Shown here piece after piece: positions 1 through 64,000 of a stretch of DNA of 64,000 nucleotides. The stretch's first letter is position 1. Each line of letters starts with the position of its first letter. This DNA is from CBDCVA01 sp965222935 [NCBI: Candidatus Latescibacterota bacterium] (lineage in GTDB: Bacteria; Latescibacterota; CBDCVA01). The notes beneath the pieces were generated by a model. It was not told the origin of the DNA and ran no database searches. It worked only from the letters and a program-made list of their open reading frames with translations. The stretch spans positions 248,001 through 312,000 of the forward strand of contig CBDCVA010000002.1 of NCBI GenBank assembly GCA_965222935.1. Direction: 5' to 3'. The position numbers and the translations under genes were made by a program.

Positions 1-47
1 GGGGCGACAGACCCTATACTTTGCATAGAGATCACGCGGAGCAACCC

Positions 48-929
48 ATGTACGAAACGTTTCTCCCTGGCACCAAGCTACTTAAACGTGGTAAGGTGCG
101 CGACGTGTATGACCTCGGCGAGAACCTTCTCATCGTCGCCACCGACCGCATCTCGGTATTCGACTGCGTCCTGCCGACAACCATCCCTGACAAGGGACAG
201 CTACTCACCGAGATGTCGACTTTCTGGTTCCAGAGGCTGGCTCATCTGGGGCTGACGCATTTTGTCTCCACAGCGCCGGAGGCTCTCCCAGCCGAACTGT
301 TGGCTGCTGCACCGGATATAAGTGGACGCGCCACGCTTGCACGCAAGGCGCGTCGCTACGATTTCGAGTGCGTCGTTCGCGGTTATCTGGCCGGCTCAGG
401 CTGGAGTGAATATCAAGCCACGGGGCGTGTCTGCGGCATCGATCTGCCGCCGGGGCTTCCGGAGTCGGCGCGTCTGGACGAACCCATTTTCACGCCGGCG
501 ACCAAAGCCGAGGTTGGCCACGACGAGAACGTGCCCTTCGCGCGCATGGAAGAAGCGCTCGGGGGGGCTACGGCTGCGAGACTATGCGATTGGAGCTTGG
601 CTCTCTATCGCACGGCCCACGACTATGCGCTCCAACGCGGCATTCTCATCGCCGATTCCAAGTTTGAGTTTGGACAGCTTGACGGCGAGATCATGCTGAT
701 CGACGAGGTGTTCACGCCCGATTCCTCTCGCTTCTGGCCGGCGGACGAGTACGAACCCGGGCGGTCTCAGCACGCCTTCGATAAGCAGTTCGTGCGCGAT
801 TACCTCGATGGCATGGACTGGGACAAGCGTCCGCCTGCACCACCGCTTCCGCCCGACGTTGTAGCCGTGACGCGGGATCGCTACCGCGAGGTGCGCGACC
901 GTCTGCTCGACGGCGTCGCCGGGTCATAA
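48..929 (+). CDS. purC: Phosphoribosylaminoimidazole-succinocarboxamide synthase
   Basis: SAICAR synthetase joins aspartate to CAIR with ATP in step 8 of purine synthesis, in the cytosol. The protein opens with the typical KRGKVRDVYDLG nucleotide-binding stretch near residues 13-24, followed by ATDRISVFDC. The conserved RGYLAGSGWSEY block lies around residues 110-122 and DEVFTPDSSRFWPADEY near 217-233. At 293 residues it has the length of the longer, yeast-like PurC class rather than the short Bacillus form. ATG at 48 is preferred because GGAG at 38-41 sits six bases upstream; an in-frame TTG at 21 has no ribosome site. It is followed after 27 nt by purH, so both are probably co-transcribed. 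Family assignment is firm. Confidence 0.95.
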   Translation: MYETFLPGTKLLKRGKVRDVYDLGENLLIVATDRISVFDCVLPTTIPDKGQLLTEMSTFWFQRLAHLGLTHFVSTAPEALPAELLAAAPDISGRATLARKARRYDFECVVRGYLAGSGWSEYQATGRVCGIDLPPGLPESARLDEPIFTPATKAEVGHDENVPFARMEEALGGATAARLCDWSLALYRTAHDYALQRGILIADSKFEFGQLDGEIMLIDEVFTPDSSRFWPADEYEPGRSQHAFDKQFVRDYLDGMDWDKRPPAPPLPPDVVAVTRDRYREVRDRLLDGVAGS

Positions 930-956
930 AGGGCGTTCTGGCAAGGAGATCGCTCA

Positions 957-2579
957 GTGGCTTCAACGCGGACGGCCCTGATCAGCGTGGCCGATAAGAG
1001 CGGGCTTGTGCCGTTCGCGAGGGGGCTTGTTGATCTCGGCTATGGGCTAATCGCCACCGATGGCACTGTGGCGTATCTGCGCGAGGCGGGCCTTCCGGCA
1101 AGCCCAGTCAGCGAGCTAACGGGCGCTGGTGAACTTCTCGGTGGACGGGTTAAAACCCTTCATCCCAAGCTCTTTGGCGGCGTCCTCGCTCGCAGAGACG
1201 ACCCGGCACACCTGCAAGAGGCGCGCGAGGCAGGGCTCGCGCTCATCGATCTGGTGGTGGTCAATCTGTACCCGTTTGAGAGTGGGGTGCACTCGGGTAA
1301 ACCTTGGTCGGAACTGGCCGATCTGATTGACATCGGTGGGCCCAGCCTCATCCGAGCTGCGGCGAAGAACTGGGCCAGCGTGGGCGTCTTGGCCGACCCC
1401 ACCGACTACGCCCCCGTGCTCGACGAGTTGCGCGCCTCGGGTGGGCTTTCGGACGCTACGCGGGCGGGGCTCGCGCTGATGGCCTTTCAACGCACTGCCG
1501 CCTATGACGCCGCCATCGCATCTGCGCTGGCGGCCGCTGCTGACGGCGAGCCGCCTCTCTTGGCCCCGGTCTTCGGTCGTGGCTTTCGGCTACGCTATGG
1601 CGAGAACCCCCACCAGGAGGGCCTCTTCTACCCCACGCGCGATAACCCGACCCAGGTAGTCGCCGGAGCAACCCAGCTTCACGGGCGCGCCATCTCCTAC
1701 AACAACTGCATGGACATCGACGCGGCCGTGCGAGCCGCCTGGGACCTGAGGCCCGCCGTCGGCGCCGCCGTCGTCAAGCATACCAACCCCTGCGGCTACG
1801 CGACCGGCCCCGACGCGCGCGAGGCGCTCGAAACGGCCTGGGCCGGAGATCCCCAGAGCGCCTGGGGATCTATCGTCGCGTGCAACGCGCCTCTGGACGA
1901 GGAAGCGGCGGAGTTCCTGCGTCGCAAGGTTGTGCATGGGATCATCGCGCCGGATTATGAGGGGGAGGCGTTGGGGATCTTGCGGCGGAAGAGCGCCAAT
2001 ACCATCGTTTTGGCTATCTCCTCCAAGACCGTGGAAACGGCTCTGAGAGGGGGGCGCTTCCGCTCCGTCCTGGGGGGTGCCCTGGCGCAGAGGACCGACT
2101 GCGAACTCGCAAGCGAATGGCGCTGCGTCACGTCTCGGGCTTTCCCGGTCGAAAAGCGGCCATTAGCCGAGTTTGCCCTGAGGGCGGTCAAGCATCTCAG
2201 GAGTAACGCCGTCGTCGTCGCACGCGAGTACGCGCGGGGATTCTTTCAGCTTCTGGGTATGGGGGCGGGGCAGCCCAACCGCGTGGACGCCATCAGGAAG
2301 CTTGCTGCGGCGCGCTGCCGACAGAACCTCGAACCTGAATTTCGGGAATCTAGTGGACAGGAGGACTTTGAGGCTTTCTTTTATGAGACGATAGCCGAGG
2401 CCGTTCTGGCCTCCGATGCGTTCTTCCCGTTCGCGGATAACGTCGAGGCGGCACATGCTGCGGGCTTGCAGTACCTCGTCCAGCCCGGCGGCTCGCAGCG
2501 CGACGCCGAGGTCATTGCCAGCGCCGACGAGTTGGGGCTAGCCATGGTCTTCACGGGAACTCGGCATTTTCTGCACTAG
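957..2579 (+). CDS. purH: Bifunctional AICAR transformylase / IMP cyclohydrolase
   Basis: Catalyses the last two steps of IMP synthesis. The N-terminal MGS-like cyclohydrolase domain (about residues 1-150) carries [15 protein letters not shown]. The transformylase domain follows with [21 protein letters not shown] and [10 protein letters not shown], the last holding the catalytic Lys-His pair. The C-terminus has [13 protein letters not shown] and FTGTRHFLH. Two usual positions deviate: [12 protein letters not shown] where most enzymes read SAFGGIVAFN, and [16 protein letters not shown] where most read QTVGVGAGQMSRVDS. Length (540) is normal. The GTG start at 957 is supported by AAGGAG at 943-948. 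It forms a two-gene purine unit with purC, separated by 41 nt from mreB. Confidence 0.95.
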
Positions 2580-2620
2580 CGACACTTCCACCTAGGGGCA
2601 CAGGTCTAAGGAGACGATGG

Positions 2621-3640
2621 ATGGGGTTTTCGCTGATCGGGATGTTCTCCAACGATGTCGGAATCGATCTAGGGACGGCCAACACGCTGATCTACGTGCG
2701 CGGCATCGGCATCGTACTCAACGAGCCTTCGATCGTCGCGCTGAATCGTGTCACGAAGAAAGCGCAGGCCGTCGGCATCGACGCCAAGGAGATGCTCGGG
2801 CGCACGCCCGGCGAAATCGAGACGGTCCGCCCGCTCCGAGACGGCGTGATCGCTGATTTCGAGGTGACCGAGGAGATGCTGCGGGCCTTCATCAAGCGCG
2901 TCCAACGCAATAAGTTCCTGGTACGCCCGCGCATCGTCATCTGCGTCCCATCGGGCATCACCGAGGTCGAGACGCGCGCGGTGCGCGATTCGGCTCAGGC
3001 GGCGGGCGCCCGGGAGGTCTATCTCATCCAGGAACCCATGGCGGCCGCGATTGGGGTGGGCCTTCCCTTCGAGGAGCCCATCGGCTCGATGGTGATTGAC
3101 ATCGGTGGCGGTACATCGGAGATCGCGGTGATCTCACTTTCGGGGATCGTCGAACACGTCTCGATCCGTGTCGGCGGAGATGAGATGACGGAGGCCATCG
3201 CGCAGCACCTCAAACGCAACTACAACTTGCTCATCGGCGAACGCACGGCGGAGCAGATCAAGTACGAGGTCGGCTCCGCGTTTCCACTCCCTAAAGAGCT
3301 GGAGGCGGACGTGCGTGGACGGGATCTCGTCTCCGCGCTGCCCAAGACGACCACGGTCCGTTCGGAGGAGATTCGTGAAGCGCTCAACGAGCCAGTGGCT
3401 GCTATCGTGCACGCCGTCCGGCAGACCCTCGAGGGGACGCCGCCGGAACTGGCGGCCGACATCTTGGACCGAGGGATCGTCATATCGGGCGGGGGTTCGG
3501 CCCTGCGCGGGCTGGACCGCAGGATCCATCAGGAGACGAACCTCCCCGTACACGTGATCGACGAGCCGATGACGTCCGTGGTGAAGGGCACCGGCCTGGT
3601 CCTCGAAGACATCGACGGCTACGCCAAGGTCCTCCTCTAG
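2621..3640 (+). CDS. mreB: Rod-shape actin homologue MreB
   Basis: MreB polymerises under the inner membrane and steers lateral wall synthesis. The sequence has the actin-fold phosphate 1 motif [17 protein letters not shown] near the N-terminus, the phosphate 2 motif [18 protein letters not shown] near 160-177, and the adenosine motif [12 protein letters not shown] near 288-299. Length 339 is typical. ATG at 2621 follows AAGGAG (2608-2613) by seven bases; an ATG at 2617 in another frame is only a shadow. First gene of the mreB-mreC-mreD-mrdA-rodA elongasome operon. Confidence 0.97.
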
Positions 3641-3657
3641 GCGAACACGACGCAACC

Positions 3658-4491
3658 TTGCAACGCCTGATCGAGACCGTCGCCGGCCACAAGGCCTTCG
3701 CGCTGCTCTCCGCGTGCGTCGTCGCATCGCTGACACTTCTCGGTCTGGAAGACGGTCAGCAGGCGTGGCTGGCGCGGGCGACCTCGGTTCTAGTGTCCGA
3801 TATGGGGCAAAGGACCTTCTCTTGGGGCGTCCGGATGACCCATCTGTGGAACGAAAATACAGCGCTGCGTGAGGAGAATATGATTTTATCATTGGAGGTG
3901 AGTCATTTACGAGAATCTAATCTTGAAAACAAAAGGCTAAGAGCGCTTTTAAGCTTTCCATCTAAACCTGAATATGAGACTTTACCCGCTTTAGTCATTG
4001 GCCACAATGTGGACCGTGTCTCTAATTCCATCGTTATCGCCGCGGGCGCACGGGAAAGGCTGGAGCCCGAAATGTCCGTCGTGACGAGCGCCGGGCTCGT
4101 CGGCCGCGTGCTTGAGGTGACGGTGAACAGTGCGGTGGTGCAGACTCTCCTCGACTATGGCTGCCGCGTGTCGGCGGTAGTACAGAACGGAGACCGCGCC
4201 TTCGGCATCGTGCATTGGGCCGGCGGTGAGGAGCTGAACATGGATGTCTCAGCTCAGAGCGTCGTTGCCGGCGGCGACCGCATCGTGTCCACGGGTATGG
4301 GCGGCGTGTTTCCGAAGGGCATGATCGTCGGCACTGTGACCGCGGTCGCGCCCTCACGGCTGGGCCTGGTGCATCGGTTGACGGTGGCGCCTGCCGTGGA
4401 CTTCAGTCGACTGGAAGAAGTATTCGTCCTGCGTCGCATACCCGCCGCCGAATCCGACGAAGATGGGGGCGAGGCAGAGGTGGGGCCATGA
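3658..4491 (+). CDS. mreC: Rod-shape-determining protein MreC
   Basis: Periplasmic, membrane-anchored scaffold that links MreB to PBP2. A single N-terminal membrane helix (about residues 12-32) is followed by a coiled coil (about 60-95, LREENMILSLEVSHLRESNL) and the beta-domain with ERLEPEMSVVTSAGLVGRV. The only available start is TTG 3658, 17 nt after mreB and without a clear ribosome site, so coupling to mreB translation is likely. The stop overlaps mreD by 4 nt (ATGA). Odd feature: from about 3850 to 4030 the DNA becomes markedly AT-rich (47 G/C in the 130 bases 3871-4000 by hand count) and uses TTA, ATA and AAA codons rare elsewhere in the window, while the protein still reads as normal MreC. 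Confidence 0.93.
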   Translation: MQRLIETVAGHKAFALLSACVVASLTLLGLEDGQQAWLARATSVLVSDMGQRTFSWGVRMTHLWNENTALREENMILSLEVSHLRESNLENKRLRALLSFPSKPEYETLPALVIGHNVDRVSNSIVIAAGARERLEPEMSVVTSAGLVGRVLEVTVNSAVVQTLLDYGCRVSAVVQNGDRAFGIVHWAGGEELNMDVSAQSVVAGGDRIVSTGMGGVFPKGMIVGTVTAVAPSRLGLVHRLTVAPAVDFSRLEEVFVLRRIPAAESDEDGGEAEVGP

Positions 4492-4997
4492 AGCGGTTGC
4501 ACGACGCTCTGCTGATGATCCTGGCGCTCACGGTGCAGTCCACGATTGCGCCGCACATTTCCATCGTTGGAATTCGCCCCGACGTGGTGCTGCTCTGCCT
4601 GGTGTTTCTCTCGATCTCGCGTGGTCGCGCGGAGGGGACGCTTCTGGGATTCGCGGCCGGGTACTTCCAGGACGTGTACTCGGTAGCACCGCTGGGCTTC
4701 AACGCATTGCTCAAGTGTCTGGTCGGCTACGCGGCCGGGACCATGCACGGGGAAGTCACCACCGACACTTTGGGCGTCCGCGCGCTGATCGTCTTCGCTG
4801 CAACCGTCGCGCATGACCTCGCGTACCATCTCTTCTCACCCGGTACCGGCATCGGCGAGGCCGTGGTGCTTCTCTTCCGTTCGGGCCTGCCCTCGGCCGC
4901 CTACACTGCACTGCTTGCCCTAGTCACCTCGCTCATCCTATCGCTCATAGCCGGCCGAGCGCTCAGCCTTGGGGCACGCGGCTGGCTGCGTCCGTAG
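4488..4997 (+). CDS. mreD: Rod-shape-determining membrane protein MreD
   Basis: Small integral membrane partner of MreC. The 169-residue protein has about five hydrophobic segments and the family hallmarks VQSTIAPHISIVGIRPDVVL near residues 15-34 and GTLLGFAAGYFQDVYS near 47-62. ATG 4488 overlaps the mreC stop. It sits in the same reading frame as the open part of mrdA downstream and is separated from it by its TAG at 4995-4997. Confidence 0.92.
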   Translation: MKRLHDALLMILALTVQSTIAPHISIVGIRPDVVLLCLVFLSISRGRAEGTLLGFAAGYFQDVYSVAPLGFNALLKCLVGYAAGTMHGEVTTDTLGVRALIVFAATVAHDLAYHLFSPGTGIGEAVVLLFRSGLPSAAYTALLALVTSLILSLIAGRALSLGARGWLRP

Positions 4998-5025
4998 AGA
5001 GTAAGCTGTGGCTTCCCCCTCGAGC

Positions 5026-6866
5026 ATGGCCACCTTCGTCGATTTGCCGGAAGGACCACGCCCGGAGAGCGTGAATCGCGCGGACGCCTGCTGATCGCGC
5101 TCCTGGCGATCCAATTCCTGGTCCTGGTGGCACGCTTGTTCTACCTTCAAGTGGCCCAGTACCATCACTACCTGACCCTCTCGGACGTCAACCGCATCCG
5201 GGTCGTGACCATCGAACCGCCGCGCGGGCGCGTCTACGACCGCAACGGGCAGGCCTTGGTCGATAACCGCCTGGCCTACACGTTGAGCGTCATCCCGTCC
5301 CAACTCAAGGATAACGACGCTGCGATCGCGCGACTGCATGAGCTTGTGCGGTTCGACCCAGTAGCGGTCAAGCGGCGCATCCGGGAGCAGCGCGCCCGAC
5401 CTTATGAGCCGGTGAGGGTCAGGCGGGACGCAGGCTTTGATGTCATCTCCACGATCGAGGAGCGGCGCGCGGACTTCCCCGGCGTCATCTACCAACTGGA
5501 GGCGCGGCGGCGTTACATCCACGATGAATGGGGAGCGCACATCTTCGGCTACGTCCGGGAGATGTCCGCTGAGCAGTACGCCCAGCTACGCGAGTGGGGC
5601 TATCTTTTCGGCGAGTTCATCGGACAGGGCGGTATCGAGCAGGCCTACGAGGATCTGCTGCACGGCGAGCCGGGAGTCCAGTATCTCCAAGTGGACGCGC
5701 GCGGGCGAGATCTAGGTCCGGTGCCCGAACGGCAGGCCAAAGAACCACGTGCAGGCAACAACCTGCATCTCACGTTGGACTGGGAGCTTCAGGCCGCTGC
5801 GGAGGCAGCTTTCCCATCGGACCGTGCGGGCAGTGTGGTCGCCTTGGATCCGCGGACGGGCGAAGTGCTACTTCTGGTCTCGCGGCCCAACTTTGACCTG
5901 AACCGGTTCGCGGGCGTTCTCAGCGATGAGCTTTGGCAGGCGGTCCGCAGCGATACGTTGCACCCGCTGATCAACCGGGCTTTGCAGGGCCTTTATCCGC
6001 CTGGCTCTACGTTCAAGATGCTCACGGCCATCTCGGCCTTCGCGCACGAGGGCTCCGATCCAATGAAGCGGGTGCTGTGTCGAGGCCAACTCACCTTCGG
6101 CAACCGCACATTCAAGTGCTGGAAAGAGGGCGGTCATGGACGTCTTGGCCTGTATCGCGCGCTGGTAGAGTCGTGCGACGTCTTCTTCTACCGGCTCGGA
6201 GCGCGACTGGATCTGGCGGCCTGGGCGGACGTGGCGGAGACATTCGGCTTTGGGCACCCCACACAGATGGGCCTGCCGGGCGAAGCCGCCGGCCTCTTCC
6301 CCACGCCGGCTTACTACGCTGGTCCAGAGGGTTCCGGGCCCTGGTCGGCGGGCATGGGGCTCAACCTCGCCATCGGTCAGGGCGAAATCCTAGTGACACC
6401 CATACAGATGGCTGTCTTCACTGCTACGCTGGCCCGTGGCCACCGAATAACGCCCTACCTAGTGGCCAGGGAAGAGTACGATGGATGGGAGAAACCTCTG
6501 ACCCATGCGCCGCCGGTTGCCCTCGATGACTATCTCACACCTGCGGTTTCGAAGCGGCTGCGCGAGGCGATGCGTGGTGTCGTGTCCGACAACCTGGGGA
6601 CAGGCCGCAGGGCACGAGTTCGGGGCCTGACAGTCGGGGGCAAGACCGGAACATCGCAGAACCCTCATGGGGACGACCACGCCTGGTTCATCGCTTTTGC
6701 GCCGTTTGAGGCGCCGACAATCGCCGTCGCCGCGGTTGTCGAGAACGCCGGGCACGGCGGCGCAGTGGCCGCACCCATCGTACGCGAGATCCTAGAGGCA
6801 TACCTGGCCAAGTCTGGGGGGCTAGCGCGCGGTGGGATCGAGACGGAAAGTGGAGGCGCGCTGTGA
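5026..6866 (+). CDS. mrdA: Penicillin-binding protein 2 (transpeptidase), 5' end apparently frameshifted
   Basis: Elongasome transpeptidase that cross-links lateral-wall peptidoglycan. Dimerisation domain begins with RLFYLQV and PPRGRVYDRNGQAL; the catalytic domain shows PPGSTFKM (SxxK serine), ESCDVFFY (SxD) and GGKTGTSQNP (KTG). The body is open in one frame from 4998 to 6866, but the first ATG/GTG/TTG in that frame is GTG 5127, which would delete the membrane helix LLIALLAIQFLVLV encoded just before it. ATG 5026 begins MATFVDLPEGPRP in another frame and meets TGA at 5092. Adding one G to the GG at about 5064-5065 fuses the two into a normal cytoplasmic head, helix and RLFYLQV. Coordinates assume that fusion. 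A CTG start at 5088 or 5091 is the alternative. Function is firm, start is not. Confidence 0.9.
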
Positions 6867-8107
6867 ACGGCTGGCGCGCAAGCGTTCGGTCGAGTGAGGT
6901 CTTGATGATCGTGGCGGTCCTCTTTCTAGCCGGGATGGGTCTGGCCATGATCTACAGCGCGACTGCTCGCGCGGATGGCGGGGGCTCGCTGACGCTGTTC
7001 TGGAGACAGGTAGGGTGGCTCGTGCTGGGGCTCGTAGCCATGATCGCAGCGATGCTGACCCCACCCAAGGCTCTCTATGCCTTCGCCTACGTGGTGTACG
7101 GACTCGCGATCGCGGCGCTCGTGGGCGTCGCCCTCTACGGAACGCGAGTTGGGGGCGCCAGGGCCTGGTTGGTTGTCGGTTCGCTGCGCGTGCAGCCGTC
7201 GGAGTTCGCCAAAATTGCCTTCGTCCTGGCGATGGCTCGTTATCTCACTGATCTGCGCGGTGCACTGCGTCGTCCGCGCGATCTGGCGGCCCCCTTTGCG
7301 CTGACGGCGATTCCCTTGGGGCTCGTGGCGTTACAGCCGGATCTGGGCACGGCGGCCGTTTTCGCAACGGTGCTCTTGCCCATGCTGTATTGGAGTGGTC
7401 TGTCCCCTCTGCACATCTATCTCATCGTCTCGCCGCTTCTGAGCATCGTCTTCGCCGCGCCTTTCTTGCCCTTCACCTGGCTGTGGTGGGGGCTTCTCGG
7501 TGTGGTGCTTCCGGTGCTGCTCTACTCCCGCCTCGTGGACGTTCGAACGACGGTGCTGTGCTTCATCGTGAACCTGGCCGCGGGTATCGCTAGCCCGACG
7601 ATCTGGGCGCAGATCAGGCCCTACCAGATCAGCCGCATCCTCGCCTTTCTCAACCCTGGACATGACCCGCTGGGCGCGGGTTACCACATCATCCAAACGA
7701 AGGTGGCCGTCGGCTCGGGCGGCGTGTGGGGCAAGGGTTTCCTGGAGGGCACACAGACGGGCCTTGCTTTCTTACCAGAGCAGCACACCGATTTTATCTT
7801 TAGCGTGATCGGGGAAGAACTGGGCTTCACCGGCGCGCTGCTCGTCCTCACAGTCTATTTCATCTTCGCGGCGATCGGCATCCGGGCGAGCGCCACCGCG
7901 AAGAACCACTTCGCGGGGTTCGTGGGAATAGGCCTGGTCGCGATCATCATCTTTCACGTCTTCGTCAATGTCGGGGTAAGCGTTGGACTGATGCCCGTCA
8001 CCGGCTTACCGCTGCCTTTGATCAGTTACGGAGGCTCGTCGCTTGTGGCAACGATGTTGGCAGTAGGGCTTCTGGTTGGCATCGCCCTGCGCAAGCACGA
8101 GTACTGA
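6863..8107 (+). CDS. rodA: SEDS peptidoglycan glycosyltransferase RodA
   Basis: Polytopic glycosyltransferase that polymerises lipid II together with PBP2 in the lateral wall. It has about ten membrane helices over 414 residues, with SEDS landmarks GARAWLVVGSLRVQPSEFAK near 100-119, FLPEQHTDFIFSVIGEELGF near 305-324 and GLPLPLISYGGSSL near 380-393. GTG 6863 overlaps the mrdA stop in a GTGA, so translation is coupled and the two partners are made together. Longer than E. coli RodA (370), as in many FCB and deltaproteobacterial homologues. Confidence 0.95.
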   Translation: MNGWRASVRSSEVLMIVAVLFLAGMGLAMIYSATARADGGGSLTLFWRQVGWLVLGLVAMIAAMLTPPKALYAFAYVVYGLAIAALVGVALYGTRVGGARAWLVVGSLRVQPSEFAKIAFVLAMARYLTDLRGALRRPRDLAAPFALTAIPLGLVALQPDLGTAAVFATVLLPMLYWSGLSPLHIYLIVSPLLSIVFAAPFLPFTWLWWGLLGVVLPVLLYSRLVDVRTTVLCFIVNLAAGIASPTIWAQIRPYQISRILAFLNPGHDPLGAGYHIIQTKVAVGSGGVWGKGFLEGTQTGLAFLPEQHTDFIFSVIGEELGFTGALLVLTVYFIFAAIGIRASATAKNHFAGFVGIGLVAIIIFHVFVNVGVSVGLMPVTGLPLPLISYGGSSLVATMLAVGLLVGIALRKHEY

Positions 8108-8153
8108 CGCACCTGGGGGAACGAAGCGGGCTCTCGGGCGTCCGTGGGATGCG

Positions 8154-9005
8154 ATGCATCCAATCCTTTTCGAGATCGGCCCCCTCACCATCCGCAGCTA
8201 CGGGGTGATGCTTGCCATTGCGTTTGGTGCCGGGGCGCTCCTGGCTTCGCGCCGAGCCGAACGCGCGGGCCTCGATCGAGGGATCATCGGCGACGTGGTG
8301 ATCCGCATTCTCGTCACCGCACTGGTCGGAGCCCGGCTCTTTTATGCGGCCTTCCATTGGGACGAGTTCGCCGACCAGCCCTGGCAGGTGTTCAGCCCCT
8401 TCCAGAACGGGAAGATCGGGATCGCCGGCCTCAACTATTTTGGCGGCCTGATGTCCGCCGCTCTGGTCAGCCTGATCTATCTCAGGCGACGCGGAGCGCC
8501 AGTGTGGCGTACAACGGACGTCATCGTTCCTTCGGTCGCGCTTGGCATGGGATTCACCCGCCTCGGCTGCTTCCTCAATGGGTGTTGTTACGGACTGCCC
8601 ACCGAGGTGCTTTGGGGGGTTGCCTTTCCGACGCACTCCGCGGCGGGCTTCGCCTTTGGCGGACTGCACTTGCACCCAACGCAACTGTACTCGTCGGCTT
8701 ATGGATTCATGATCTTCGGGGCTTTGCTCGCGACGGAACGCTACAAGCGCGCTGAGGGCGGTCTTCTGGCGCTATTCGTGCTGCTCTTGGCCTTTTCGCG
8801 CTTTACGGTGGACTTTTTCCGCTACTACGAGGGCGCGATGCGGGTGACGCTCGGCGGGGTCGATATCTCGGTCAACCAGGTGCTCGCGCTCGTCTTCTTC
8901 GTACTGGCGGTCGCCGCGCTCATCTACCCGAGAGCGTTCAAGATGCCTCCCGCCGAGAGGAAGACGATTCCTGGGGCGCCTTCGCTCGCTCAGACGAAGG
9001 AGTAG
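8154..9005 (+). CDS. lgt: Prolipoprotein diacylglyceryl transferase
   Basis: Transfers diacylglycerol from phosphatidylglycerol to the lipobox cysteine of prolipoproteins at the inner membrane. Seven hydrophobic segments; N-terminus HPILFEIGPLTIRSYGVM is typical, as is HPTQLYSSAYGF further on. In the signature loop the usual RxGNFINGE reads TRLGCFLNGCCYG, so the classical Asn and Glu are Cys; this Cys-rich variant occurs in other phyla. I place the start at ATG 8154, where homology begins; the frame extends upstream to 8076 inside rodA. The 3' end overlaps convergent rarA by 68 nt. Confidence 0.92.
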   Translation: MHPILFEIGPLTIRSYGVMLAIAFGAGALLASRRAERAGLDRGIIGDVVIRILVTALVGARLFYAAFHWDEFADQPWQVFSPFQNGKIGIAGLNYFGGLMSAALVSLIYLRRRGAPVWRTTDVIVPSVALGMGFTRLGCFLNGCCYGLPTEVLWGVAFPTHSAAGFAFGGLHLHPTQLYSSAYGFMIFGALLATERYKRAEGGLLALFVLLLAFSRFTVDFFRYYEGAMRVTLGGVDISVNQVLALVFFVLAVAALIYPRAFKMPPAERKTIPGAPSLAQTKE

Positions 9006-10401
9006 GAGAAACGGCCTCCCGGCGCAGCGCCCGCCACCGGTTCAGGCGCTCGGCGATGGCCTGTTCCATGCCGCGGTCGGTGGGCTCGTAGAATCGCTGT
9101 CCTTCCAGCTCTTGTGGCAGATGCCGCTGGGCCGTGACGGTCTCAGGCAGGTCGTGTGCGTACTCGTAGTCGCGGCCGTAGCCCAACTCGCACATGAGCG
9201 CCGTGGGGGCGTTCCGCAGGTGCAGGGGCACGGGAAGGCTGCCGAGCTCTCGAGCGGCCTCGCGCGCACCGTTCCAGGCGCGGTAGGCGGCATTGCTCTT
9301 GGGTGCGCAAGCGAGGTAGATGGCCGCCTGCGCCAGCGCGAGCTCGCCTTCGGGTGAGCCGAGGAAGCGGTACGCGTCGCGTGCAGCTAGCGCGACGGTG
9401 AGCGCCCCTGGATCAGCGTTGCCCACGTCCTCGCTGGCGAAGCGAACCATCCGACGCGCCACATAAAGCGGGTCTTCGCCCGCGACGAGCATCCTGGCAA
9501 GCCAGTACACCGCAGCATCGGGGTCCGAATCCCGCAGAGTTTTGTGCAGAGCGGAGATGAGGTTGTAGTGCTCCTCGCCGCTCTTGTCGTAGCGCAAGGG
9601 GGCGGCTTCCAGCCACTGTCGGACCATCACGGCGCTCAACCGCCGCTCGCCGGTGGGTCGGTGCGCCAAAGCCGTCGCCAACTCCTCCAGGGCGCCCAGT
9701 GCCCGGCGTGCATCACCGTCGGCGAAGGCCGCGATGATCCCGAGCGCTTCTGCCTCGGCCTCGATCTCCAGGTCGCCCAGACCGCGTTCGGCGTTTTCCA
9801 GTGCGAGGAGTAGGAGGAGGGTGAGAGCCTCCCGGGACAGCTCGCTCAGAACGTAGACCTTGGTCCTCGAAAGCAGAGGGGCGACCACTTCGAAAGAGGG
9901 GTTTTCCGTCGTAGCACCGACCAGGACGATGGTCCCGTCCTCGACGTGCGGGAGAAAGGCGTCCTGCTGCGCACGATTGAAGCGGTGAATCTCGTCCACG
10001 AACAAAACCGTCAGCCGCGCCGATGCACGCCGTCGCGCCCGCGCCGCCGCGATCACCTCGCGCATCTCCTTAACACCTGAAGTCACGGCGCTGTACGCGC
10101 AGAACGTCGCACACACATAGTGAGAGATCAGGCGCGCGAGCGTGGTCTTGCCGCTGCCCGGCGGACCCCAGAAGATGCACGAATGGACATCGCCCGATTC
10201 CAGCGCCGTGCGCAGCGGCCGTCCAGGGCCCACGACGTCCTCCTGGCCGACCATCTCGTCGAGCGCCCGCGGCCGCATTCGGTCGGCGAGGGGTGCAGGG
10301 GGTGCTTCCGATGGATCGGGAGGTTCGGGTTGATCCGACTGGCGAAGAAAGCTCAGCGGCCCTGTGTCAGACATCTCGGATTCCGAGGGCGCTGGAGTCA
10401 T
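8938..10401 (-). CDS. rarA: Replication-associated recombination protein A (AAA+ ATPase)
   Basis: RarA/MgsA/WRNIP1-family ATPase that acts at stalled replication forks. After a Pro-rich head of about 40 residues come [20 protein letters not shown], Walker [13 protein letters not shown], Walker [21 protein letters not shown] and sensor 1 [12 protein letters not shown]. The C-terminal half has the clamp-loader-like MgsA domain, ending with [18 protein letters not shown]. The final 25 or so residues are a Ser-rich tail encoded opposite the end of lgt. Its start codon overlaps the pgsA stop by 4 nt, making it the last gene of the long minus-strand train. Confidence 0.94.
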
Positions 10402-11015
10402 GCGTTATGGGACACTGAGGCGGAGGGGAGGCAGCCGTGGGCCCGCCAAGAGGCGCGGAAGACTCGCGCGTAGGACCAGGTTGAAACCCCTAGCATCGCG
10501 ACGGCGGCGCTCAACGCGGCCAGCTTGAAGGCCGGTGGGGCGTCAGCGGCGTAGGTGAAAAGCGCCAGTGCGGTGATGCCGATGCCCCACCTGCCGGCGG
10601 CAGTCGCCCGGAGGGGGACCCATCGCATCCGAGAAATGGTGAGCCATAGCGCTATCATCGCCCCGTCGCGGGCCAAGACGGCGACGAGAAACCACAGAGG
10701 AAAATCCGTCCAATAAGCCAGAAACAGCGCTAGTGCGGCGACGCATATCTTGTCCACCACGGGGTCGAGCAGGCGGCCAATGGCTGATCCCACCCCGCGG
10801 CGGTGGGCGAAATAGCCGTCGAGGGCATCAGTCGAAACTGCGATGAGGAGCAAAGCCAAGCCCTCCCGCATTCGATCCTGTGCCAGAAACCAGATGGCGG
10901 CCGGCACCAGCAGTAGACGCAAGAGGGTGATCCCGTTGGAGAGGGTAAAGATCTCCCTTGTCTCGCGCAAAGGAGTGCGATCCGGGATCGAGGCAGTGTC
11001 ACTCGTGGGAGTCAC
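10398..11015 (-). CDS. pgsA: CDP-alcohol phosphatidyltransferase (PgsA-like)
   Basis: Probable phosphatidylglycerophosphate synthase, making the head group for phosphatidylglycerol from CDP-diacylglycerol and glycerol-3-phosphate. The CDP-OH-P motif is seen at residues 63-88: D63, D66-G67, A70, G80, D84 and D88. The motif's usual Arg after Ala is His71, followed by two Arg. Four to six membrane helices in 205 residues. It overlaps recN by 4 nt upstream and rarA downstream. Substrate specificity (glycerol-phosphate versus serine or another alcohol) cannot be fixed from the motif alone. Confidence 0.85.
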   Translation of the reverse strand: MTPTSDTASIPDRTPLRETREIFTLSNGITLLRLLLVPAAIWFLAQDRMREGLALLLIAVSTDALDGYFAHRRGVGSAIGRLLDPVVDKICVAALALFLAYWTDFPLWFLVAVLARDGAMIALWLTISRMRWVPLRATAAGRWGIGITALALFTYAADAPPAFKLAALSAAVAMLGVSTWSYARVFRASWRAHGCLPSASVSHNA

Positions 11016-12706
11016 GGCGCCACCTCGTCTCGCTTGAGAAGCTCATAGGCGTGCTGCAGCGTGATCTCCGTGATCTTCGCGCCCCCCAGAAGCCTTGCCA
11101 GTTCGCGGGCCCTGTCATCGCGGTCCAAGAGGCGGACGAATGTCAGAGTACGCCCACGGCGCGATGTCTTCTCCACCGCATAGTGACTCGTGCCCATCTT
11201 CGCGATCTGAGGGAGGTGCGTGATAGCGACGACCTGGTGGCTCGCCGCCAACTCCCGAAGCGCGTGGCCGCATGCTTCCGCCGTGCGCCCCGAGACACCC
11301 CGATCGATCTCGTCGAAGATCAGGGTGGAAACGTGATCCGCTGCTGCGAGAGATGCCTTCAGCGCCAGCATGATACGAGAAATCTCCCCGCCGGAGGCAA
11401 CGGCCCGGAGCGGCTTGAGCGGTTCACCCGAGTTCGCGCTGACCAGGTACTCGGTGCGGCCAATGCCACTGGGGCTCCAGGTCGCTGGGTCGGTGGGGTC
11501 TTCAGGCCACGTGCGCTGGATCTCGAACTGCGCCCCCTCCATGCTCAGCTCGGCGAGGTGGGCCACGACGGCGTGCATCAAGGACTGGGCTGCGGCCACT
11601 CGTGCCCCATCCAGCTCCCGGGCCAGCTCCAGATAGCGTTCGGCAGCGACGGTCATCTCGTCTTTCAGGCGTCGGACCTCGGCCTGGTGGTCCTCAACGG
11701 AGACCACTTCCGCTTCGAGCGTCGCAGCCCGTTCAAGCACCGCCTCGATAGTGCCGCCGTACTTTCTGGCCAGCCGCGTTAGCTGATCGATGCGCGCGAG
11801 CACTTCCTCCAACCGCTCGGGGTCACCCGCGACGGCCTCGCCAGCGCTTTGCACGCTTCTGGCGATGTCCTCCAACTCATAGCAGACGCTTTCAAGACTC
11901 GATGCCATGTTCTTGAGCAGAGGATCGATCGCCGCCGCGTCGCCGAGGAGGCTGGCCGCGGTCGCCGCTGCGCTGATGACGGCTTCGTCGCTCTCGTAGA
12001 GGACCGATGCCGCGCGGAGCAGAAGCTCGCGCAGCTCTTCGGCGTTGGCTAGCCGGTCCCGCTCGCGCACCAGCCTTTCCAACTCGCCGGGTTGCGGGTC
12101 AGCCTTCCGGATCTCATCCAACTGGAAGGTAACCAGTTCGAGCTGCTCCACCGCCCCGGCTGCCGCACGCTCCGCCGACTGGACCGCATCCTGCAGTTTT
12201 CGGAACGTCGCGAAGGCTCGCGCGGTCCGCAACACCAGCGCCTGGTGGCGCCCGAAGGTGTCAAGGTACTCGATGTGCGTTGCGGGGTCGAGCAAGGCCT
12301 GGTGGTCGTGCTGGCCGTGGAGGTCCACGAGCAGATTGCCGAGCGCCTTCAATTGCGCCAACGTGACCAGTCGTCCATTGAGCGTACAGCGGCTGCGGCC
12401 CGTACGCGAGACCTCCCGAGCGACCACTAGCTCCTCATCCAGGTCCAACTCAGGGACGCGTTCGCGCAAATGTGCCAGGGCCACGGGCTCATCTTGCAGG
12501 TCGAAAAGCGCTTCGGCGCGCGCACTCTCAGCACCTTCACGGATAACGCCGGCCGAGCGCCGCTCGCCCAAAACCATCCCCTGCGCGCCGACGAGAATGG
12601 ACTTGCCGGCGCCGGTCTCTCCCGTGATGACGGTGAGCCCGGGACCGAACTCCAGCGCAATCTCACCGATCAGGGCGTAATTGCTGACCGAGAGCACCCG
12701 AAGCAT
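11012..12706 (-). CDS. recN: DNA repair protein RecN
   Basis: SMC-like ATPase that handles double-strand breaks. Walker A GETGAGKSILVGA is near residue 35, followed by the RecN-type GQHDHQALLDP at about 136-146. A long coiled-coil middle (about 160-350) has many Glu/Leu/Arg heptads. The C-terminal head has SGGEISRIMLALK and LIFDEIDRGVSG (Walker B). Length 564 matches the family. The ATG is preceded by AAGGA eight bases upstream. About 108 nt separate it from nadK, and it couples to pgsA downstream. Confidence 0.95.
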   Translation of the reverse strand: MLRVLSVSNYALIGEIALEFGPGLTVITGETGAGKSILVGAQGMVLGERRSAGVIREGAESARAEALFDLQDEPVALAHLRERVPELDLDEELVVAREVSRTGRSRCTLNGRLVTLAQLKALGNLLVDLHGQHDHQALLDPATHIEYLDTFGRHQALVLRTARAFATFRKLQDAVQSAERAAAGAVEQLELVTFQLDEIRKADPQPGELERLVRERDRLANAEELRELLLRAASVLYESDEAVISAAATAASLLGDAAAIDPLLKNMASSLESVCYELEDIARSVQSAGEAVAGDPERLEEVLARIDQLTRLARKYGGTIEAVLERAATLEAEVVSVEDHQAEVRRLKDEMTVAAERYLELARELDGARVAAAQSLMHAVVAHLAELSMEGAQFEIQRTWPEDPTDPATWSPSGIGRTEYLVSANSGEPLKPLRAVASGGEISRIMLALKASLAAADHVSTLIFDEIDRGVSGRTAEACGHALRELAASHQVVAITHLPQIAKMGTSHYAVEKTSRRGRTLTFVRLLDRDDRARELARLLGGAKITEITLQHAYELLKRDEVAP

Positions 12707-12814
12707 AGCCCCATCCTTCCGACCATCAACCGGCCCCGAGTCGCCGCACCCCAGGGGACCGTAGTAAGTGCCACTAGAGGATATCGTCCTTCGCGATGGG
12801 ATGGTTCCCGAATT

Positions 12815-13696
12815 CTACGTGCTCCTGGGCCGCATGAACGGGCTGTTCCAACGAAGCTTGGCGCGCAGGACGTCGAAGAACCCCCAGGGTCCGAAGCGTA
12901 CGAGCCTGGCACAGGTCGGCGCTATGCGGATCAGGGCACGGCTCCGCGCAGGCAGCCTCGTCGTGACGCCGTCGGCAATGAGCGCGGTGCCGTCGTCCCT
13001 GTCCCCGATCTCGACGCCGATGGGCTCGTCATCCGCGACCACCACAGGGCGAATCGATAGCGAGTGCGCGCCAATGGGGATGATGATACGGGCATTGACG
13101 GCCGGGTGGAGGATGGGTCCACCCATTGAGAGCGCGTGGCCGGTGGAACCCGTCGACGTTGCCACGACCAGACCATCCGCCAGACAGCGCAGGACCTCCG
13201 CGTCGCCGTAAGTCACGCGAAAATCCACCATGGCGCCCGGCTCCCGACGTTCCCACACGAGATCATTGAGGGCCAGAGGTGGCACTATCTCGGGCCCATG
13301 TTGCCACGACAGCGCCAGGAGCGGTCGCTCCTCGATCGAGTACTCGCCACGGGTACACGCACCCAGAGCATGGGAGAGCCGCTCCGGTTCGATCTCTGCG
13401 AGAAAGCCCAGGCTCCCCAGGTGGACGCCCAGAACGGGCACCGGATCGGGGAGTCCGAGGCGGATGGCATGCAGGATCGTTCCGTCGCCGCCGAGCGCCA
13501 GCAGCAAGTCGCAGCTCGTACTGACGCAGCCTTCGGTGAGATAGGACCGTTCGTTGCCAAGCAGGCCGCGCAGGCGCGGTTCGAAGCCTAACTCGAACTG
13601 GTACTTGTCCGCGAGGGCGATGAGCTCTTCAAGCTTGGGCAGAACGCCCTGCTTGCTAGGGTTGGCAATGACGCCGATGCGTCGAAGCTCTCTCAA
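12815..13696 (-). CDS. nadK: NAD kinase
   Basis: Phosphorylates NAD to NADP. The Gly-rich LALGGDGTILHAIRL contains the catalytic Asp of the GGDG motif near residues 66-80; the second conserved block is ADGLVVATSTGSTGHALSMG at about 174-193 and is followed by IIIPIGAHSLSIRPVV. The start is TTG (13696): GGAGG lies nine bases upstream and no ATG or GTG fits. It lies 30 nt downstream of dxs, so NADP supply and isoprenoid synthesis are co-transcribed. Confidence 0.93.
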   Translation of the reverse strand: MRELRRIGVIANPSKQGVLPKLEELIALADKYQFELGFEPRLRGLLGNERSYLTEGCVSTSCDLLLALGGDGTILHAIRLGLPDPVPVLGVHLGSLGFLAEIEPERLSHALGACTRGEYSIEERPLLALSWQHGPEIVPPLALNDLVWERREPGAMVDFRVTYGDAEVLRCLADGLVVATSTGSTGHALSMGGPILHPAVNARIIIPIGAHSLSIRPVVVADDEPIGVEIGDRDDGTALIADGVTTRLPARSRALIRIAPTCARLVRFGPWGFFDVLRAKLRWNSPFMRPRST

Positions 13697-13726
13697 GCGC
13701 CGCGACCTCCGACGAAGACCGAACGC

Positions 13727-15724
13727 TCAAGCACTACGGGCGCCGTCTCCGCGCACGAAGGCCAGAGCCTGCCGAGCGATCCCTTCCGGATTCAGCCCCA
13801 CGTCGGCGAGGAGCCGGTCGCGCGAGCCGTGGTCGATGAAGGTGTCCGGGATGCCCAGGCGCCGAATCCTCGGCCCGCGAATTCCGCACTGCTCGTAGTG
13901 CTCAAGGACGGCACTGCCCACACCGCACGCGAGCTGCGCGTCCTCCACCGTGACGATGTAGGGCACGGTCCGAGCCAGGGCAGCGAGCAGCCGCGCGTCC
14001 AGCGGCTTGACGAAGCGCATATCCACGACCGCGGCTGAGAGCCCCTCGGTTTCGAGATGCTCCGCCGCCTCTAACACCGGTTCGACCATCGCACCGTACG
14101 CGAGCAGCGCCACGTCATTGCCCTCGTGCAACACCTCGGCCTCGCCGACCCCGAGGCGTTCGGAGGATGGCCGCGGCGTGCCCGCCTTGGCATTGCCGCG
14201 CGGGATCCTCAGCGCAAATGGCCCCTTCTGCCAGTCCAGGGCTAACTCCAGCATGACCGCGAGCTCCGCGTCATCGCGAGGTGCCCCGACCACCATGCCG
14301 GGCAGGACCCTGAGATAGCCGATGTCGAACACTCCATGGTGGGTGGCTCCATCGTCACCCACCAGTCCTGCCCGGTCAAGCACGAAAACGACGGGGAGCG
14401 ACTGGATGGCGATGTCATGGATGACCTGGTCGTAGGCGCGCTGCAAGAAGGTGGAATAGATCGCCGCGACCGGCTTGTGGCCGGCGGCAGCAAGCCCCGC
14501 CGCGAAGCAGACGCCGTGCTGCTCGGCGATGCCAACGTCGAAGAAGCGGTCGGGGTAAGCCTTGGCGAAATGATTCAGCCCCGTACCGTCGCTCATGGCA
14601 GCAGTGATCGCGACGACCTTCGGCCGGTCAGCCGCCAGCCGCACCAGGGCTTCGCCGAAAGCGTCTGAGAATTTCTTGCTGGCGGCCTTGGGCTTCTGGA
14701 CTTTCATGCCCTCGACCTTGTCCGCTGGTGGGGCAGGCGGGGCGGCGCTGACCGCGTGGTACTTCTGCTGATCGGCCTCCGCCTTTTCGAAGCCTTTGCC
14801 CTTGACGGTGTACAGGTGCAAGAGCAAGGGACCGGGCAGCGTCTTGAGATGGCGAAGGAGGTTGATGAGCCGCGGCAGGTCGTGGCCGTCCTCGGGACCG
14901 AAGTAGCGGAAGCCGAGATTCTCAAAGAGCATACCGGGGACCAGGAGCCCCTTGAGGCTCTCCTCCAGCCGCGTCACTACCTCGCGCACTCGGTCGCCAA
15001 GGCCGGAGAGCCGCCCCGTGATCTCCCAGATCTCTGTCTTAAGGCGGTTGTAGGTCTCATTGGAAATGACATCGGTCAGGTAGCGCGTGATGGCGCCTAC
15101 GTTGGGCGAGATCGACATCCGGTTGTCGTTGAGGATGACCAGAAGATTTCGTCCCTGGTCGCCAGCGTTGTTGATCGCTTCGTAGGCGAGGCCGCCGGTC
15201 ATGCCGCCGTCGCCGATCACGGCGATGACCTTTTGGTCCGTATGGGAGAGATCCCGAGCGGCCGCCATCCCCAGCGCCGCCGAGATGGATGTGCAGGCGT
15301 GCGCAGTGCCGAAGGTATCGTGGGGACTTTCGGTTCTCCGGGGATAGCCGCTCAAGCCGCCGTAGCGGCGGATCGTCTCGAACGTGTCGCGCCGACCCGT
15401 CAAGATCTTGTGTGCGTAGGCCTGGTGACCGACATCCCAGACGATGCGATCGCGCGGGGAGTCCAAGATGTAGTGCAGGGCAAGCGTCAGTTCAACGGCG
15501 CCCAAAGGTCCCCCAAGGTGACCGCCGTTGCGGTGGATAACGGCAATGATTCGTTTCCGCAGCTCTCCGGCAAGCTGGAGCAACTGTTCAACCTTAAGCT
15601 GCTTGAGGTCATCGGGGCCATCGATGCGGTCGAGCAAGGGGCGGCCCCCATCAGGGGGGGGTGCAGGTGCCTCGCTAGAGCGATCGGGCTCAGGCGTCAA
15701 ATTCGGTAGTGCGGAAGTTGTCAT
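13727..15724 (-). CDS. dxs: 1-deoxy-D-xylulose-5-phosphate synthase
   Basis: Thiamine-diphosphate enzyme joining pyruvate and glyceraldehyde-3-phosphate, the first step of the MEP isoprenoid pathway. Visible landmarks: [35 protein letters not shown], the ThDP/Mg motif [39 protein letters not shown] and [19 protein letters not shown] choose ATG 15724 (MTTSALPN) with a purine run just upstream rather than the longer frame from 15757. The start lies inside the end of xseB (35-nt overlap), so the first 35 or so residues form a Pro-rich, non-conserved head. Confidence 0.95.
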
Positions 15725-15944
15725 CTGCCTCCCCCGCGAGTTGTTCCACCCGAGCACGCGCAGCCTCGAGCAGCTTCATACATTCTTGAGACTTGGCCAT
15801 GCCCTCCTCGAATAACCCAACCGCCGCCTCCAGCGGCATCTCGCCGCCCTCCAAGCGATCGACAATCTCCTGGAGCCGGGCCAACGCTGCCTCGAACCGG
15901 CCCTTGTTGTCCTCGGACGACTCAGTCACGATTCCTTGGCTCAA
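15690..15944 (-). CDS. xseB: Exodeoxyribonuclease VII small subunit
   Basis: Small helical subunit that binds the long helices of XseA. The 84 residues contain the family core RFEAALARLQEIVDRLEGGE (about 16-35) followed by MPLEAAVGLFEEGMA and a helical tail. The start overlaps xseA by 4 nt and the 3' end runs into dxs, the common xseA-xseB-dxs order. Confidence 0.93.
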   Translation of the reverse strand: MSQGIVTESSEDNKGRFEAALARLQEIVDRLEGGEMPLEAAVGLFEEGMAKSQECMKLLEAARARVEQLAGEADDNFRTTEFDA

Positions 15945-17182
15945 CTCGCCTCGCGTGCGGCGGACTCGGCCGGCTCCACCGGCCGCGTTGCCTCGACAGC
16001 CAAAGTGGCCTCACCGATCCGGAAACGCACGGCCACGCGGTCGCCGGTCGTCAGGGTTTTAGCATCGGTGACGAGCGAGCGTTCTGGCAACCGCTCTGTG
16101 AGGCTGTAGCCGCGTCGGAAGGGTAGGGCCGGGTCGAGAGCACCATGCTTGGCCGCCAGGGCCCGCCAACGCCCGTCCGTGTCTTTGATGCGTTGTGTCA
16201 CGGCCCGATAGGCGCTCTGCATCAGATCATCCACCCGCTGAACGCTTGCGTCGAGGCGCTCCGGGAAACGGCGCAGGCCGTAGCGACTAGCCAGAACATC
16301 CAGGGCTCCGGCGCTCTGATCCACCGAGGTAACGACCGCCTGCCGGGCGCGCTCCGTAAGACTGCTGACCCGGTCGCTCAGTTCCCTCCTATCGGGCAGG
16401 GCCATCTCGCAGGCGGCCGAGGGCGTCGGCGCGCGCAGGTCGGCGGCGAGGTCGGCGATGGTGAAGTCAATCTCATGGCCGACCGCGGAGATAATAGGGA
16501 TGCGGCTTTCATAGATCGCGCGGGCGACGATCTCCTCGTTGAAAGCCCACAGGTCTTCCACGGAGCCGCCGCCGCGCCCGACGATCAACAGATCCACCTC
16601 GCCCCAGGTGTTGAAGTCCTCGATGGCCCGCGCGATGTCCTCTGCGGCGCCTTCGCCCTGGACCCGCGTTGGCCGGAGAACCAGCGTGACCCACGGTGCT
16701 CGCCTGCCGGCCACGTCGATGATGTCCGCGATGGCGGCGCCGGAGGGCGAGGTCACCACGCCGACGCGCTCGGGAAAAGACAGCAAGGGCTTCTTGTGGG
16801 CTTCGTCGAAGAGGCCTTCGGCAGCCAGGCGCATCTTCAACCGATCAAAGGCCAGGGCCAGTTCACCTTCGCCTACGACGCGCATCGCCTTGATCTTTAG
16901 TTGGTAATTCCCCCTCGGAGCATACAGGTCTAAGCGGCCTCTAGCGATGACCTGCATGCCATTCTGCGGCGTGAAGAACAAGCGTATATTCTCTCGCTCG
17001 AACATGGCACAATGAAGTACGGCATTCTGGTCCTTGAGATCAAAATACATGTGACCCGAGCCCAGGATGTGCCGGAAGCCGGAGATCTCACCGGTGACGG
17101 CGAGCTCGTCGAACGCATCCCCGACCAGCGCGCGAAGCTCGGCCGTCAGTTCGGTCACGGTGTAGACGGGCAGTGCACTCAC
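15941..17182 (-). CDS. xseA: Exodeoxyribonuclease VII large subunit
   Basis: Catalytic subunit that degrades single-stranded DNA from both ends. N-terminal OB-fold: VTGEISGFRHILGSGHMYFD. Catalytic domain: RVGVVTSPSGAAIADIIDVA, LLIVGRGGGSVEDLWAFNEE and SAVGHEIDFTIADLAADLRA. A coiled-coil region (about 265-350) and the final RRGYSLTERLPE strand are present. Length 413 is normal. GTG 17182 overlaps the folD stop in a GTGA. Confidence 0.95.
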   Translation of the reverse strand: MSALPVYTVTELTAELRALVGDAFDELAVTGEISGFRHILGSGHMYFDLKDQNAVLHCAMFERENIRLFFTPQNGMQVIARGRLDLYAPRGNYQLKIKAMRVVGEGELALAFDRLKMRLAAEGLFDEAHKKPLLSFPERVGVVTSPSGAAIADIIDVAGRRAPWVTLVLRPTRVQGEGAAEDIARAIEDFNTWGEVDLLIVGRGGGSVEDLWAFNEEIVARAIYESRIPIISAVGHEIDFTIADLAADLRAPTPSAACEMALPDRRELSDRVSSLTERARQAVVTSVDQSAGALDVLASRYGLRRFPERLDASVQRVDDLMQSAYRAVTQRIKDTDGRWRALAAKHGALDPALPFRRGYSLTERLPERSLVTDAKTLTTGDRVAVRFRIGEATLAVEATRPVEPAESAAREAS

Positions 17183-18069
17183 GGCAGGGGCCCTTCACGG
17201 CGTTCGTAGCAGCGCACAGCGTTCTCCAGGACCATCGTGATGGTCATCGGGCCCACGCCACCGGGCACGGGCGTGATCCAGCTCGCCTTTTGAGCTACGC
17301 CCTCGAAAGCCACGTCTCCGACAAGGCGATAGCCCCGCTTGCGGGATGGGTCGATAACGCGATTTACCCCGACATCGATGACGGCGGCGCCCGGCTTTAC
17401 GCCTTCCGCGCGGATGTGACCCGGCACCCCGATCGCAGCGACGAGAATGTCGGCTCGTACGGTGTGACGCTCCATATCCCGCGTGCGCGAGTGACAGAGC
17501 GTCACCGTGGCGTTTCGCCCAGGGGCTTTACGCGAGAGCATGACGGCCAGAGGAGTCCCGACGATGTCGCTGCGCCCCGCAATGACGACGTTGGCTCCCT
17601 CAGGGGAAACCCCCACGGCTCCGAGCATCGCCAGGATACCCGCCGGAGTGCATGGCTCCAAGCAGGCATCACCGACGAGGAGCCGGCCCTGATTCGTGGG
17701 GTGCAGGCAGTCCACGTCCTTGTCCGGGTCTACGGCCTCGACGACGGCGCGACGGTCAATGCCCTCGGGCAAAGGCTGCTGCACGAGGAAGCCATCAATG
17801 GTCGGGTCACGGTTCAAGTGTTCCACTGCTGCGAGCACTGTCGTGAGGTCTGCATCGGTGGGCAGTCGCTTAGCCCGTGAGACGATGCCGACCGACTCGC
17901 ACGCGGCCAGCTTACGCTCCACGTAGACCATTGAGGCGGGGTCCTCACCCACCAGGATAGCCGCCAACCCCGGCGACCGTCGGCCAGAGTGGCGGCGGGC
18001 GATACGCTCCCGCAGACGCTCCGTAATTTGAGCCGCGATGGCCTTCCCGTCAATCACGGCCGCTCCCAC
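17179..18069 (-). CDS. folD: Methylene-THF dehydrogenase / methenyl-THF cyclohydrolase
   Basis: Bifunctional one-carbon enzyme supplying 10-formyl-THF, which PurH uses. Motifs: YVERKLAACESVGIVSRAKR with the catalytic Lys of the YxxxK pair, VQQPLPEGID near 98-107, cofactor loop VIAGRSDIVGTPLAVMLSRK and C-terminal PVPGGVGPMTITMVLENAV. GTG 18069 lies two bases after the ymdB stop. Length 296 is typical. Confidence 0.95.
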   Translation of the reverse strand: MGAAVIDGKAIAAQITERLRERIARRHSGRRSPGLAAILVGEDPASMVYVERKLAACESVGIVSRAKRLPTDADLTTVLAAVEHLNRDPTIDGFLVQQPLPEGIDRRAVVEAVDPDKDVDCLHPTNQGRLLVGDACLEPCTPAGILAMLGAVGVSPEGANVVIAGRSDIVGTPLAVMLSRKAPGRNATVTLCHSRTRDMERHTVRADILVAAIGVPGHIRAEGVKPGAAVIDVGVNRVIDPSRKRGYRLVGDVAFEGVAQKASWITPVPGGVGPMTITMVLENAVRCYERREGPLP

Positions 18070-18071
18070 CG

Positions 18072-18881
18072 TTAGAGCGCCTCGGTCTCGGGGACATCGG
18101 GGTCCCAGTCGCGGCGGACACGAACGATCTCTCGGGCCGCGCCGGTGTTCTCATCGATGTCGATCCACACGCCGCACAGCTTGATGTCACCCACCGCTGG
18201 GGACAGACGTTCGGGGATCGGGGTAAGAAACCGGCGAATAGCTCCCTCCTTGACCGCACCGATGACCGAATCGTGCGGGCCTGTCATGCCCGCGTCGGTG
18301 ATGTAGGCCGTCCCACCCGGGAGGACGCGCTCATCGGCAGTCTGTACGTGCGTATGCGTGCCCACGACGGCGCCGGCGCGCCCGTCGAGATACCAGCCCA
18401 TGGCGATCTTTTCGCTGGTGGCCTCGGCGTGAAAGTCCACGAGGACCGCGTCCGTGTGCCCTTCGAATTGCTCCATGATGCGATCAGCGGCCCGGAAGGG
18501 ACAGTCGATGTCGTGCATGAAGGTTCGCCCCTGGAGGTTCGCGACCCCGAGACGTAGACGATCGCGCGTCGTGAAAATCGCCGTCCCCGAGCCGGGGACG
18601 CCCGGCGGAAAATTGGCGGGGCGCAGCACCCGGGGAAGCCGCTCGATCTCGCGAAGCACCTCTTTGCGGTCCCAGACGTGATTGCCCGTCGTGATCACAT
18701 CCACATCGCTGGCGAAAAGCTCGTCGGCGAGCTTCTTAGTGATGCCGCGGCCGCTAGCGAGGTTCTCACCGTTGGCGACGACGACATCGGCCTCCCCCTC
18801 GACGCGCAGACGATGCACAAGGGCTGCGACCGCACCCCTGCCCGGCGCGCCGAACACATCCGCCACAAAGAGTATCTTCAC
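18072..18881 (-). CDS. ymdB: YmdB-family metallophosphoesterase
   Basis: Binuclear-metal phosphodiesterase of the TIGR00282 group. Bacillus YmdB hydrolyses cyclic nucleotides such as 2',3'-cAMP; that role is knowledge of the family, not shown here. Metal ligands are visible in LFVADVFGAPGR (Asp), NGENLASGRG (Asn/Glu), TTGNHVWDRKEV (Asn-His) and VVGTHTHVQTADERVLPGG (His-x-His). The GTG start is preceded by a GAGGG run. As in many bacteria it sits directly downstream of rny, suggesting joint RNA-turnover or nucleotide-signalling control. Confidence 0.9.
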   Translation of the reverse strand: MKILFVADVFGAPGRGAVAALVHRLRVEGEADVVVANGENLASGRGITKKLADELFASDVDVITTGNHVWDRKEVLREIERLPRVLRPANFPPGVPGSGTAIFTTRDRLRLGVANLQGRTFMHDIDCPFRAADRIMEQFEGHTDAVLVDFHAEATSEKIAMGWYLDGRAGAVVGTHTHVQTADERVLPGGTAYITDAGMTGPHDSVIGAVKEGAIRRFLTPIPERLSPAVGDIKLCGVWIDIDENTGAAREIVRVRRDWDPDVPETEAL

Positions 18882-18919
18882 CTAAACCCTCGCGGAAGCG
18901 CTAGAATCCCTGGGCGCAT

Positions 18920-20488
18920 CTACCGCGCGTAGCGTACGGTCCGACGCTCGCGGATGACCGTGACCTTGATCTGGCCAGGGTACTCCAGCTCGGCCTGGAT
19001 GCTATCGGCGACATCGGCGGCGAGCGTCTCGGTGCCCATGTCATCGACAGAATCGCAATCAACGATCACCCGGATCTCGCGTCCAGCCTGGATGGCGTAG
19101 CTCTTAGCGACACCGTCGAAGGAGTTGGCGACCGCCTCCAGCCTCTGAAGCCGCTTGACGTAGCTTTCGAGGGTATCGCGGCGCGCTCCGGGGCGAGCGC
19201 CGGAGATCGCATCGGCTGTCTGGGTGAGGATGGCGATGGGGTGCGTTGGCTCCTCGTCCTCGTGAAGCGCTGCAATGGCGTTGACCACGATGGGATTCTC
19301 GCCATAGCGGCGTGCCAACTCGATGCCGATCTCGGTGTGGGTGCCTTCCACCTCGTGGTCGGTCGATTTGCCAATATCGTGCAAGAGCCCCGCGCGACGC
19401 GCCAGAGCGGCATCCAAGCCCAGCTCGGCCGCTATCAGGCCGTTCAACCAGGCGACTTCCTTGGAATGGAGCAGGGCGTTCTGCCCGAAACTCGTCCTGA
19501 AGTGGAGCCTGCCCACGTAGTAGAGGAGCTTGGGGTGCATGTCGCTGATTCCAACGTCAACGGCCGTTTGACGGCCCGTCTCATGGATGCGCTCCTCGAC
19601 ATCCTGCTGGACCTTGGCAAAGATCTCCTCGATCCTCCCGGGGTGGATGCGGCCGTCGTCTACGAGGTTCTCCAGCGCCAGCTTCGCCACCTCGCGTCGG
19701 ATGGGATCGAAGCTCGAGAGGAGGACCGCCTCGGGAGTGTCATCCACGATGACGTCCACGCCGGTCAGCATTTCAAAAGCGCGGATGTTGCGACCTTCGC
19801 GCCCAATGATGCGGCCCTTCATCTCCTCAGTTGGCAACTGGACCACCGACACAGTCGATACGGTGGCGTGTTCGACCGCGCAGCGTGAGATGGCGTTGAT
19901 GACGACATCGCGCGCCTGACGATGACCCTCGGCGAGGGCCTCCTCGCGTATCTCGCGGACTAAGTGTTGCGCGTCCTCACGCGCATCGTGCTCAAACCGA
20001 TGCATCAACTCGACCCTGGCCTCGTCGGCGCTGAGATTTCCGATGCGCTCGAGACGCGATGTCTCCTCGGCGATGAGCTTCTCGACCTGCACCTCCCTGG
20101 CGGCCAACGCTTTCGAGCGTTCCTCAAACTCGTGCCCACGTTCGTCGAGCTTGATCTCTTTGGAGGTCAGCAGATCGACTTTCCGATCGAGCTTGCGTTC
20201 GCGGTCGCTCAGGCGCGACTCCGCGCGCTGTACGTTCACCTTCGCCTGACGCGTCTCCCGCTCGAAATTCTCTTTCTCGCGCAGCCACGCTTCTTTCGCC
20301 TCCAACTCCGCCGTCCTCTTGATCGTCTCGCATTCTCTGCGCGCTTCTTCGACCATGCGGCGGGCTGTAGCCACGGCGCCCTCGGCCCGCTGGCGGCTTA
20401 TCCAACTCGCCACCAGCCAGCCCGCACCAAAGATGGCTACACCTCCCACTGCAGCCGCCACCCAGGGGATGACCTGGCCCGCGTCCAT
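18920..20488 (-). CDS. rny: Ribonuclease Y
   Basis: Membrane-anchored endoribonuclease that starts mRNA decay. One N-terminal membrane helix (about residues 8-28), a long charged coiled coil (about 35-190), a KH domain with IIGREGRNIRAFEMLTGVDV, and the HD domain with AGLLHDIGKSTDHEVEGTH. The C-terminus GQIKVTVIRERR is typical. ATG 20488 follows GGAGG with good spacing. A 308-nt gap separates it from zapA, so it may have its own promoter even though the orientation is continuous. Confidence 0.95.
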   Translation of the reverse strand: MDAGQVIPWVAAAVGGVAIFGAGWLVASWISRQRAEGAVATARRMVEEARRECETIKRTAELEAKEAWLREKENFERETRQAKVNVQRAESRLSDRERKLDRKVDLLTSKEIKLDERGHEFEERSKALAAREVQVEKLIAEETSRLERIGNLSADEARVELMHRFEHDAREDAQHLVREIREEALAEGHRQARDVVINAISRCAVEHATVSTVSVVQLPTEEMKGRIIGREGRNIRAFEMLTGVDVIVDDTPEAVLLSSFDPIRREVAKLALENLVDDGRIHPGRIEEIFAKVQQDVEERIHETGRQTAVDVGISDMHPKLLYYVGRLHFRTSFGQNALLHSKEVAWLNGLIAAELGLDAALARRAGLLHDIGKSTDHEVEGTHTEIGIELARRYGENPIVVNAIAALHEDEEPTHPIAILTQTADAISGARPGARRDTLESYVKRLQRLEAVANSFDGVAKSYAIQAGREIRVIVDCDSVDDMGTETLAADVADSIQAELEYPGQIKVTVIRERRTVRYAR

Positions 20489-20796
20489 TCGAGATCCCTC
20501 CTAAGCGTTCACTGCAGCACCACGAGACCCCGCGCACCCACCCCTGGTGTCCTAGCCCAGTTCGAAAGCGCGCCGCCCAGGTCACGCGACCCTCCAAGCG
20601 GCCGTCAGACCCAGCACTGTATTTAGCGCCATGGACCACTCGCCCACGACGGATGACGCAAGGCTATGGCAATTCGCTGCGTTCGCTGTCATCACATTGG
20701 TTCATACTATCAGACGAGTAACGGTCGTTCGTCACCAGCCTCGTGCCGCGACGGGACTATCGGTGCCCAACGCAGCCGAGCGGCTTAAGCGAGAGA
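20489..20796. other. Intergenic gap between zapA and rny
   Basis: 308 nt without a credible protein. Read on the minus strand it contains AT-rich islands (GATAGTATGAACC and GCTAAATACAGT) that could hold -10 elements for rny, but I find no matched -35. In several phyla the 6S RNA gene lies next to zapA; I could not assemble the long-hairpin 6S structure by eye, so this is only a positional hint. Confidence 0.4.
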
Positions 20797-21120
20797 TCAA
20801 CGCCTCGCTCCTTCGGTCAAACTCTCGCCATCGTCGCCGATGATCTCCTCGTCCAGACGTTCACAGAGCGACACCAGCTTTGTCTCCAGCTCGCGCTGGG
20901 CCAACTGATCGTCTTCGCGCTCACGAAAGAGCTCATCGGCGATGTTCAGCGCCGCCAATACGGCGACGGTGGTGCCCGCTTTCACTGAGCTGCGGGCAGC
21001 GCTCTCCCGCATCTTGCCATCGACGTAAGCGGCCACTTCGCGGATGTAAGCCGGGTCGGCGTCGCTCTTGATGGCGTGCTCCGTCCCGAAGATCGTGACC
21101 ACCACGTTATCGTCGCTCAC
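20797..21120 (-). CDS. zapA: Cell division protein ZapA
   Basis: Small FtsZ-binding protein that bundles protofilaments at the Z-ring. It begins VVVTIFGTEHAIKSDADPAY, has YVDGKMRESA and VAVLAALNIADELF as the ZapA core, and ends in a coiled coil. Its 107 residues are typical. The start overlaps the upstream coiled-coil gene by 4 nt. Position between pheT and rny matches the order seen in several phyla. Confidence 0.88.
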   Translation of the reverse strand: MSDDNVVVTIFGTEHAIKSDADPAYIREVAAYVDGKMRESAARSSVKAGTTVAVLAALNIADELFREREDDQLAQRELETKLVSLCERLDEEIIGDDGESLTEGARR

Positions 21121-21461
21121 GCCGAATCTCCATGTGCACTGACGATGGGGCGGACCCGACCGCCAGCGTTCCCATCCGGCGATGAGACGCCCGCTCTCTC
21201 GATCTGAGCGAGCAGTGCCTCCAGTTCCCGCCGGATGGTGTGCACCTTCGCCTCACGAATCGCTGCGCGTTCTTCTGAGGCGGCCCGAAGAGCACGGTTC
21301 ACCTCGCGCAACTCTCGTACGACGGCCTCACTAGCGAAAAGTCGCACCTTGAATTCCGCAATCTGTTCGCGGCTCTGGTCCACCTCGCGCTGCAACGTGC
21401 GAAGCCTTCCCACCGCCTGAACCACACGCGCTTCCAGTCCGCCGATTTGCTCGCCAAGCAT
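21117..21461 (-). CDS. Small coiled-coil protein (ZapB-like position)
   Basis: A 114-residue, almost entirely helical, charged protein: QIGGLEARVVQAVGRLRTLQ, then heptads up to about residue 92, then a short Gly/Pro-rich tail. No catalytic motif and no signal peptide. I choose ATG 21461 (GAGG seven bases upstream, within the end of pheT); GTG 21464 is possible. Translationally coupled to zapA, it may be a division or FtsZ-ring partner like ZapB, but this rests on context and coiled-coil character only. Confidence 0.7.
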   Translation of the reverse strand: MLGEQIGGLEARVVQAVGRLRTLQREVDQSREQIAEFKVRLFASEAVVRELREVNRALRAASEERAAIREAKVHTIRRELEALLAQIERAGVSSPDGNAGGRVRPIVSAHGDSA

Positions 21462-21470
21462 CACAGATCC

Positions 21471-23855
21471 TCAAATGCCGCGCAGTTTCGCTCCCGTCCG
21501 CTCGGCGGAAGCGACGATCCGAGCGACCGCTTCATCCACCGTCGCCTCGGCGAGCGATCCGGCCGGCGAGCGGAACTGCAGGGCAAAAGCCAGGCTCTTC
21601 TTGTCCGGAGGCACCTGCGGCCCCGTGTAATGGTCAAACAACTCCACGGCCTCTAAGATTTCACCCCCGTGGGTGCGGATGAGATCCAACAACTGTTCAC
21701 AGGTGACATCGCGACCTACGACAAACGCCACATCCCGGAAGACGGGCGGGAACTTGGGCAGCGGGTTGAAGCGTCGCTCGCGACGCGCTAGCTGGGCCGC
21801 CCGGTCCCAGTCCATCACGAAGCCGAACAGCGGCTCCTTGACCCTGCGTCGCTGGAGTGCGGACCGGTTCAACGCGCCGGCGGTCACCAGCGGCGCGCCT
21901 TCAGCGGTGATGACGGCGGAGCGGAGCGGCTCGAACATCGGGTGTGCTTCGGGCTGCCACGATCCCCCCTCGATGCCCAGGGCGTCGAGCAGGGCCTCCA
22001 CGGCGCCCTTCACGTCGAAGAAACCCAACGGTGTCGGCGGACGCGACCAGCCTCCGGCCGACCGTCCCGCGATGATCGCGCCCAACTCATAGCGCTCGCT
22101 CACGTGGCCGTCGGAGTCCTCGCGGGCGAAGACCACGCCGAGATCAAAGATCTGGAGATCGGTGAGGTGGCGGTGAAGATTATATCGCGCCACCTCGACC
22201 AGACCCGGCAGGAGCGAAGGTCGCAGCACAGGCATCTCACGCCTTGATCCCTCGCCTGCCCAAAGCCGGGGACCTTCGAGCCCGCAAGCATCAAGCAGTT
22301 CCGCGCCGTTCAGAGAACTGGTCATCACCTCCGTGAAGCCGAGGCGTACCATCAACTCAACGGCAGCCGCGCGTTCCTGGTAGGGGTCGCGCGCAGGGGC
22401 CACTGGCAGCGCGCAGGGCCGCTGGCGGGAAGCGATTCGGTCATAGCCATACAGTCGCGCAATTTCCTCGACGAGGTCCGCCTCACACTGGAGGTCGCGC
22501 CGGAAGGAGGGCGGACGCACGCGCAGCGCTCCGTCGGCCGCATCGACCGCACAGCCCAACCGTTCGAGCATGTCGTGCATCTGCGCCCGGCGCAGCCGTG
22601 TGCCTAGCTGTGCGTTGACGCGAGAAGGGCGCAGGCCGACCTTGGATTGACGTTCCCGCCGAGGCCAAGCGTCAGCCGCACCGCAAGCCACTCGACCTCC
22701 GGCGACTTGGTGGATTAACTCTGCCGCTCGCGCAAGGGCGATCTCGGGTCCGTGAGGATCGACGCCACGCTCGAAGCGGTAGGAACTCTCGGTGGCGAGA
22801 CCCAGTGCGCGGCTCGTACGGCGGATCGACGCTGGTCGAAAGACCGCTCCTTCGAGCGCGATGCGGCTGGTCTCCGCCGTCACCTGAGTCGGCACGCCGC
22901 CCATGATTCCCGCCAGCGCTACCGGTTCGTCTCGATCTGCGATGACGAGCGTTGTGGGTGCAAGGGTACGCTCGACGTCATCCAGGGTGGTCAGACGCTC
23001 GCCGGGTCGGGCGTCACGCGCCTCCAGATGGGCGCCGCCCAGGCGGTCTAGGTCGAAGGCATGCAGGGGATGTCCCAGTTCGAGCAAGACGAAATTGGTG
23101 ATGTCCACCACGTTGTTGATCGGCTTCTGCCCCGCAGCCAAAAGCCGGCTCACCAGCCACCCCGGTGACGGACCGACGCGGACGCCCTCGACGACGCGCG
23201 CCATGTAGCGCGGGCAGGCATCGTGATCGCCGACCGCAACGCTGATCTCCTCCTCGACGGGCGGCCCCTGTTCGGACGGCTCGGGACGCGGCGGTCGGAA
23301 CCGGGCGTCTAGCGCAGCGGCCACATCGCGCGCGATCCCAACGACGCTCAGGCAATCGGGTCGGTTGGGGGTGATCTCAAGCTCGAGCACCTCGTCCGCC
23401 AGGTCCAGGACCTCGGTGATGGGCTGGCCGGGCCGCGCGCCGTCGCCCAAGGCGAGGATCACGTCTCCCTCGACGTCCACACCCATCTCCGCGGCCGAGC
23501 AGAGCATGCCCATCGAAGCGACGCCGCCGATCGTTTCCGCGTTGATCCGTTGGCCATCGGGCAGGCACGCGCCGGGCGTAGCCACCGCGACAGTCATCCC
23601 AACGGCCAGGTTGGGGGCGCCGCAGACGATCTGTGCCGAGCCATCCCCGAGCCCCACCTGAGCGATCCGCAAGCTGGGATTGGACGGATGCACGCCAACC
23701 TCGCGCACTTGCCCCGCGAGGATGCCGGCGTAAGCCTCCTGGCGCTGCTCGATGCGCTCGGTCTCGAACCCCAGTCGCAGAAGAAGCTCGACCAGCGCCT
23801 CCACCGAAGGGCAGGGTGCGACGTATTCGGCGAGCCAGCGACGCGGCAGCTTCAT
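21471..23855 (-). CDS. pheT: Phenylalanyl-tRNA synthetase beta subunit
   Basis: Beta chain of the (alpha-beta)2 synthetase, carrying editing and tRNA-binding domains. N-terminal OB/EMAP-like tRNA-binding region starts at about residue 40; the B3/B4 editing domain includes VDITNFVLLELGHPLHAFD; B5 includes RRAQMHDMLERLGC and LVEEIARLYGYDRI; the C-terminal FDX-ACB domain ends with KSLAFALQFRSPAGSLAEAT. Length 794 is standard. Preceded by AGAAGGA; 13 nt after pheS. Confidence 0.95.
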   Translation of the reverse strand: MKLPRRWLAEYVAPCPSVEALVELLLRLGFETERIEQRQEAYAGILAGQVREVGVHPSNPSLRIAQVGLGDGSAQIVCGAPNLAVGMTVAVATPGACLPDGQRINAETIGGVASMGMLCSAAEMGVDVEGDVILALGDGARPGQPITEVLDLADEVLELEITPNRPDCLSVVGIARDVAAALDARFRPPRPEPSEQGPPVEEEISVAVGDHDACPRYMARVVEGVRVGPSPGWLVSRLLAAGQKPINNVVDITNFVLLELGHPLHAFDLDRLGGAHLEARDARPGERLTTLDDVERTLAPTTLVIADRDEPVALAGIMGGVPTQVTAETSRIALEGAVFRPASIRRTSRALGLATESSYRFERGVDPHGPEIALARAAELIHQVAGGRVACGAADAWPRRERQSKVGLRPSRVNAQLGTRLRRAQMHDMLERLGCAVDAADGALRVRPPSFRRDLQCEADLVEEIARLYGYDRIASRQRPCALPVAPARDPYQERAAAVELMVRLGFTEVMTSSLNGAELLDACGLEGPRLWAGEGSRREMPVLRPSLLPGLVEVARYNLHRHLTDLQIFDLGVVFAREDSDGHVSERYELGAIIAGRSAGGWSRPPTPLGFFDVKGAVEALLDALGIEGGSWQPEAHPMFEPLRSAVITAEGAPLVTAGALNRSALQRRRVKEPLFGFVMDWDRAAQLARRERRFNPLPKFPPVFRDVAFVVGRDVTCEQLLDLIRTHGGEILEAVELFDHYTGPQVPPDKKSLAFALQFRSPAGSLAEATVDEAVARIVASAERTGAKLRGI

Positions 23856-23868
23856 GGCTTAAATCCTT

Positions 23869-24876
23869 CTACGAGAACTGTTCGATGAACCGGAGATCAT
23901 TCTCCCAAAGGAGTCGGATGTCATTGATCCCGAACCGGATCATCGTGATCCGGTCCATCCCCATGCCGAAGGCAAAGCCCGACCACACCTCAGGGTCGTA
24001 CCCCACGGCCTGTAAGACCTTCGGGTGCACCATCCCTGCGCCGGAGATCTCAAGCCAGCCCGCACCGCCGCAACTCAGGCAACCGGTACCCTGACAAGTG
24101 AGACAGGCCAAGTCGTACTCAGCGCCCGGCTCGACGAACGGGAAGTAGCTGGGCCTGAAGCGCACGCGCGTGCGGCCCCCAAAGAAGCGGTTGGTGAAGG
24201 CCTCGATGGTGCCCTTGAGGTCGGCGAAGCTGACGCCGCGATCCACGTACAACCCTTCAACCTGGTGGAAAACCGGGAAGTGCGTGGCATCGGGGGTATC
24301 TTCGCGGTAGCAGCGACCCGGCGCGATAACCCGCACCGGCGGCTGAGTGGATTCCATGACGCGAATCTGAACGGGCGATGTGTGGGTGCGCAGAACGACG
24401 CCGGGCTCGAGGTAGAAAGTGTCTTGGAGATCGCGCGCGGGGTGGTCCTCGGGGACGTTGAGAGCCCCGAAATTGTAATAATCTGTCTCCACCTCGGGCC
24501 CTTCGGCGACGCGAAAACCCATCTCGCCGAAGATCCCGACGATCTCCTCGGTGACCAGCGTGAGCGGGTGCTTACGGCCCACGCGCGGAGTGAGACCTGG
24601 CAGGGTGACGTCCAGCGCCGCACCGTCAGTGCGCTGCCGCTCCCTCGCGCGTGCCAGACCAGCTTCGATGGAAACCTTCGCCCGCTGCACGGCCTTGCCC
24701 ACGTGCGGTCGTTCCTCGGCGGAGAGCCGTCCGATCGCGCGCAAAGCAACCTGAAGCGGGCTCTTCTTGCCCAGATGGGCGACCCGAGCCTCCTCAAGCG
24801 CTTGGGGCGAACCGGCCGCAGCGAAGTCGGCGTCCGCGGCGGCGATGAGGGCCTGTAGACCCTCGATTTCCTTCAA
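23869..24876 (-). CDS. pheS: Phenylalanyl-tRNA synthetase alpha subunit
   Basis: Catalytic alpha chain. Class II motif 2 region FPVFHQVEGLYVDRGVSFAD, active-site TSPVQIRVM and motif 3 GFAFGMGMDRITMIRFGIND are present. A Cys-rich insertion, CLTCQGTGCLSCGG, near 265-280 could bind zinc and is seen in a subset of PheS. Two in-frame TTG codons could start it (24897 and 24876). I prefer 24876, five bases after GGGAGG, giving 335 residues. The ribosome site lies immediately after a strong hairpin and U-tract, so expression is likely attenuated. Confidence 0.93.
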   Translation of the reverse strand: MKEIEGLQALIAAADADFAAAGSPQALEEARVAHLGKKSPLQVALRAIGRLSAEERPHVGKAVQRAKVSIEAGLARARERQRTDGAALDVTLPGLTPRVGRKHPLTLVTEEIVGIFGEMGFRVAEGPEVETDYYNFGALNVPEDHPARDLQDTFYLEPGVVLRTHTSPVQIRVMESTQPPVRVIAPGRCYREDTPDATHFPVFHQVEGLYVDRGVSFADLKGTIEAFTNRFFGGRTRVRFRPSYFPFVEPGAEYDLACLTCQGTGCLSCGGAGWLEISGAGMVHPKVLQAVGYDPEVWSGFAFGMGMDRITMIRFGINDIRLLWENDLRFIEQFS

Positions 24877-24883
24877 CAGCGCC

Positions 24884-24952
24884 TCCCAAAAACACAAACG
24901 CCCGCCCTCAGGCGTCAGTCGACCGACACCTGAGGTGAGGCGAGCGCAAAGG
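24884..24952 (-). terminator. Hairpin plus U-tract between rplT and pheS (terminator or attenuator)
   Basis: On the minus-strand RNA an inner 13-bp stem with two G-U pairs and a UCGA loop (24908-24937) is extended, after a 4-nt bulge, by an outer 7-9 bp stem (24942-24950 with 24899-24907). It is followed at once by UUUGUGUUUUUGG (24898-24886). That is the form of an intrinsic terminator. Because pheS begins only about 10 nt further on, it probably attenuates pheST or uncouples it from the ribosomal-protein genes. Confidence 0.75.
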
Positions 24953-24966
24953 TTGTAAGGGAGCGT

Positions 24967-25323
24967 CTAGGCGGAGTGCGCCACGACGCGCTCGACCAAC
25001 TCGCGGAACGCCGCTTCGTCGCGCACGGCCAGATCGGCGAGCCTCTTGCGGTCGATCTCCACGTCTGCGTTCCGCATGGCCGCCATCAGCGCGCTGTAGG
25101 AAAGCCCGTACGCTCTAGCGGCCGCATTGATGCGGATGATCCACAATCGTCGGAACTCGCGCTTTCGCGTTCGGCGATGGGCGTAAGCGTCAACCATCGC
25201 GCGTCGCGTCGCATCGCGCGCAACCCGGAGCAGCTTACTACGTCCTCCCCAGTAACCCTTGGCCGCGCGAAGGACCTTCTTCCTGCGGCGGCGGGAAGCG
25301 ACGCTTTGGCTAGCGCGAGGCAT
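24967..25323 (-). CDS. rplT: 50S ribosomal protein L20
   Basis: Primary 23S rRNA-binding protein needed for large-subunit assembly. MPRASQSVASRRRRKKVLRA and AKGYWGGRSKLLRVARDA are the conserved, very basic N-terminus, followed by RRLWIIRINAAARAYGLSYS. Length 118 is standard. Starts at ATG 25323, 86 nt after rpmI. In E. coli L20 represses its own operon; no such operator could be recognised here. Confidence 0.96.
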   Translation of the reverse strand: MPRASQSVASRRRRKKVLRAAKGYWGGRSKLLRVARDATRRAMVDAYAHRRTRKREFRRLWIIRINAAARAYGLSYSALMAAMRNADVEIDRKRLADLAVRDEAAFRELVERVVAHSA

Positions 25324-25409
25324 CGAACCGCATTCCCCGAGCGATTTCGCTCACGAACATTCTCCCTTTGCTTCTCACCGTTCCTCAGTGTCGCGCAGTA
25401 CAGGCGCGC

Positions 25410-25604
25410 TCAGCCGCGCAAAAGGCGTCGGATCCGCTTGAGGTCCGCTCGTGCGACAACCGTCGCCTGGCGGAGCCGACGCTTGCGCTTACGCGATTTT
25501 TTTGCCTGCAAGTGATTCGCGGAAGCGCGAAAACGCCGCAGACCTCCCGACGCCGTACGCTTGAAGCGCTTGGCTGCGCTCTTTTTGGTCTTAATTTTCG
25601 GCAT
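25410..25604 (-). CDS. rpmI: 50S ribosomal protein L35
   Basis: Small basic ribosomal protein of 64 residues. The N-terminus PKIKTKKSAAKRFKRTASGG is diagnostic, followed by RASANHLQAKKSRKRKRRLR. Lies between infC (31-nt gap) and rplT, the near-universal infC-rpmI-rplT order. Confidence 0.95.
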   Translation of the reverse strand: MPKIKTKKSAAKRFKRTASGGLRRFRASANHLQAKKSRKRKRRLRQATVVARADLKRIRRLLRG

Positions 25605-25635
25605 ACCCCAATCCTAAGTGGCGGCCGAACCCCAT

Positions 25636-26163
25636 CTATTTGGGCGTCAGGGTCATCACGACCGTGCGGCCTTCCTGGCGGATCGGTATCTCCACACTGG
25701 CCACATCGGTGAGATCCTGGGTCGCCCGCTCTAAGATTGCCTCCCCGAGGTCCTTGTGCACATTCTCCCTGCCACGGAAGGCAACGGTGAACTTGACCTT
25801 ATCACGATGTCCGATGAACTCGCGGGCGTGCCTGAGCTTGAAAGCGTAATCATGCTCAGAAACCTTCGGGCGAAACTTGATCTCCTTGAGTTGGGTAGTG
25901 TGATGCTTTTTACGAGATTCTCTCTGCTTCTTGTTCTGCTCATAAAAATACTTACCGTAATCCATGATCTTGCACACAGGAGGCCGCGCTGTCGGAGCGA
26001 CCTCGACCAGATCGAGGTCATGCTCCTGGTTAGCCATACGCATGGCCTCTCGCGTCTCCACGACTCCGATCTGAGAGCCATCGGGGCCGATCAATCGTAC
26101 CTGCGGCACTCGGATCTGGCTGTTAACCCTGGCCGCGTTATCGCGTCTTTGCGTTTGGGCCAT
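25636..26163 (-). CDS. infC: Translation initiation factor IF-3
   Basis: Binds the 30S subunit and proofreads start codon and initiator tRNA. RVNSQIRVPQVRLIGPDGSQ opens the N-terminal domain; LVEVAPTARPPVCKIMDYGK leads to the linker; KEIKFRPKVSEHDYAFKL and VKFTVAFRGRE mark the C-terminal domain. ATG 26163 has GGAGG upstream; the frame is open further up but that part is inside thrS. In E. coli infC uses AUU for autoregulation; here an ordinary ATG is available. Overlaps the end of thrS by 26 nt. Confidence 0.95.
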   Translation of the reverse strand: MAQTQRRDNAARVNSQIRVPQVRLIGPDGSQIGVVETREAMRMANQEHDLDLVEVAPTARPPVCKIMDYGKYFYEQNKKQRESRKKHHTTQLKEIKFRPKVSEHDYAFKLRHAREFIGHRDKVKFTVAFRGRENVHKDLGEAILERATQDLTDVASVEIPIRQEGRTVVMTLTPK

Positions 26164-28102
26164 AAACCTCCTCTCGCAGTCGCTCTGCAAAGGTCGCGAG
26201 CGGCATCGGGCCCAGATCGCCCGCACCACGCTGGCGCACCGCTACAGCACCTGCCTTCTCTTCCTTCTCCCCCACGATGAGCATGTAGGGTACCTTCTGT
26301 GTGCTCGCTTCGCGGATCTTGGCCCCGAGCGTCTCGCTTCGGGCATCCACCTCGGCGCGAAAATCTTCTTCGCGCAGCGAGGCGGCGACCTGCTCCCCGT
26401 AAACCAACTGGCGCGACGTCACCGGGATGATCACGGCCTGTAGAGGTGCCAGCCAGCTCGGAAACGCCCCCGCGTAGTGTTCGATCAGCCCGCCGACGAA
26501 ACGCTCCATTGAGCCCAAGACCGTCCGGTGGATCATGACGACACGGTGCGGTCGGCCATCCGTGCCGACGTATGTCGCATCGAAGCGCTCGGGCAGGTTG
26601 AAGTCGGCCTGAATCGTCGGCCCCTGCCACTCGCGGCCTAGCGCATCCACTAGCTTGAAATCCAGCTTCGGTCCGTAGAAGACGCCGCCACCGACGTCCA
26701 CCCGATAGGGGAGTTCCCGGCTTTCCAACGCCTCGCGCAGCGTATGGGTCGCCGTCTCCCACACCTCGTCGCTGCCGATGGACACCTCCGGGCGCGTAGC
26801 GAGATCGACCCGATACTCGTAGCCGAAGGTCCGCATCATGAAGTCCACGAGGTCGATGACGCCAACGACCTCGTCGAGAACCTGCTCCGGCGTGCAGAAG
26901 ACGTGGCTGTCGTCCTGGGTGAAGCCGCGCACCCGTAGCATCCCCTGCAGGACACCCGAACGTTCGTACCGGTAGACGGTACCCAGCTCAGCCAGGCGCA
27001 CGGGCAACTCCCGGTAGCTGCGCAGATGGGTCTGGAAGATCTTGATGTGGCCCGGACAGTTCATCGGCTTGAGCCAGTATGAGATGCCGTCAATGTCCAT
27101 GGGTGCGAACATCATGTCACGGAATTTTTCAGTGTGGCCGCTCGTCCGGTAGAGTTGGTCGTGGACGATATGCGGCGTGTAAACGAGGTTGTAGCCTCGC
27201 TTTTGGTGTTCCTTGCGCCAGAAGTCCTCGATCGCGGTACGGACGATGGCCCCTTTGGGGTGCCAGAAGATCAGCCCGGGGCCGGCGTCGGGATGGATGC
27301 TGAAGAGGTCCAGTTCACGGCCCAGAACGCGATGATCGCGCTTTTTAGCCTCTTCGAGCTTCTCCAGGTGCTCCTCGAGCTCTACCTCCAGCGGGAAGGA
27401 GATCCCGTAGAGACGCTTGAGCTGGGGATTGCGTTCGTCGCCGCGCCAGTAGGCCGCCGCAATGCTCAGGAGCTTGGGATGTCCGATGATACCGGTCGAA
27501 GGCACGTGTGGGCCTCGGCAGAGGTCGACGAAGTCGCCTTCCTCGTAGATGCTTGCCACGTCGCCGTCGGAGATGTCATCGAGAATCTCCAGCTTGAAAT
27601 CCTCCCCAAGCGCACCAAAGCGCTGCCGCGCTTCGTTGCGCTTGGGGACGGAGCGGACGAAGGGCCGATCGCTGGCGATGATCTCGCGCATGCGGTTCTC
27701 AATGCGCGGCAGGTCATCCGCCGAGAGCCCGCTTGGGATGTCGATGTCATAGAAGAAGCCGTCTTCCAGAGGCGGGCCGATCCCCAGGCGCGAGCCGGGG
27801 AAGAGGTCCTTCACGGCATGGGCCATGATATGGGCGGTGCTGTGCCAGTACACCTGACGGCCCTCGGGGTCGTTAAACGTCATGAGTGCGACCGTCGCAT
27901 CCTCGGTCAGCGGAGTCATCAGATCGCGCAACTCACCATTGATCCTAGCGACCACGGGCCCGTGGTCCGCCGGCCACTCGTCAGGCTCCACGAGGTCAAT
28001 CGCCCGCGTACCCGAAGATAGGGTCTGAACCGAGCCATCGGCTAAGGTGATCCGCACCAAGCGTGTACTCACAGCGTCTTCGGTTGTCATCGATCTGCAC
28101 AT
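26138..28102 (-). CDS. thrS: Threonyl-tRNA synthetase
   Basis: Class II synthetase with N-terminal TGS domain (about 15-75), editing/SAD domain (HSTAHIMAHAVKDLFPGSRL), catalytic core (MNCPGHIKIFQTHLRSYREL, VRGFTQDDSHVFCTPEQ) and a C-terminal anticodon-binding domain. Zinc ligands are expected in MNCPGH and near MIHRTVLGSMERF. Two ATGs, 28102 and 28090, are possible; MTTEDAVSTRLVR from 28090 looks the more natural. The 3' end overlaps infC. Lies 73 nt downstream of tRNA-Val and may share its promoter. The short leader holds two small inverted repeats (around GCCTTGGGCCAAGGC and CCCGTCTGACGGG in transcript sense); there is no T-box. Confidence 0.95.
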   Translation of the reverse strand: MCRSMTTEDAVSTRLVRITLADGSVQTLSSGTRAIDLVEPDEWPADHGPVVARINGELRDLMTPLTEDATVALMTFNDPEGRQVYWHSTAHIMAHAVKDLFPGSRLGIGPPLEDGFFYDIDIPSGLSADDLPRIENRMREIIASDRPFVRSVPKRNEARQRFGALGEDFKLEILDDISDGDVASIYEEGDFVDLCRGPHVPSTGIIGHPKLLSIAAAYWRGDERNPQLKRLYGISFPLEVELEEHLEKLEEAKKRDHRVLGRELDLFSIHPDAGPGLIFWHPKGAIVRTAIEDFWRKEHQKRGYNLVYTPHIVHDQLYRTSGHTEKFRDMMFAPMDIDGISYWLKPMNCPGHIKIFQTHLRSYRELPVRLAELGTVYRYERSGVLQGMLRVRGFTQDDSHVFCTPEQVLDEVVGVIDLVDFMMRTFGYEYRVDLATRPEVSIGSDEVWETATHTLREALESRELPYRVDVGGGVFYGPKLDFKLVDALGREWQGPTIQADFNLPERFDATYVGTDGRPHRVVMIHRTVLGSMERFVGGLIEHYAGAFPSWLAPLQAVIIPVTSRQLVYGEQVAASLREEDFRAEVDARSETLGAKIREASTQKVPYMLIVGEKEEKAGAVAVRQRGAGDLGPMPLATFAERLREEVYGPNAKTR

Positions 28103-28175
28103 CGACGCGGCGCAAGCACCCCGTCAGACGGGTAGGGGGCCTTGGCCCAAGGCGAGAGAGAGCGGGAGGAGCAGA

Positions 28176-28252
28176 TGGTGGGCGATACTGGACTCGAACC
28201 AGTGACCTCTTGGATGTCGACCAAGCACTCTAGCCAGCTGAGCTAATCGCCC
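28176..28252 (-). tRNA. tRNA-Val (GAC), CCA encoded
   Basis: Full cloverleaf on the minus strand: acceptor GGGCGAT/ATCGCCC, D arm GCTC...GAGT, anticodon stem CTTGG/CCAAG with loop TCGACAT, TpsiC arm ACTGG-TTCGAGT-CCAGT, discriminator A and genomic CCA (28176-28178). The anticodon at 34-36 is GAC, valine. Oddity: position 33, almost always U, is C here. Promoter at 28402-28430. Confidence 0.93.
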
Positions 28253-28551
28253 ACGAAAAACCTGTGCTGGAAGTAAAAGCGCACCTATCGATTGCGGCCG
28301 GCATCCCCGGCCGTACATAGTCCGTTGTCGCTCCAACTGCCATCGTCTCACTCTCACAAACCTGCGGCCTATGTGTCTACGGGACACCGCCACATCCGCT
28401 GAATCTACGGGCCGCACCGCCCCTTGTCAAGATTTAAACGGCACGGGTGGGCGTCGGCCAGGGCTGGAGCGTCGCGAGGGTTGCCTGACCCGTCCACCAA
28501 CCCTTTCTTCTTCGAAGAGTCCACCATAGGCCAGTTAGCTCACCTATCCCG
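28253..28551. other. Divergent intergenic region between tRNA-Val and sfsA
   Basis: 299 nt. Holds the minus-strand promoter and a leader of about 140 nt for tRNA-Val. No ORF with coding character and no clear plus-strand promoter for sfsA could be seen; the sfsA ATG has no obvious Shine-Dalgarno sequence. Confidence 0.5.
28402..28430 (-). promoter_or_regulatory. Sigma-70 promoter for tRNA-Val / thrS
   Basis: Minus strand: TTGACA (28430-28425), 17-bp spacer, TAGATT (28407-28402), with AT-rich GTTTAAAT directly upstream as an UP-like element. Expected start near 28395, giving about 143 nt before the mature tRNA. A perfect -35, ideal spacing and five of six -10 matches make this the best promoter in the window. 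Confidence 0.7.
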
Positions 28552-29271
28552 ATGCGATGGCCACACCCTCTGCACCGAGGCCGATTCATCCGCCGCGTCA
28601 ACCGCTTCATGGCGGAGGTCGAACTCGATGGGTGTTGTCTGGCTGCTCACGTTCCCAGCTCCGGCAGGCTCACGGAGTTGTTGGTCCCAGGGAGGACGGT
28701 AGCACTCTTGCGTCACCCCGGCGGCGAGCGGCGCACACGGTTCTCGCTCGAGTTGGTGCGCATCCGACGGGGCTGGACGGCCATTGGCGGCGTTCTGGCC
28801 AACCGGCTGGCGGTCGAGGGGGTGTGGGAAGGTCGCTTTGCCGATGTTTGGGGCACGGGACCGATCCGCAAAGAGGTGCCCTGGGAGAAGGGTCGGGTAG
28901 ACCTGTGGCTGGACGGGCCAACCGGTTCACGCCTGATCGAGGTCAAGGCTGTGACGCTTGTGGAAGGGGGAATCGCTCTCTTTCCCGATGCCCCGACGGC
29001 GCGCGGGACGCGCCAGCTTCGGGCTCTGACCCGGGCGCGCCAGGTGGGCCTCGACGCCGCAGTGCTCTTCGTCATTCTGCGCGGCGACGCCCGGGAAATA
29101 CAGCCTCATGTGTGCCACGACCCGGCCTTCACGCGGGCCCTTCGGGAAGCGAGCACTGCGGGCGTGTGGGTGGGCGCGGTGGATTGCGCTGTTGGGGTAC
29201 GCGAGGTCGTCCTGCGCCGCTGGGTCCCGATCTGCGGCCTCCACTGTGACTCCGCATCCGGAGACGGCTGA
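28552..29271 (+). CDS. sfsA: SfsA-family DNA/RNA nuclease
   Basis: SfsA was named for sugar fermentation stimulation and is described as a DNA-binding protein or nuclease. Landmarks: GRFIRRVNRFMAEVELDG, HVPSSGRLTELLVPGR, the PD-(D/E)XK-like KGRVDLWLDG and SRLIEVKAVTLVEGGIALFP, then FPDAPTARGTRQL. Length 239 is standard. ATG 28552 is chosen because homology begins there. The stop overlaps the apparent beginning of comEC. Confidence 0.88.
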   Translation: MRWPHPLHRGRFIRRVNRFMAEVELDGCCLAAHVPSSGRLTELLVPGRTVALLRHPGGERRTRFSLELVRIRRGWTAIGGVLANRLAVEGVWEGRFADVWGTGPIRKEVPWEKGRVDLWLDGPTGSRLIEVKAVTLVEGGIALFPDAPTARGTRQLRALTRARQVGLDAAVLFVILRGDAREIQPHVCHDPAFTRALREASTAGVWVGAVDCAVGVREVVLRRWVPICGLHCDSASGDG

Positions 29272-31597
29272 GAGGCATCGGAGCCGCAGCTCCCCCAGGC
29301 GTCGCCGTCCCTTTTGCCGCTGGTATCGCGGCGGAGTGGGCGCTAGGCTGGTCCTTCGAGTTCCTGGCGCTGGGAGCCGCCGTCCTGCTGGTGGCCATGG
29401 CGTTCCATCGCGGCAGGACGGTAGCCTACGCGGCGTTGGGGCTCATCGGCATGGCACGCGCGGCGGTAGTGCTCGTTGGCATCCCCCTCTTGGCGCCTGC
29501 CGGCGCTGACACTCCGACCGCTGAGACATTCGTGGGTCGCGTCTGCGCCGTCGAAATGGGGCGGGAGGGGCGCTTGGCGATCGAAGGCCGCTTCCGCCCC
29601 GAAGGTGAAGGCGGGACGGTTCGTTCCGCTTTGCTCCAGTGGAGGAACCCGAACAGTAAGCCCGAGCCGGGCGACTTGGTGCGCGTCGTCGGTACTGCAT
29701 ATCAGCCCGGGCTCGCCCGCAACCCCGGAGGGTTCGACCAGCGCGCCTGGCTGCGACAGAGGGGCATCGCCCAGGTGATCCGCGCGAAGGGCTCCGACAC
29801 CGTGGAGGTCCTCGCGCAAGACGCGGTCCCGTCGCTGAATGCTCTCGCCGAGCGCTCTCGAGATTGGATGAGAGATCGTTTCTCTGAGCTCTTGCCGGAA
29901 GCCGTTGGCGGTCTGGCCACGGGTCTGGCGTTGGGGGAGCGCCGCGCGGTGAGCAGGGATCTGCTGCTCGGCTTCGAGCGGGCGGGCGCGGTCCACATAC
30001 TGGCAGCATCGGGATTACACGTGGGCATCGTCGCAAGCTTGGCTTTCATCCTTGCGGGGCTTGTGGGTCTTGGGCGTCGGGGTCAAAGCTCCGTTGTCGC
30101 GATCGCGGCGGGCTTCTTTGTGTTAATCGTAGGCGCGGGGCCAAGTGCCGTTCGCGCGTGGATCATGCTCGCCGTGGCTCTAGCGGCGAGAGCCACGGAG
30201 CGCGATGCCGACTGGCCGAACGTGCTAGCTTTCGCTGCGCTCTGTGTGCTGGCGATCGACCCCGGAGCGCTCTTCTCGCCCGGCTTCAGCTCTCTTTTTC
30301 CGCTGTCTTCGGGATTGCCTGGCTCTACCGCCCTCTCGTGCGACAGCTCCCGACGGTAAGCGCCCTTCCACTGGGGCGGGGCCTGACGCCGCTCTTCGCG
30401 GTGACGATCGCAGCGCAGCTCGCCACGCTGCCCGTCGTCGCCTATCACTTCTCGCAGGTGCCGCTTTTCGCCTTGGTGGCCAACCCGTTGGCTGTGCCAT
30501 TGGTCGGCCTGGCCCTTCCCGCGTTGCTGTGCGCCGTCGCCTTCTCTATCGTCAGCACGCCGCTCGGCGCCGTCTTCGCTAACACGGCTTTCCTACCGCT
30601 CTATGGCCTCGTGGCCCTGGGCCAGTTCTTCAAGACGCTGCCTCTGGCGACCACCGCCATCGGGGGCAAGGAATGGCCCTGGTGCCTGGCGCTGGTGGCG
30701 CTGGGGATGCTCGCCCTGGGAACACCCGGGGCGGCTTTCCGGGCACGGTCGGCGCTGTGTGCCGTAGCGTTAGCGGCCGTCCTGACCTGGCACGACCTCA
30801 TCGCTGAGAAAACACCCGTCGAGATCGCTTTCATGGATGTGGGACAGGGGGATGCGGCTCTCGTACGGCTGCCGGAAGGGGCGGTGCTCCTCGTGGATGG
30901 TGGGCCAAACTGGGGAAAGACCGGGGCGGGCGCATCGGTCATCGCGCCCGCTATGGCTGCGATGGGCCTGGACCGGGTTGACGCCGTGCTCCTGTCCCAT
31001 CCAGACGCCGATCACCTAGGCGGCCTCGTCTATGTCTTGCGGCACCTGGGCGTACGCACAATCCTTGAGGGGCCGGGCACACGCTCTTCGACCCTGTACC
31101 GCGAGTTCTCTACGGTGGCCGATTCGCTTGGCATTACCAGATGGCGGCTCACCGCAGGGGACAGCTTGTCCGATCTTTCCGGTGCGGCGGCGATTGTCCT
31201 GCATCCGCCACGCGAAGCGGTATCCCGGCTTGACATCAACGACAGATCGCTGGTTCTGCGACTGGAACTGGGGGGATCCTCGGTGCTCTTGACGGGGGAC
31301 ATCGAAGCCCCAGGGGAGGCGTTGCTTACGGCCTGGGGAGAGCGGCTGAGGACGGAGATCCTCAAGGTGCCGCATCACGGCTCAAGAACGTCCTCTACGC
31401 CCGGGTTTATCGGGGCCGTGCGGCCCAAGATCGCGGTGGCCTCCGTCGGAATGCGCAACCCATACGGCCATCCATCGTCCGAAGTAATAGAGCGGTACAC
31501 GGCCGCAGGTGCGGACATCTACCGAACGGACCTCCACGGGGCTGTCATCATCCGGATCAAAGAACATGGCGCAAGCATCCACCCCCTCATCCGATAG
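29268..31597 (+). pseudogene. comEC: ComEC/Rec2 DNA-uptake channel, interrupted by a one-base frameshift
   Basis: Natural-competence channel with hydrolase domain. First part (to about 30287): membrane helices, OB-like domain and the competence signature AVHILAASGLHVGIVASLAF. Second part, in another frame (from about 30287 to 31597): QLSFSAVFGIAWLYRPLV, further helices, then a metallo-beta-lactamase domain with FMDVGQGDAALVRLPEGA, LLSHPDADHLGGLVYV and KVPHHGSRTSS. At 30285-30288 the text reads TTCA where TTCCA would restore GFQLSFS, so exactly one C is missing. The start is also unclear: homology-like sequence begins before ATG 29391, where only CTG 29268 (overlapping the sfsA stop as CTGA) is available. 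Either a recent pseudogene or a sequence error; the rest looks intact. Confidence 0.88.
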
Positions 31598-32486
31598 ACT
31601 GTGTGCGGTCTTTGGAGGCTCCGGGTTCGTTGGAAGAGGCGTTGTACGTGCGCTCAGGGACGCGGGCGTCGGAATCCGCTCTGTGGCGCGAGGTCAGCGC
31701 ACGACGGAGCCTCCCGAACCGGGTGTCGAACTCGTCCTTGCCGACATCACCGAGCCTGCCACGCTGCCGCCGGCACTCGAGGGCGTCTCGACCCTCGTGC
31801 ACTGCGTGGGCATTATCCGCGAGCGCGGCCCAATCCGCTTCGAGCGCGTGCATGCCGAGGGAACGCGCCATCTGGTCGAGGCGGCGAAAGCGACGGGTGT
31901 GCATCGGATCGTCTACATCAGCGCCCTGGGCACGCGACCCGATGCGCCAGCGCGGTATCACACGACGAAGTGGGAGGCGGAGGAGGCGATCCGAGGCTCG
32001 GGTCTGGAGTACGCCATCTTCCGACCCTCTATCGTCTTCGGCCCCGACGACGAGTTCGTCAACGCGTTCGCGAAGATCAGCCGCATCCCGCCTTTCTTCC
32101 CCATCATCGGGCCGGGCACGTCGAAGTTCCAACCCGTGAGCCTCGATGACCTAGCGGCCGCTATCGTAGGGGCCGTCCGCGCGCCGGGACCGCTTGCAGC
32201 ACTGTACGAGGTCGGCTCCGGCGACACGCTTTCGCTCAACGAGATCGTGTATTCGATCCTGCGCCTTTTGGGACGCAGGCGCTGGCTGGTCCACATCCCT
32301 ACACCCGTCGCGCGCGTCCAGGCGTTTTTCCTAGAACACCTGCTGCCCCGGCCGCCCTTCACGCGGGAACAGGTCAGAATGTTGGGCGAGGACAACATCT
32401 GCCGAGAGCCGAATGCCTTGCCCGAGCTTCTTGGGCGTGAACCTGTCGGTTTCGAGGAAGGGATCGAGCGCTACCTGCGCCGCTAG
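31566..32486 (+). CDS. NAD(P)-binding atypical SDR, complex I NDUFA9-like
   Basis: Rossmann-fold protein with AVFGGSGFVGRGVVRALRDA (GxxGxxG) at residues 12-31, TLVHCVGIIRERGPIRFERV, YHTTKWEAEEAIRGSGLEY (YxxxK) and FRPSIVFGPDDEF. This is the pattern of the NDUFA9-type subgroup, whose members act in quinone biosynthesis or complex I assembly; the exact substrate is unknown. ATG 31566 gives 306 residues and overlaps the comEC end by 32 nt. Converges with bioD, overlapping it by 4 nt. Confidence 0.82.
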   Translation: MAQASTPSSDRLCAVFGGSGFVGRGVVRALRDAGVGIRSVARGQRTTEPPEPGVELVLADITEPATLPPALEGVSTLVHCVGIIRERGPIRFERVHAEGTRHLVEAAKATGVHRIVYISALGTRPDAPARYHTTKWEAEEAIRGSGLEYAIFRPSIVFGPDDEFVNAFAKISRIPPFFPIIGPGTSKFQPVSLDDLAAAIVGAVRAPGPLAALYEVGSGDTLSLNEIVYSILRLLGRRRWLVHIPTPVARVQAFFLEHLLPRPPFTREQVRMLGEDNICREPNALPELLGREPVGFEEGIERYLRR

Positions 32487-33244
32487 GGCCCTCCGCGCCC
32501 GCGAGGGCTCAAGCGTGGGAAGGTCAGGCCGGGGAAAAGCCGCGTCAGATCCACCATCCGCTCGATCTGCTGCGGGAGATTGCCCAGGCGGCACCCCTCG
32601 ACCGAGACGGCTTCGTCGTAATCCAGGCTTCCGAGGATCGGTACGCACGTCAGCTCGCGCAAGGCGCCCAGGTTGGTCCGCTCTGCAGGGCCTGGCGGAT
32701 CGGGCGTCGCCCGGTTGAGCAGAACGCCGCGCACGTCGAGCCCTTCGCGTCTGGAGGCTTCGAGCGTGAGCAGCGTGTGGTTGATCGTCCCCAGGCCCGC
32801 ACGCGCCACGATGAGAAGCGGCGCATCCAGCCTTCGGGCCAGGCCCGCGACGGAGAGCCCTTCGGTCAGCGGCACCAGGATGCCTCCGATGCCCTCGATG
32901 ATGAGGACCTGGTGCCGCGCGACGAGCTTCTGGTACGCGGCCAGAATCTCCAACTCGTTCACCGGGAGCCCCTCTTCGCGCGCGGCGACCCAGGGGGCCA
33001 GAGGCGCCTCGTAGCATGCCGGGCAGACGGCCTCGTCGGACCCATCGATCCCCGCGGCCCAACTCAGGAAGCGCACATCATCGGAGACGAGCGTCTCCCC
33101 GATGCGCCGTGCACCCGTCGCCACAGGTTTCATCACGCCGACATCGATGCCTCGCCCGCTCAGAAGCTCCGCCAGCGCCCCCGCGACGGTAGTCTTGCCT
33201 ACGCCGGTATCGGTGGCTGTAACGAAGAGCGCCGATGCGGGCAT
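32483..33244 (-). CDS. bioD: Dethiobiotin synthetase
   Basis: ATP-dependent closure of the ureido ring from diaminopelargonate and CO2 in biotin synthesis. P-loop LFVTATDTGVGKTTVAG at residues 6-22, conserved Lys in GVMKPVATGA, and EGIGGILVPLTEGLS as the conserved Glu/Gly block. ATG 33244 starts exactly at the homology; the long upstream frame is antisense-like filler. No other biotin genes are nearby; it follows the M23 peptidase gene by 26 nt. Confidence 0.92.
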   Translation of the reverse strand: MPASALFVTATDTGVGKTTVAGALAELLSGRGIDVGVMKPVATGARRIGETLVSDDVRFLSWAAGIDGSDEAVCPACYEAPLAPWVAAREEGLPVNELEILAAYQKLVARHQVLIIEGIGGILVPLTEGLSVAGLARRLDAPLLIVARAGLGTINHTLLTLEASRREGLDVRGVLLNRATPDPPGPAERTNLGALRELTCVPILGSLDYDEAVSVEGCRLGNLPQQIERMVDLTRLFPGLTFPRLSPRGRGGP

Positions 33245-33270
33245 CAGTAGCGGCGAGCGGACGACGCGGC

Positions 33271-35703
33271 TTAATCGGCGGGCGTGATGGCTTGCGGCGG
33301 CACGGTGAACGTGCTCAAGACGCGCGCCTCGTTGCTCGCTAGGTCGCGCGCGACGATTTGAAAGGTGTGGCGACCGGATGGGAGCGGTTCGCGCACCGTG
33401 AAGCTGACGCTGTCGTCCTCGGGGTCGTAGACGCTGATGACCCGCTCGTCGTCGAGCTTGATGTAGATGTCCACATCCCGCCCGATGCCGCTGCCGGGGT
33501 CCTCGACCTTGGCGAAGAGAGTGGGCTGTGCGGTCGCACTTCGGCTTCCAGGCCGGGGCTGGAGGTCCCACACGCGCGGCGGCTGGTCATCTTGCAGGAC
33601 AGCAAAGGCTGAGAGTGACGTCACCGCCGCCGCCACTGTGGAACTGTCGGGGCCCAGATTGCCGCCTACGAAGGTCCATCCGCCCGATGATTCAACCCTG
33701 TAAATTCCGAGCTTCGTGGGGTCCGGATCATTCGAAGTACAACGCAGGCGGACGGTGGCCTTGCGGTTCCAAGGCGCTGCGGGCGCCACGAAGTTATAGA
33801 GAGGGCCTGCGAGCGAGAGGCCTGCACTCTCAGCCGCGCGCAGAGCGGCAGCCGACGGTTGCACCGGCTCGAAGTGGACCAGAAGCGGCTCGAACAGATC
33901 TCCCGGATCGACCTCGAAGAGGGCGGCGCGGTCCTGGGACCATGCTCGCCCGGCCTTCTTTGGTACCATGCGGTGAAAGACCTTGGCAAGATAACCGCGC
34001 CCCCAGGAGCCAGCAACACTCACGCCCCTCACCTCGGCGCGAAGCTCCGCGCGCGACGCCATCGGTTGCGGAAGGACAGCGCGGTACTGGGTCAGCGACA
34101 CCTGCTCGAGGTCAGGTCTTGTGGCTGGGGCGTGTCCCACATGGACGACGGCCTCTGGCGAGGCGCCGAGCGGTTCGCTAGCGTTCACCGTGAGCACCAG
34201 AGCGTCTCGCATGGCCTCAGCGGTGATGTGAAACAGTGGAGGTCTTGTGCGAGCAGACACCTCCGAGGAGGAGAATCCGGCGAAGACCGGGAGGGAGACC
34301 GCGCCCAGCTCATCGGTCGCTATCGCGCGGATGAGGAGGTTTCCCGCCGCCCTGTCACCACGTCGCGGCAGGCGCCAGGTGAGTTGACCGCTCGGGTCCG
34401 GGTGGATCGGCCCGAGCTTATGCCAGGTGGCGGCATCGTCTCCCGACCAGGCCAGTACAGCAGTGACGGGGTCGTCATCGGGATCGGAGACGCGGCCGCG
34501 GACCACGAGGACGGTGTCATCCAGCGACGTCTTCAGCGGTGCCAACTGCGGTGGACGATCGACCAAAATATCCAGGTTGGCGAAGGAACGGTTCCCCATG
34601 GCATCCTGCGCACAGACCTCGATCGCATGCCGGCCTCGGCCGAGGTCCTGAGTCCGGATCGCGCCACCGTGGGCGTCGGCCCAGGTGACGACCTCCAGGT
34701 CATTACCCGTGGCGACGAAGAAGTTCATGAAGGTGCCCGCGCCCAAGGCACGGAGGGCATAGTTGTATACGAGATCGCTCTTGTGCGTCTCGTGATAGGC
34801 GAAGTGACTCAGCCGCGCGGCGAAGACGCGGTTTCCGTCCACGCGCAGTTCGAGCATATAGGGTGCCAGACGGTTGCCCGCAGCATCGGCCCTATCGTCC
34901 ACCTGCACCGCGACGCCGATCGTCCCCCAGGCCACCGGCGTCGTTTGCGCGCGCCATATCGAATCACCCCGCGCCGACCGCAGCGGCAACCGGACGGGCG
35001 TAAGCTGGCCGTCGATGCGTGCGGCCCGGTCGAGGGGGATCAGAGCCGCCTGGCGGATCCGCGGACGGCGGGTGTCGGTAATGGAGAAACCGTGTTCGAG
35101 CGGATTGAGGGGCCGATGACGGCTATCCCGTAGCTCGAAGTGCAGGTGCGGCGGGCCCGCGCCGGTATCCCCCGTCCAGCCGATCACATCTCCGGCGCGG
35201 ACCCCGATCTGACCGCGCGGCAGCTCAAAATCCACCTGATAGTGGCCGCGCTGCTCTTGTTTGGCTTCCAGCACCTCACGGATGGGCGATGCAAAATCTT
35301 CCAGGTGGGCGTAGACGGCGTAGCGCCCATCATTCAGGCGCAGGTAGACCGCCTTGCCGTAGCCCCAGGGCGAGGCGCGCACCCGACGCACATCCCCGGC
35401 GGCGATCGCGCGTACGGGCAGGCCCCGCTGTCCCCAGGTCTTCAGGTCGATCCCGGCGTGGAAGTGGCCCCTGCGGAATTCGCCGAAGGTGGAGCTGAGC
35501 GCCCGTGACGCTTCGAGCGGCCACAGGTAGCGCGAGCGGGACTCGGGCTCTCCTGCCGACGCGGTCGCCGTAACGCCTAGAGCGAGAGCAACGCTAACGC
35601 TCACCCGCGACGCGCGGCCTGTGCGGGCGCCACTAGCGAGCAGCCCTTGAAACGCCCGACGGAGGCTCACGAGGGGGGTTCGACTAGGGCTCAGGAACTT
35701 CAA
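33271..35703 (-). CDS. Large secreted M23 (LytM-type) metallopeptidase
   Basis: 810-residue envelope protein: Arg-rich start and signal peptide ending near ATASAG (about residue 51), then an M23 domain with HFHAGID (His82, Asp86 as zinc ligands), SPWGYGKAVYLRLNDGRYAV and HLHFEL (third ligand). The long C-terminal part contains beta-sandwich repeats with DPDDDPVTAVLAWSGDDAAT and a final Ig-like segment ending FQIVARDLASNEARVLSTF. This architecture resembles M23 proteins common in Bacteroidetes and relatives. The start overlaps mlaD in ATGA, tying it to the Mla operon. Substrate is presumably peptidoglycan; whether it is active as an endopeptidase or works as an activator is unknown. Confidence 0.85.
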   Translation of the reverse strand: MKFLSPSRTPLVSLRRAFQGLLASGARTGRASRVSVSVALALGVTATASAGEPESRSRYLWPLEASRALSSTFGEFRRGHFHAGIDLKTWGQRGLPVRAIAAGDVRRVRASPWGYGKAVYLRLNDGRYAVYAHLEDFASPIREVLEAKQEQRGHYQVDFELPRGQIGVRAGDVIGWTGDTGAGPPHLHFELRDSRHRPLNPLEHGFSITDTRRPRIRQAALIPLDRAARIDGQLTPVRLPLRSARGDSIWRAQTTPVAWGTIGVAVQVDDRADAAGNRLAPYMLELRVDGNRVFAARLSHFAYHETHKSDLVYNYALRALGAGTFMNFFVATGNDLEVVTWADAHGGAIRTQDLGRGRHAIEVCAQDAMGNRSFANLDILVDRPPQLAPLKTSLDDTVLVVRGRVSDPDDDPVTAVLAWSGDDAATWHKLGPIHPDPSGQLTWRLPRRGDRAAGNLLIRAIATDELGAVSLPVFAGFSSSEVSARTRPPLFHITAEAMRDALVLTVNASEPLGASPEAVVHVGHAPATRPDLEQVSLTQYRAVLPQPMASRAELRAEVRGVSVAGSWGRGYLAKVFHRMVPKKAGRAWSQDRAALFEVDPGDLFEPLLVHFEPVQPSAAALRAAESAGLSLAGPLYNFVAPAAPWNRKATVRLRCTSNDPDPTKLGIYRVESSGGWTFVGGNLGPDSSTVAAAVTSLSAFAVLQDDQPPRVWDLQPRPGSRSATAQPTLFAKVEDPGSGIGRDVDIYIKLDDERVISVYDPEDDSVSFTVREPLPSGRHTFQIVARDLASNEARVLSTFTVPPQAITPAD

Positions 35704-36599
35704 AAGACGCTGATGTGAAAGTAGCGCCGCGGCTGCGCTTTGATGTCCGCGATGAGGCTGTCCACCGAGGCGATCGTCCTCAGAAGTTGCGTGTAGGCCC
35801 GCTCCTCGGCGACGAGCTTGCCCAGCGTGCCTTCACCGCGCTCGATTCGTCCCGCGATGCGCGTGAACGCTCGCGTCGCGTCTTCGAGGGTGGTCACCAG
35901 GCTGTCCATACGCAAGGCGGCGCGGTGGAGGTGCACCACACCATCCCGAAGCTCAGGCCGGTTTTCCCGGGTGAGAGTGTCCAGCCTCGATGTCACCCGC
36001 TCGGCGGCTGTGATGGTCCGGGAGAGCGCCGACCGGTCGTCATCGAGCCCGTGTCGTAGCGTCGCCAAGAGGCCGCCCGCGTCCTCGAGCGCCCCACTCA
36101 ATCGGCGCGCGTTCGCCTCGTCCAGCACCCGGCCCATGGAGGTCTCCAGAAAATCGGCCACATCCGTAAGACGCTTGGTGGCGGCGCTCACGGTTTCGGT
36201 GAAAGGCGGGCGGTCGTCGCTCGCAATGTGGTCACCGTCCCGCAGCGGTTCTGTGCTGTCGCGCGGCAAGATGACCACAGACTGCTCGCCCAAAAGGTCC
36301 AGCATCTCGATGCGCGCGCGGCTGTTGGCGGGCAGGACCACCCCATCATGGATGGAAAGTTCGAGGCGGGCACGGCCTTCGTGAAGCACGATATCGGTCA
36401 CCTTGCCGATCCGCACGCCCGCTAGTGTGATGGGGTCGCCACGCACCAGACCGGTCACGTCCGTGAACTCCGTGGTCACTTGGTAGGTACGGTAGGCAAG
36501 GCTGTGCCGACCGGAAAGCCAGAGGCCACCGCCGATGACGATAGCGACCGCCAGCAGGATGACCAGACCCAGCATGAGCTCGGAACGACGCTCGTCCAT
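35700..36599 (-). CDS. mlaD: MCE-domain lipid transport protein (MlaD-like)
   Basis: Membrane-anchored substrate-binding ring of an Mla-type phospholipid transporter. One N-terminal helix (LMLGLVILLAVAIVIGGGLW), then the MCE domain with FTDVTGLVRGDPITLAGVRI and ARIEMLDLLGEQSVVI. The C-terminal 150 residues are helical and heptad-like and may form a tunnel as in other MCE proteins. Follows mlaF by 4 nt. Confidence 0.88.
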   Translation of the reverse strand: MDERRSELMLGLVILLAVAIVIGGGLWLSGRHSLAYRTYQVTTEFTDVTGLVRGDPITLAGVRIGKVTDIVLHEGRARLELSIHDGVVLPANSRARIEMLDLLGEQSVVILPRDSTEPLRDGDHIASDDRPPFTETVSAATKRLTDVADFLETSMGRVLDEANARRLSGALEDAGGLLATLRHGLDDDRSALSRTITAAERVTSRLDTLTRENRPELRDGVVHLHRAALRMDSLVTTLEDATRAFTRIAGRIERGEGTLGKLVAEERAYTQLLRTIASVDSLIADIKAQPRRYFHISVF

Positions 36600-36603
36600 G
36601 CAG

Positions 36604-37407
36604 CTAACCCTGTAGTAGGTCCATCATCTTCGATTCTTCCCCAGGTACCTCCTCCTCCGGGGGCTCCAAATCGCCGCGCATGAAGCTCACCAGGAGCGGA
36701 TTGCCGCCGCTGGCGATCGCTGTGGCGCTCTGTTCCACAGCAATCGTGGCCTCGTAGAGCAGGGCGATGCGGTCGGAGGTTCGTGTGGCCAGATCCATGT
36801 CGTGCGTGACGAGTACCGAGGTCATGCGCACCTCGCGCTGAAGATCGCCGATCAGGTCACCGATGACCCGTGCCATCTTCGGGTCGAGCCCCGCGGTTGG
36901 CTCATCATAAAACATGTATTTGGGCTCCAACGCCAGCGCTCGTGCAATCCCCACCCGTCTGCGCATGCCCACCGATAGATGCTCGGGCAGAAGCCCCTCG
37001 GTGCCGCTCATCCCGACCAACTCCAGGCATTCGTCCACTCGGGCCCGCACCTCGGCGGTGGTCCCGCGTGTATGCATTCGCAAGGGCAGCCTCACGTTCT
37101 GCTCGACCGTCATCGAGTCGAGCAGAGCGCCCGTCTGGAAGACCACACCCATGCGCTGCCTGAGCGCGTACAACTCCTTGCGCCGCAGGCGCGGCACATT
37201 CCACTCCCCGAGGAAAACATCGCCCGAATCGGGCCTTTCCAGGCCGATGAGCTGCCGTAAGAACACGCTCTTACCCACACCCGAAGGCCCGACGATGGCC
37301 ACGGTCTGGCCGCTCTCGACGTTTAGGTCCACGCCGTCAAGGACGACCTTCCCCTCATAGCACTTATGCAAGTTGCGGACCACGATCATCGCATCGGCTC
37401 TCGGCAT
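36604..37407 (-). CDS. mlaF: ABC transporter ATP-binding protein (MlaF-like)
   Basis: ATPase of the lipid transporter. Walker A GPSGVGKS at residues 40-47, Q-loop in VVFQTGALLDSMTVEQN, signature LSVGMRRRVGIARALAL, Walker B YMFYDEPTAGLDP and the switch His in VLVTHDMDLA. The ABC signature reads LSVGM rather than LSGGM, the form frequent in the MlaF group. Length 267. Lies 4 nt after mlaE. Confidence 0.92.
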   Translation of the reverse strand: MPRADAMIVVRNLHKCYEGKVVLDGVDLNVESGQTVAIVGPSGVGKSVFLRQLIGLERPDSGDVFLGEWNVPRLRRKELYALRQRMGVVFQTGALLDSMTVEQNVRLPLRMHTRGTTAEVRARVDECLELVGMSGTEGLLPEHLSVGMRRRVGIARALALEPKYMFYDEPTAGLDPKMARVIGDLIGDLQREVRMTSVLVTHDMDLATRTSDRIALLYEATIAVEQSATAIASGGNPLLVSFMRGDLEPPEEEVPGEESKMMDLLQG

Positions 37408-37411
37408 GTCA

Positions 37412-38182
37412 TCATAGGAGAACGTCCATCAGGAAATAGTCGAAGAAAAGGATCAAGAGCGTGGAGGACACCATCGAATCGGTCGTCGCGGCACTCACGC
37501 CGCGCGCGCCACGCTGGGCCTGTAGCCCGACGTACGACCCGATCATAGTAATGACGCCACCGAAGACGCAAGCCTTGAACAAACCGACATAGATATCCTT
37601 GTACTTGAACACGACGCGGATGCCGTGCATGAAATCGTAGGTGGAGATGTCCGCCCGCACGATCGCCCAAATATAGCTGAGCAGGATGGCAATGGTGTCG
37701 GCGAAGATGGTGACCACGGGCAGCATCACCAGGCCCGCCAGAACGCGGGGCACGACCAGGTAGCCCATCGGGCTGATGGCCATTGCCTCAAGCGCCAGAA
37801 GCTGCTCGGAAACCTTCATCGTGCCGATCTCAGCCGTGATCCCCGATCCGACGCGCCCAGCGATCATGAGCCCGACCATGATCGGGCAGAGCTCCAGGAC
37901 CGATGTCTGGAACGCGACGGAGCCCACGACGTAGTCCGGCACGAAGCTTGTCTTCTGATAGACGGTTTGTACCACCATGGCCATGCCGATCAGCCCCGCG
38001 ACGGTGAGCCCTAGGGGAATGGACTCGATTCCCACGCGGTAGAACTGCTCGACCACCTGAACGCGGTAGTGCCCCACAGACGGCAGTTCCATGCAGAAGG
38101 CGCCGAAGCAGCGCATCAGGCCGACAAAATGGTGCGCGAAACGCTCCGACTTCCGACTTACGCTGACCAGCACCGTCTTCAT
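37412..38182 (-). CDS. mlaE: ABC transporter permease (MlaE-like)
   Basis: Inner-membrane permease of the same system, DUF140/MlaE family. Hydrophobic core with PLGLTVAGLIGMAMVVQTVY, ELCPIMVGLMIAGRVGSGIT and EIGTMKVSEQLLALEAMAIS, then four helices. I set the start at ATG 38182 (MKTVLVSVSRKSERFAHHF); the frame upstream to 38311 has no family resemblance. First gene of the mlaE-mlaF-mlaD-M23-bioD unit. Confidence 0.9.
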   Translation of the reverse strand: MKTVLVSVSRKSERFAHHFVGLMRCFGAFCMELPSVGHYRVQVVEQFYRVGIESIPLGLTVAGLIGMAMVVQTVYQKTSFVPDYVVGSVAFQTSVLELCPIMVGLMIAGRVGSGITAEIGTMKVSEQLLALEAMAISPMGYLVVPRVLAGLVMLPVVTIFADTIAILLSYIWAIVRADISTYDFMHGIRVVFKYKDIYVGLFKACVFGGVITMIGSYVGLQAQRGARGVSAATTDSMVSSTLLILFFDYFLMDVLL

Positions 38183-38320
38183 GTGGGTGAACCGCCTCCC
38201 GGAACGACAGGACGATGGAGTGCCGTCTTCTTGCCGTAATGTACGCCGTTCGGTCGCAATTACGAAACGCCAATGATGAAACCCGAATTCCGATGGCACC
38301 CCGGACGCCACGGCGGCACC

Positions 38321-38349
38321 TTGACACTCGGATGGAGCAGGGGTATTTT
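38321..38349 (+). promoter_or_regulatory. Sigma-70 promoter of ppiD
   Basis: TTGACA at 38321-38326, a 17-bp spacer and TATTTT at 38344-38349, about 100 nt before the ppiD start codon. Perfect -35 box and spacing in an intergenic, divergently transcribed region. Confidence 0.65.
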
Positions 38350-38447
38350 CCTGCCGTGTCCTACCGCGAGCGTGGCTGCGGGACCGACGTTGGCTGTCTC
38401 AGAGAGCCTTACCCCAGTTGAATTGCTGAAAGAAAGGGTGACCTTAG

Positions 38448-40256
38448 ATGCTGAAGACGATGCGAGAACACACCAAGACGGTGATGGTCATCGTCGTGGT
38501 GGCCTTTGTTGGGATGATCGTCTTTGCGTGGGGTATGGATGCCGGCGGTATTCGCAGGGGGCCGGCGGCGGGGATCGTGGGAGAAGTCAACGGCCGCAAG
38601 ATCCACTTCCGGGAATTCCGGGATGCTTATGACCGCGTCTATGCGCAGCAGCGCGATCAAGCGGGGCGCGAGCCGGATGAGATGGAAATCATCGAGACGA
38701 CGTGGCAGAGCTTTGTGCAGACGACGTTGCTCGATAAGGCCGTCGCTGAAAGCGATATCCAGATTTCCGACCGCGAGGTGGATGCTTTCAATCGGGCGAC
38801 GCCGATCGCCGCGGTACGCAACATAGGGACCTTTCAGACCGAAGGGGCGTTCGACCTCTCCAAATACAACCAGTTCCTGGACAACCTCGCCGCCGACCCT
38901 ACTGGCACCAACCAAGAGTTCATCCTGGTCGTGGAGGCGCAGACGCGCACCTTTCTGACCTATCAGCGACTACAGGACCGCTTCGACAGCGCTGCCAAGA
39001 TCACGACGCCGGAACTGCGACGCCGCTACCGCGACAAGCACGAGAAGGTCAAGGTGCGCTACATCTTCGCCGACCCAAACCGGGTCCAAGCCGACGAGCA
39101 CCAGCCGGGCGACGAGGACATTGTGGCTTACTACGAAAGCCACGCATCCGAGCTCACGCGCGAGGCGCGGAGACAATACGAGTACATCGAGTTGCGCAAG
39201 GTTCCCTCGGCGGCCGATTCGATGGCCTTCTTCGAGCATCTCGACGAGATCGCAGCCGAGGCCAGGGCTGGTGCCGATTTCGCCGAGTTGGCGCGTGAGC
39301 TTTCCGAGGATGAGGGCAGCGCCGAGAAGGGCGGCGACCTGGGCTTCTTTGCAAGGGGACAGATGGTCAAGCCTTTCGAGGATGCGGCCTACAGCCTCGA
39401 GCCGGGCCAGATATCCGATCCGGTCCAGTCGCGGTTCGGCTATCACATCATCAAGGTGGAAAACCGCAAGACTGAAGGGGAGGAAGAGCAGGTCAAGGCG
39501 CGGCATATCCTGATGAAGCTCAGCCCGACCGAGGAGACAATCGAGGCTCTCAAGATGCGTGCTGATGCCTTGGTCGAGCGGGCGAGAGAGAGCAACCTGA
39601 AGAAGGCGTCGGAGGAAGAAGGGCTCTCTCTGGAGCGCACGGGATTCTTCGGGAAGAACAGCTTTGTTCCGGGTATCGGCCGTTCGTTACGACTGGTGGC
39701 GGGGGCTTTCGACAATGATGTGGGCTACATTCCCGAACCGTACGAGAACGAGCGCTCTATCTTCGCGCTTGCGCTCGCGGAGATGCGCGAGAGTGGCGTC
39801 CCGCCGCTCGAAGAGGTCCGGGCGCGCATTCAGTCGGACCTTCTGCGAGAGCGCCGCATCACCGCCGCCACACAGCGACTGGAGGCGATCTTGGCGCGAA
39901 TCCGGGAAGGCGCTTCGTTCGCTGAGGCCGCGGACACGTTGAACGTCGTCGAACCGCAGCCGTTCACGCGGGAGGGGTTCGTGCCTGGGGTCGGCAGCCG
40001 AAACGAGTTCGTTTACGCCGCCTTCGCAACGTCGGTAGGGCAGATGACCGACGTGGTCACCACACCCCAAGGCGCGTACCTGATCGAGATCCTGGAGCGG
40101 ACGGCGGTTGATAACGCCGGGTTTGAAGCCGAACGCGAAAGCCTACGCGAGGAGCTCTCGAACCGCAAGCAGGCGCAACTTTACGGCGACTGGTTTCAGC
40201 ACGTGCAGGATGCCGCAAAGATCGTTGATAACCGCACCTTTTTCTTCCGGTTGTAG
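38448..40256 (+). CDS. ppiD: PpiD/SurA-type peptidyl-prolyl isomerase, membrane anchored
   Basis: Periplasmic chaperone. N-terminal anchor [17 protein letters not shown] (about residues 13-30) and SurA_N-like helical domain with [20 protein letters not shown]; parvulin domain at about 250-345 with [40 protein letters not shown] and [14 protein letters not shown] second, degenerate rotamase-like unit follows ([17 protein letters not shown]), then a helical tail. 602 residues is close to E. coli PpiD (623). Driven by the promoter at 38321-38349. Confidence 0.88.
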
Positions 40257-40289
40257 CGCGGCGCTCGGTCCGCTCTGCGACCCCACTCT

Positions 40290-40307
40290 CTGAGGTGGAC
40301 ACCTCAG
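40290..40307 (+). promoter_or_regulatory. Perfect inverted repeat over the ribosome site of the isomerase gene
   Basis: CTGAGGTG-GA-CACCTCAG, an 18-nt perfect palindrome ending inside the AGGAG (40306-40310) that serves the GTG at 40318. In mRNA the hairpin could mask the ribosome site; as DNA it could be an operator. No U-tract follows, so it is not an intrinsic terminator. Confidence 0.5.
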
Positions 40308-40317
40308 GAGTAGGATC

Positions 40318-41094
40318 GTGCCCAAACTCTCCGCGTGCATTGAGTTGATCTTCCGGGAGTTGCCGCCCGCTGAGCGCGTCGAGCGGGTGGCGGAGTTGGG
40401 CCTGGACGGCTTCGAGTTCTGGAGGGTCAAGGGCAAGGATCTCAAGGCACTCAAGGCCGTCCAGGATGAGGTCGGCATCGCCTGCGCCAGCCTATTGGGC
40501 ACCGGTGAGGCCGCGCTGGTGAACTCCGCTAAGCGCTCCGATGCACTCGGGGATTTGGAGAAGAACATCAACGTCGCCGTGGACCTGAGCTGTCCGACCC
40601 TGATCGTACAGGTGGGAGATGCCTCGGCGGATGTGTCGCGCGCCAAGCAGCATCAGAGCATCGTCGAAGGTCTCGGGGAGGCGTCGCCCGTGGCCGAGGA
40701 GGCGGGCGTGACGCTCGTCGTCGAGCCATTGAACGTCCTGGTGGACCACCAAGGCTACTATCTGTCCTCGGCGGCGGAGGGATTCGAGATCATCGAAGAG
40801 GTGGATAGCCCTAGCGTGAAGCTGCTCTATGACGTGTACCACCAGCAGATCACCGAAGGGAACCTCATCACGACCATCACCGAACACATCGACGACATCG
40901 GCCACGTCCACGTCGCAGACGTCCCCGGCCGCCACGAGCCAGGCACGGGCGAGATCAACTACGCCAACATCTTCGCGGTGCTCGACGAGTTGCACTACGA
41001 TGGCTACGTCGGGCTGGAGTACCGTCCGCTCAAGGACTCGGAATCGAGCCTGAGGCGCGTGCTCTCTCTCATCGACGTTCAGCGCACCCTATAG
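40318..41094 (+). CDS. Hydroxypyruvate isomerase-like TIM-barrel protein
   Basis: Xylose-isomerase-like TIM barrel (AP endonuclease 2 superfamily). Metal and catalytic positions are visible in VVEPLNVLVDHQGYYLSSAA (Glu), VKLLYDVYHQQITEGNL (Asp/His), HVHVADVPGRHEPGTGEINY and YVGLEYRPLKDSESSL (Glu). This arrangement fits Hyi/OtnI-type isomerases; 258 residues is their usual length. GTG 40318 follows AGGAG. The true substrate (hydroxypyruvate, 2-oxo-tetronate or another) cannot be told. Neighbours give no pathway hint. Confidence 0.8.
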   Translation: MPKLSACIELIFRELPPAERVERVAELGLDGFEFWRVKGKDLKALKAVQDEVGIACASLLGTGEAALVNSAKRSDALGDLEKNINVAVDLSCPTLIVQVGDASADVSRAKQHQSIVEGLGEASPVAEEAGVTLVVEPLNVLVDHQGYYLSSAAEGFEIIEEVDSPSVKLLYDVYHQQITEGNLITTITEHIDDIGHVHVADVPGRHEPGTGEINYANIFAVLDELHYDGYVGLEYRPLKDSESSLRRVLSLIDVQRTL

Positions 41095-41142
41095 GGGCAA
41101 CGCCAGCCCTGAGGAGGCGCGGCCCCCAAGACGCTCTGTGGC

Positions 41143-41171
41143 TTGACAGCGCAACGTCGAGAAGCGATCTT
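41143..41171 (+). promoter_or_regulatory. Candidate promoter for the XPB helicase gene
   Basis: TTGACA at 41143-41148 with GATCTT 17 bp downstream (41166-41171). The -35 is perfect, the -10 weak (three of six). It lies in the 108-nt gap before the helicase, which has no clear ribosome site. Confidence 0.35.
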
Positions 41172-41202
41172 TCTCTAGTTTTGCATAACCTCATCGTACA
41201 TC

Positions 41203-42930
41203 GTGAATCTGCCTGATAAGCCGCTGATCGTCCTCAGCGACGGGTCCGTCCTCTTGGAGGCGGATAGTCCGTCGGCTGAAAGCGCGCGCGATTTCCTCAC
41301 CCCGTTCGCCGAGCTCGAGAAAAGCCCCGAGCACATCCACACCTACCGCATCTCACCGCTGTCGCTGTGGAACGCCGCCTCGGCGGGGTTGACCGCGGAG
41401 TGTATCCTCGAGGGCCTGCGTCGGTACGGCCGCTACGCGCTACCCGACAACGTGGCGGCGGAGATCGTCGAGCAGATCGCCCGCTACGGGAAAGTCAAGC
41501 TCCTGAGGCGGGACGGCGAGCTCGTTCTGACCTCCAACGATGAGTTCCTCCTGGAGGAAATCCTGCACGCCAAGGCGGCCCGGCCGATGCTCGGTCGCCG
41601 CCACCGCGATGGAGCGGTTGTCGTGGATCCGCGCTACAGGGGTCACCTCAAGCAGGTGCTTGTCGGGCTGGGCCTGCCGATCGAGGACCTGGCGGGTTAT
41701 GCGCCTGGCCAGCCGCTGGAGGTTCGGATGCGCGAGTCGATGCTTTCCGGTCATCCTTTCGACCTGCGATCCTATCAGGAGGACTCCGTGCGGGCCTTCC
41801 ACGCGGAGGGGAGTACCAGGGGGGGCTCGGGCGTGATCGTCCTGCCGTGCGGGGCAGGGAAGACCCTGGTCGGCATCGGGGTCATGGCCGAGTTGGGAAC
41901 GCACACGCTGGTGCTGACGGCTAACATCACGGCGCTGCGGCAGTGGCGGGAGGAGCTTCTGGACAAGACGTGGACCCGGCCCGAGGACATCGGCGAGTAC
42001 TCTGGCGAGGTCAAAGAGATACGTCCCATCACCCTGGTGACGTACCACATCCTGACCTACAGGCGCGACCGCGACTCACAGTTCGAGCATTTTGGGCTTT
42101 TGGACCGCGGCGAGTGGGGCCTGGTCATCTACGACGAGGTGCATCTATTGCCGGCGCCCGTCTTCCGCATCACGGCCGAGATCCAGGCGAAGCGACGTCT
42201 GGGCCTGACCGCCACGCTGGTGCGCGAGGATGGCCGCGAGACGGATGTCTTCAGCCTTATCGGCCCTAAGCGCTACGACATACCCTGGCGCGTCCTGGAG
42301 GCGCAGGGCTGGATCGCCCAGGCCGTCTGCCACGAGGTGCGGCTTGATCTACCGGTCCACCGGCGCCTGGACTATGCGCTGGCCGATAGTCGCGGGAAGT
42401 TCCGTATCGCCTCCGAGAACAGGGAGAAGCTGGGCTTGGTGGACGCGATCCTTTCCCGCCACAGAGGCGACCCGACGCTCATCATCGGCCAGTACCTCTC
42501 TCAGGTGGAGTGGATTGCCCGGCACCTTGGGACCCCCATCATCACCGGTCGCGTGCCCAACAGCGAAAGGCAAAGGCTTTATGCGCGCTTTCGTGCTGGG
42601 GAGATCCCGACTCTCGTTGTCTCCAAAGTCGCCAACTTCGCGGTTGACCTTCCCGATGCGCAGGTCGCCATTCAGGTCTCGGGCACTTTCGGCTCACGAC
42701 AGGAGGAAGCTCAGCGGCTAGGACGCATTATGCGGCCGAAACGCAACGGTTCACCCGCGCACTTCTACTCGCTCGTCACACGGCACACCAAAGAAGAGGA
42801 TTTCGCCCACAACCGGCAGCTCTTCCTGACCGAACAGGGCTACCGCTACTTGATCGAGGACGCCGCGACGTACGGCGGAGACGCTCCAGGCGCGGCGCAA
42901 GAGAGCACTACTGAGCCTCTAGGCCGATGA
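41203..42930 (+). CDS. XPB/ERCC3-like DNA helicase
   Basis: Superfamily 2 helicase of the XPB type, found in archaea, eukaryotes and scattered bacteria. An N-terminal XPB-specific part (about 1-130) resembles the damage-recognition domain; Walker A GAGKT is at 217-221, DEVH at 311-314, motif III LGLTATLVR just after, and R341-E342-D343 match the XPB RED motif. Motif VI is QRLGRIMRPKR. 575 residues is typical for bacterial XPB. GTG 41203 has no Shine-Dalgarno. ATGA coupling to the next gene suggests the two proteins form a complex. Probable role in repair or duplex opening; not demonstrated here. Confidence 0.9.
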   Translation: MNLPDKPLIVLSDGSVLLEADSPSAESARDFLTPFAELEKSPEHIHTYRISPLSLWNAASAGLTAECILEGLRRYGRYALPDNVAAEIVEQIARYGKVKLLRRDGELVLTSNDEFLLEEILHAKAARPMLGRRHRDGAVVVDPRYRGHLKQVLVGLGLPIEDLAGYAPGQPLEVRMRESMLSGHPFDLRSYQEDSVRAFHAEGSTRGGSGVIVLPCGAGKTLVGIGVMAELGTHTLVLTANITALRQWREELLDKTWTRPEDIGEYSGEVKEIRPITLVTYHILTYRRDRDSQFEHFGLLDRGEWGLVIYDEVHLLPAPVFRITAEIQAKRRLGLTATLVREDGRETDVFSLIGPKRYDIPWRVLEAQGWIAQAVCHEVRLDLPVHRRLDYALADSRGKFRIASENREKLGLVDAILSRHRGDPTLIIGQYLSQVEWIARHLGTPIITGRVPNSERQRLYARFRAGEIPTLVVSKVANFAVDLPDAQVAIQVSGTFGSRQEEAQRLGRIMRPKRNGSPAHFYSLVTRHTKEEDFAHNRQLFLTEQGYRYLIEDAATYGGDAPGAAQESTTEPLGR

Positions 42931-44648
42931 CGCTCCAGCAGTGCCTACGAGGGCTTTCCGGGGGCGCCCTGCGCGTCGTGGCCGCCAATCTAGGGATTGT
43001 GTCCAGCGGGTCGCGGACGAAGCTCGCAAGAAAGGTTCACCGATACCTCACAGACCCCAAGGGCGTTGCCGCACCGGCCGAGCCCTTGCCTAGCCCGGCG
43101 TTCCAGCTTCTGATGGCTCTGGCGGGTGTGGGTTCCGGTGGCGCGCCGCTCCGGGAGCTTGCGGTCGGCGCTGCCCACTGGCTCGGGCCAGCGGAGGCAG
43201 CGCCTTCGACACACGCGGGACTGTTGGCTCGGGGTCTCGTCTTCGGGGTCTCATCGGGCGACGAGCTGAGGCTGGAGGTGCCCGAGGACTTGCGGGCGCC
43301 AGTCCTCGAAGCCGGAGCGGAGCGGCTGGCCCGGCATCTACCGCGGGCGGAAATATCCTCGGAGAGCCTTCGCATCTGGGGCGACGCCGCGCTTCACGAC
43401 ATCGTGGCTCTCCTCGCCTGCGTGAGGCGGGAAGCAGTCGAGATGACCCAGAAGGGGTTCCCTTCCAAACGACATGCTAACGCGATGGCGCTGGCGATAA
43501 GGAGGCCGGAGGTTCCGCGCGCGGTCCGCGCCGCACCGCCGGGCGATCCATGTTCGCCGCGCTTGCGTACGCTCCTTGATTATTGTCACTCGCGGCGGCT
43601 GATCGCCGAGGGTGAGGGCCGGCTGACGTTGACGCAGGCCGCCAAGACGTGGTTAGCGGCGCCCGTAGAAGCATTAAGGGCTGATGTGGCGCACTTTATC
43701 CTCGCTCTCGGCGGCGAGTTGCCCGCACCGGCAGCTCAGCTTGCCTACCGCATCCTGCGACACCGTTCGCGGGGGCGCTCAGTTGCCGTGAAGGCGCTCG
43801 CTCGGACCTGTCTTGAGCACGCCTTCCTAGGCGCAGGTTCCGTTAAGGACAAGTGCGGCGCTACGGCAGTCGATGAGGCTCTGGTGCGTCTGTGCTGGTT
43901 CGGTCTCGCTCAGGGCTTCGTCCGCGACGATGGGACCCTGTGGGCCATCGCGCCACTCTCCGGTGACGAGGCGGTTTCCGAACCTGGGCGATTCATCGCG
44001 CAGCCGGACTTCGTGATCCTCGCGCCACCTGACGTCCGTTTCTCGGATCGGTTCACCCTAGAGCTGGTAGCGGAGGCGACGAGTCGCGACACCGTCACCG
44101 CCTACCGGTTGAGCGCCCGATCCGTGCAATGCGCGCTGGGGGCGGGTTTGGCGCCGGAGGATATCCTGGCATTTCTCGACCAGGGGGCGACATCGCCTCC
44201 GCAGAATGTGACGGAAACGGTCCGCGGCTGGGGCGAGCGCGCCAAGGCGGTGGATCTGGATGAGAGGGTCTTGCTTCGATGCAGCACACCGGACGTTCTA
44301 GACCGGGTGTTGGTAGAAGGGGAGATCGCCGCGGGGGTGCTCGAGCGGCTCTCGCCCACGGTGGCGGTCGTCCGTTGTGACAGGGAGGCAGCGGTGCGTG
44401 CGGCCCTTTGGCGGGCGGGTTACTCGTGCCGGGGTCAGGCTGCAGAAGCGAAAGGCGCAATCTTCGTGTCCCCCCTGAGCTTGCGCCAACCGCTGGCAGC
44501 TTTCGATGCGGCACCGGAGAATGGGGCGCGGCCTTCGCGCGTGCTTGATCCCGCACAGTTGCTCGCGTGGGATCTCGAGGATAGGTCATGGAGAGGGGCT
44601 TCGGCGCGTGGGGCGAAACGGGAGACCGCGCAAGATCCGCCGGCCTGA
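42927..44648 (+). CDS. XPB-associated Helicase_C_3 domain protein
   Basis: 573 residues. Begins with a SAP-like helix pair (LRGLSGGALRVVAANLGIVS, KLARKVHRYL), has a helical middle, and a C-terminal region with GRFIAQPDFVILAPPDVRFS, AYRLSARSVQCALGAGLAPE and FLDQGATSPPQNVTETVRGW that fits the Helicase_C_3 pattern. In actinobacteria a gene of this family lies beside XPB (the Rv0861c/Rv0862c pair), and archaeal XPB is paired with the nuclease Bax1. No helicase or nuclease motif is seen here, so a DNA-binding or loading partner is likely. Overlaps the helicase gene by 4 nt. Confidence 0.75.
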   Translation: MTLQQCLRGLSGGALRVVAANLGIVSSGSRTKLARKVHRYLTDPKGVAAPAEPLPSPAFQLLMALAGVGSGGAPLRELAVGAAHWLGPAEAAPSTHAGLLARGLVFGVSSGDELRLEVPEDLRAPVLEAGAERLARHLPRAEISSESLRIWGDAALHDIVALLACVRREAVEMTQKGFPSKRHANAMALAIRRPEVPRAVRAAPPGDPCSPRLRTLLDYCHSRRLIAEGEGRLTLTQAAKTWLAAPVEALRADVAHFILALGGELPAPAAQLAYRILRHRSRGRSVAVKALARTCLEHAFLGAGSVKDKCGATAVDEALVRLCWFGLAQGFVRDDGTLWAIAPLSGDEAVSEPGRFIAQPDFVILAPPDVRFSDRFTLELVAEATSRDTVTAYRLSARSVQCALGAGLAPEDILAFLDQGATSPPQNVTETVRGWGERAKAVDLDERVLLRCSTPDVLDRVLVEGEIAAGVLERLSPTVAVVRCDREAAVRAALWRAGYSCRGQAAEAKGAIFVSPLSLRQPLAAFDAAPENGARPSRVLDPAQLLAWDLEDRSWRGASARGAKRETAQDPPA

Positions 44649-44705
44649 GGCGACGGCTTTGGCGGTGAGACCCAGACGATCTCAGTTGCATTGCGCGGTC
44701 GAACG

Positions 44706-45560
44706 ATGACGGGCTTCCGTGCAGCACTCGGCGGGCTGGAGATCACCCGGCCCCACAACTGCGCGATCGGCTTCGCTTGCGTTCTTGTGGGCGCCTACCT
44801 CTCCGAGGCGCCATGGGACGTGCGGATAGCGCTCTGGGCGGCGGCGTCGGCAGCTCTGGTCCAGGCGGCGGGCAACGCACTCAACGACATCGCCGATCTC
44901 GCGCTAGACGCCGTCGCGAAACCCCACCGTCCGCTGCCCCGTGGTGCCCTCTCGCGCCGCGCAGCGATCTGGGAGGCGGCCGTTCTGGGCGGCTTCGGCG
45001 TGGCGATTGGCGTAGCCCTGGGCCCCGCGACCGCGGCCATAGCGCTGGGCGCCGCCTGCCTTCTGGTGGGCTACGACTTGTGGCTCAAGAGCACGGCGCT
45101 GTGGGGTAACGTAGCGGTCAGCGTCGCGTCCGGGGCGACATTCGTCTATGGTGGCGTCGCCCTCGGGGACGCGAGGGTCGCGTTCGCGGCTGGAGCCCTC
45201 GCGGCGCTGTTTCATCTCGCGCGGGAGATCGTTAAGGACGCCGCCGACGCCGACGCCGACCGCGCCTTCGGCGCACGGACCCTAGCCGTCTTGTGGGGTC
45301 CCGCACGCGCCACCCGGCTGGCGAGCGGCCTGGTGGGGCTTTTGGCCGTCCTGGCGCTGCTCCCGTACGCGCTCGGCCTGTTTCGTGCACCGTACCTGTG
45401 GGTGACGGTGGGCGTGGTCGATCCTATTCTCATCGCCGCTGCAATCGCCTTGCCGCGCGCCGACCCGGGGCAACTTGAAAAATGGGCAACCGTGCTCAAA
45501 GTGGACACCGTCGCCGCGCTGGGCGCGATGTTCCTGGGGGCGTCGGTGGGCCGCGCCTGA
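44706..45560 (+). CDS. UbiA prenyltransferase, digeranylgeranylglyceryl-phosphate synthase-like
   Basis: Polytopic prenyltransferase (about eight helices, 284 residues). First Asp-rich motif NALNDIADLALD at 58-69 followed by KPHRPLPRG; second motif LAREIVKDAADADADRAFGA at 171-190. The AREIVKD...D form of the second motif is characteristic of the group that adds a second geranylgeranyl chain to geranylgeranylglyceryl phosphate in archaeal lipid synthesis, and bacterial homologues are known in FCB phyla. Other UbiA roles (quinones, haem O, chlorophyll) fit less well. ATG 44706 preferred over TTG 44691. Confidence 0.82.
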   Translation: MTGFRAALGGLEITRPHNCAIGFACVLVGAYLSEAPWDVRIALWAAASAALVQAAGNALNDIADLALDAVAKPHRPLPRGALSRRAAIWEAAVLGGFGVAIGVALGPATAAIALGAACLLVGYDLWLKSTALWGNVAVSVASGATFVYGGVALGDARVAFAAGALAALFHLAREIVKDAADADADRAFGARTLAVLWGPARATRLASGLVGLLAVLALLPYALGLFRAPYLWVTVGVVDPILIAAAIALPRADPGQLEKWATVLKVDTVAALGAMFLGASVGRA

Positions 45561-45652
45561 CGAAGCCTATAGAACCAGCCGTCGAGCCGTGGCTGTGGGC
45601 TGGCCTTGCAGCGGGCGGCTGTCTGGCCGGCTTGGCCTTGGCGCAGGCCGAT

Positions 45653-46183
45653 TCAAGAGAGCGCCATGTCAATCAAGTGCTGGATCTCGTCGATGGTGAG
45701 CCGCCCCTGGGTATCGTCCATGATCCCGGCGACCTCCTTCTTCGCCTCCGCTAGCCGCCCTGCCGCGCGACCGCGAGCGATGATCTCCCGACAGCGCACG
45801 GGACGCGCCTTCCAGTCGCCCACCTCGATGAACTGATCGTTGAAGAAGACGAAGACTGGGATAGCCAATCCCCCGTTGCTCAGATAGCGCTCCATGACAT
45901 CGAGTTGGTCATCCCTACCAATGATGCGCATGTGGAGGTTAGGGCTGGCGGCGGCCATCCTCGCCACAATGGGGAACTGCCGAGCCACATCACCGCACCA
46001 CGCCTCGCCGATGGCGAGGATGTGGACGGCCCGCTCCACGCCCCCCAAAAAGCCTAGGTCCGCCTCCGTCAGGGTGACGGCCTTGTAATTGGCGCGCATC
46101 CGTTCGACGTTCGTGTCGTCCGACGCAAGCCACGCTTCCCACTCGAGGCCGCTCTCATATCGGGCTTTCAGATTTAGGGCCAT
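45653..46183 (-). CDS. Thioredoxin-like protein with a single active-site cysteine
   Basis: Thioredoxin-fold protein of the Thioredoxin_9-like type: HILAIGEAWCGDVARQFPIV holds one Cys where thioredoxins have CxxC, then MRIIGRDDQLDVMERYL and the cis-Pro region GLAIPVFVFFNDQ. Single-Cys WCGD is usual in this subgroup. Function unknown, possibly bacillithiol- or protein-thiol-linked. ATG 46183 has GAAGGA nine bases upstream, better than ATG 46192. No signal peptide. Confidence 0.75.
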   Translation of the reverse strand: MALNLKARYESGLEWEAWLASDDTNVERMRANYKAVTLTEADLGFLGGVERAVHILAIGEAWCGDVARQFPIVARMAAASPNLHMRIIGRDDQLDVMERYLSNGGLAIPVFVFFNDQFIEVGDWKARPVRCREIIARGRAAGRLAEAKKEVAGIMDDTQGRLTIDEIQHLIDMALS

Positions 46184-46226
46184 CCGTCTCATTCCTTCCG
46201 GGGTTAGAGGTGTAGGGGACAGGTCA

Positions 46227-47051
46227 TCATGCGTTCACGGGCGCCTCCAGTGAGGCGGACGCGAGGACCTCGCGGGAGGGCCAGCGCGCGAGGGTCGCCG
46301 CCCGCGGGGTCATCTCCAGATAAGTGTTGTGCTTCACCCAGTCACCGAGCACGGCCAGCCAGCCCCCCTCGAGCGGCAACAGAAGCGGCTGATGCAAGTG
46401 TCCCAGGACGACGCCTGTGACGCCGCGGGCGAATACCTCGCGCGCGAGAGCTGGGTACCAGCCGTCCATGGCAAAGCGATCCTTTGCCCCGAAGTCGCGG
46501 CTGGACCGCGCGGTCCAATGGGCCAGGCGAGCGCCCCAGTCGGGGTGTAGCAGGCGGAACAAGCGTTCGTTGACGGGATGGCGGAGGAACCACTTCAGCA
46601 ACCTGTAACCCCGGTTGGCGCGGTTGACGCCGTCGCCGTGGTGAAGGAAAACGCGTTGTCCGAAGTGCTCGACCGAGGCGGGCTGACGTGAGATGGCCAG
46701 GCCCATCTCGTCACGCAGGAAATCGCCGAGCCAGTAGTCGTGGTTGCCGCCAATGAGCATCACTCGAAGCCCCGATTCGGCGAGCCGTGCGAGTTCGGCG
46801 ACCGCTCGCGCCCCCGCCCGCGGCACAACGTGTCTGTACTCGAACCAGAAATCAAAGAGGTCACCGACGATGTAGAGCGCCTGGGTCGTTGGCGGCAGAT
46901 GCCTCAAGAAGCTCAGGAACCTCTGGGCCTTGGCGCGCTCCTCGGCGGGGGATTCGGCGCCGAAGTGGAAATCCGAGACAAAGAAGACGCGTGGCTCATC
47001 CGAATCGGCCGTCGTGGGCGTGTGGTCACTTTGGCTTTCGCCGCAGCACAT
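46227..47051 (-). CDS. UDP-2,3-diacylglucosamine diphosphatase-like phosphoesterase (LpxH family)
   Basis: Calcineurin-like phosphoesterase that would release lipid X in lipid A synthesis. Metal ligands: FFVSDFHFG (DxH), YIVGDLFDFWFEY, LIGGNHDYWLGD, HHGDG and VLGHLHQP. The DLFDFWFEY block and extra helical segment (about 145-185) match the LpxH-like group seen in Bacteroidetes-type bacteria. ATG 47051 lies within TATATAATG and has no ribosome site; the first 20 residues are polar and unconserved. No other lpx genes nearby. Confidence 0.82.
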   Translation of the reverse strand: MCCGESQSDHTPTTADSDEPRVFFVSDFHFGAESPAEERAKAQRFLSFLRHLPPTTQALYIVGDLFDFWFEYRHVVPRAGARAVAELARLAESGLRVMLIGGNHDYWLGDFLRDEMGLAISRQPASVEHFGQRVFLHHGDGVNRANRGYRLLKWFLRHPVNERLFRLLHPDWGARLAHWTARSSRDFGAKDRFAMDGWYPALAREVFARGVTGVVLGHLHQPLLLPLEGGWLAVLGDWVKHNTYLEMTPRAATLARWPSREVLASASLEAPVNA

Positions 47052-47082
47052 TATATATTCATTAGGTTGTTAACTGTTGCTT

Positions 47083-47109
47083 GGAACTGGAGATCAGGAT
47101 AGGGTCTCA
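47083..47109 (+). promoter_or_regulatory. RpoE-type ECF promoter upstream of the sigma gene
   Basis: GGAACTG at 47083-47089, 15 bp, then TCTCA at 47105-47109. This matches the E. coli sigma-E rule GGAACTT-N15/16-TCTNA at all but one position. It lies about 95-105 nt ahead of the sigma-factor start and implies autoregulation. Confidence 0.6.
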
Positions 47110-47203
47110 AGCCGGAAAAATCAAGGCTCGAAGAGAGAGCCAGCACTAAGATTGCTGCAACCTTTGGTCTGGGCGGAGAGTGTAAGAAAGCCTAAGGGAA
47201 GGG

Positions 47204-47848
47204 GTGAACGGCATGTTGTTACGACGCCTGGATTCGGCTGAACTGCGGGCCACGACCGATGAGGAGTTGCTGGCTCGCTTCGTCAGCGGCGACTATTCGG
47301 CGTTTGACGTAATCGTCGGTCGCTATGAGGAACGGCTGTTGAATTTCGTTTATCGTTTCCTTAACGATCAGGAGACGGCGCAGGACGTGGTGCAGGAGAC
47401 GTTCTTGAGGGTCTACCGCAAGCGTAAAGAATATAAGGCAATTGCGCATTTCTCGACGTGGCTCTTTACGATTGCGGGTAATCTCGCCAAGAGCGAGCTG
47501 AGGCGGCGCAAGCGGTGGCGGTTTCTCTCTCTGGATTCCGGCGGCGATGACGATGAGCGGCCCGTCGATCTGCCCGACGAGCGTCATCTGCCCGACGATG
47601 TCGTGGCCGATCGGATGACCGAGGCGCGCATTCAGGAGGCCATCAACGCACTGCCCCCCAAGTATCGCCAGGCGGTGCTGTTACGCGATGTAGAAGGGAT
47701 GTCCTACCAGGAGATCGCCCAGATCGCGAACTGTCCGGTGGGCACGATCAAATCTCGAGTGAACCGCGCGCGCCTAAAACTACAAAAGAAGCTGCGGATC
47801 GACGGCCGTGACAACGGCCTCGGAGGCTTCAGCGATACAAAAGAATGA
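47204..47848 (+). CDS. rpoE: ECF RNA polymerase sigma factor (RpoE-like)
   Basis: Group 4 sigma factor. Sigma2: FVSGDYSAFDVIVGRYEERL, DQETAQDVVQETFLRVYRKR and FSTWLFTIAGNLAKSELRRR. Sigma4: INALPPKYRQAVLLRDVEGM, SYQEIAQIANCPVGTIKSRV. 214 residues, with an acidic linker. GTG 47204 or ATG 47213 may start it; AAGGGAAGGGG lies just upstream. The stop overlaps the anti-sigma start in ATGA, the usual coupling for a regulator pair. Confidence 0.93.
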   Translation: MNGMLLRRLDSAELRATTDEELLARFVSGDYSAFDVIVGRYEERLLNFVYRFLNDQETAQDVVQETFLRVYRKRKEYKAIAHFSTWLFTIAGNLAKSELRRRKRWRFLSLDSGGDDDERPVDLPDERHLPDDVVADRMTEARIQEAINALPPKYRQAVLLRDVEGMSYQEIAQIANCPVGTIKSRVNRARLKLQKKLRIDGRDNGLGGFSDTKE

Positions 47849-48411
47849 GCAGCCACTCCTGTTGGGACGTTGAAGACCTTCTGGTCATCATGAGTGAAGG
47901 CGAGTTGCGTGGGCCAGCCCTGGAGGCCGCTCGCGAGCACGTCGTTGGATGTCGCCAGTGTGCAAGGCGCCTTGACGAGCTTCGCGCGGTGCGCCACGCG
48001 CTCGCATCCCTCTCACGCTTTCGACCGTCCCGTCGGTTTGGCCTTACGCTGCGCGCTCAGTTGGCCGAGGAGATAGGCCGCAGCGAGAAGCCCGCGGCCC
48101 GCGTGCGGGAGTGGTTCGCGGGACGTCGTCATATTTTCGTGCGTGCTCTGACGCCCGTGGCCGCTGCCTTGGTCCTGGGGATCCTGTTCGCCGGACGCCC
48201 CACCACCGATGCGACCGAGGAACGCCCTGCGTTGCAGCGGCCGGTGCTAAGCACCTTCGGATCCGGCGGTGTCATTGGCGGCCTTTGGACGGTCCGGGGT
48301 CGTACCTTTCTTCCCATCGTAGCGCCACGTTCGGCGGCGGCCGATGACACCGCCCTCACGGAAAATCCCCCGATCCAGAGCGTCCGGCTCGTGCGCTATG
48401 TGACCTTCTAG
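47845..48411 (+). CDS. Zinc-finger anti-sigma factor
   Basis: N-terminal cytoplasmic ZAS domain with His32-x3-Cys36-x2-Cys39 and the acidic helix MSEGELRGPALEAAREH; one membrane helix at about 99-115 (ALTPVAAALVLGILFAG); a periplasmic tail of about 70 residues with no recognisable domain. It should hold the sigma factor inactive until an envelope signal arrives. 3 nt before the HtrA-like gene. Confidence 0.82.
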   Translation: MSSHSCWDVEDLLVIMSEGELRGPALEAAREHVVGCRQCARRLDELRAVRHALASLSRFRPSRRFGLTLRAQLAEEIGRSEKPAARVREWFAGRRHIFVRALTPVAAALVLGILFAGRPTTDATEERPALQRPVLSTFGSGGVIGGLWTVRGRTFLPIVAPRSAAADDTALTENPPIQSVRLVRYVTF

Positions 48412-48414
48412 CGC

Positions 48415-49560
48415 GTGGCGTCGATGGTCGCGATCCAACGCGTGCCCGACTGCCGGCGACCCCATTCGGGCCGTCCAAAGGCCCTAGCGCGGTCGTTCAG
48501 CCTAATCCTGCTCGCTTTGCCCCAGCTTGCCCTCGGGGCTGAGCGATCCATCCTCGATCGGCTCGAAGGCGAAGTCGCTTCCATCCTTTCGGGCGCCGCG
48601 CCTACTGTCGTGGGCGTGTGCAGCACCTGCCCCCGCACGGACCTTGCTGCCGACGATCCTGCCGCGGCAGATGCGACTCTACTGAAGATTGGCTCCGGCG
48701 TCATCTTTCAGGCCCCCGACATAGTGCTCACGGCGGAGCAGCTCGTGCGCGATGCCCTCGCCATTGAGATCATCCGCCACGATGGCCGTCAGGTCGCCGC
48801 AGAGGCGCTGGGGAGCGATGTTGAACTGGGGATCGCCGTCCTGCGGGCCCCGCTCGGTAACAGTGCCGTCCCGCCCATTGGAGACGCCGACACGATACGC
48901 GCTGGGCACTGGGCCATTGTGGCCGCCGCCCCGCTCGACGAGGGGAACGTTGCGGGCGCACTCGGCGCATTCAGTGCTGTGCCGGGCCCCGGTGAGCTGA
49001 TGGAGGTGAGCCTTCCGGCGCTGTCGCTGTCGCTGGGCGCACCCGTCTTCAACAGCCAGGGGCACCTCGTGGGGTTGATCGTCTGGGGGGACATGCGCGC
49101 GCAGGCCCTGGAACCGGCTATGGCTGGCGGCGGCTCCGTTCAGACGCAAGTGGCCTCGGGCCAGTTGTGGCTCGCGGTTCCCATCGGCAGGGCCTTTTCC
49201 CTGGCCAAGCGGGTCGTTGAACGCGGTGAGTTTGAGTACGGGTGGCTGGGGGTCGCCGTCACGGATGCCCCGGCGCCCGGCGGAAGTGCACGCCCCACCG
49301 TCGGCGTTGTGGTTGACGGCGTGGTCAGGGATAGCCCCGCCTACTACGCGGGCGTTCGGCCGGGAGACGTGCTTCTGCGCTACGACGGCGTCGACGTCCC
49401 GGATTACCAGGCTCTGATGCAGATGGTGCGCGCGACGGAGGTGGGCACAGACATCCTTTTGGAGATGCGGCGCGGGTCGGTGCGCATGGCCTCTGTTGTG
49501 AGCATCGTCGAGCGGTCAGCGGCGGCCCTAGAAATTCGCCACCGAAGGCGCTCAAGGTAG
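48415..49560 (+). CDS. HtrA/DegP-like PDZ protein lacking the catalytic triad
   Basis: Exported protein: Arg-rich start and hydrophobic stretch FSLILLALPQLALGAE (about 28-43), chymotrypsin-like fold (about 85-260) and one PDZ domain (about 275-370, YGWLGVAVTDAP, DSPAYYAGVRPGDVLLRYDG). Aligning the HtrA landmarks, the His position is Gln109 (VLTAEQLV), the Asp position is Gly139 (LGIAVLR) and the Ser position is Leu207 (SLGAPV). All three catalytic residues are therefore replaced and the protein should not cut. It contains a CSTC pair at 69-72. Its place after sigma and anti-sigma suggests a sensor, scaffold or decoy in envelope stress control. Start GTG 48415. Confidence 0.85.
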   Translation: MASMVAIQRVPDCRRPHSGRPKALARSFSLILLALPQLALGAERSILDRLEGEVASILSGAAPTVVGVCSTCPRTDLAADDPAAADATLLKIGSGVIFQAPDIVLTAEQLVRDALAIEIIRHDGRQVAAEALGSDVELGIAVLRAPLGNSAVPPIGDADTIRAGHWAIVAAAPLDEGNVAGALGAFSAVPGPGELMEVSLPALSLSLGAPVFNSQGHLVGLIVWGDMRAQALEPAMAGGGSVQTQVASGQLWLAVPIGRAFSLAKRVVERGEFEYGWLGVAVTDAPAPGGSARPTVGVVVDGVVRDSPAYYAGVRPGDVLLRYDGVDVPDYQALMQMVRATEVGTDILLEMRRGSVRMASVVSIVERSAAALEIRHRRRSR

Positions 49561-49612
49561 GCCACAGGCCATTCACAGGCTGAGGGGAGAGGGGGGGCGG
49601 TGGCTTATATCG

Positions 49613-49796
49613 ATGAGAGCCTTGCTTTCGGGCGGGTATCCTGGCGACTGTAGGGAGCGATGCGTACAGCGATGTGGCCCAAGCCACCGAGCAGATGGTG
49701 CAGGTGCGGGACGTGAAGGAGCTCGACTCGGTCCAGACAACTATCTGTGACGAGATCTACGGGGCGTTCCGCCCGTCGCTAAAAGAGAACTTTTGA
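49613..49796 (+). pseudogene. Possible small or broken ORF downstream of the HtrA-like gene
   Basis: The frame ending TGA 49794-49796 is open from 49617 and uses GC-rich codons like a real gene: SDAYSDVAQATEQMVQVRD then KELDSVQTTICDEIYGAF. It lacks an early start; GTG 49674 would give 40 residues. ATG 49613 in another frame would join it if one G of GGGCGGG (49629-49636) were extra, yielding a protein of about 61 residues. No family recognised. It occupies most of the 304-nt gap between its neighbours; the rest of the gap holds the GGAACC...CGTC element. Confidence 0.35.
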
Positions 49797-49823
49797 GGAA
49801 CCTGGCTGCCCTCGCCCATCGTC
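49797..49823 (+). promoter_or_regulatory. Weak ECF-like promoter before the TPR gene
   Basis: GGAACC (49797-49802), 17 bp, CGTC (49820-49823), 42 nt before the TPR start. This agrees with generic ECF promoters, but the spacing is 3 bp longer than in the element at 47083, so the same sigma factor need not use both. Confidence 0.3.
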
Positions 49824-49864
49824 AGGCGCTTGGGCCCCAAGGACAAGAGGACTGAGGAAAGGCG

Positions 49865-50545
49865 ATGCCGACACGAACCTATCGCCGCATCACGCGGCGT
49901 GAGATCAAGCAGGACCGGTTTGTCACCTTCCTGTTCACGGCATGGTACTGGTGCACGGCAAACCTTCGATACATTGGCCTGGGTGGGGCAGGGGTTGTTG
50001 TGGTCGCGGTCGTGGTGCTCGCGATGAGCTCCCACCGGCACGAGCAGCGCCGCCTGGCGATGGAGAACCTGGGCGAAGCCGTCATCGCCCAAACTGAGAG
50101 CAGAGTAGAGGAGGCCGCGAGCCTCTATCAGCGCGTTACCAGCGAGTACTCGGGTACGCCGAGTGCCGCTGAGGCATGGGTGCAGTTGGGCAATCTGCGG
50201 TTCAAGCAGAGCCGCTATGACGAGGCCCGCGATGTCTTCAAAGGTTACCTCGATGCCTTCGGCGACGGAGACGGTGTCCTTGGCTATGCGGCGACCAATG
50301 GCGTGGCCGCTTGCTGGGAGGAGCAGGGCGACTTTACGTCCGCGGCCGATATCCAGCTAGAGTACGCCGACAGGCGCAGTGACTCGCCCTTTGCGTCCTG
50401 GGCGCTCCTAGAGGCCGCGCGCTGCCTCGATGAAGCGAACCGGCCAGAGGAGGCCAGGCGCGCGCTCGAACGCGTCCGAGATGGATATGCCGATAGCCAG
50501 GCTGCCATTCTCGCCAAGCAGGAGCTCTTGGCCTACCTGAGGTAG
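49865..50545 (+). CDS. Membrane-anchored TPR protein (YfgM/BamD-like)
   Basis: 226 residues: basic cytoplasmic head, one membrane helix (about 43-57, VVVVAVVVLAMSS) and a periplasmic TPR array with AQTESRVEEAASLYQRVTSE, SAAEAWVQLGNLRFKQSRYD and FASWALLEAARCLDEANRPE. The topology resembles YfgM, a chaperone-linked SecYEG partner; BamD-like lipoproteins are excluded by the absence of a lipobox. ATG 49865 follows GAGGAAAGG. Overlaps the next gene by 1 nt. Confidence 0.75.
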   Translation: MPTRTYRRITRREIKQDRFVTFLFTAWYWCTANLRYIGLGGAGVVVVAVVVLAMSSHRHEQRRLAMENLGEAVIAQTESRVEEAASLYQRVTSEYSGTPSAAEAWVQLGNLRFKQSRYDEARDVFKGYLDAFGDGDGVLGYAATNGVAACWEEQGDFTSAADIQLEYADRRSDSPFASWALLEAARCLDEANRPEEARRALERVRDGYADSQAAILAKQELLAYLR

Positions 50546-51381
50546 TGCGGCCCGTGGTTGACTTGGCCGCCGCGGCCGACTTCGTCCGGGCCAACGGGAC
50601 GGATGTTGAGCGGGCCCGGCTCGCGCACATCCTCGAAAATACCCCCCTGCCGCCAGCCATCCAGACAGCCATCACCATGAGCCATAACGGCGATGGTGGG
50701 TGGCGGGAAGTCCCCGGTTACGGCGGCGAGACGCGGTTAGATTGCACCATCAGTACGGTGACCTATAGTCTCTCTGCGATGCGGCTGCTTCTGGCCCATG
50801 GACTGGAGGCGAGCCGTGCAACCCGCATGACCGCCTTCTTCCTCTTCCACTCGCAGAGCTCGGACGGCTCGTGGCGGGAACCGGAGCTACTTAGCGCCTT
50901 CGAGCCTCCTCCATGGATGGCGCCCGATCGCCCTGCCAACGCCGTATGGCTCACGGCGGGCGCCGTCTCTTACTTGCGCCGCACGCGCTGGCGCGATCAC
51001 AGGCAGGTCAAGCTCGGGCAGCGCTGGCTAAGCGAGCGATGGATGCAGGGTAGGGGATTCCCCGGCTACGTGCATGCCACGATCTTCGGCCTCGCCGCCT
51101 TCGCGGGCTTGGATCCCAATATCGTCCAGGGTTGCGTCGCGGACCTGATGGACCGCTTCAACGAGATCGATCCCTACGAGCTCGCACGGCTCCTCGAAAA
51201 CGCACACACGGCAAGTCTCACCACCGATCACACGCTCGTGGCTCGCACCTGGGAGCGCCTGGCGGCTACTCAGGGCCTCAACGGTAGCTGGGCACTACCC
51301 GAGGGATGGGAAAAGCATCTCGTCGATCTCCCCCTTTGGGTTCTTCGGGCTCACCGACGCCTGGGTCACCTCGAGACGTGA
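50545..51381 (+). CDS. Alpha/alpha-toroid (prenyltransferase/squalene-oxidase repeat-like) protein
   Basis: 278 residues with repeats typical of the terpenoid-cyclase/prenyltransferase toroid: HNGDGGWREVPGYGG near 49-63, FHSQSSDGSWREPELL near 92-107 and GLNGSWALPEGWEKHLVD near 250-267. No DxDD or DDxxD catalytic motif is visible and it has no signal peptide, so it is probably not a cyclase; binding or an unknown enzyme role is open. GTG start overlaps the TPR stop by 1 nt. Confidence 0.6.
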   Translation: MRPVVDLAAAADFVRANGTDVERARLAHILENTPLPPAIQTAITMSHNGDGGWREVPGYGGETRLDCTISTVTYSLSAMRLLLAHGLEASRATRMTAFFLFHSQSSDGSWREPELLSAFEPPPWMAPDRPANAVWLTAGAVSYLRRTRWRDHRQVKLGQRWLSERWMQGRGFPGYVHATIFGLAAFAGLDPNIVQGCVADLMDRFNEIDPYELARLLENAHTASLTTDHTLVARTWERLAATQGLNGSWALPEGWEKHLVDLPLWVLRAHRRLGHLET

Positions 51382-51476
51382 CAGTCTCTCCGCTCTAAAC
51401 ACCCCCCAGATTCTTCCAAACGTAAGTGGCGCCTCGATGAGTCCGGGTGTGCCACTCTGCGTTTTCTCCGCACAAG

Positions 51477-51485
51477 TTATCCACA
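51477..51485 (+). promoter_or_regulatory. Perfect DnaA box
   Basis: TTATCCACA, identical to the consensus, isolated in non-coding DNA. A single box does not make an origin; no cluster and no dnaA or dnaN gene is present. Confidence 0.45.
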
Positions 51486-51544
51486 AAGCAGGGAGTGGGT
51501 TATGGGAGTGAGCGTTAGGGCGCCTGGTGCCGCAACTACCTTTG

Positions 51545-51572
51545 ATGTCGCATAAGAAGTATTCTGTAAACT
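51545..51572 (+). other. Candidate dif site (XerC/XerD recombination)
   Basis: 28 bp made of ATGTCGCATAA (XerC-like arm), GAAGTA (6-bp centre) and TTCTGTAAACT (XerD-like arm). The right arm differs by one base from the Bacillus dif arm TTATGTAAACT; the left arm shares CGCATAA with E. coli dif. Arm and spacer lengths are exactly 11-6-11. It lies in non-coding DNA where gene orientation converges. The centre differs from the common TGTATA. Confidence 0.6.
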
Positions 51573-51645
51573 AAGGGCAGCAAGCCAACGGGTTTTAGGG
51601 CTTCGGTTATCGCGGGGCTCAGTTCTCGGTGGCTGGTTCTGGGGT

Positions 51646-51797
51646 CTAGCGCAGTATGTCCACGCCAAAGCACTTCACATCAACGATGGCGCGATCAACG
51701 GCGGCGCGAATCACATCGGAGCGGGTACAGCCCATTCCAATCTCTGCAGCGATCCCATCCAAGTTCTCTTAGGCAACGTGGCCGAGGCACCCTGCAC
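51646..51797 (-). pseudogene. Broken ribbon-helix-helix (CopG/ParD-like) gene
   Basis: Minus strand, stop at 51648-51646. The open part reads ENLDGIAAEIGMGCTRSDVI followed by RAAVDRAI, the helix-turn-helix half of a ribbon-helix-helix DNA-binding protein. A stop (TAA, 51771-51769) lies just before it. Adding one G at AAG-AG (51768) joins it to GTG 51797 and gives SATLPKENLDGIAA, including the expected beta-strand end. Either an antitoxin/regulator remnant or an intact small gene with a sequence error. No toxin partner is seen. Confidence 0.5.
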
Positions 51798-52228
51798 TAC
51801 CAGTTCCAGCCTCCGTCATCGGTCCACCGTCGGGGCTTCTCCCGGAGAATCCCCAGGTGCTGAAGAACGAGCCCCGTCAAGCTGCGTCCATCGCTGGTGA
51901 AAGCACCTTGATCACGGCAGTCTGGATCAGGACGAAACTCAAGGCGATATGCCCTAGCCGCATCCGCGTAACGAAGCCCCGTCATGTCCTCGAAGACGAC
52001 GATGGAATACTCGAAGGTGGAGACGTCCGCCGTGAGTCTTGAAAACTCGGCCTCCTGCTCTTCGGAGATGTCAAGACACGGCGGTGCGATGTAGGTCTCT
52101 TCCAGCGGATCAAGCAGGACCACGGCGTTATCGGGCATCGGCTGCATCGTCCCGATCCCTAGGCCAATCATCGCCAAGAGAACGACCGTCACGAGGACCG
52201 TACCGAGCACTCTGAAGACTCTCTTCAT
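51797..52228 (-). CDS. Small exported or membrane-anchored hypothetical protein
   Basis: 143 residues. N-terminal hydrophobic segment RVLGTVLVTVVLLAMIGLGI after a basic start is a signal peptide or anchor. The mature part has PDNAVVLLDPLEETYIAPPC, two further Cys and a compact C-terminus REKPRRWTDDGGWNW. GGGGAG lies seven bases before ATG 52228. Codon use is less GC-rich than neighbours. I do not recognise the family. It abuts the ribbon-helix-helix remnant and lies in the decayed stretch, so it may be acquired. Confidence 0.6.
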   Translation of the reverse strand: MKRVFRVLGTVLVTVVLLAMIGLGIGTMQPMPDNAVVLLDPLEETYIAPPCLDISEEQEAEFSRLTADVSTFEYSIVVFEDMTGLRYADAARAYRLEFRPDPDCRDQGAFTSDGRSLTGLVLQHLGILREKPRRWTDDGGWNW

Positions 52229-52412
52229 ATCACTTCTCCCCGAAGAGGCCGATGTCGCCTGAAGGCTTAGACCTTGTACGTTAGATTGGCTCCCCGCCTT
52301 CGTTGCCCATGCTGAGGAGTATCTGAGCCCCTTGAGGCTGTATCTACAAGGTCGGTAAGCAAGAGTCCAAGGTCAGGGGACCAAAATCTACACTATAGTC
52401 CAAGGAGGGGTC
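52229..52412. other. Intergenic stretch with direct repeats
   Basis: 184 nt between divergent ORFs. AGTCCAAGG occurs twice about 30 nt apart near 52365-52410, each followed by an AGGGG-like run, and ACACTATAGTCC contains a -10-like TATAGT. These could be remains of the regulatory end of the IS110 element. Confidence 0.35.
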
Positions 52413-52589
52413 ATGCACAAATCCCGTCCCGTTGGCATCGATGTCAGCGCACAAACCTTAGACGTGGCCCTGGCGGGCCCGGTCCCACGCCGGACGAGCG
52501 CCACGTTTGACAACACCCCCGAGCGAGAGGCCTGTTTGGCACCTTTCGAGGACACTACGCTGGTGTACGCGGCAAGAGCCGAGGGATGA
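52413..52589 (+). mobile_element. Truncated IS110-family transposase
   Basis: ATG 52413 with AAGGAGG upstream encodes PVGIDVSAQTLDVALAG (residues 6-22), the first DEDD motif of IS110 transposases, then SATFDNTPEREACLAPFE, which matches the following family segment. After about 47 residues the similarity ends and TGA follows at 52587. The catalytic middle and the Serine-rich C-terminal domain are absent, and no continuation is seen before leuS. A relic; any element ends were not recognised. Confidence 0.75.
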
Positions 52590-52758
52590 AGCCGGACGAG
52601 AGTTTCCGAACCGATGGCTCTTCACGCGTGGTACAGCGAGACAACTCCGCGATCCCCACATCCGCCATTGCATTGATGCGGGAACTTTGCCATGCAGGCT
52701 AGAAGAGTCCCCGCTCGGGCGTCGAGGCATCTTCGCCTCTGCAAACCTCAGTAGTTCG

Positions 52759-55248
52759 TCACACGACGAAATTGACGAGTCGTCGGGGCACAACGACCGT
52801 GCGGCGGGGTTCCCGCCCACCCAGGTGAGCCTTCACGTTCTCCTCTGCCCTAGCGCGGGCAACGAGCTCTTCCTCCGCAATGTCTGTGGAGACCTCCAGG
52901 CGCGCGCGCACTTTACCGTTCACCTGGACGGGCACCGTGATGAGTTCGACCGTGGCGAGCTGGGGGTCGTAGCTTGGCCAGGATGCGAGGAAGAGGCTCT
53001 GGGTGTGGCCCGCGCGCGCCCAGTACTCCTCAGCCAGGTGCGGCGCGAACGGTGCCAGGAGGAGAAGGAAGGCCGAAGCGGTCTCGGGATCGATGCGGCC
53101 CCGTCCATCCTCGGCTCCGCTGACCTCGTTGACGAACTCCATCATCCGCGCGATGGTCGTGTTGAACCGGAAGCCCTCAATACCCCAGGTGACTTGCTGG
53201 ACCAACCTGTGCCGCCGCCTGACGAGCGCCTGCGTCGCCTCCGATGGCTCATCGAGACTGCGACCGACCAGACCGCGCACGCGCCCCAAAAAGCGCGCCA
53301 CGCCCTCGATGCCGCGTTCGTTCCATTCGGCGTGCTGCTCAGGGGGGCCAACGAAGAGCCCATAAAGGCGCACGCTGTCGGCTCCGTAGCGCTCGACCAA
53401 GGGGTCGGGGCTGATTACGTTGCCCTTGGACTTGCTCATCTTCGCCCCGTGCAGGTAGATCATTCCTTGGTTGAACAGACGCGTGAAGGGCTCGTCGAAG
53501 GGCAAATGACCCAGATCGTAGAGTACTTTGATGAAGAAGCGAGCGTACAGAAGGTGCAGGATCGCGTGCTCCACGCCGCCGATGTACTGGTCCACGGGCA
53601 GCCATGCATCGATACGCTCGGGGTCCCAGGGGCGCTCTGTATTGTGAGGATCGGCGTAACGTAAGAAATACCAGCACGAGCCTGCCCACTGGGGCATCGT
53701 ATCGGTTTCGCGTCGCGCTGGCCCGTCGCACGCCGGACAGACGGTGTTAACGAACTCGGGGATGGTCGCTAGGGGCGATTCGCCGGTGCCGCTAGGCTGA
53801 TAGCCTTCGACCTCGGGCAACAGAACCGGTAAATCCTCTTCGGGCACAGGCACTTCGCCGCACTCGTCGCAGTAAACGATGGGAATAGGCTCGCCCCAGT
53901 AGCGCTGGCGGGAAAAGATCCAGTCCCGCAGCTTGTACTGGACCTGCGCTTCGCCCCCGCCGCGCTCGGTGAGCCACGCGACGATTCGCGCCGCCCCCTG
54001 CTCCGAATCCAGGCCAGTGAAAGGACCCGAACGGACCATGACGCCGGACGCCTCGTAGGCCGCCTCCAGGGCCCCCTGCCCCTCCGGGGCGTCCGGAGGA
54101 GCGATGACTTGCCTGATTTCCAGGCCAAAAGTTCGGGCGAACTCAAAATCCCGCTGGTCGTGCGCGGGCACAGCCATGATCGCGCCCGTCCCGTAGCCTA
54201 TCAACACGTAGTCGGAAATCCAGATGGGGAGCCGCTCGCCGTTGACGGGGTTTATCGCGTAGCTGCCCAGAAAGACGCCCGTCTTCTCACGGCCGGCGGA
54301 GGTCCGGTCGACCTCCGAAATGCGCTGCGCCTCTTCGACGTAGCGGGCGACTCGATCCCTTCGCTCAGGGGCCGTTAGGCATTCGACCAGCGGATGTTCG
54401 GGCGCGAGGACCATGTACGTGGCTCCGAAGAGGGTATCGGGCCGCGTGGTGAAGACGGGCAGCTCTACTTGCTCCGCATCATCGGGAGGTAGCGCCACGA
54501 AGCGCACCAGCGCGCCTTCGCTGCGCCCAATCCAGTTGGTCTGCATCGTCTTGACGTGCTCGGGCCACTTGAGCTTTTCCAGATCCCGCAGAAGCCGTTC
54601 CGCATAGCGGGTGATGCGGAGCATCCACTGCACGAGCTGGCGCTTGGTCACCGGCGTCTCGCACCGCTCACAGCGATCTGCGACAACCTCCTCGTTGGCC
54701 AGGCCGGTCTGACAACTCGGACACCAGTTGATGGGCGCCTTCTGCCGATAGGCCAGGCCCGCCTTGTACATTTGGAGAAAGATCCACTGCGTCCAGCGGT
54801 AGTACTCGGGGTTCGAGGTGTCGATCTCCCGGTCCCAGTCGTACATGGTGCCGAGTTGTTCAAACTGGCGCTTCATCACCGCCACGTTCCGGGCCGTGCT
54901 CGCGCGCGGATGGACGCCCCTGGTGATGGCATCGTTCTCGGCCGGGAGCCCGAAGACATCCCAGCCCATCGGATGCAAGACGTTGTGACCCTGAAGGCGC
55001 TTGTAGCGCGCCCAGACATCGCTGATGGTGTAATTCCGCCAATGGCCGACGTGCAGCGCCTCGCCGGATGGGTACGGGAACATGACGAGACAGTAGTACT
55101 TCGGCCGCGAGTCATCATCGGGCGCGCGATGGAGTCCCCATTCGGACCACTGCTGGCGCCACTTGGACTCCACCTCGGTGTGATCGTAATCGCGGCTGAA
55201 TTGAGGGACCGGGACACTCTCGGTCATCGTACCGTCGCTCTGGCTCAT
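52759..55248 (-). CDS. leuS: Leucyl-tRNA synthetase
   Basis: Class I synthetase with HIGH-type motif [17 protein letters not shown], editing domain including [20 protein letters not shown], and the KMSKS loop [16 protein letters not shown] zinc-type insertion is suggested by CPSCQTG/CERCETP and a second by CDECGE and CPACDG. 829 residues is standard for bacteria. Preceded by asnS 45 nt upstream. Confidence 0.96.
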
Positions 55249-55293
55249 GAATCCCCTTTTTGCGCCTTTAACACGCAGGTGCCGCCATGATTC

Positions 55294-56586
55294 CTACGGC
55301 CGCAGACGCCCCACCGTCCTCGGAAACGGGATCGCCTCGCGCACGTGCTCCAGACCGCATAGCCAGGCGACCATCCGCTCCAGCCCCAGCCCAAAGCCGG
55401 CGTGCGGCACCGAGCCGTAGCGGCGTAGGTCTAGGTACCAACCGAAACTCTCCAGGGGCAGTCCCTCGCCCTGAAGACGCGCCTCCAACGCTTCCAGGTC
55501 ATCCTCGCGCTGGCCACCACCCACGATCTCGCCGAAGCTTTCGGGCGCCAGCACGTCCACGCACAGGGCGCGGTCGGGACGCTTTGGGTCCGGCTTCATA
55601 TAGAAGGCCTTGCATGCGCGCGGATAGTGGGTGATGATAACCGGCGCCTCAAAGCTTTCGGAGAGGGTTCGCTCATCCTCCTTGCCGAAATCGTCGCCGC
55701 GAACGAACCCCGTGCCCATTGCCTCCAGCCGGTCGGTGGCCTCATCGTAGGTGATCCGGGGAAACGGCGGCACGATGCGTTCGAGCAGCGCGGTGTCTCG
55801 CTCCAGCGTCGCCAGCTCGCGTCGGCATTCGTCAAGCACGCGCGCGACGATGTGAGCGATCAGCGCCTGTGCAAGCTCAATGGCGTCGTCCAGCGTCGCA
55901 AACGCCATCTCCGGCTCGACCATCCAGAACTCGGTCAGATGGTGCGGTCCCGTGGATTTCTCCGCCCGAAAGGTGGGGCCGAAGCAGTAGACTCTACCGA
56001 GGGCCATAGCACAAGCTTCCATGTAGAGCTGGCCACTCTGCGATAGATACGCCGGCTCACCGAAATAGTCGGTCTCGAAAAGGGTGGTCGTGCCCTCGCA
56101 CGCCAGGCTCGTGAGGATCGGCGCATCGATCAGGACGAAGTCGCGGCCCTCGAAGAACTCGCGAATGGCGCCCCCGATGGAGCTGCGCACGCGGAGGATC
56201 GCCCCCTGGCGCGATGAACGCACCCACAGGTGGCGGTGGTCCATCAGGAAGGGGGCACCGTGCGACTTGAGCGTGATCGGATACCCGTCGGTGCCGTGGA
56301 CGACGCGCAGGTCTCCCACATGAAGCTCATAGCCGATGGGAGCGCGAGGGTCCGCTCTGACCACTCCGTGCACCTCGAAAGCCGATTCCTGCTTTAAGCC
56401 CGCTGCGGCCTCGAAAGCCTCGGGCGAGACCTCGTCCTGAGCCACGACGCACTGGATCGTGCCCGTCCCATCTCTGAGTTGGAGGAACAGGAGCTTGCCG
56501 GACGAACGGGCATTCTGGAGCCAGCCGCCGAGGACCACCTCCCGGCCATCCGCTTCCGCAATCCGTTCCACCGAAACGTCGTACAC
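55294..56586 (-). CDS. asnS: Asparaginyl-tRNA synthetase
   Basis: Class IIb synthetase: OB-fold anticodon domain GWLQNARSSGKLLFLQLRDG, motif 2 region FGPTFRAEKS with HLTEFWMVEPEMAF, and motif 3 GFGLGLERMVAWLCGLEHVR. The block MKPDPKRPDRALCVDVLAPE plus SFGEIVGGGQRE is typical of AsnRS and distinguishes it from AspRS. GTG 56586 starts it five bases after acpS. Implies direct Asn-tRNA charging. Confidence 0.92.
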   Translation of the reverse strand: MYDVSVERIAEADGREVVLGGWLQNARSSGKLLFLQLRDGTGTIQCVVAQDEVSPEAFEAAAGLKQESAFEVHGVVRADPRAPIGYELHVGDLRVVHGTDGYPITLKSHGAPFLMDHRHLWVRSSRQGAILRVRSSIGGAIREFFEGRDFVLIDAPILTSLACEGTTTLFETDYFGEPAYLSQSGQLYMEACAMALGRVYCFGPTFRAEKSTGPHHLTEFWMVEPEMAFATLDDAIELAQALIAHIVARVLDECRRELATLERDTALLERIVPPFPRITYDEATDRLEAMGTGFVRGDDFGKEDERTLSESFEAPVIITHYPRACKAFYMKPDPKRPDRALCVDVLAPESFGEIVGGGQREDDLEALEARLQGEGLPLESFGWYLDLRRYGSVPHAGFGLGLERMVAWLCGLEHVREAIPFPRTVGRLRP

Positions 56587-56591
56587 GGTTC

Positions 56592-57056
56592 CTACGCTGA
56601 CTCTACGTCACCCAGCGCCAATGCCACAGCCAGGGCGTAGCCTCCGGTATGGGCGAGGCTCAAGATCACACACCCGACCCCAGCAGACGCTGCGGCCCTC
56701 GTGGCACCGCCATGTAGGTGCATCTCGGGTCCGCCGCGCGCATCGGTGATGACCTCAAAATCCCGCCAACCAATGTCGCCGCTAAGCCCCGTCCCCAGCG
56801 CCTTGCTGGCCGCCTCCTTGGCCGTCCACCGGGCCGCGTAGTGCTCGCTGGAACGGGGACGCACCGCGCAGTAATCGGCCTCCCTTGGGGTGAAGACCCG
56901 CCGCACGAACCTCTCGCCGTAGTGACTCACCGCACGATCGATTCGTGCCACCTCGATGAGATCGACCCCGACGCCCCGAACGCTCGGCCGCGCCCCCCCT
57001 AGAAGCGCCTCCAGTACCAGCGTGGCCTCGGCGCGCAGGGCCAATGCGTCGCTCAC
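56592..57056 (-). CDS. acpS: Holo-[acyl-carrier-protein] synthase
   Basis: Transfers phosphopantetheine from CoA to acyl carrier protein. VRGVGVDLIEVARIDRAVSH carries the metal-binding Asp; RWTAKEAASKALGTG carries the conserved Glu and Lys; SLAHTGGYALAVAL closes the fold. GTG 57056 gives an N-terminal extension of about 25 residues before the usual start (VRGVGVDL); no closer start codon is in frame. 19 nt after bpsA. Confidence 0.9.
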   Translation of the reverse strand: MSDALALRAEATLVLEALLGGARPSVRGVGVDLIEVARIDRAVSHYGERFVRRVFTPREADYCAVRPRSSEHYAARWTAKEAASKALGTGLSGDIGWRDFEVITDARGGPEMHLHGGATRAAASAGVGCVILSLAHTGGYALAVALALGDVESA

Positions 57057-57075
57057 GCGACCCTACCCGTCCCGA

Positions 57076-58197
57076 TCACGCCCGACCCACGCGGAAGCGC
57101 CCGCCTCCGCAGTGCGGACAGCCGCGGTCACGCAGGGCCCCCGCGTGTGGATAGACGTGCTCTGCCCCGACCGCAATCCGGGCTCCACAGTCCACGCATC
57201 GATAGTACCGGGCATGCCGCCTGACTTCCGAGGTCACAAGCGGCCCATCGTACCGGCCCATCGGTTCGGGCAACCCCGTCGCCAGGTGCAAGATGAGGAG
57301 CTGGCTCTGAGCCGCCAAGATGCTAGCACCATCGTAGGTGTTGAAGCGCGGGAGCGTCCGTTCGACCTCGAAACCGCATATGCCCATCAGGGGGCTCAAC
57401 TCGCTTCCCTGCTCGGGGAGCCGATGGGCGAAGCTCAAGTGGACTCGCCTCGCCCCGGCGGGCGCCAGAGCTTCCCCCGCTCTGTGTAGGAAAAGCCGTA
57501 ATCCGGCCTCGGTGTACGGCGGATCGGTCGAGACCCAGTCAAAGCGACCCGCGAACGCGAGCGGAAGCGGCTCACGGGCGTCGTACTGATGAACCTCGAC
57601 GCGAGCTTCCGCCTCGTGAACTGCCGCGGCCAAAACCGACACCAGCCGACCGTCCACATCAACCGCACAGACGCAGGGCGGCGCCAAGCCCAGGTGACGA
57701 GCCGTCAGCACTATCGCCAACGCCACGAAGTCGTCGTCGCCCAGAACCAGAACTCCACGATCCCCCACTGCTCCATCCCCGCACAGAAGGCGCGCGCGAC
57801 GCAAGGCCGTTTCGGCGGTGGCATGCACCTGATCGAAGCGCCGCTCCGCGGATGGACGGTGGACCAGCAGCGCACGGAACGCTTCCAACAAAGCGGGTGG
57901 GACGCACGGGCCCTCGGTGCGCTCAGGGGTTGGCTCGATCATCGCACCGCCACGGAGGAGAGTCCTCCCGTCATCGGTGCAGGCTGCGCCACGCGCCGTA
58001 CGCACGACAAGACCAGCCCGCTCCAACTCGCCGCGCAGAGCGGCTACGATAGGTAAGGGCAACTCGGTGGTTCGCGCGAGCTCTCGCGTCCCGATGGGCG
58101 CTCGGGCGTGGATCATCGCAAGCACCGCCCGCACTCCCTCGGTCCCTTCGACGAGGCCGACGCGCGCCGCTGTTTCCGCGAGCGAATCCATGATCAT
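57076..58197 (-). CDS. bpsA: N4-bis(aminopropyl)spermidine synthase (branched-chain polyamine synthase)
   Basis: Aminopropyltransferase of the DUF43 type that builds branched polyamines on spermidine. An N-terminal winged helix (about 1-75), then a Rossmann methyltransferase-like domain with GDDD at 153-156 and TDPPYT at about 224-229, both hallmarks of BpsA. A C-terminal zinc ribbon has YRCVDCG and CPHCGG. The frame is open to 58263; I use ATG 58197 because it clears the end of the M16 gene. Described enzymes are from thermophilic archaea and bacteria; spermidine genes are absent here. Confidence 0.82.
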   Translation of the reverse strand: MIMDSLAETAARVGLVEGTEGVRAVLAMIHARAPIGTRELARTTELPLPIVAALRGELERAGLVVRTARGAACTDDGRTLLRGGAMIEPTPERTEGPCVPPALLEAFRALLVHRPSAERRFDQVHATAETALRRARLLCGDGAVGDRGVLVLGDDDFVALAIVLTARHLGLAPPCVCAVDVDGRLVSVLAAAVHEAEARVEVHQYDAREPLPLAFAGRFDWVSTDPPYTEAGLRLFLHRAGEALAPAGARRVHLSFAHRLPEQGSELSPLMGICGFEVERTLPRFNTYDGASILAAQSQLLILHLATGLPEPMGRYDGPLVTSEVRRHARYYRCVDCGARIAVGAEHVYPHAGALRDRGCPHCGGGRFRVGRA

Positions 58198-58228
58198 GTC
58201 CCGAGGGGCTTCAGGCTCGGAGGGATGT

Positions 58229-59491
58229 TCACCCCAGGACATCGGCCACATCGTCCACCGCACCCGGCGGTGCTACCACCGCGAGCTTCAACGCCTCGCG
58301 ATCCCAGAGCTGTGCGGCGGTCGCCCGAACTTCCACCGCCGAGACGCCCTCGATCCGCGCCAACGTCTCATCCACATCGTCGAAGGCACCCCTGTAGATC
58401 TGCTGGTAGGCCAGTCGGGAAACGCGTCCGCCCACACCTTCGAGGCCCATGACGATGCTCCCCTTGAGCTGTGCCTTGGCTGAGGCCAGTTCCTCGTCGC
58501 TCGGACGCTGGGCCGCGAGTCTATCGCACTCGGCTAAGAGGGCCCGGAGAGCGCGCGGGGCATCCTGGGGCTCTGCGGCCAAATAGGCCATCACCATGCC
58601 GGTCTGGCCGAGTGTCTCCAGCGTCGAACCCACGGCGTACGCCAGGGCCTCGCGCTCGCGCAGTCGTTGGAAAAGCCGCGAACTCATCCCTGCTCCAAGG
58701 ATCGTGTTAGTCACCGAGGCGGCGAAGAGATTCCCATCACCAAAAGCCGGTCCGATGCCCCCCAAGCAGCAGTGCACCTGCGAAATGGGCTTCTCGATCA
58801 CGATCACCCGTCGGCGGGAGGTCCCTGGTGGAGGCGCTGGTGCGGGCGGTAGCGATGCCGCAAATGTGAATTGCCGAGCCGCGTCGGCAACGAACGCATC
58901 GTGATCCACTGCCCCAGCCGCCGCGACCACGGCGTTGGGCGCCACGTAGTACCGCGCCATCTGATCGAGCAAGCGCTCTCGGCTGAATCTCCGGATCGCC
59001 TCCGCAGTGCCGAGGATCGGGTGGCCGATTGCATGAGGCTCCCACAAAAGCTGGGCAAAGGCCTCCTGAACGAGATCATCGGGGGTATCGTCCACAGCGC
59101 GGAGCTCCTCGAGGACCACCTCCTTCTCTTTCTCCATCTCACGTTCATCGAAGATCGACCTGAGCAGGATGTCCGCCAGGACATCGGTGGCTCTGGTCAG
59201 GTCGGGCGCGAGGACTCTGGCGTGGAAGCAGGTCACATCTCGGCCGGTGTAAGCGTTCAGGTAGCCGCCGACCGATTCGATGTCGCTCACGATGCGGAAG
59301 GCGTCGCGTGTCGAAGTGCCCTTGAACGCCATATGTTCGATAAAATGGCTCGTGCCCTCGTCGCTGGGGCGTTCGTCCTTCGTACCGGTGGCGACCCAGA
59401 CGCCGACCGCGACGCTACGGACATCCGGCATCGTCTCGGAAAGGACGCGCAAACCCCCGGGCAGAACGGTCGCGCGCATAGTGGTTTCCAT
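58229..59491 (-). CDS. M16 family zinc metallopeptidase
   Basis: Processing-peptidase-like protein with the inverted zinc motif H49-F-I-E52-H53 and the third ligand in EKEVVLEEL (about Glu129). The C-terminal half-clam has FGDGNLFAASVTNTILGAGM and SSRLFQRLREREALAYAV, including the substrate-binding region. 420 residues, single-chain YmxG/MPP-beta type. Lies between pnp and later genes, as ymxG does in Bacillus and other phyla. ATG 59491 or the ATG four codons later could start it. No signal peptide. Confidence 0.88.
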   Translation of the reverse strand: METTMRATVLPGGLRVLSETMPDVRSVAVGVWVATGTKDERPSDEGTSHFIEHMAFKGTSTRDAFRIVSDIESVGGYLNAYTGRDVTCFHARVLAPDLTRATDVLADILLRSIFDEREMEKEKEVVLEELRAVDDTPDDLVQEAFAQLLWEPHAIGHPILGTAEAIRRFSRERLLDQMARYYVAPNAVVAAAGAVDHDAFVADAARQFTFAASLPPAPAPPPGTSRRRVIVIEKPISQVHCCLGGIGPAFGDGNLFAASVTNTILGAGMSSRLFQRLREREALAYAVGSTLETLGQTGMVMAYLAAEPQDAPRALRALLAECDRLAAQRPSDEELASAKAQLKGSIVMGLEGVGGRVSRLAYQQIYRGAFDDVDETLARIEGVSAVEVRATAAQLWDREALKLAVVAPPGAVDDVADVLG

Positions 59492-59574
59492 CGCTTGAAG
59501 AGAAGGTGGTAAGACGACCACTGGAGCGGTCCAAAGTGGTCGTCGGTTCGGGTTGTCGTCGGGCGCGCGCCGGC

Positions 59575-61743
59575 TTACGACGCCGGCTGACGTCTTCGCG
59601 GTGGCCTCCGCTTCCGCCGCTGACCCTCTCGGTCATCGTTACCGCGGCTCGTGTCCTCCTGGAAGCCCGGAAGCGTCTGTCTACGCGAGAGCCTGATCTT
59701 GCCCTGCTCATCGATGTTGACCACCTTCACGGGCACATCCGTCTGGCCCATCTGCAGGATGTCCTCGACGCGCTCGACGCGCCCGAGATCCAACTCAGAA
59801 ATATGCACCATGCCCTCCTTACCGGGCAGGATCTCTAGGAAGGCGCCATAGGGCTCGATCCGCTTGACGGTCCCACTGTAGACCTTGCCGATCTCAGCCT
59901 CCACGACCAGTTCTTCGATGCGCCGTTTGGCCGCCTCCGCCTTGTCGGCCTCGATTGCATAAATCGTGACGCGACCATCGTCCTCGACGGAGATGTTGGA
60001 GTCGGTCAGTTCCTGAATTTCCCGGATCATCTTGCCGCCAGGGCCGATGACGAGGCCGATCTGGCTGGGCTTGATGTTCAGTGAGAGGATCCGTGGCGCG
60101 TACGGGGACAGCTCAGGGCGAGGCCCAGCGATGGCCTCCTCCATGAGGCCCAGCACGTGCAGGCGCCCCCCGCGCGCGCGCTCGAACGCATCGCGCAAGA
60201 TGCCGATGCTCAGTCCCCCGATCTTGATGTCCATCTGGATGGCCGTGATACCCTCGCGCGTGCCCGCCACCTTCAGGTCCATATCCCCCAGATGGTCCTC
60301 GATCCCCGCCATGTCGCTCAAAAGGACAGCGTGGTCGCCCTCGGTGATCAGGCCGACGCCGACCCCGGCCACGGCCGTTTTCACGGGCACGCCGGCGTCC
60401 ATCAAGGCCAGTGACCCAGCGCAGACTGTGGCCATGGAGGAGGAACTGTTCGATTCGAGAATGTCCGACACAACGCGGATCGTATACGGGAAAGCCTCGT
60501 CGGTGGGCACGACGGGCTGAATGGCCCTCTCCGCCAGCGCACCGTGGCCGATTTCCCTGCGATTGGTCCCGCGCATCATCCGCACCTCGCCCACGCAGAA
60601 GGGCGGGAAGTTATAGTCGAGCATGAAGCTCTTCCACTGCTTCCCTTCTAGGTCGTCGATCATCCGCTCGTCCAGCTTCGTGCCGAGGGTGGCTGCCGTC
60701 AGCGCCTGGGTCTCGCCGCGCGTGAAGATGGCTGAGCCGTGCGTCCGCGGGAGCACGCCCACTTCGCAAGTGATAGGGCGGATCTCGTCCGGGCGCCGGT
60801 CGTCCACGCGCCTGCCTTCGTCGAGGATCAGCCGCCGCATGATCTGTTTCTCGACCTTGTCACACGCTTTGCGGATCGCCACATCCTGCTCGGGGAACCG
60901 CTCAGCCAACGCTGCGATGACCTCGTCGGTCACGGCGGCGAGCGCGTTGTACTGTTCAACCTTATCCGATAGCGCGTTCGCCTCGCGGATACGCGGCGCC
61001 GCTAGCTCCTCGACCGCCCGTTCAAGCTCAGGGTCGGGCTCGGGCGCATCGAAGATCTGCTTGGGCTTGCCGCACTGCGCGCGAAGCTCCTCGATGAGCC
61101 CGCACACCTGCTTGATCGCCTCGTGCCCAACCTCCAGGGCGTGCAGCAGATCGCTCTCGGGCACCTCGTGTGCTTCGCCTTCGATGGCAACGACATCCGT
61201 CGCCGTGCCGGTGACGACTATGTTCAAGTCCGACGCGTCCAGTTCCTGGTACGTCGGATTGATGATCCACTCGCCTTCGACATGTCCCACACGCACCGCC
61301 GCCATGGTTGCTTCGAACGGCACTGAGCTGATGGCCAGTGCTGCACACGAACCGGTCACGCCCAGAACATCGTGCACGTTTTCCAGGTCGGTCGAGAGTA
61401 CGGTGACGATGATTTGAACATCATGATTGTAGCCGTCGGGGAAAATGGGCCGGATCGCGTGGTCCACCTGGCGCGCGGCGAGAATTTCTGCCTCGCCGGG
61501 CCGGCCCTCCCGCCGGAAGAAGTTGCCCGGAATCCTGCCTGCCGCGTAAGCCTTCTCGCGGTATTCCACCGATAGCGGGAAGAAGCCCTTGCCTACGATG
61601 GGCTCGCGCGTTGCGCATACGGTTGCGAGCACGACCGTCTCTCCGCATTGCACCCAGACGGCGCCGTCGGCCTGCTTGGCGACGTGACCCGTCTCTAAGC
61701 GCAAAGTATGACGCCCCAAAGGAAGCTCCACTCGATGAATCAT
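59575..61743 (-). CDS. pnp: Polyribonucleotide nucleotidyltransferase
   Basis: 3'-5' phosphorolytic exoribonuclease of mRNA decay. Two RNase PH domains (GRIPGNFFRREGRPGEAEIL in the first; GTNRREIGHGALAERA and GVGLITEGDHAVLLSDMAGI in the second, with the catalytic Asp cluster), KH domain IGLVIGPGGKMIREIQELT and S1 domain GTVKRIEPYGAFLEILPGKE. Basic tail of about 30 residues. 722 residues. ATG follows GGAGG. 159 nt after rpsO, the usual rpsO-pnp pair; the gap could fold in autoregulation, not resolved by eye. Confidence 0.96.
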   Translation of the reverse strand: MIHRVELPLGRHTLRLETGHVAKQADGAVWVQCGETVVLATVCATREPIVGKGFFPLSVEYREKAYAAGRIPGNFFRREGRPGEAEILAARQVDHAIRPIFPDGYNHDVQIIVTVLSTDLENVHDVLGVTGSCAALAISSVPFEATMAAVRVGHVEGEWIINPTYQELDASDLNIVVTGTATDVVAIEGEAHEVPESDLLHALEVGHEAIKQVCGLIEELRAQCGKPKQIFDAPEPDPELERAVEELAAPRIREANALSDKVEQYNALAAVTDEVIAALAERFPEQDVAIRKACDKVEKQIMRRLILDEGRRVDDRRPDEIRPITCEVGVLPRTHGSAIFTRGETQALTAATLGTKLDERMIDDLEGKQWKSFMLDYNFPPFCVGEVRMMRGTNRREIGHGALAERAIQPVVPTDEAFPYTIRVVSDILESNSSSSMATVCAGSLALMDAGVPVKTAVAGVGVGLITEGDHAVLLSDMAGIEDHLGDMDLKVAGTREGITAIQMDIKIGGLSIGILRDAFERARGGRLHVLGLMEEAIAGPRPELSPYAPRILSLNIKPSQIGLVIGPGGKMIREIQELTDSNISVEDDGRVTIYAIEADKAEAAKRRIEELVVEAEIGKVYSGTVKRIEPYGAFLEILPGKEGMVHISELDLGRVERVEDILQMGQTDVPVKVVNIDEQGKIRLSRRQTLPGFQEDTSRGNDDREGQRRKRRPPRRRQPAS

Positions 61744-61902
61744 CTACCTGCCTCCAACTTCACTCTACCTCGTGGCGTGAGCACCTGTGGCTTCACGCGC
61801 GTTCCGGAGCTTCCGGCGTCCGCACGAGCCCATGTAGAACCCGCGCCTTCCGTCAGCCAACCGTGTGATATGCACCGTTCCCTTCGCCATCTCCTCGTTC
61901 GT

Positions 61903-62172
61903 CTACCCGCGCAAGTCCAGCCGGTTAACCACGGCACGATGGCGCGCGGGGTCCTTGCGCTGTAGGTAGCGCAATAACCGTCGCCTCTGACCCACCATTT
62001 TCATAAGCCCTAACTGCGTGTGATAGTCCTTGCGGTGGATGCGCAGATGCCCGGTAATGTCGCTGATGCGACGCGTCAAAAGCGCGACTTGCACCTCAGT
62101 GCGTCCTGAATCCCCGGGATGGGTGCCGAACGCCTCGATGGTCTCGCGCTTGAACTCTTCGGTCAACGGCAA
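61903..62172 (-). CDS. rpsO: 30S ribosomal protein S15
   Basis: 16S rRNA-binding protein of 89 residues: [40 protein letters not shown] and [12 protein letters not shown]. The start is TTG 62172 ([10 protein letters not shown]): GGAGG sits seven bases upstream, whereas GTG 62190 would place that ribosome site inside the gene. 19 nt after ribF. Confidence 0.94.
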
Positions 62173-62191
62173 GCTTTCACCTCCCTCCACG

Positions 62192-63175
62192 TTACCTGAC
62201 TACGCCTGTGTCCCGACCCCTTGCTCGCGAGGCGAGCCTTGCTGAGCCGGCCAGGTCCCGGGCGCGCGCCACATCAATCTCAATTTGGGCTCTGAGGGCC
62301 TCGATATTCGGGAAGCGTCGCTCATCCCTCAAGCGCGCTACCACGTCGGCCTTCAGCGCTGTACCGTACAGGTCGGCCTCAAAGTCGCCGACATGGATCT
62401 CGGCCAGGCGGTATCTCTCCCCGAACGTCGGCCGCACGCCGATGTTCATCACGCCCCAGTGGCGTTCACCGCCGGTCTCGACTTCTACTGCATAGACCCC
62501 GCTTTGTGGCAGAAGTTTCTGCGGATGAGCCAGTTCAAGGTTGGCGGTGGGAAAGCCCAGGCGTCTCCCGCGCTCTTCGCCCCGGATCACCGTACCCGTC
62601 AGCCGGTAGGGACGGCCCAGGAGCGTCCGTGCCTCCTCGACCTCTCCCGCACGAAGAAGCAGGCGTGTGCGACTTGCTGAGATAGAGTCCCCAAGAGCGC
62701 TTTCCGCACCCATACGCACCACGCGGACCCCGCGCTCCGAGCCCAGCGCCTCAAGAAGCGCCGGCGTGCCAGAGCGTCCTCGACCGAACCCATGGTTGGC
62801 TCCGACAATCACCTCGGATGGCTGTAGGGTACTAAACACGATGGAGCGCGCGTAAACCGCGGCCTCCATCTGCGCCAGCGCCTGAGAGAACTCGATGACG
62901 ACGACTGCGTCGATCCCGAGGCCCGCCAGAAGCTCGATTTTCTCGTCCAGCGGCGTCAGCAGAAAGGGCCCGTGTTCCCGGCCCAGAACGGCCAGGGGAT
63001 GCGGCTCATAGGTGACCGCGAGCACCACGCCGTTCTGCGACGCCGCGCGCTCCACACACGCCGCTGCCACTACCTGGTGGCCACGGTGAACGCCGTCGAA
63101 GCTACCTAGAGCTACCACCCGACGCGGGGGCACCTGCGCGAGTTCACCCACATCCAGACCGCGTATGACCTTCAT
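62192..63175 (-). CDS. ribF: Bifunctional riboflavin kinase / FAD synthetase
   Basis: Makes FMN and FAD. N-terminal adenylyltransferase domain with [15 protein letters not shown] (HxGH-like) and [13 protein letters not shown]; flavokinase domain with [30 protein letters not shown] and [10 protein letters not shown]. 327 residues. Between truB (4 nt) and rpsO, the frequent truB-ribF-rpsO-pnp order. Confidence 0.95.
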
Positions 63176-63179
63176 ACCT

Positions 63180-64000
63180 TCACGACGATGACGCCTCCGC
63201 GCCCGCTATAACGCATACCGGCCTCAGGGTTTCTCCACGAGCGTCCACCTCGCCGACACCCACCAGCTCCCCATCCTCGTCCTGCACGGCCACGCGCATG
63301 CTCGCCCGAGAGACCTCTCCTGGTATCGGGATCGCTCCGCCTCGGGCGAACCGTTCGATCAACTCGTGCTTCAGGTCTTGGGTCGGCATGCCGCACAGCG
63401 CCTCCGTGGGGTCAAGAAGCCAGCGGCTGAGGATCGCTCGTGCTGGCACGTGCCCAACCCGGTCGAACTCCAGCGCTCGACCCACATCGAAGGCGCCTAC
63501 GCGCGTCCGCCGCAGGCTCTCGACGTGCGCACCTGTGCCCAGCATCTCTCCGATTTCGTGCGCCAAGCTGCGCACATAGGTTCCCTTCGAGCAGACGACC
63601 TCGGCTCTGAGGACGGGCGGCTCATAGGCGAGAAGCCGGAACGTTCGGACCTCGACCGTGCGCCGTGGCGGTGTGACCTCAACCCCCCTGCGCGCCAAGC
63701 GGTAGAGCCGCTGTCCGCCCAACTTCACGGCCGAATAGGCCGGCACCGTCTGTTCCCTCACGCCCTCCAGCTCACCGCAGGCTGCAGCGAGTGTCTCCCA
63801 CGACAGGGGTGGAACCGGCGCCTGAAAGGTTGGCTCGCCTTCGGCGTCGTAGGTCGTGGTCGCAGCGCCCAGACGGATACCCACCTGGTAGACCTTCTCT
63901 GCCGTGAGCACGAAGCGAGCGAGCCGCGTGGCGCGGCCCACGAGCAACACAAGCAGCCCCGTCGCCAGAGGGTCGAGCGTGCCCGCATGGCCGACCCTTC
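63180..64000 (-). CDS. truB: tRNA pseudouridine(55) synthase, 5' end outside the window
   Basis: Makes pseudouridine 55 in the TpsiC loop. The visible part starts with VGHAGTLDPLATGLLVLLVG, which contains the catalytic Asp, then VYQVGIRLGAATTTYDAEGE, VPAYSAVKLGGQRLYRLAR and CSKGTYVRSLAHEIGEMLGT. The C-terminal PUA-like part is short. The first 40 or so residues lie beyond 64000. Confidence 0.94.
   Translation of the reverse strand, partial: RVGHAGTLDPLATGLLVLLVGRATRLARFVLTAEKVYQVGIRLGAATTTYDAEGEPTFQAPVPPLSWETLAAACGELEGVREQTVPAYSAVKLGGQRLYRLARRGVEVTPPRRTVEVRTFRLLAYEPPVLRAEVVCSKGTYVRSLAHEIGEMLGTGAHVESLRRTRVGAFDVGRALEFDRVGHVPARAILSRWLLDPTEALCGMPTQDLKHELIERFARGGAIPIPGEVSRASMRVAVQDEDGELVGVGEVDARGETLRPVCVIAGAEASSS

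What the first reader, a model, noticed from the sequence alone, without database searches (positions are those of the whole stretch)
51545..51572. A dif-like XerCD site where the gene orientation converges
The 28 bp read ATGTCGCATAA-GAAGTA-TTCTGTAAACT. Arm and centre lengths are exactly those of dif (11-6-11); the right arm is one base from the Bacillus arm and the left arm shares CGCATAA with E. coli. It is in the window's only decayed non-coding stretch, next to an IS110 relic. Genes left of it (38-51 kb) are mainly plus and all genes right of it to 64 kb are minus, as expected where two replichores meet. If true this is the chromosome terminus; an alternative is an attachment site for a Xer-using mobile element.
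Basis: partly seen in the sequence, partly recalled or inferred. Interest (0 to 1): 0.75.

Follow-up and report, generated by a model that had tools for sequence, protein, structure and literature searches.

The report
Chromosome terminus recombination site beside leuS
This 28-base stretch is very probably the site where an uncultured bacterium's recombinases untangle joined chromosomes before division; it is a familiar kind of site, but it carries one unusual base and sits beside the same gene as in distant relatives.

Summary
The 28-mer is real and not a chance match. A profile of 19 dif sites from other genomes scores it 34.2 bits; the next place in the window scores 8.9, and 200 simulated windows reach at most 10.3. 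Location supports it independently. In a KSB1-containing phylum, 17 of 30 leuS loci examined have dif just downstream of leuS, in the window's orientation; in a second, small phylum 7 of 8 dif regions hold leuS within 1.8 kb; in the window the distance is 1.19 kb. The link is not universal: starting from dif, only 2 of 12 regions of the KSB1-containing phylum hold leuS. In two of three relatives with long contigs the leuS-linked dif lies 15 and 49 bp from the GC-skew maximum; in the third it is 12 kb off. The oddity is TTCTG instead of TTATG in the XerD arm; the same change stands at an orthologous dif of one Acidobacteriota-phylum genome. Ordinary in kind; the shared dif–leuS neighbourhood is the interesting part. 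No whole genome is held, so uniqueness was not testable.

The parts
51545..51572 (+). dif site (28 bp)
   Evidence: PWM 34.2 bits, null maximum 10.3; 1187 bp beyond the leuS stop, in the same orientation as 17 of 17 leuS-linked sites among the 30 leuS loci examined in the KSB1-containing phylum
51545..51555 (+). left arm ATGTCGCATAA (inferred XerC site)
   Evidence: CGCATAA shared with sites of G046, G048, G049, G054; GTCGCATAA with the site of L007
51556..51561 (+). 6-bp centre GAAGTA
   Evidence: same spacing as the 19 profile sites; differs from GATATA (G054, G096, L007) at 2 of 6
51562..51572 (+). right arm TTCTGTAAACT (inferred XerD site), one base off TTATGTAAACT
   Evidence: TTATGTAAACT in the G011-phylum sites and several sites of the KSB1-containing phylum; same A-to-C at the orthologous dif of G336
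52759..55248 (-). leuS, the gene that neighbours dif in relatives
   Evidence: TIGR00396, 1047 bits; dif adjacency in relatives
50545..51381 (+). last gene of the left side, 278 aa, weakly like the squalene-hopene cyclase C-terminal domain, converging on dif
   Evidence: PF13243, 28.8 bits
51382..52758 (.). intergenic stretch holding dif; contains a 143-aa ORF (51797-52228, minus) without a Pfam or PHROG match
17179..24897 (-). folD-ymdB-rny-pheT-pheS cluster; genes of it lie within about 10 kb of dif in several relatives, but about 27-34 kb away here

Best explanation
This is the chromosomal dif site of an uncultured bacterium, at the junction of its replichores. XerC binds the left arm and XerD the right arm; the two recombinases, with FtsK, exchange strands across the 6-bp centre and resolve chromosome dimers at division. 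Sequence, spacing and shared location are shown; recombinase binding, FtsK dependence and activity are inferred from the known XerCD/dif system. The TTCTG variant is most likely a tolerated, lineage-specific base in the XerD arm.
For: Profile score far above the null. It differs at 4 of 28 positions from the dif-like site of the TA06 locus L007, ACGTCGCATAAGATATATTATGTAAACT. In the KSB1-containing phylum, 17 of 30 leuS loci examined have a site 0.11-0.34 kb beyond the end of the leuS match, and G072 and G076 add two; in the G011 phylum 7 of 8 dif regions hold leuS with dif 0.54-1.75 kb beyond it; window 1.19 kb. Controls: 0 of 28 leuS loci of the TA06 phylum exceed 15 bits (highest 8.5; 6 of the 28 have under 400 bases beyond leuS), and 2 of the 80 leuS loci do (L017, of the G011 phylum itself, and L007, 8 kb away). 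GC-skew maximum 49 bp from dif over 400 kb in G080 and 15 bp over 245 kb in G088. In the window, fourfold-site coding skew of right minus-strand genes exceeds that of left minus-strand genes by 0.077 (one-sided permutation p 0.030) and left plus exceeds left minus by 0.064 (p 0.024), as a replichore switch predicts (which corrects). Relatives carry XerC/D-type genes (20 of 20 genomes with at least 2 matches to the XerD model) and the FtsK gamma domain (15 of 16).
Against: All 19 profile sites have TTATG where this has TTCTG, though I picked them by eye partly for that. Complementary pairs in positions 7-12/17-22 are 4 of 6, while Kono 2011 asks for more than four. Skew flips with gene strand elsewhere in the window and has a higher cumulative maximum at 11,011; the fourfold tests rest on 46 genes and two related contrasts, uncorrected. 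In G036 the skew maximum is 11.8 kb from dif, and in G088 only 44 kb lie beyond dif, nearly flat. KOPS bias is not specific. Starting from dif, only 2 of 12 regions fetched from the KSB1-containing phylum hold leuS. 13 of 30 leuS loci there show no adjacent site (4 of them have under 150 bases beyond leuS); the 30 were the best leuS matches of 72 genomes, not a random draw, and the three weakest positives score 17.2, 13.8 and 10.3 bits. G011-phylum sites occur in both orientations relative to leuS (4 and 3), and 2 of its 10 genomes gave no dif match. No close relative and no whole genome available.
Confidence: 0.87

Rival explanations
1. A dif that has lost function: it once was the lineage's dif, the XerD arm has decayed (TTATG to TTCTG), and a working dif now lies elsewhere.
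For: The changed base is the same in all 19 profile sites, which were chosen partly for it; only 4 of 6 inner pairs remain (criterion); the surrounding 1.4 kb holds little recognisable coding sequence.
Against: Only one right-arm base departs from TTATGTAAACT and CGCATAA is intact. The same substitution stands at the orthologous dif of G336, whose genome gives no other match to the pattern.
Confidence: 0.09
2. Attachment site left by an integrated Xer-using mobile element (IMEX).
For: IMEX sites can have a divergent XerD arm with a good XerC arm (PMC5357621, passages); an IS-like fragment was claimed nearby.
Against: No phage-specific or integrase family among the flanking ORFs scanned (PHROGs matched only the protease, by a family of unknown function, and weakly the phosphoesterase), no direct repeats in the intergenic stretch, no second site in the window, and a location shared with other phyla.
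Confidence: 0.03
3. Chance resemblance.
For: Found by eye by a reader scanning raw sequence for anything of note.
Against: 34.2 bits against a maximum of 10.3 in 200 simulations, plus the leuS location.
Confidence: 0.01

Closest known systems
XerCD/dif chromosome dimer resolution (E. coli, B. subtilis)
   Same: 11-6-11 layout, CGCATAA left core, right arm TT-TGTAAACT, intergenic, at a change of gene strand
   Different: A-to-C at the third base of the right arm; centre GAAGTA; activity not shown. E. coli and B. subtilis letters are recalled, not fetched
   Same: Just downstream of leuS, on the opposite strand
   Different: 0.11-0.34 kb from leuS there, 1.19 kb here; TTATG there, TTCTG here; other genomes of the phylum have dif away from leuS
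dif of the G011 phylum (L017, 'uncultured bacterium')
   Same: 0.54-1.75 kb downstream of leuS in 7 of 8 regions; right arm ends TGTAAACT
   Different: Left core C[CT]CATAA; orientation relative to leuS varies (4 and 3)
IMEX / pdif sites
   Same: Same kind of dif-like architecture
   Different: No element, no second site in the window, location shared with other phyla

Membership tests
XerCD/dif | 28 bp, 11-6-11, with recognisable XerC and XerD arms | tested here: met
XerCD/dif | More than four complementary pairs in positions 7-12/17-22 (Kono 2011 criterion) | tested here: not met
   4 of 6 pairs, counted; criterion. A prediction filter of one paper, not a demonstrated requirement of the system
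XerCD/dif | Location at the GC-skew switch (terminus) | tested here: inconclusive
   Window skew +0.040/-0.054 and fourfold tests p 0.030 and 0.024 agree, but the window-wide maximum is at 11,011; leuS-linked dif of relatives at the switch in 2 of 3 long contigs, 12 kb off in 1
XerCD/dif | Single copy in the chromosome | not testable with these tools
   No genome held; single in the 64-kb window
XerCD/dif | xerC, xerD and ftsK in the same genome | not testable with these tools
   No genome held; in relatives 20 of 20 and 15 of 16
XerCD/dif | Polar KOPS motifs pointing to it | tested here: inconclusive
   Window 10:2 for GGGNAGGG but control motifs 393:239; relatives 32:27 in 19 short regions and 65:32 in three long contigs, without controls
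XerCD/dif | XerC/XerD binding and recombination | not testable with these tools
   needs an experiment
IMEX attachment site | Flanked by or within a mobile element, with a second dif-like site | tested here: not met

The most novel reading that the evidence does not exclude
In a group of mostly uncultured phyla, dif has kept one ancestral gene neighbourhood (leuS on one side; pheST-rny-ymdB-folD on the other in some genomes) across phylum-level divergence, so that the terminus is an anchored landmark rather than the most fluid part of the chromosome. In this lineage, and independently in an Acidobacteriota-phylum genome, XerD tolerates the same A-to-C change at an otherwise constant arm base.
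Probability: 0.45. Interest if true: 0.55.

Novelty: new member of a known kind. Interest (0 to 1): 0.4.

Why it matters
It marks the likely terminus of a lineage without a held genome and suggests that leuS can be a signpost to dif in some uncultured phyla, which would help to orient and close metagenome-assembled genomes. If the neighbourhood is truly ancestral, it is a case where the terminus stayed put over very deep time; the TTCTG variant is a natural test of how strictly XerD reads its arm.

Tried and rejected
Whole-genome skew and uniqueness: no genome held. KOPS polarity: suggestive for GGGNAGGG, but control motifs are biased too and relatives are mixed; not counted. Raw GC skew in the window follows gene strand, so I compared genes at fourfold sites; the first run had two of 46 genes out of frame, and one search corrects it (R- against L- from 0.081, p 0.023 to 0.077, p 0.030; L+ against L- from 0.051, p 0.060 to 0.064, p 0.024). 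Idea that the motif belongs to a xer gene's promoter: the gene next to the L017 site is methyltransferase-like. Idea that the motif is a leuS-linked element rather than dif: disfavoured because dif occurs without leuS within about 10 kb in L115-L118 and L123-L125 (in G096, the genome of L123, leuS is 11.5 kb away on the same contig), and leuS occurs without it in 28 of 28 TA06-phylum loci. TTCTG in viral contigs: 2 matches, which I judged by eye to be chance. IS110 relic: no Pfam support. Placing the organism: PNPase best 57-58% to the KSB1-containing phylum, 52-53% to the G011 phylum, 45% to the TA06 genome G005; leuS full-length best 62% in the TA06 phylum, 59% in Bacillota, 56% in the KSB1-containing phylum (where two partial matches reach 60%). 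No close relative found; phylum left open.

Full report
What is there. The window holds, at 51545-51572 on the plus strand, ATGTCGCATAA-GAAGTA-TTCTGTAAACT in the 1.4-kb gap between a plus-strand gene (50545-51381) and leuS (52759-55248, minus). Genes from 38 to 51 kb are mainly plus (two minus genes at 45653-47051); the eight genes I scanned to the right are minus.

Is it more than chance. Searching two phyla for a loose dif pattern gave some match in 45 of 82 genomes and in 8 of 10 genomes. Many matches in the larger phylum are chance, as the control counts show. From these lists I picked by eye 19 distinct 24-mers with TTATG and good arms. The profile made from them, which does not include the window, scores the site 34.2 bits; the second-best place in the window is 8.9, and 200 order-2 Markov simulations reach at most 10.3. 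The nearest site I saw, in the TA06 locus L007, differs at 4 of 28 positions.

Independent evidence from location. In the phylum of G011 (L017, titled 'uncultured bacterium'), 8 of 10 genomes gave a dif match. Seven of the eight dif regions hold leuS, with dif 0.54-1.75 kb beyond the end of the leuS match; the eighth (L114) shows no leuS in 6.7 kb on one side and 2.5 kb on the other, where its contig ends. In the KSB1-containing phylum (82 genomes, 72 with a leuS match at the threshold) I examined the 30 leuS loci returned, which are the best-scoring ones. Fifteen have a site above 15 bits and two more (13.8 and 10.3 bits) have one in the same place; all 17 lie 0.11-0.34 kb beyond the leuS match and in the orientation seen in the window. 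Of the 13 without, 4 have under 150 bases beyond leuS. Going the other way, of 12 dif regions that I chose from that phylum (L115-L126), only 2 (L121 of G072, L122 of G076) hold leuS, so the link is common there but far from universal; the strict pattern I started from also misses several of the leuS-linked sites.

Controls for that location. 0 of 28 leuS loci in the TA06 phylum exceed 15 bits; 6 of the 28 have under 400 bases beyond leuS. Of the 80 leuS loci, many cut by contig ends, only L017 and L007 exceed 15 bits, L007 being 8 kb away on the other side of leuS. In seven regions (L115-L118, L123-L125) dif follows genes of the pheST-rny-ymdB-folD cluster, which in the window lies 27-34 kb to the left, pointing the other way. 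In L121 leuS and rny-ymdB flank the same dif.

Is that location the terminus. On a 400-kb stretch of G080 the cumulative GC-skew maximum is 49 bp from dif; on 245 kb of G088 it is 15 bp, though only 44 kb lie beyond it and are nearly flat; on 400 kb of G036 it is 11.8 kb away. In 16 of 20 regions of 9-20 kb around dif in relatives, skew is higher on the left than on the right; in two of these one side is very short (L120 0.5 kb, L126 1.4 kb). In the window, skew is +0.040 left and -0.054 right over 10 kb, but gene strand alone makes such flips, and the window-wide maximum is at 11,011. At fourfold sites, right minus genes exceed left minus genes by 0.077 (p 0.030), left plus genes exceed left minus genes by 0.064 (p 0.024), and right minus exceed left plus by 0.013 (p 0.39): the pattern a replichore switch predicts, with 8, 19 and 19 genes and no correction for multiple tests (which corrects two out-of-frame genes). 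GGGNAGGG points toward dif 10 to 2, but other G-rich motifs also do, less strongly (393:239 over 56); relatives show 32:27 in 19 short regions and 65:32 in the three long contigs, without controls. I do not count this.

The odd base. All 19 profile sites have TTATG (partly by my choice). A strict search for TTCTG in 396 genomes of the phylum of G021 (whose record L039 is titled Acidobacteria) gave one match, in G336. Of 40 genomes of its family, 11 others have a TTATG site. The G336 site has the same upstream genes, parA (81-84% identical, in 9 of 11) and parB (68-74%, in 10 of 11), and its genome gives no other match to the pattern. So the same substitution occurs at an orthologous dif; whether it works there is not shown. 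By the pair rule of Kono 2011 (PMC3025954; I read the abstract, part 1 of 6 of section 3, and passages) the window site has 4 of 6 inner pairs and narrowly fails.

Mechanism. By homology with XerCD/dif, XerC and XerD bind the arms and, with FtsK, recombine the two copies in a chromosome dimer. The 20 relatives tested each have at least two matches to the XerD model, 18 of them with one over its curated cut-off, and 15 of 16 an FtsK gamma domain. For the window's organism these genes are not seen because no genome is held.

Rivals. A mobile-element site is unsupported. Such sites can have a divergent XerD arm (PMC5357621, passages), but here 10 of 11 right-arm bases match TTATGTAAACT. Loss of function remains possible because of TTCTG. 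Chance is excluded for practical purposes.

Literature. One search (leuS, 'dif site', terminus, synteny; at least three terms) listed 10 of 60 papers; from titles and the starts of abstracts, none describes a dif-leuS link. That is weak evidence that it is unreported. E. coli and B. subtilis dif letters are recalled.

Noticed in passing
L185-L196 (phylum of G021, family of G336; Acidobacteria by the title of L039): dif-like sites lie just downstream of parA-parB (families scanned for L185 only; homologues in 9-10 of the 11 others), genes usually found near the origin (recalled). In G446 the cumulative GC skew rises up to the site, which lies 3.7 kb from the contig end, as expected at a terminus.
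   Followed up: partly
L115-L118, L123-L125; window 17179-24897: Genes of the pheST-rny-ymdB-folD cluster flank dif in several genomes of the KSB1-containing phylum; the cluster is present, pointing away from dif and 27-34 kb from it, in the window.
   Followed up: partly
window 29391-31597: A comEC-like gene is split over two overlapping frames (Competence domain in both), suggesting a frameshift or an assembly error.
   Followed up: no
window 52759-55248: leuS is closest, full length, to TA06-phylum (62%) and Bacillota (59%) proteins, while PNPase is closest to the KSB1-containing phylum (57-58%, where leuS reaches 56%): possible horizontal transfer of leuS.
   Followed up: partly
window about 52413-52590: Peptide resembling by eye the start of an IS110 transposase (GIDVSAQTLDVAL), but without a Pfam match.
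   Followed up: partly
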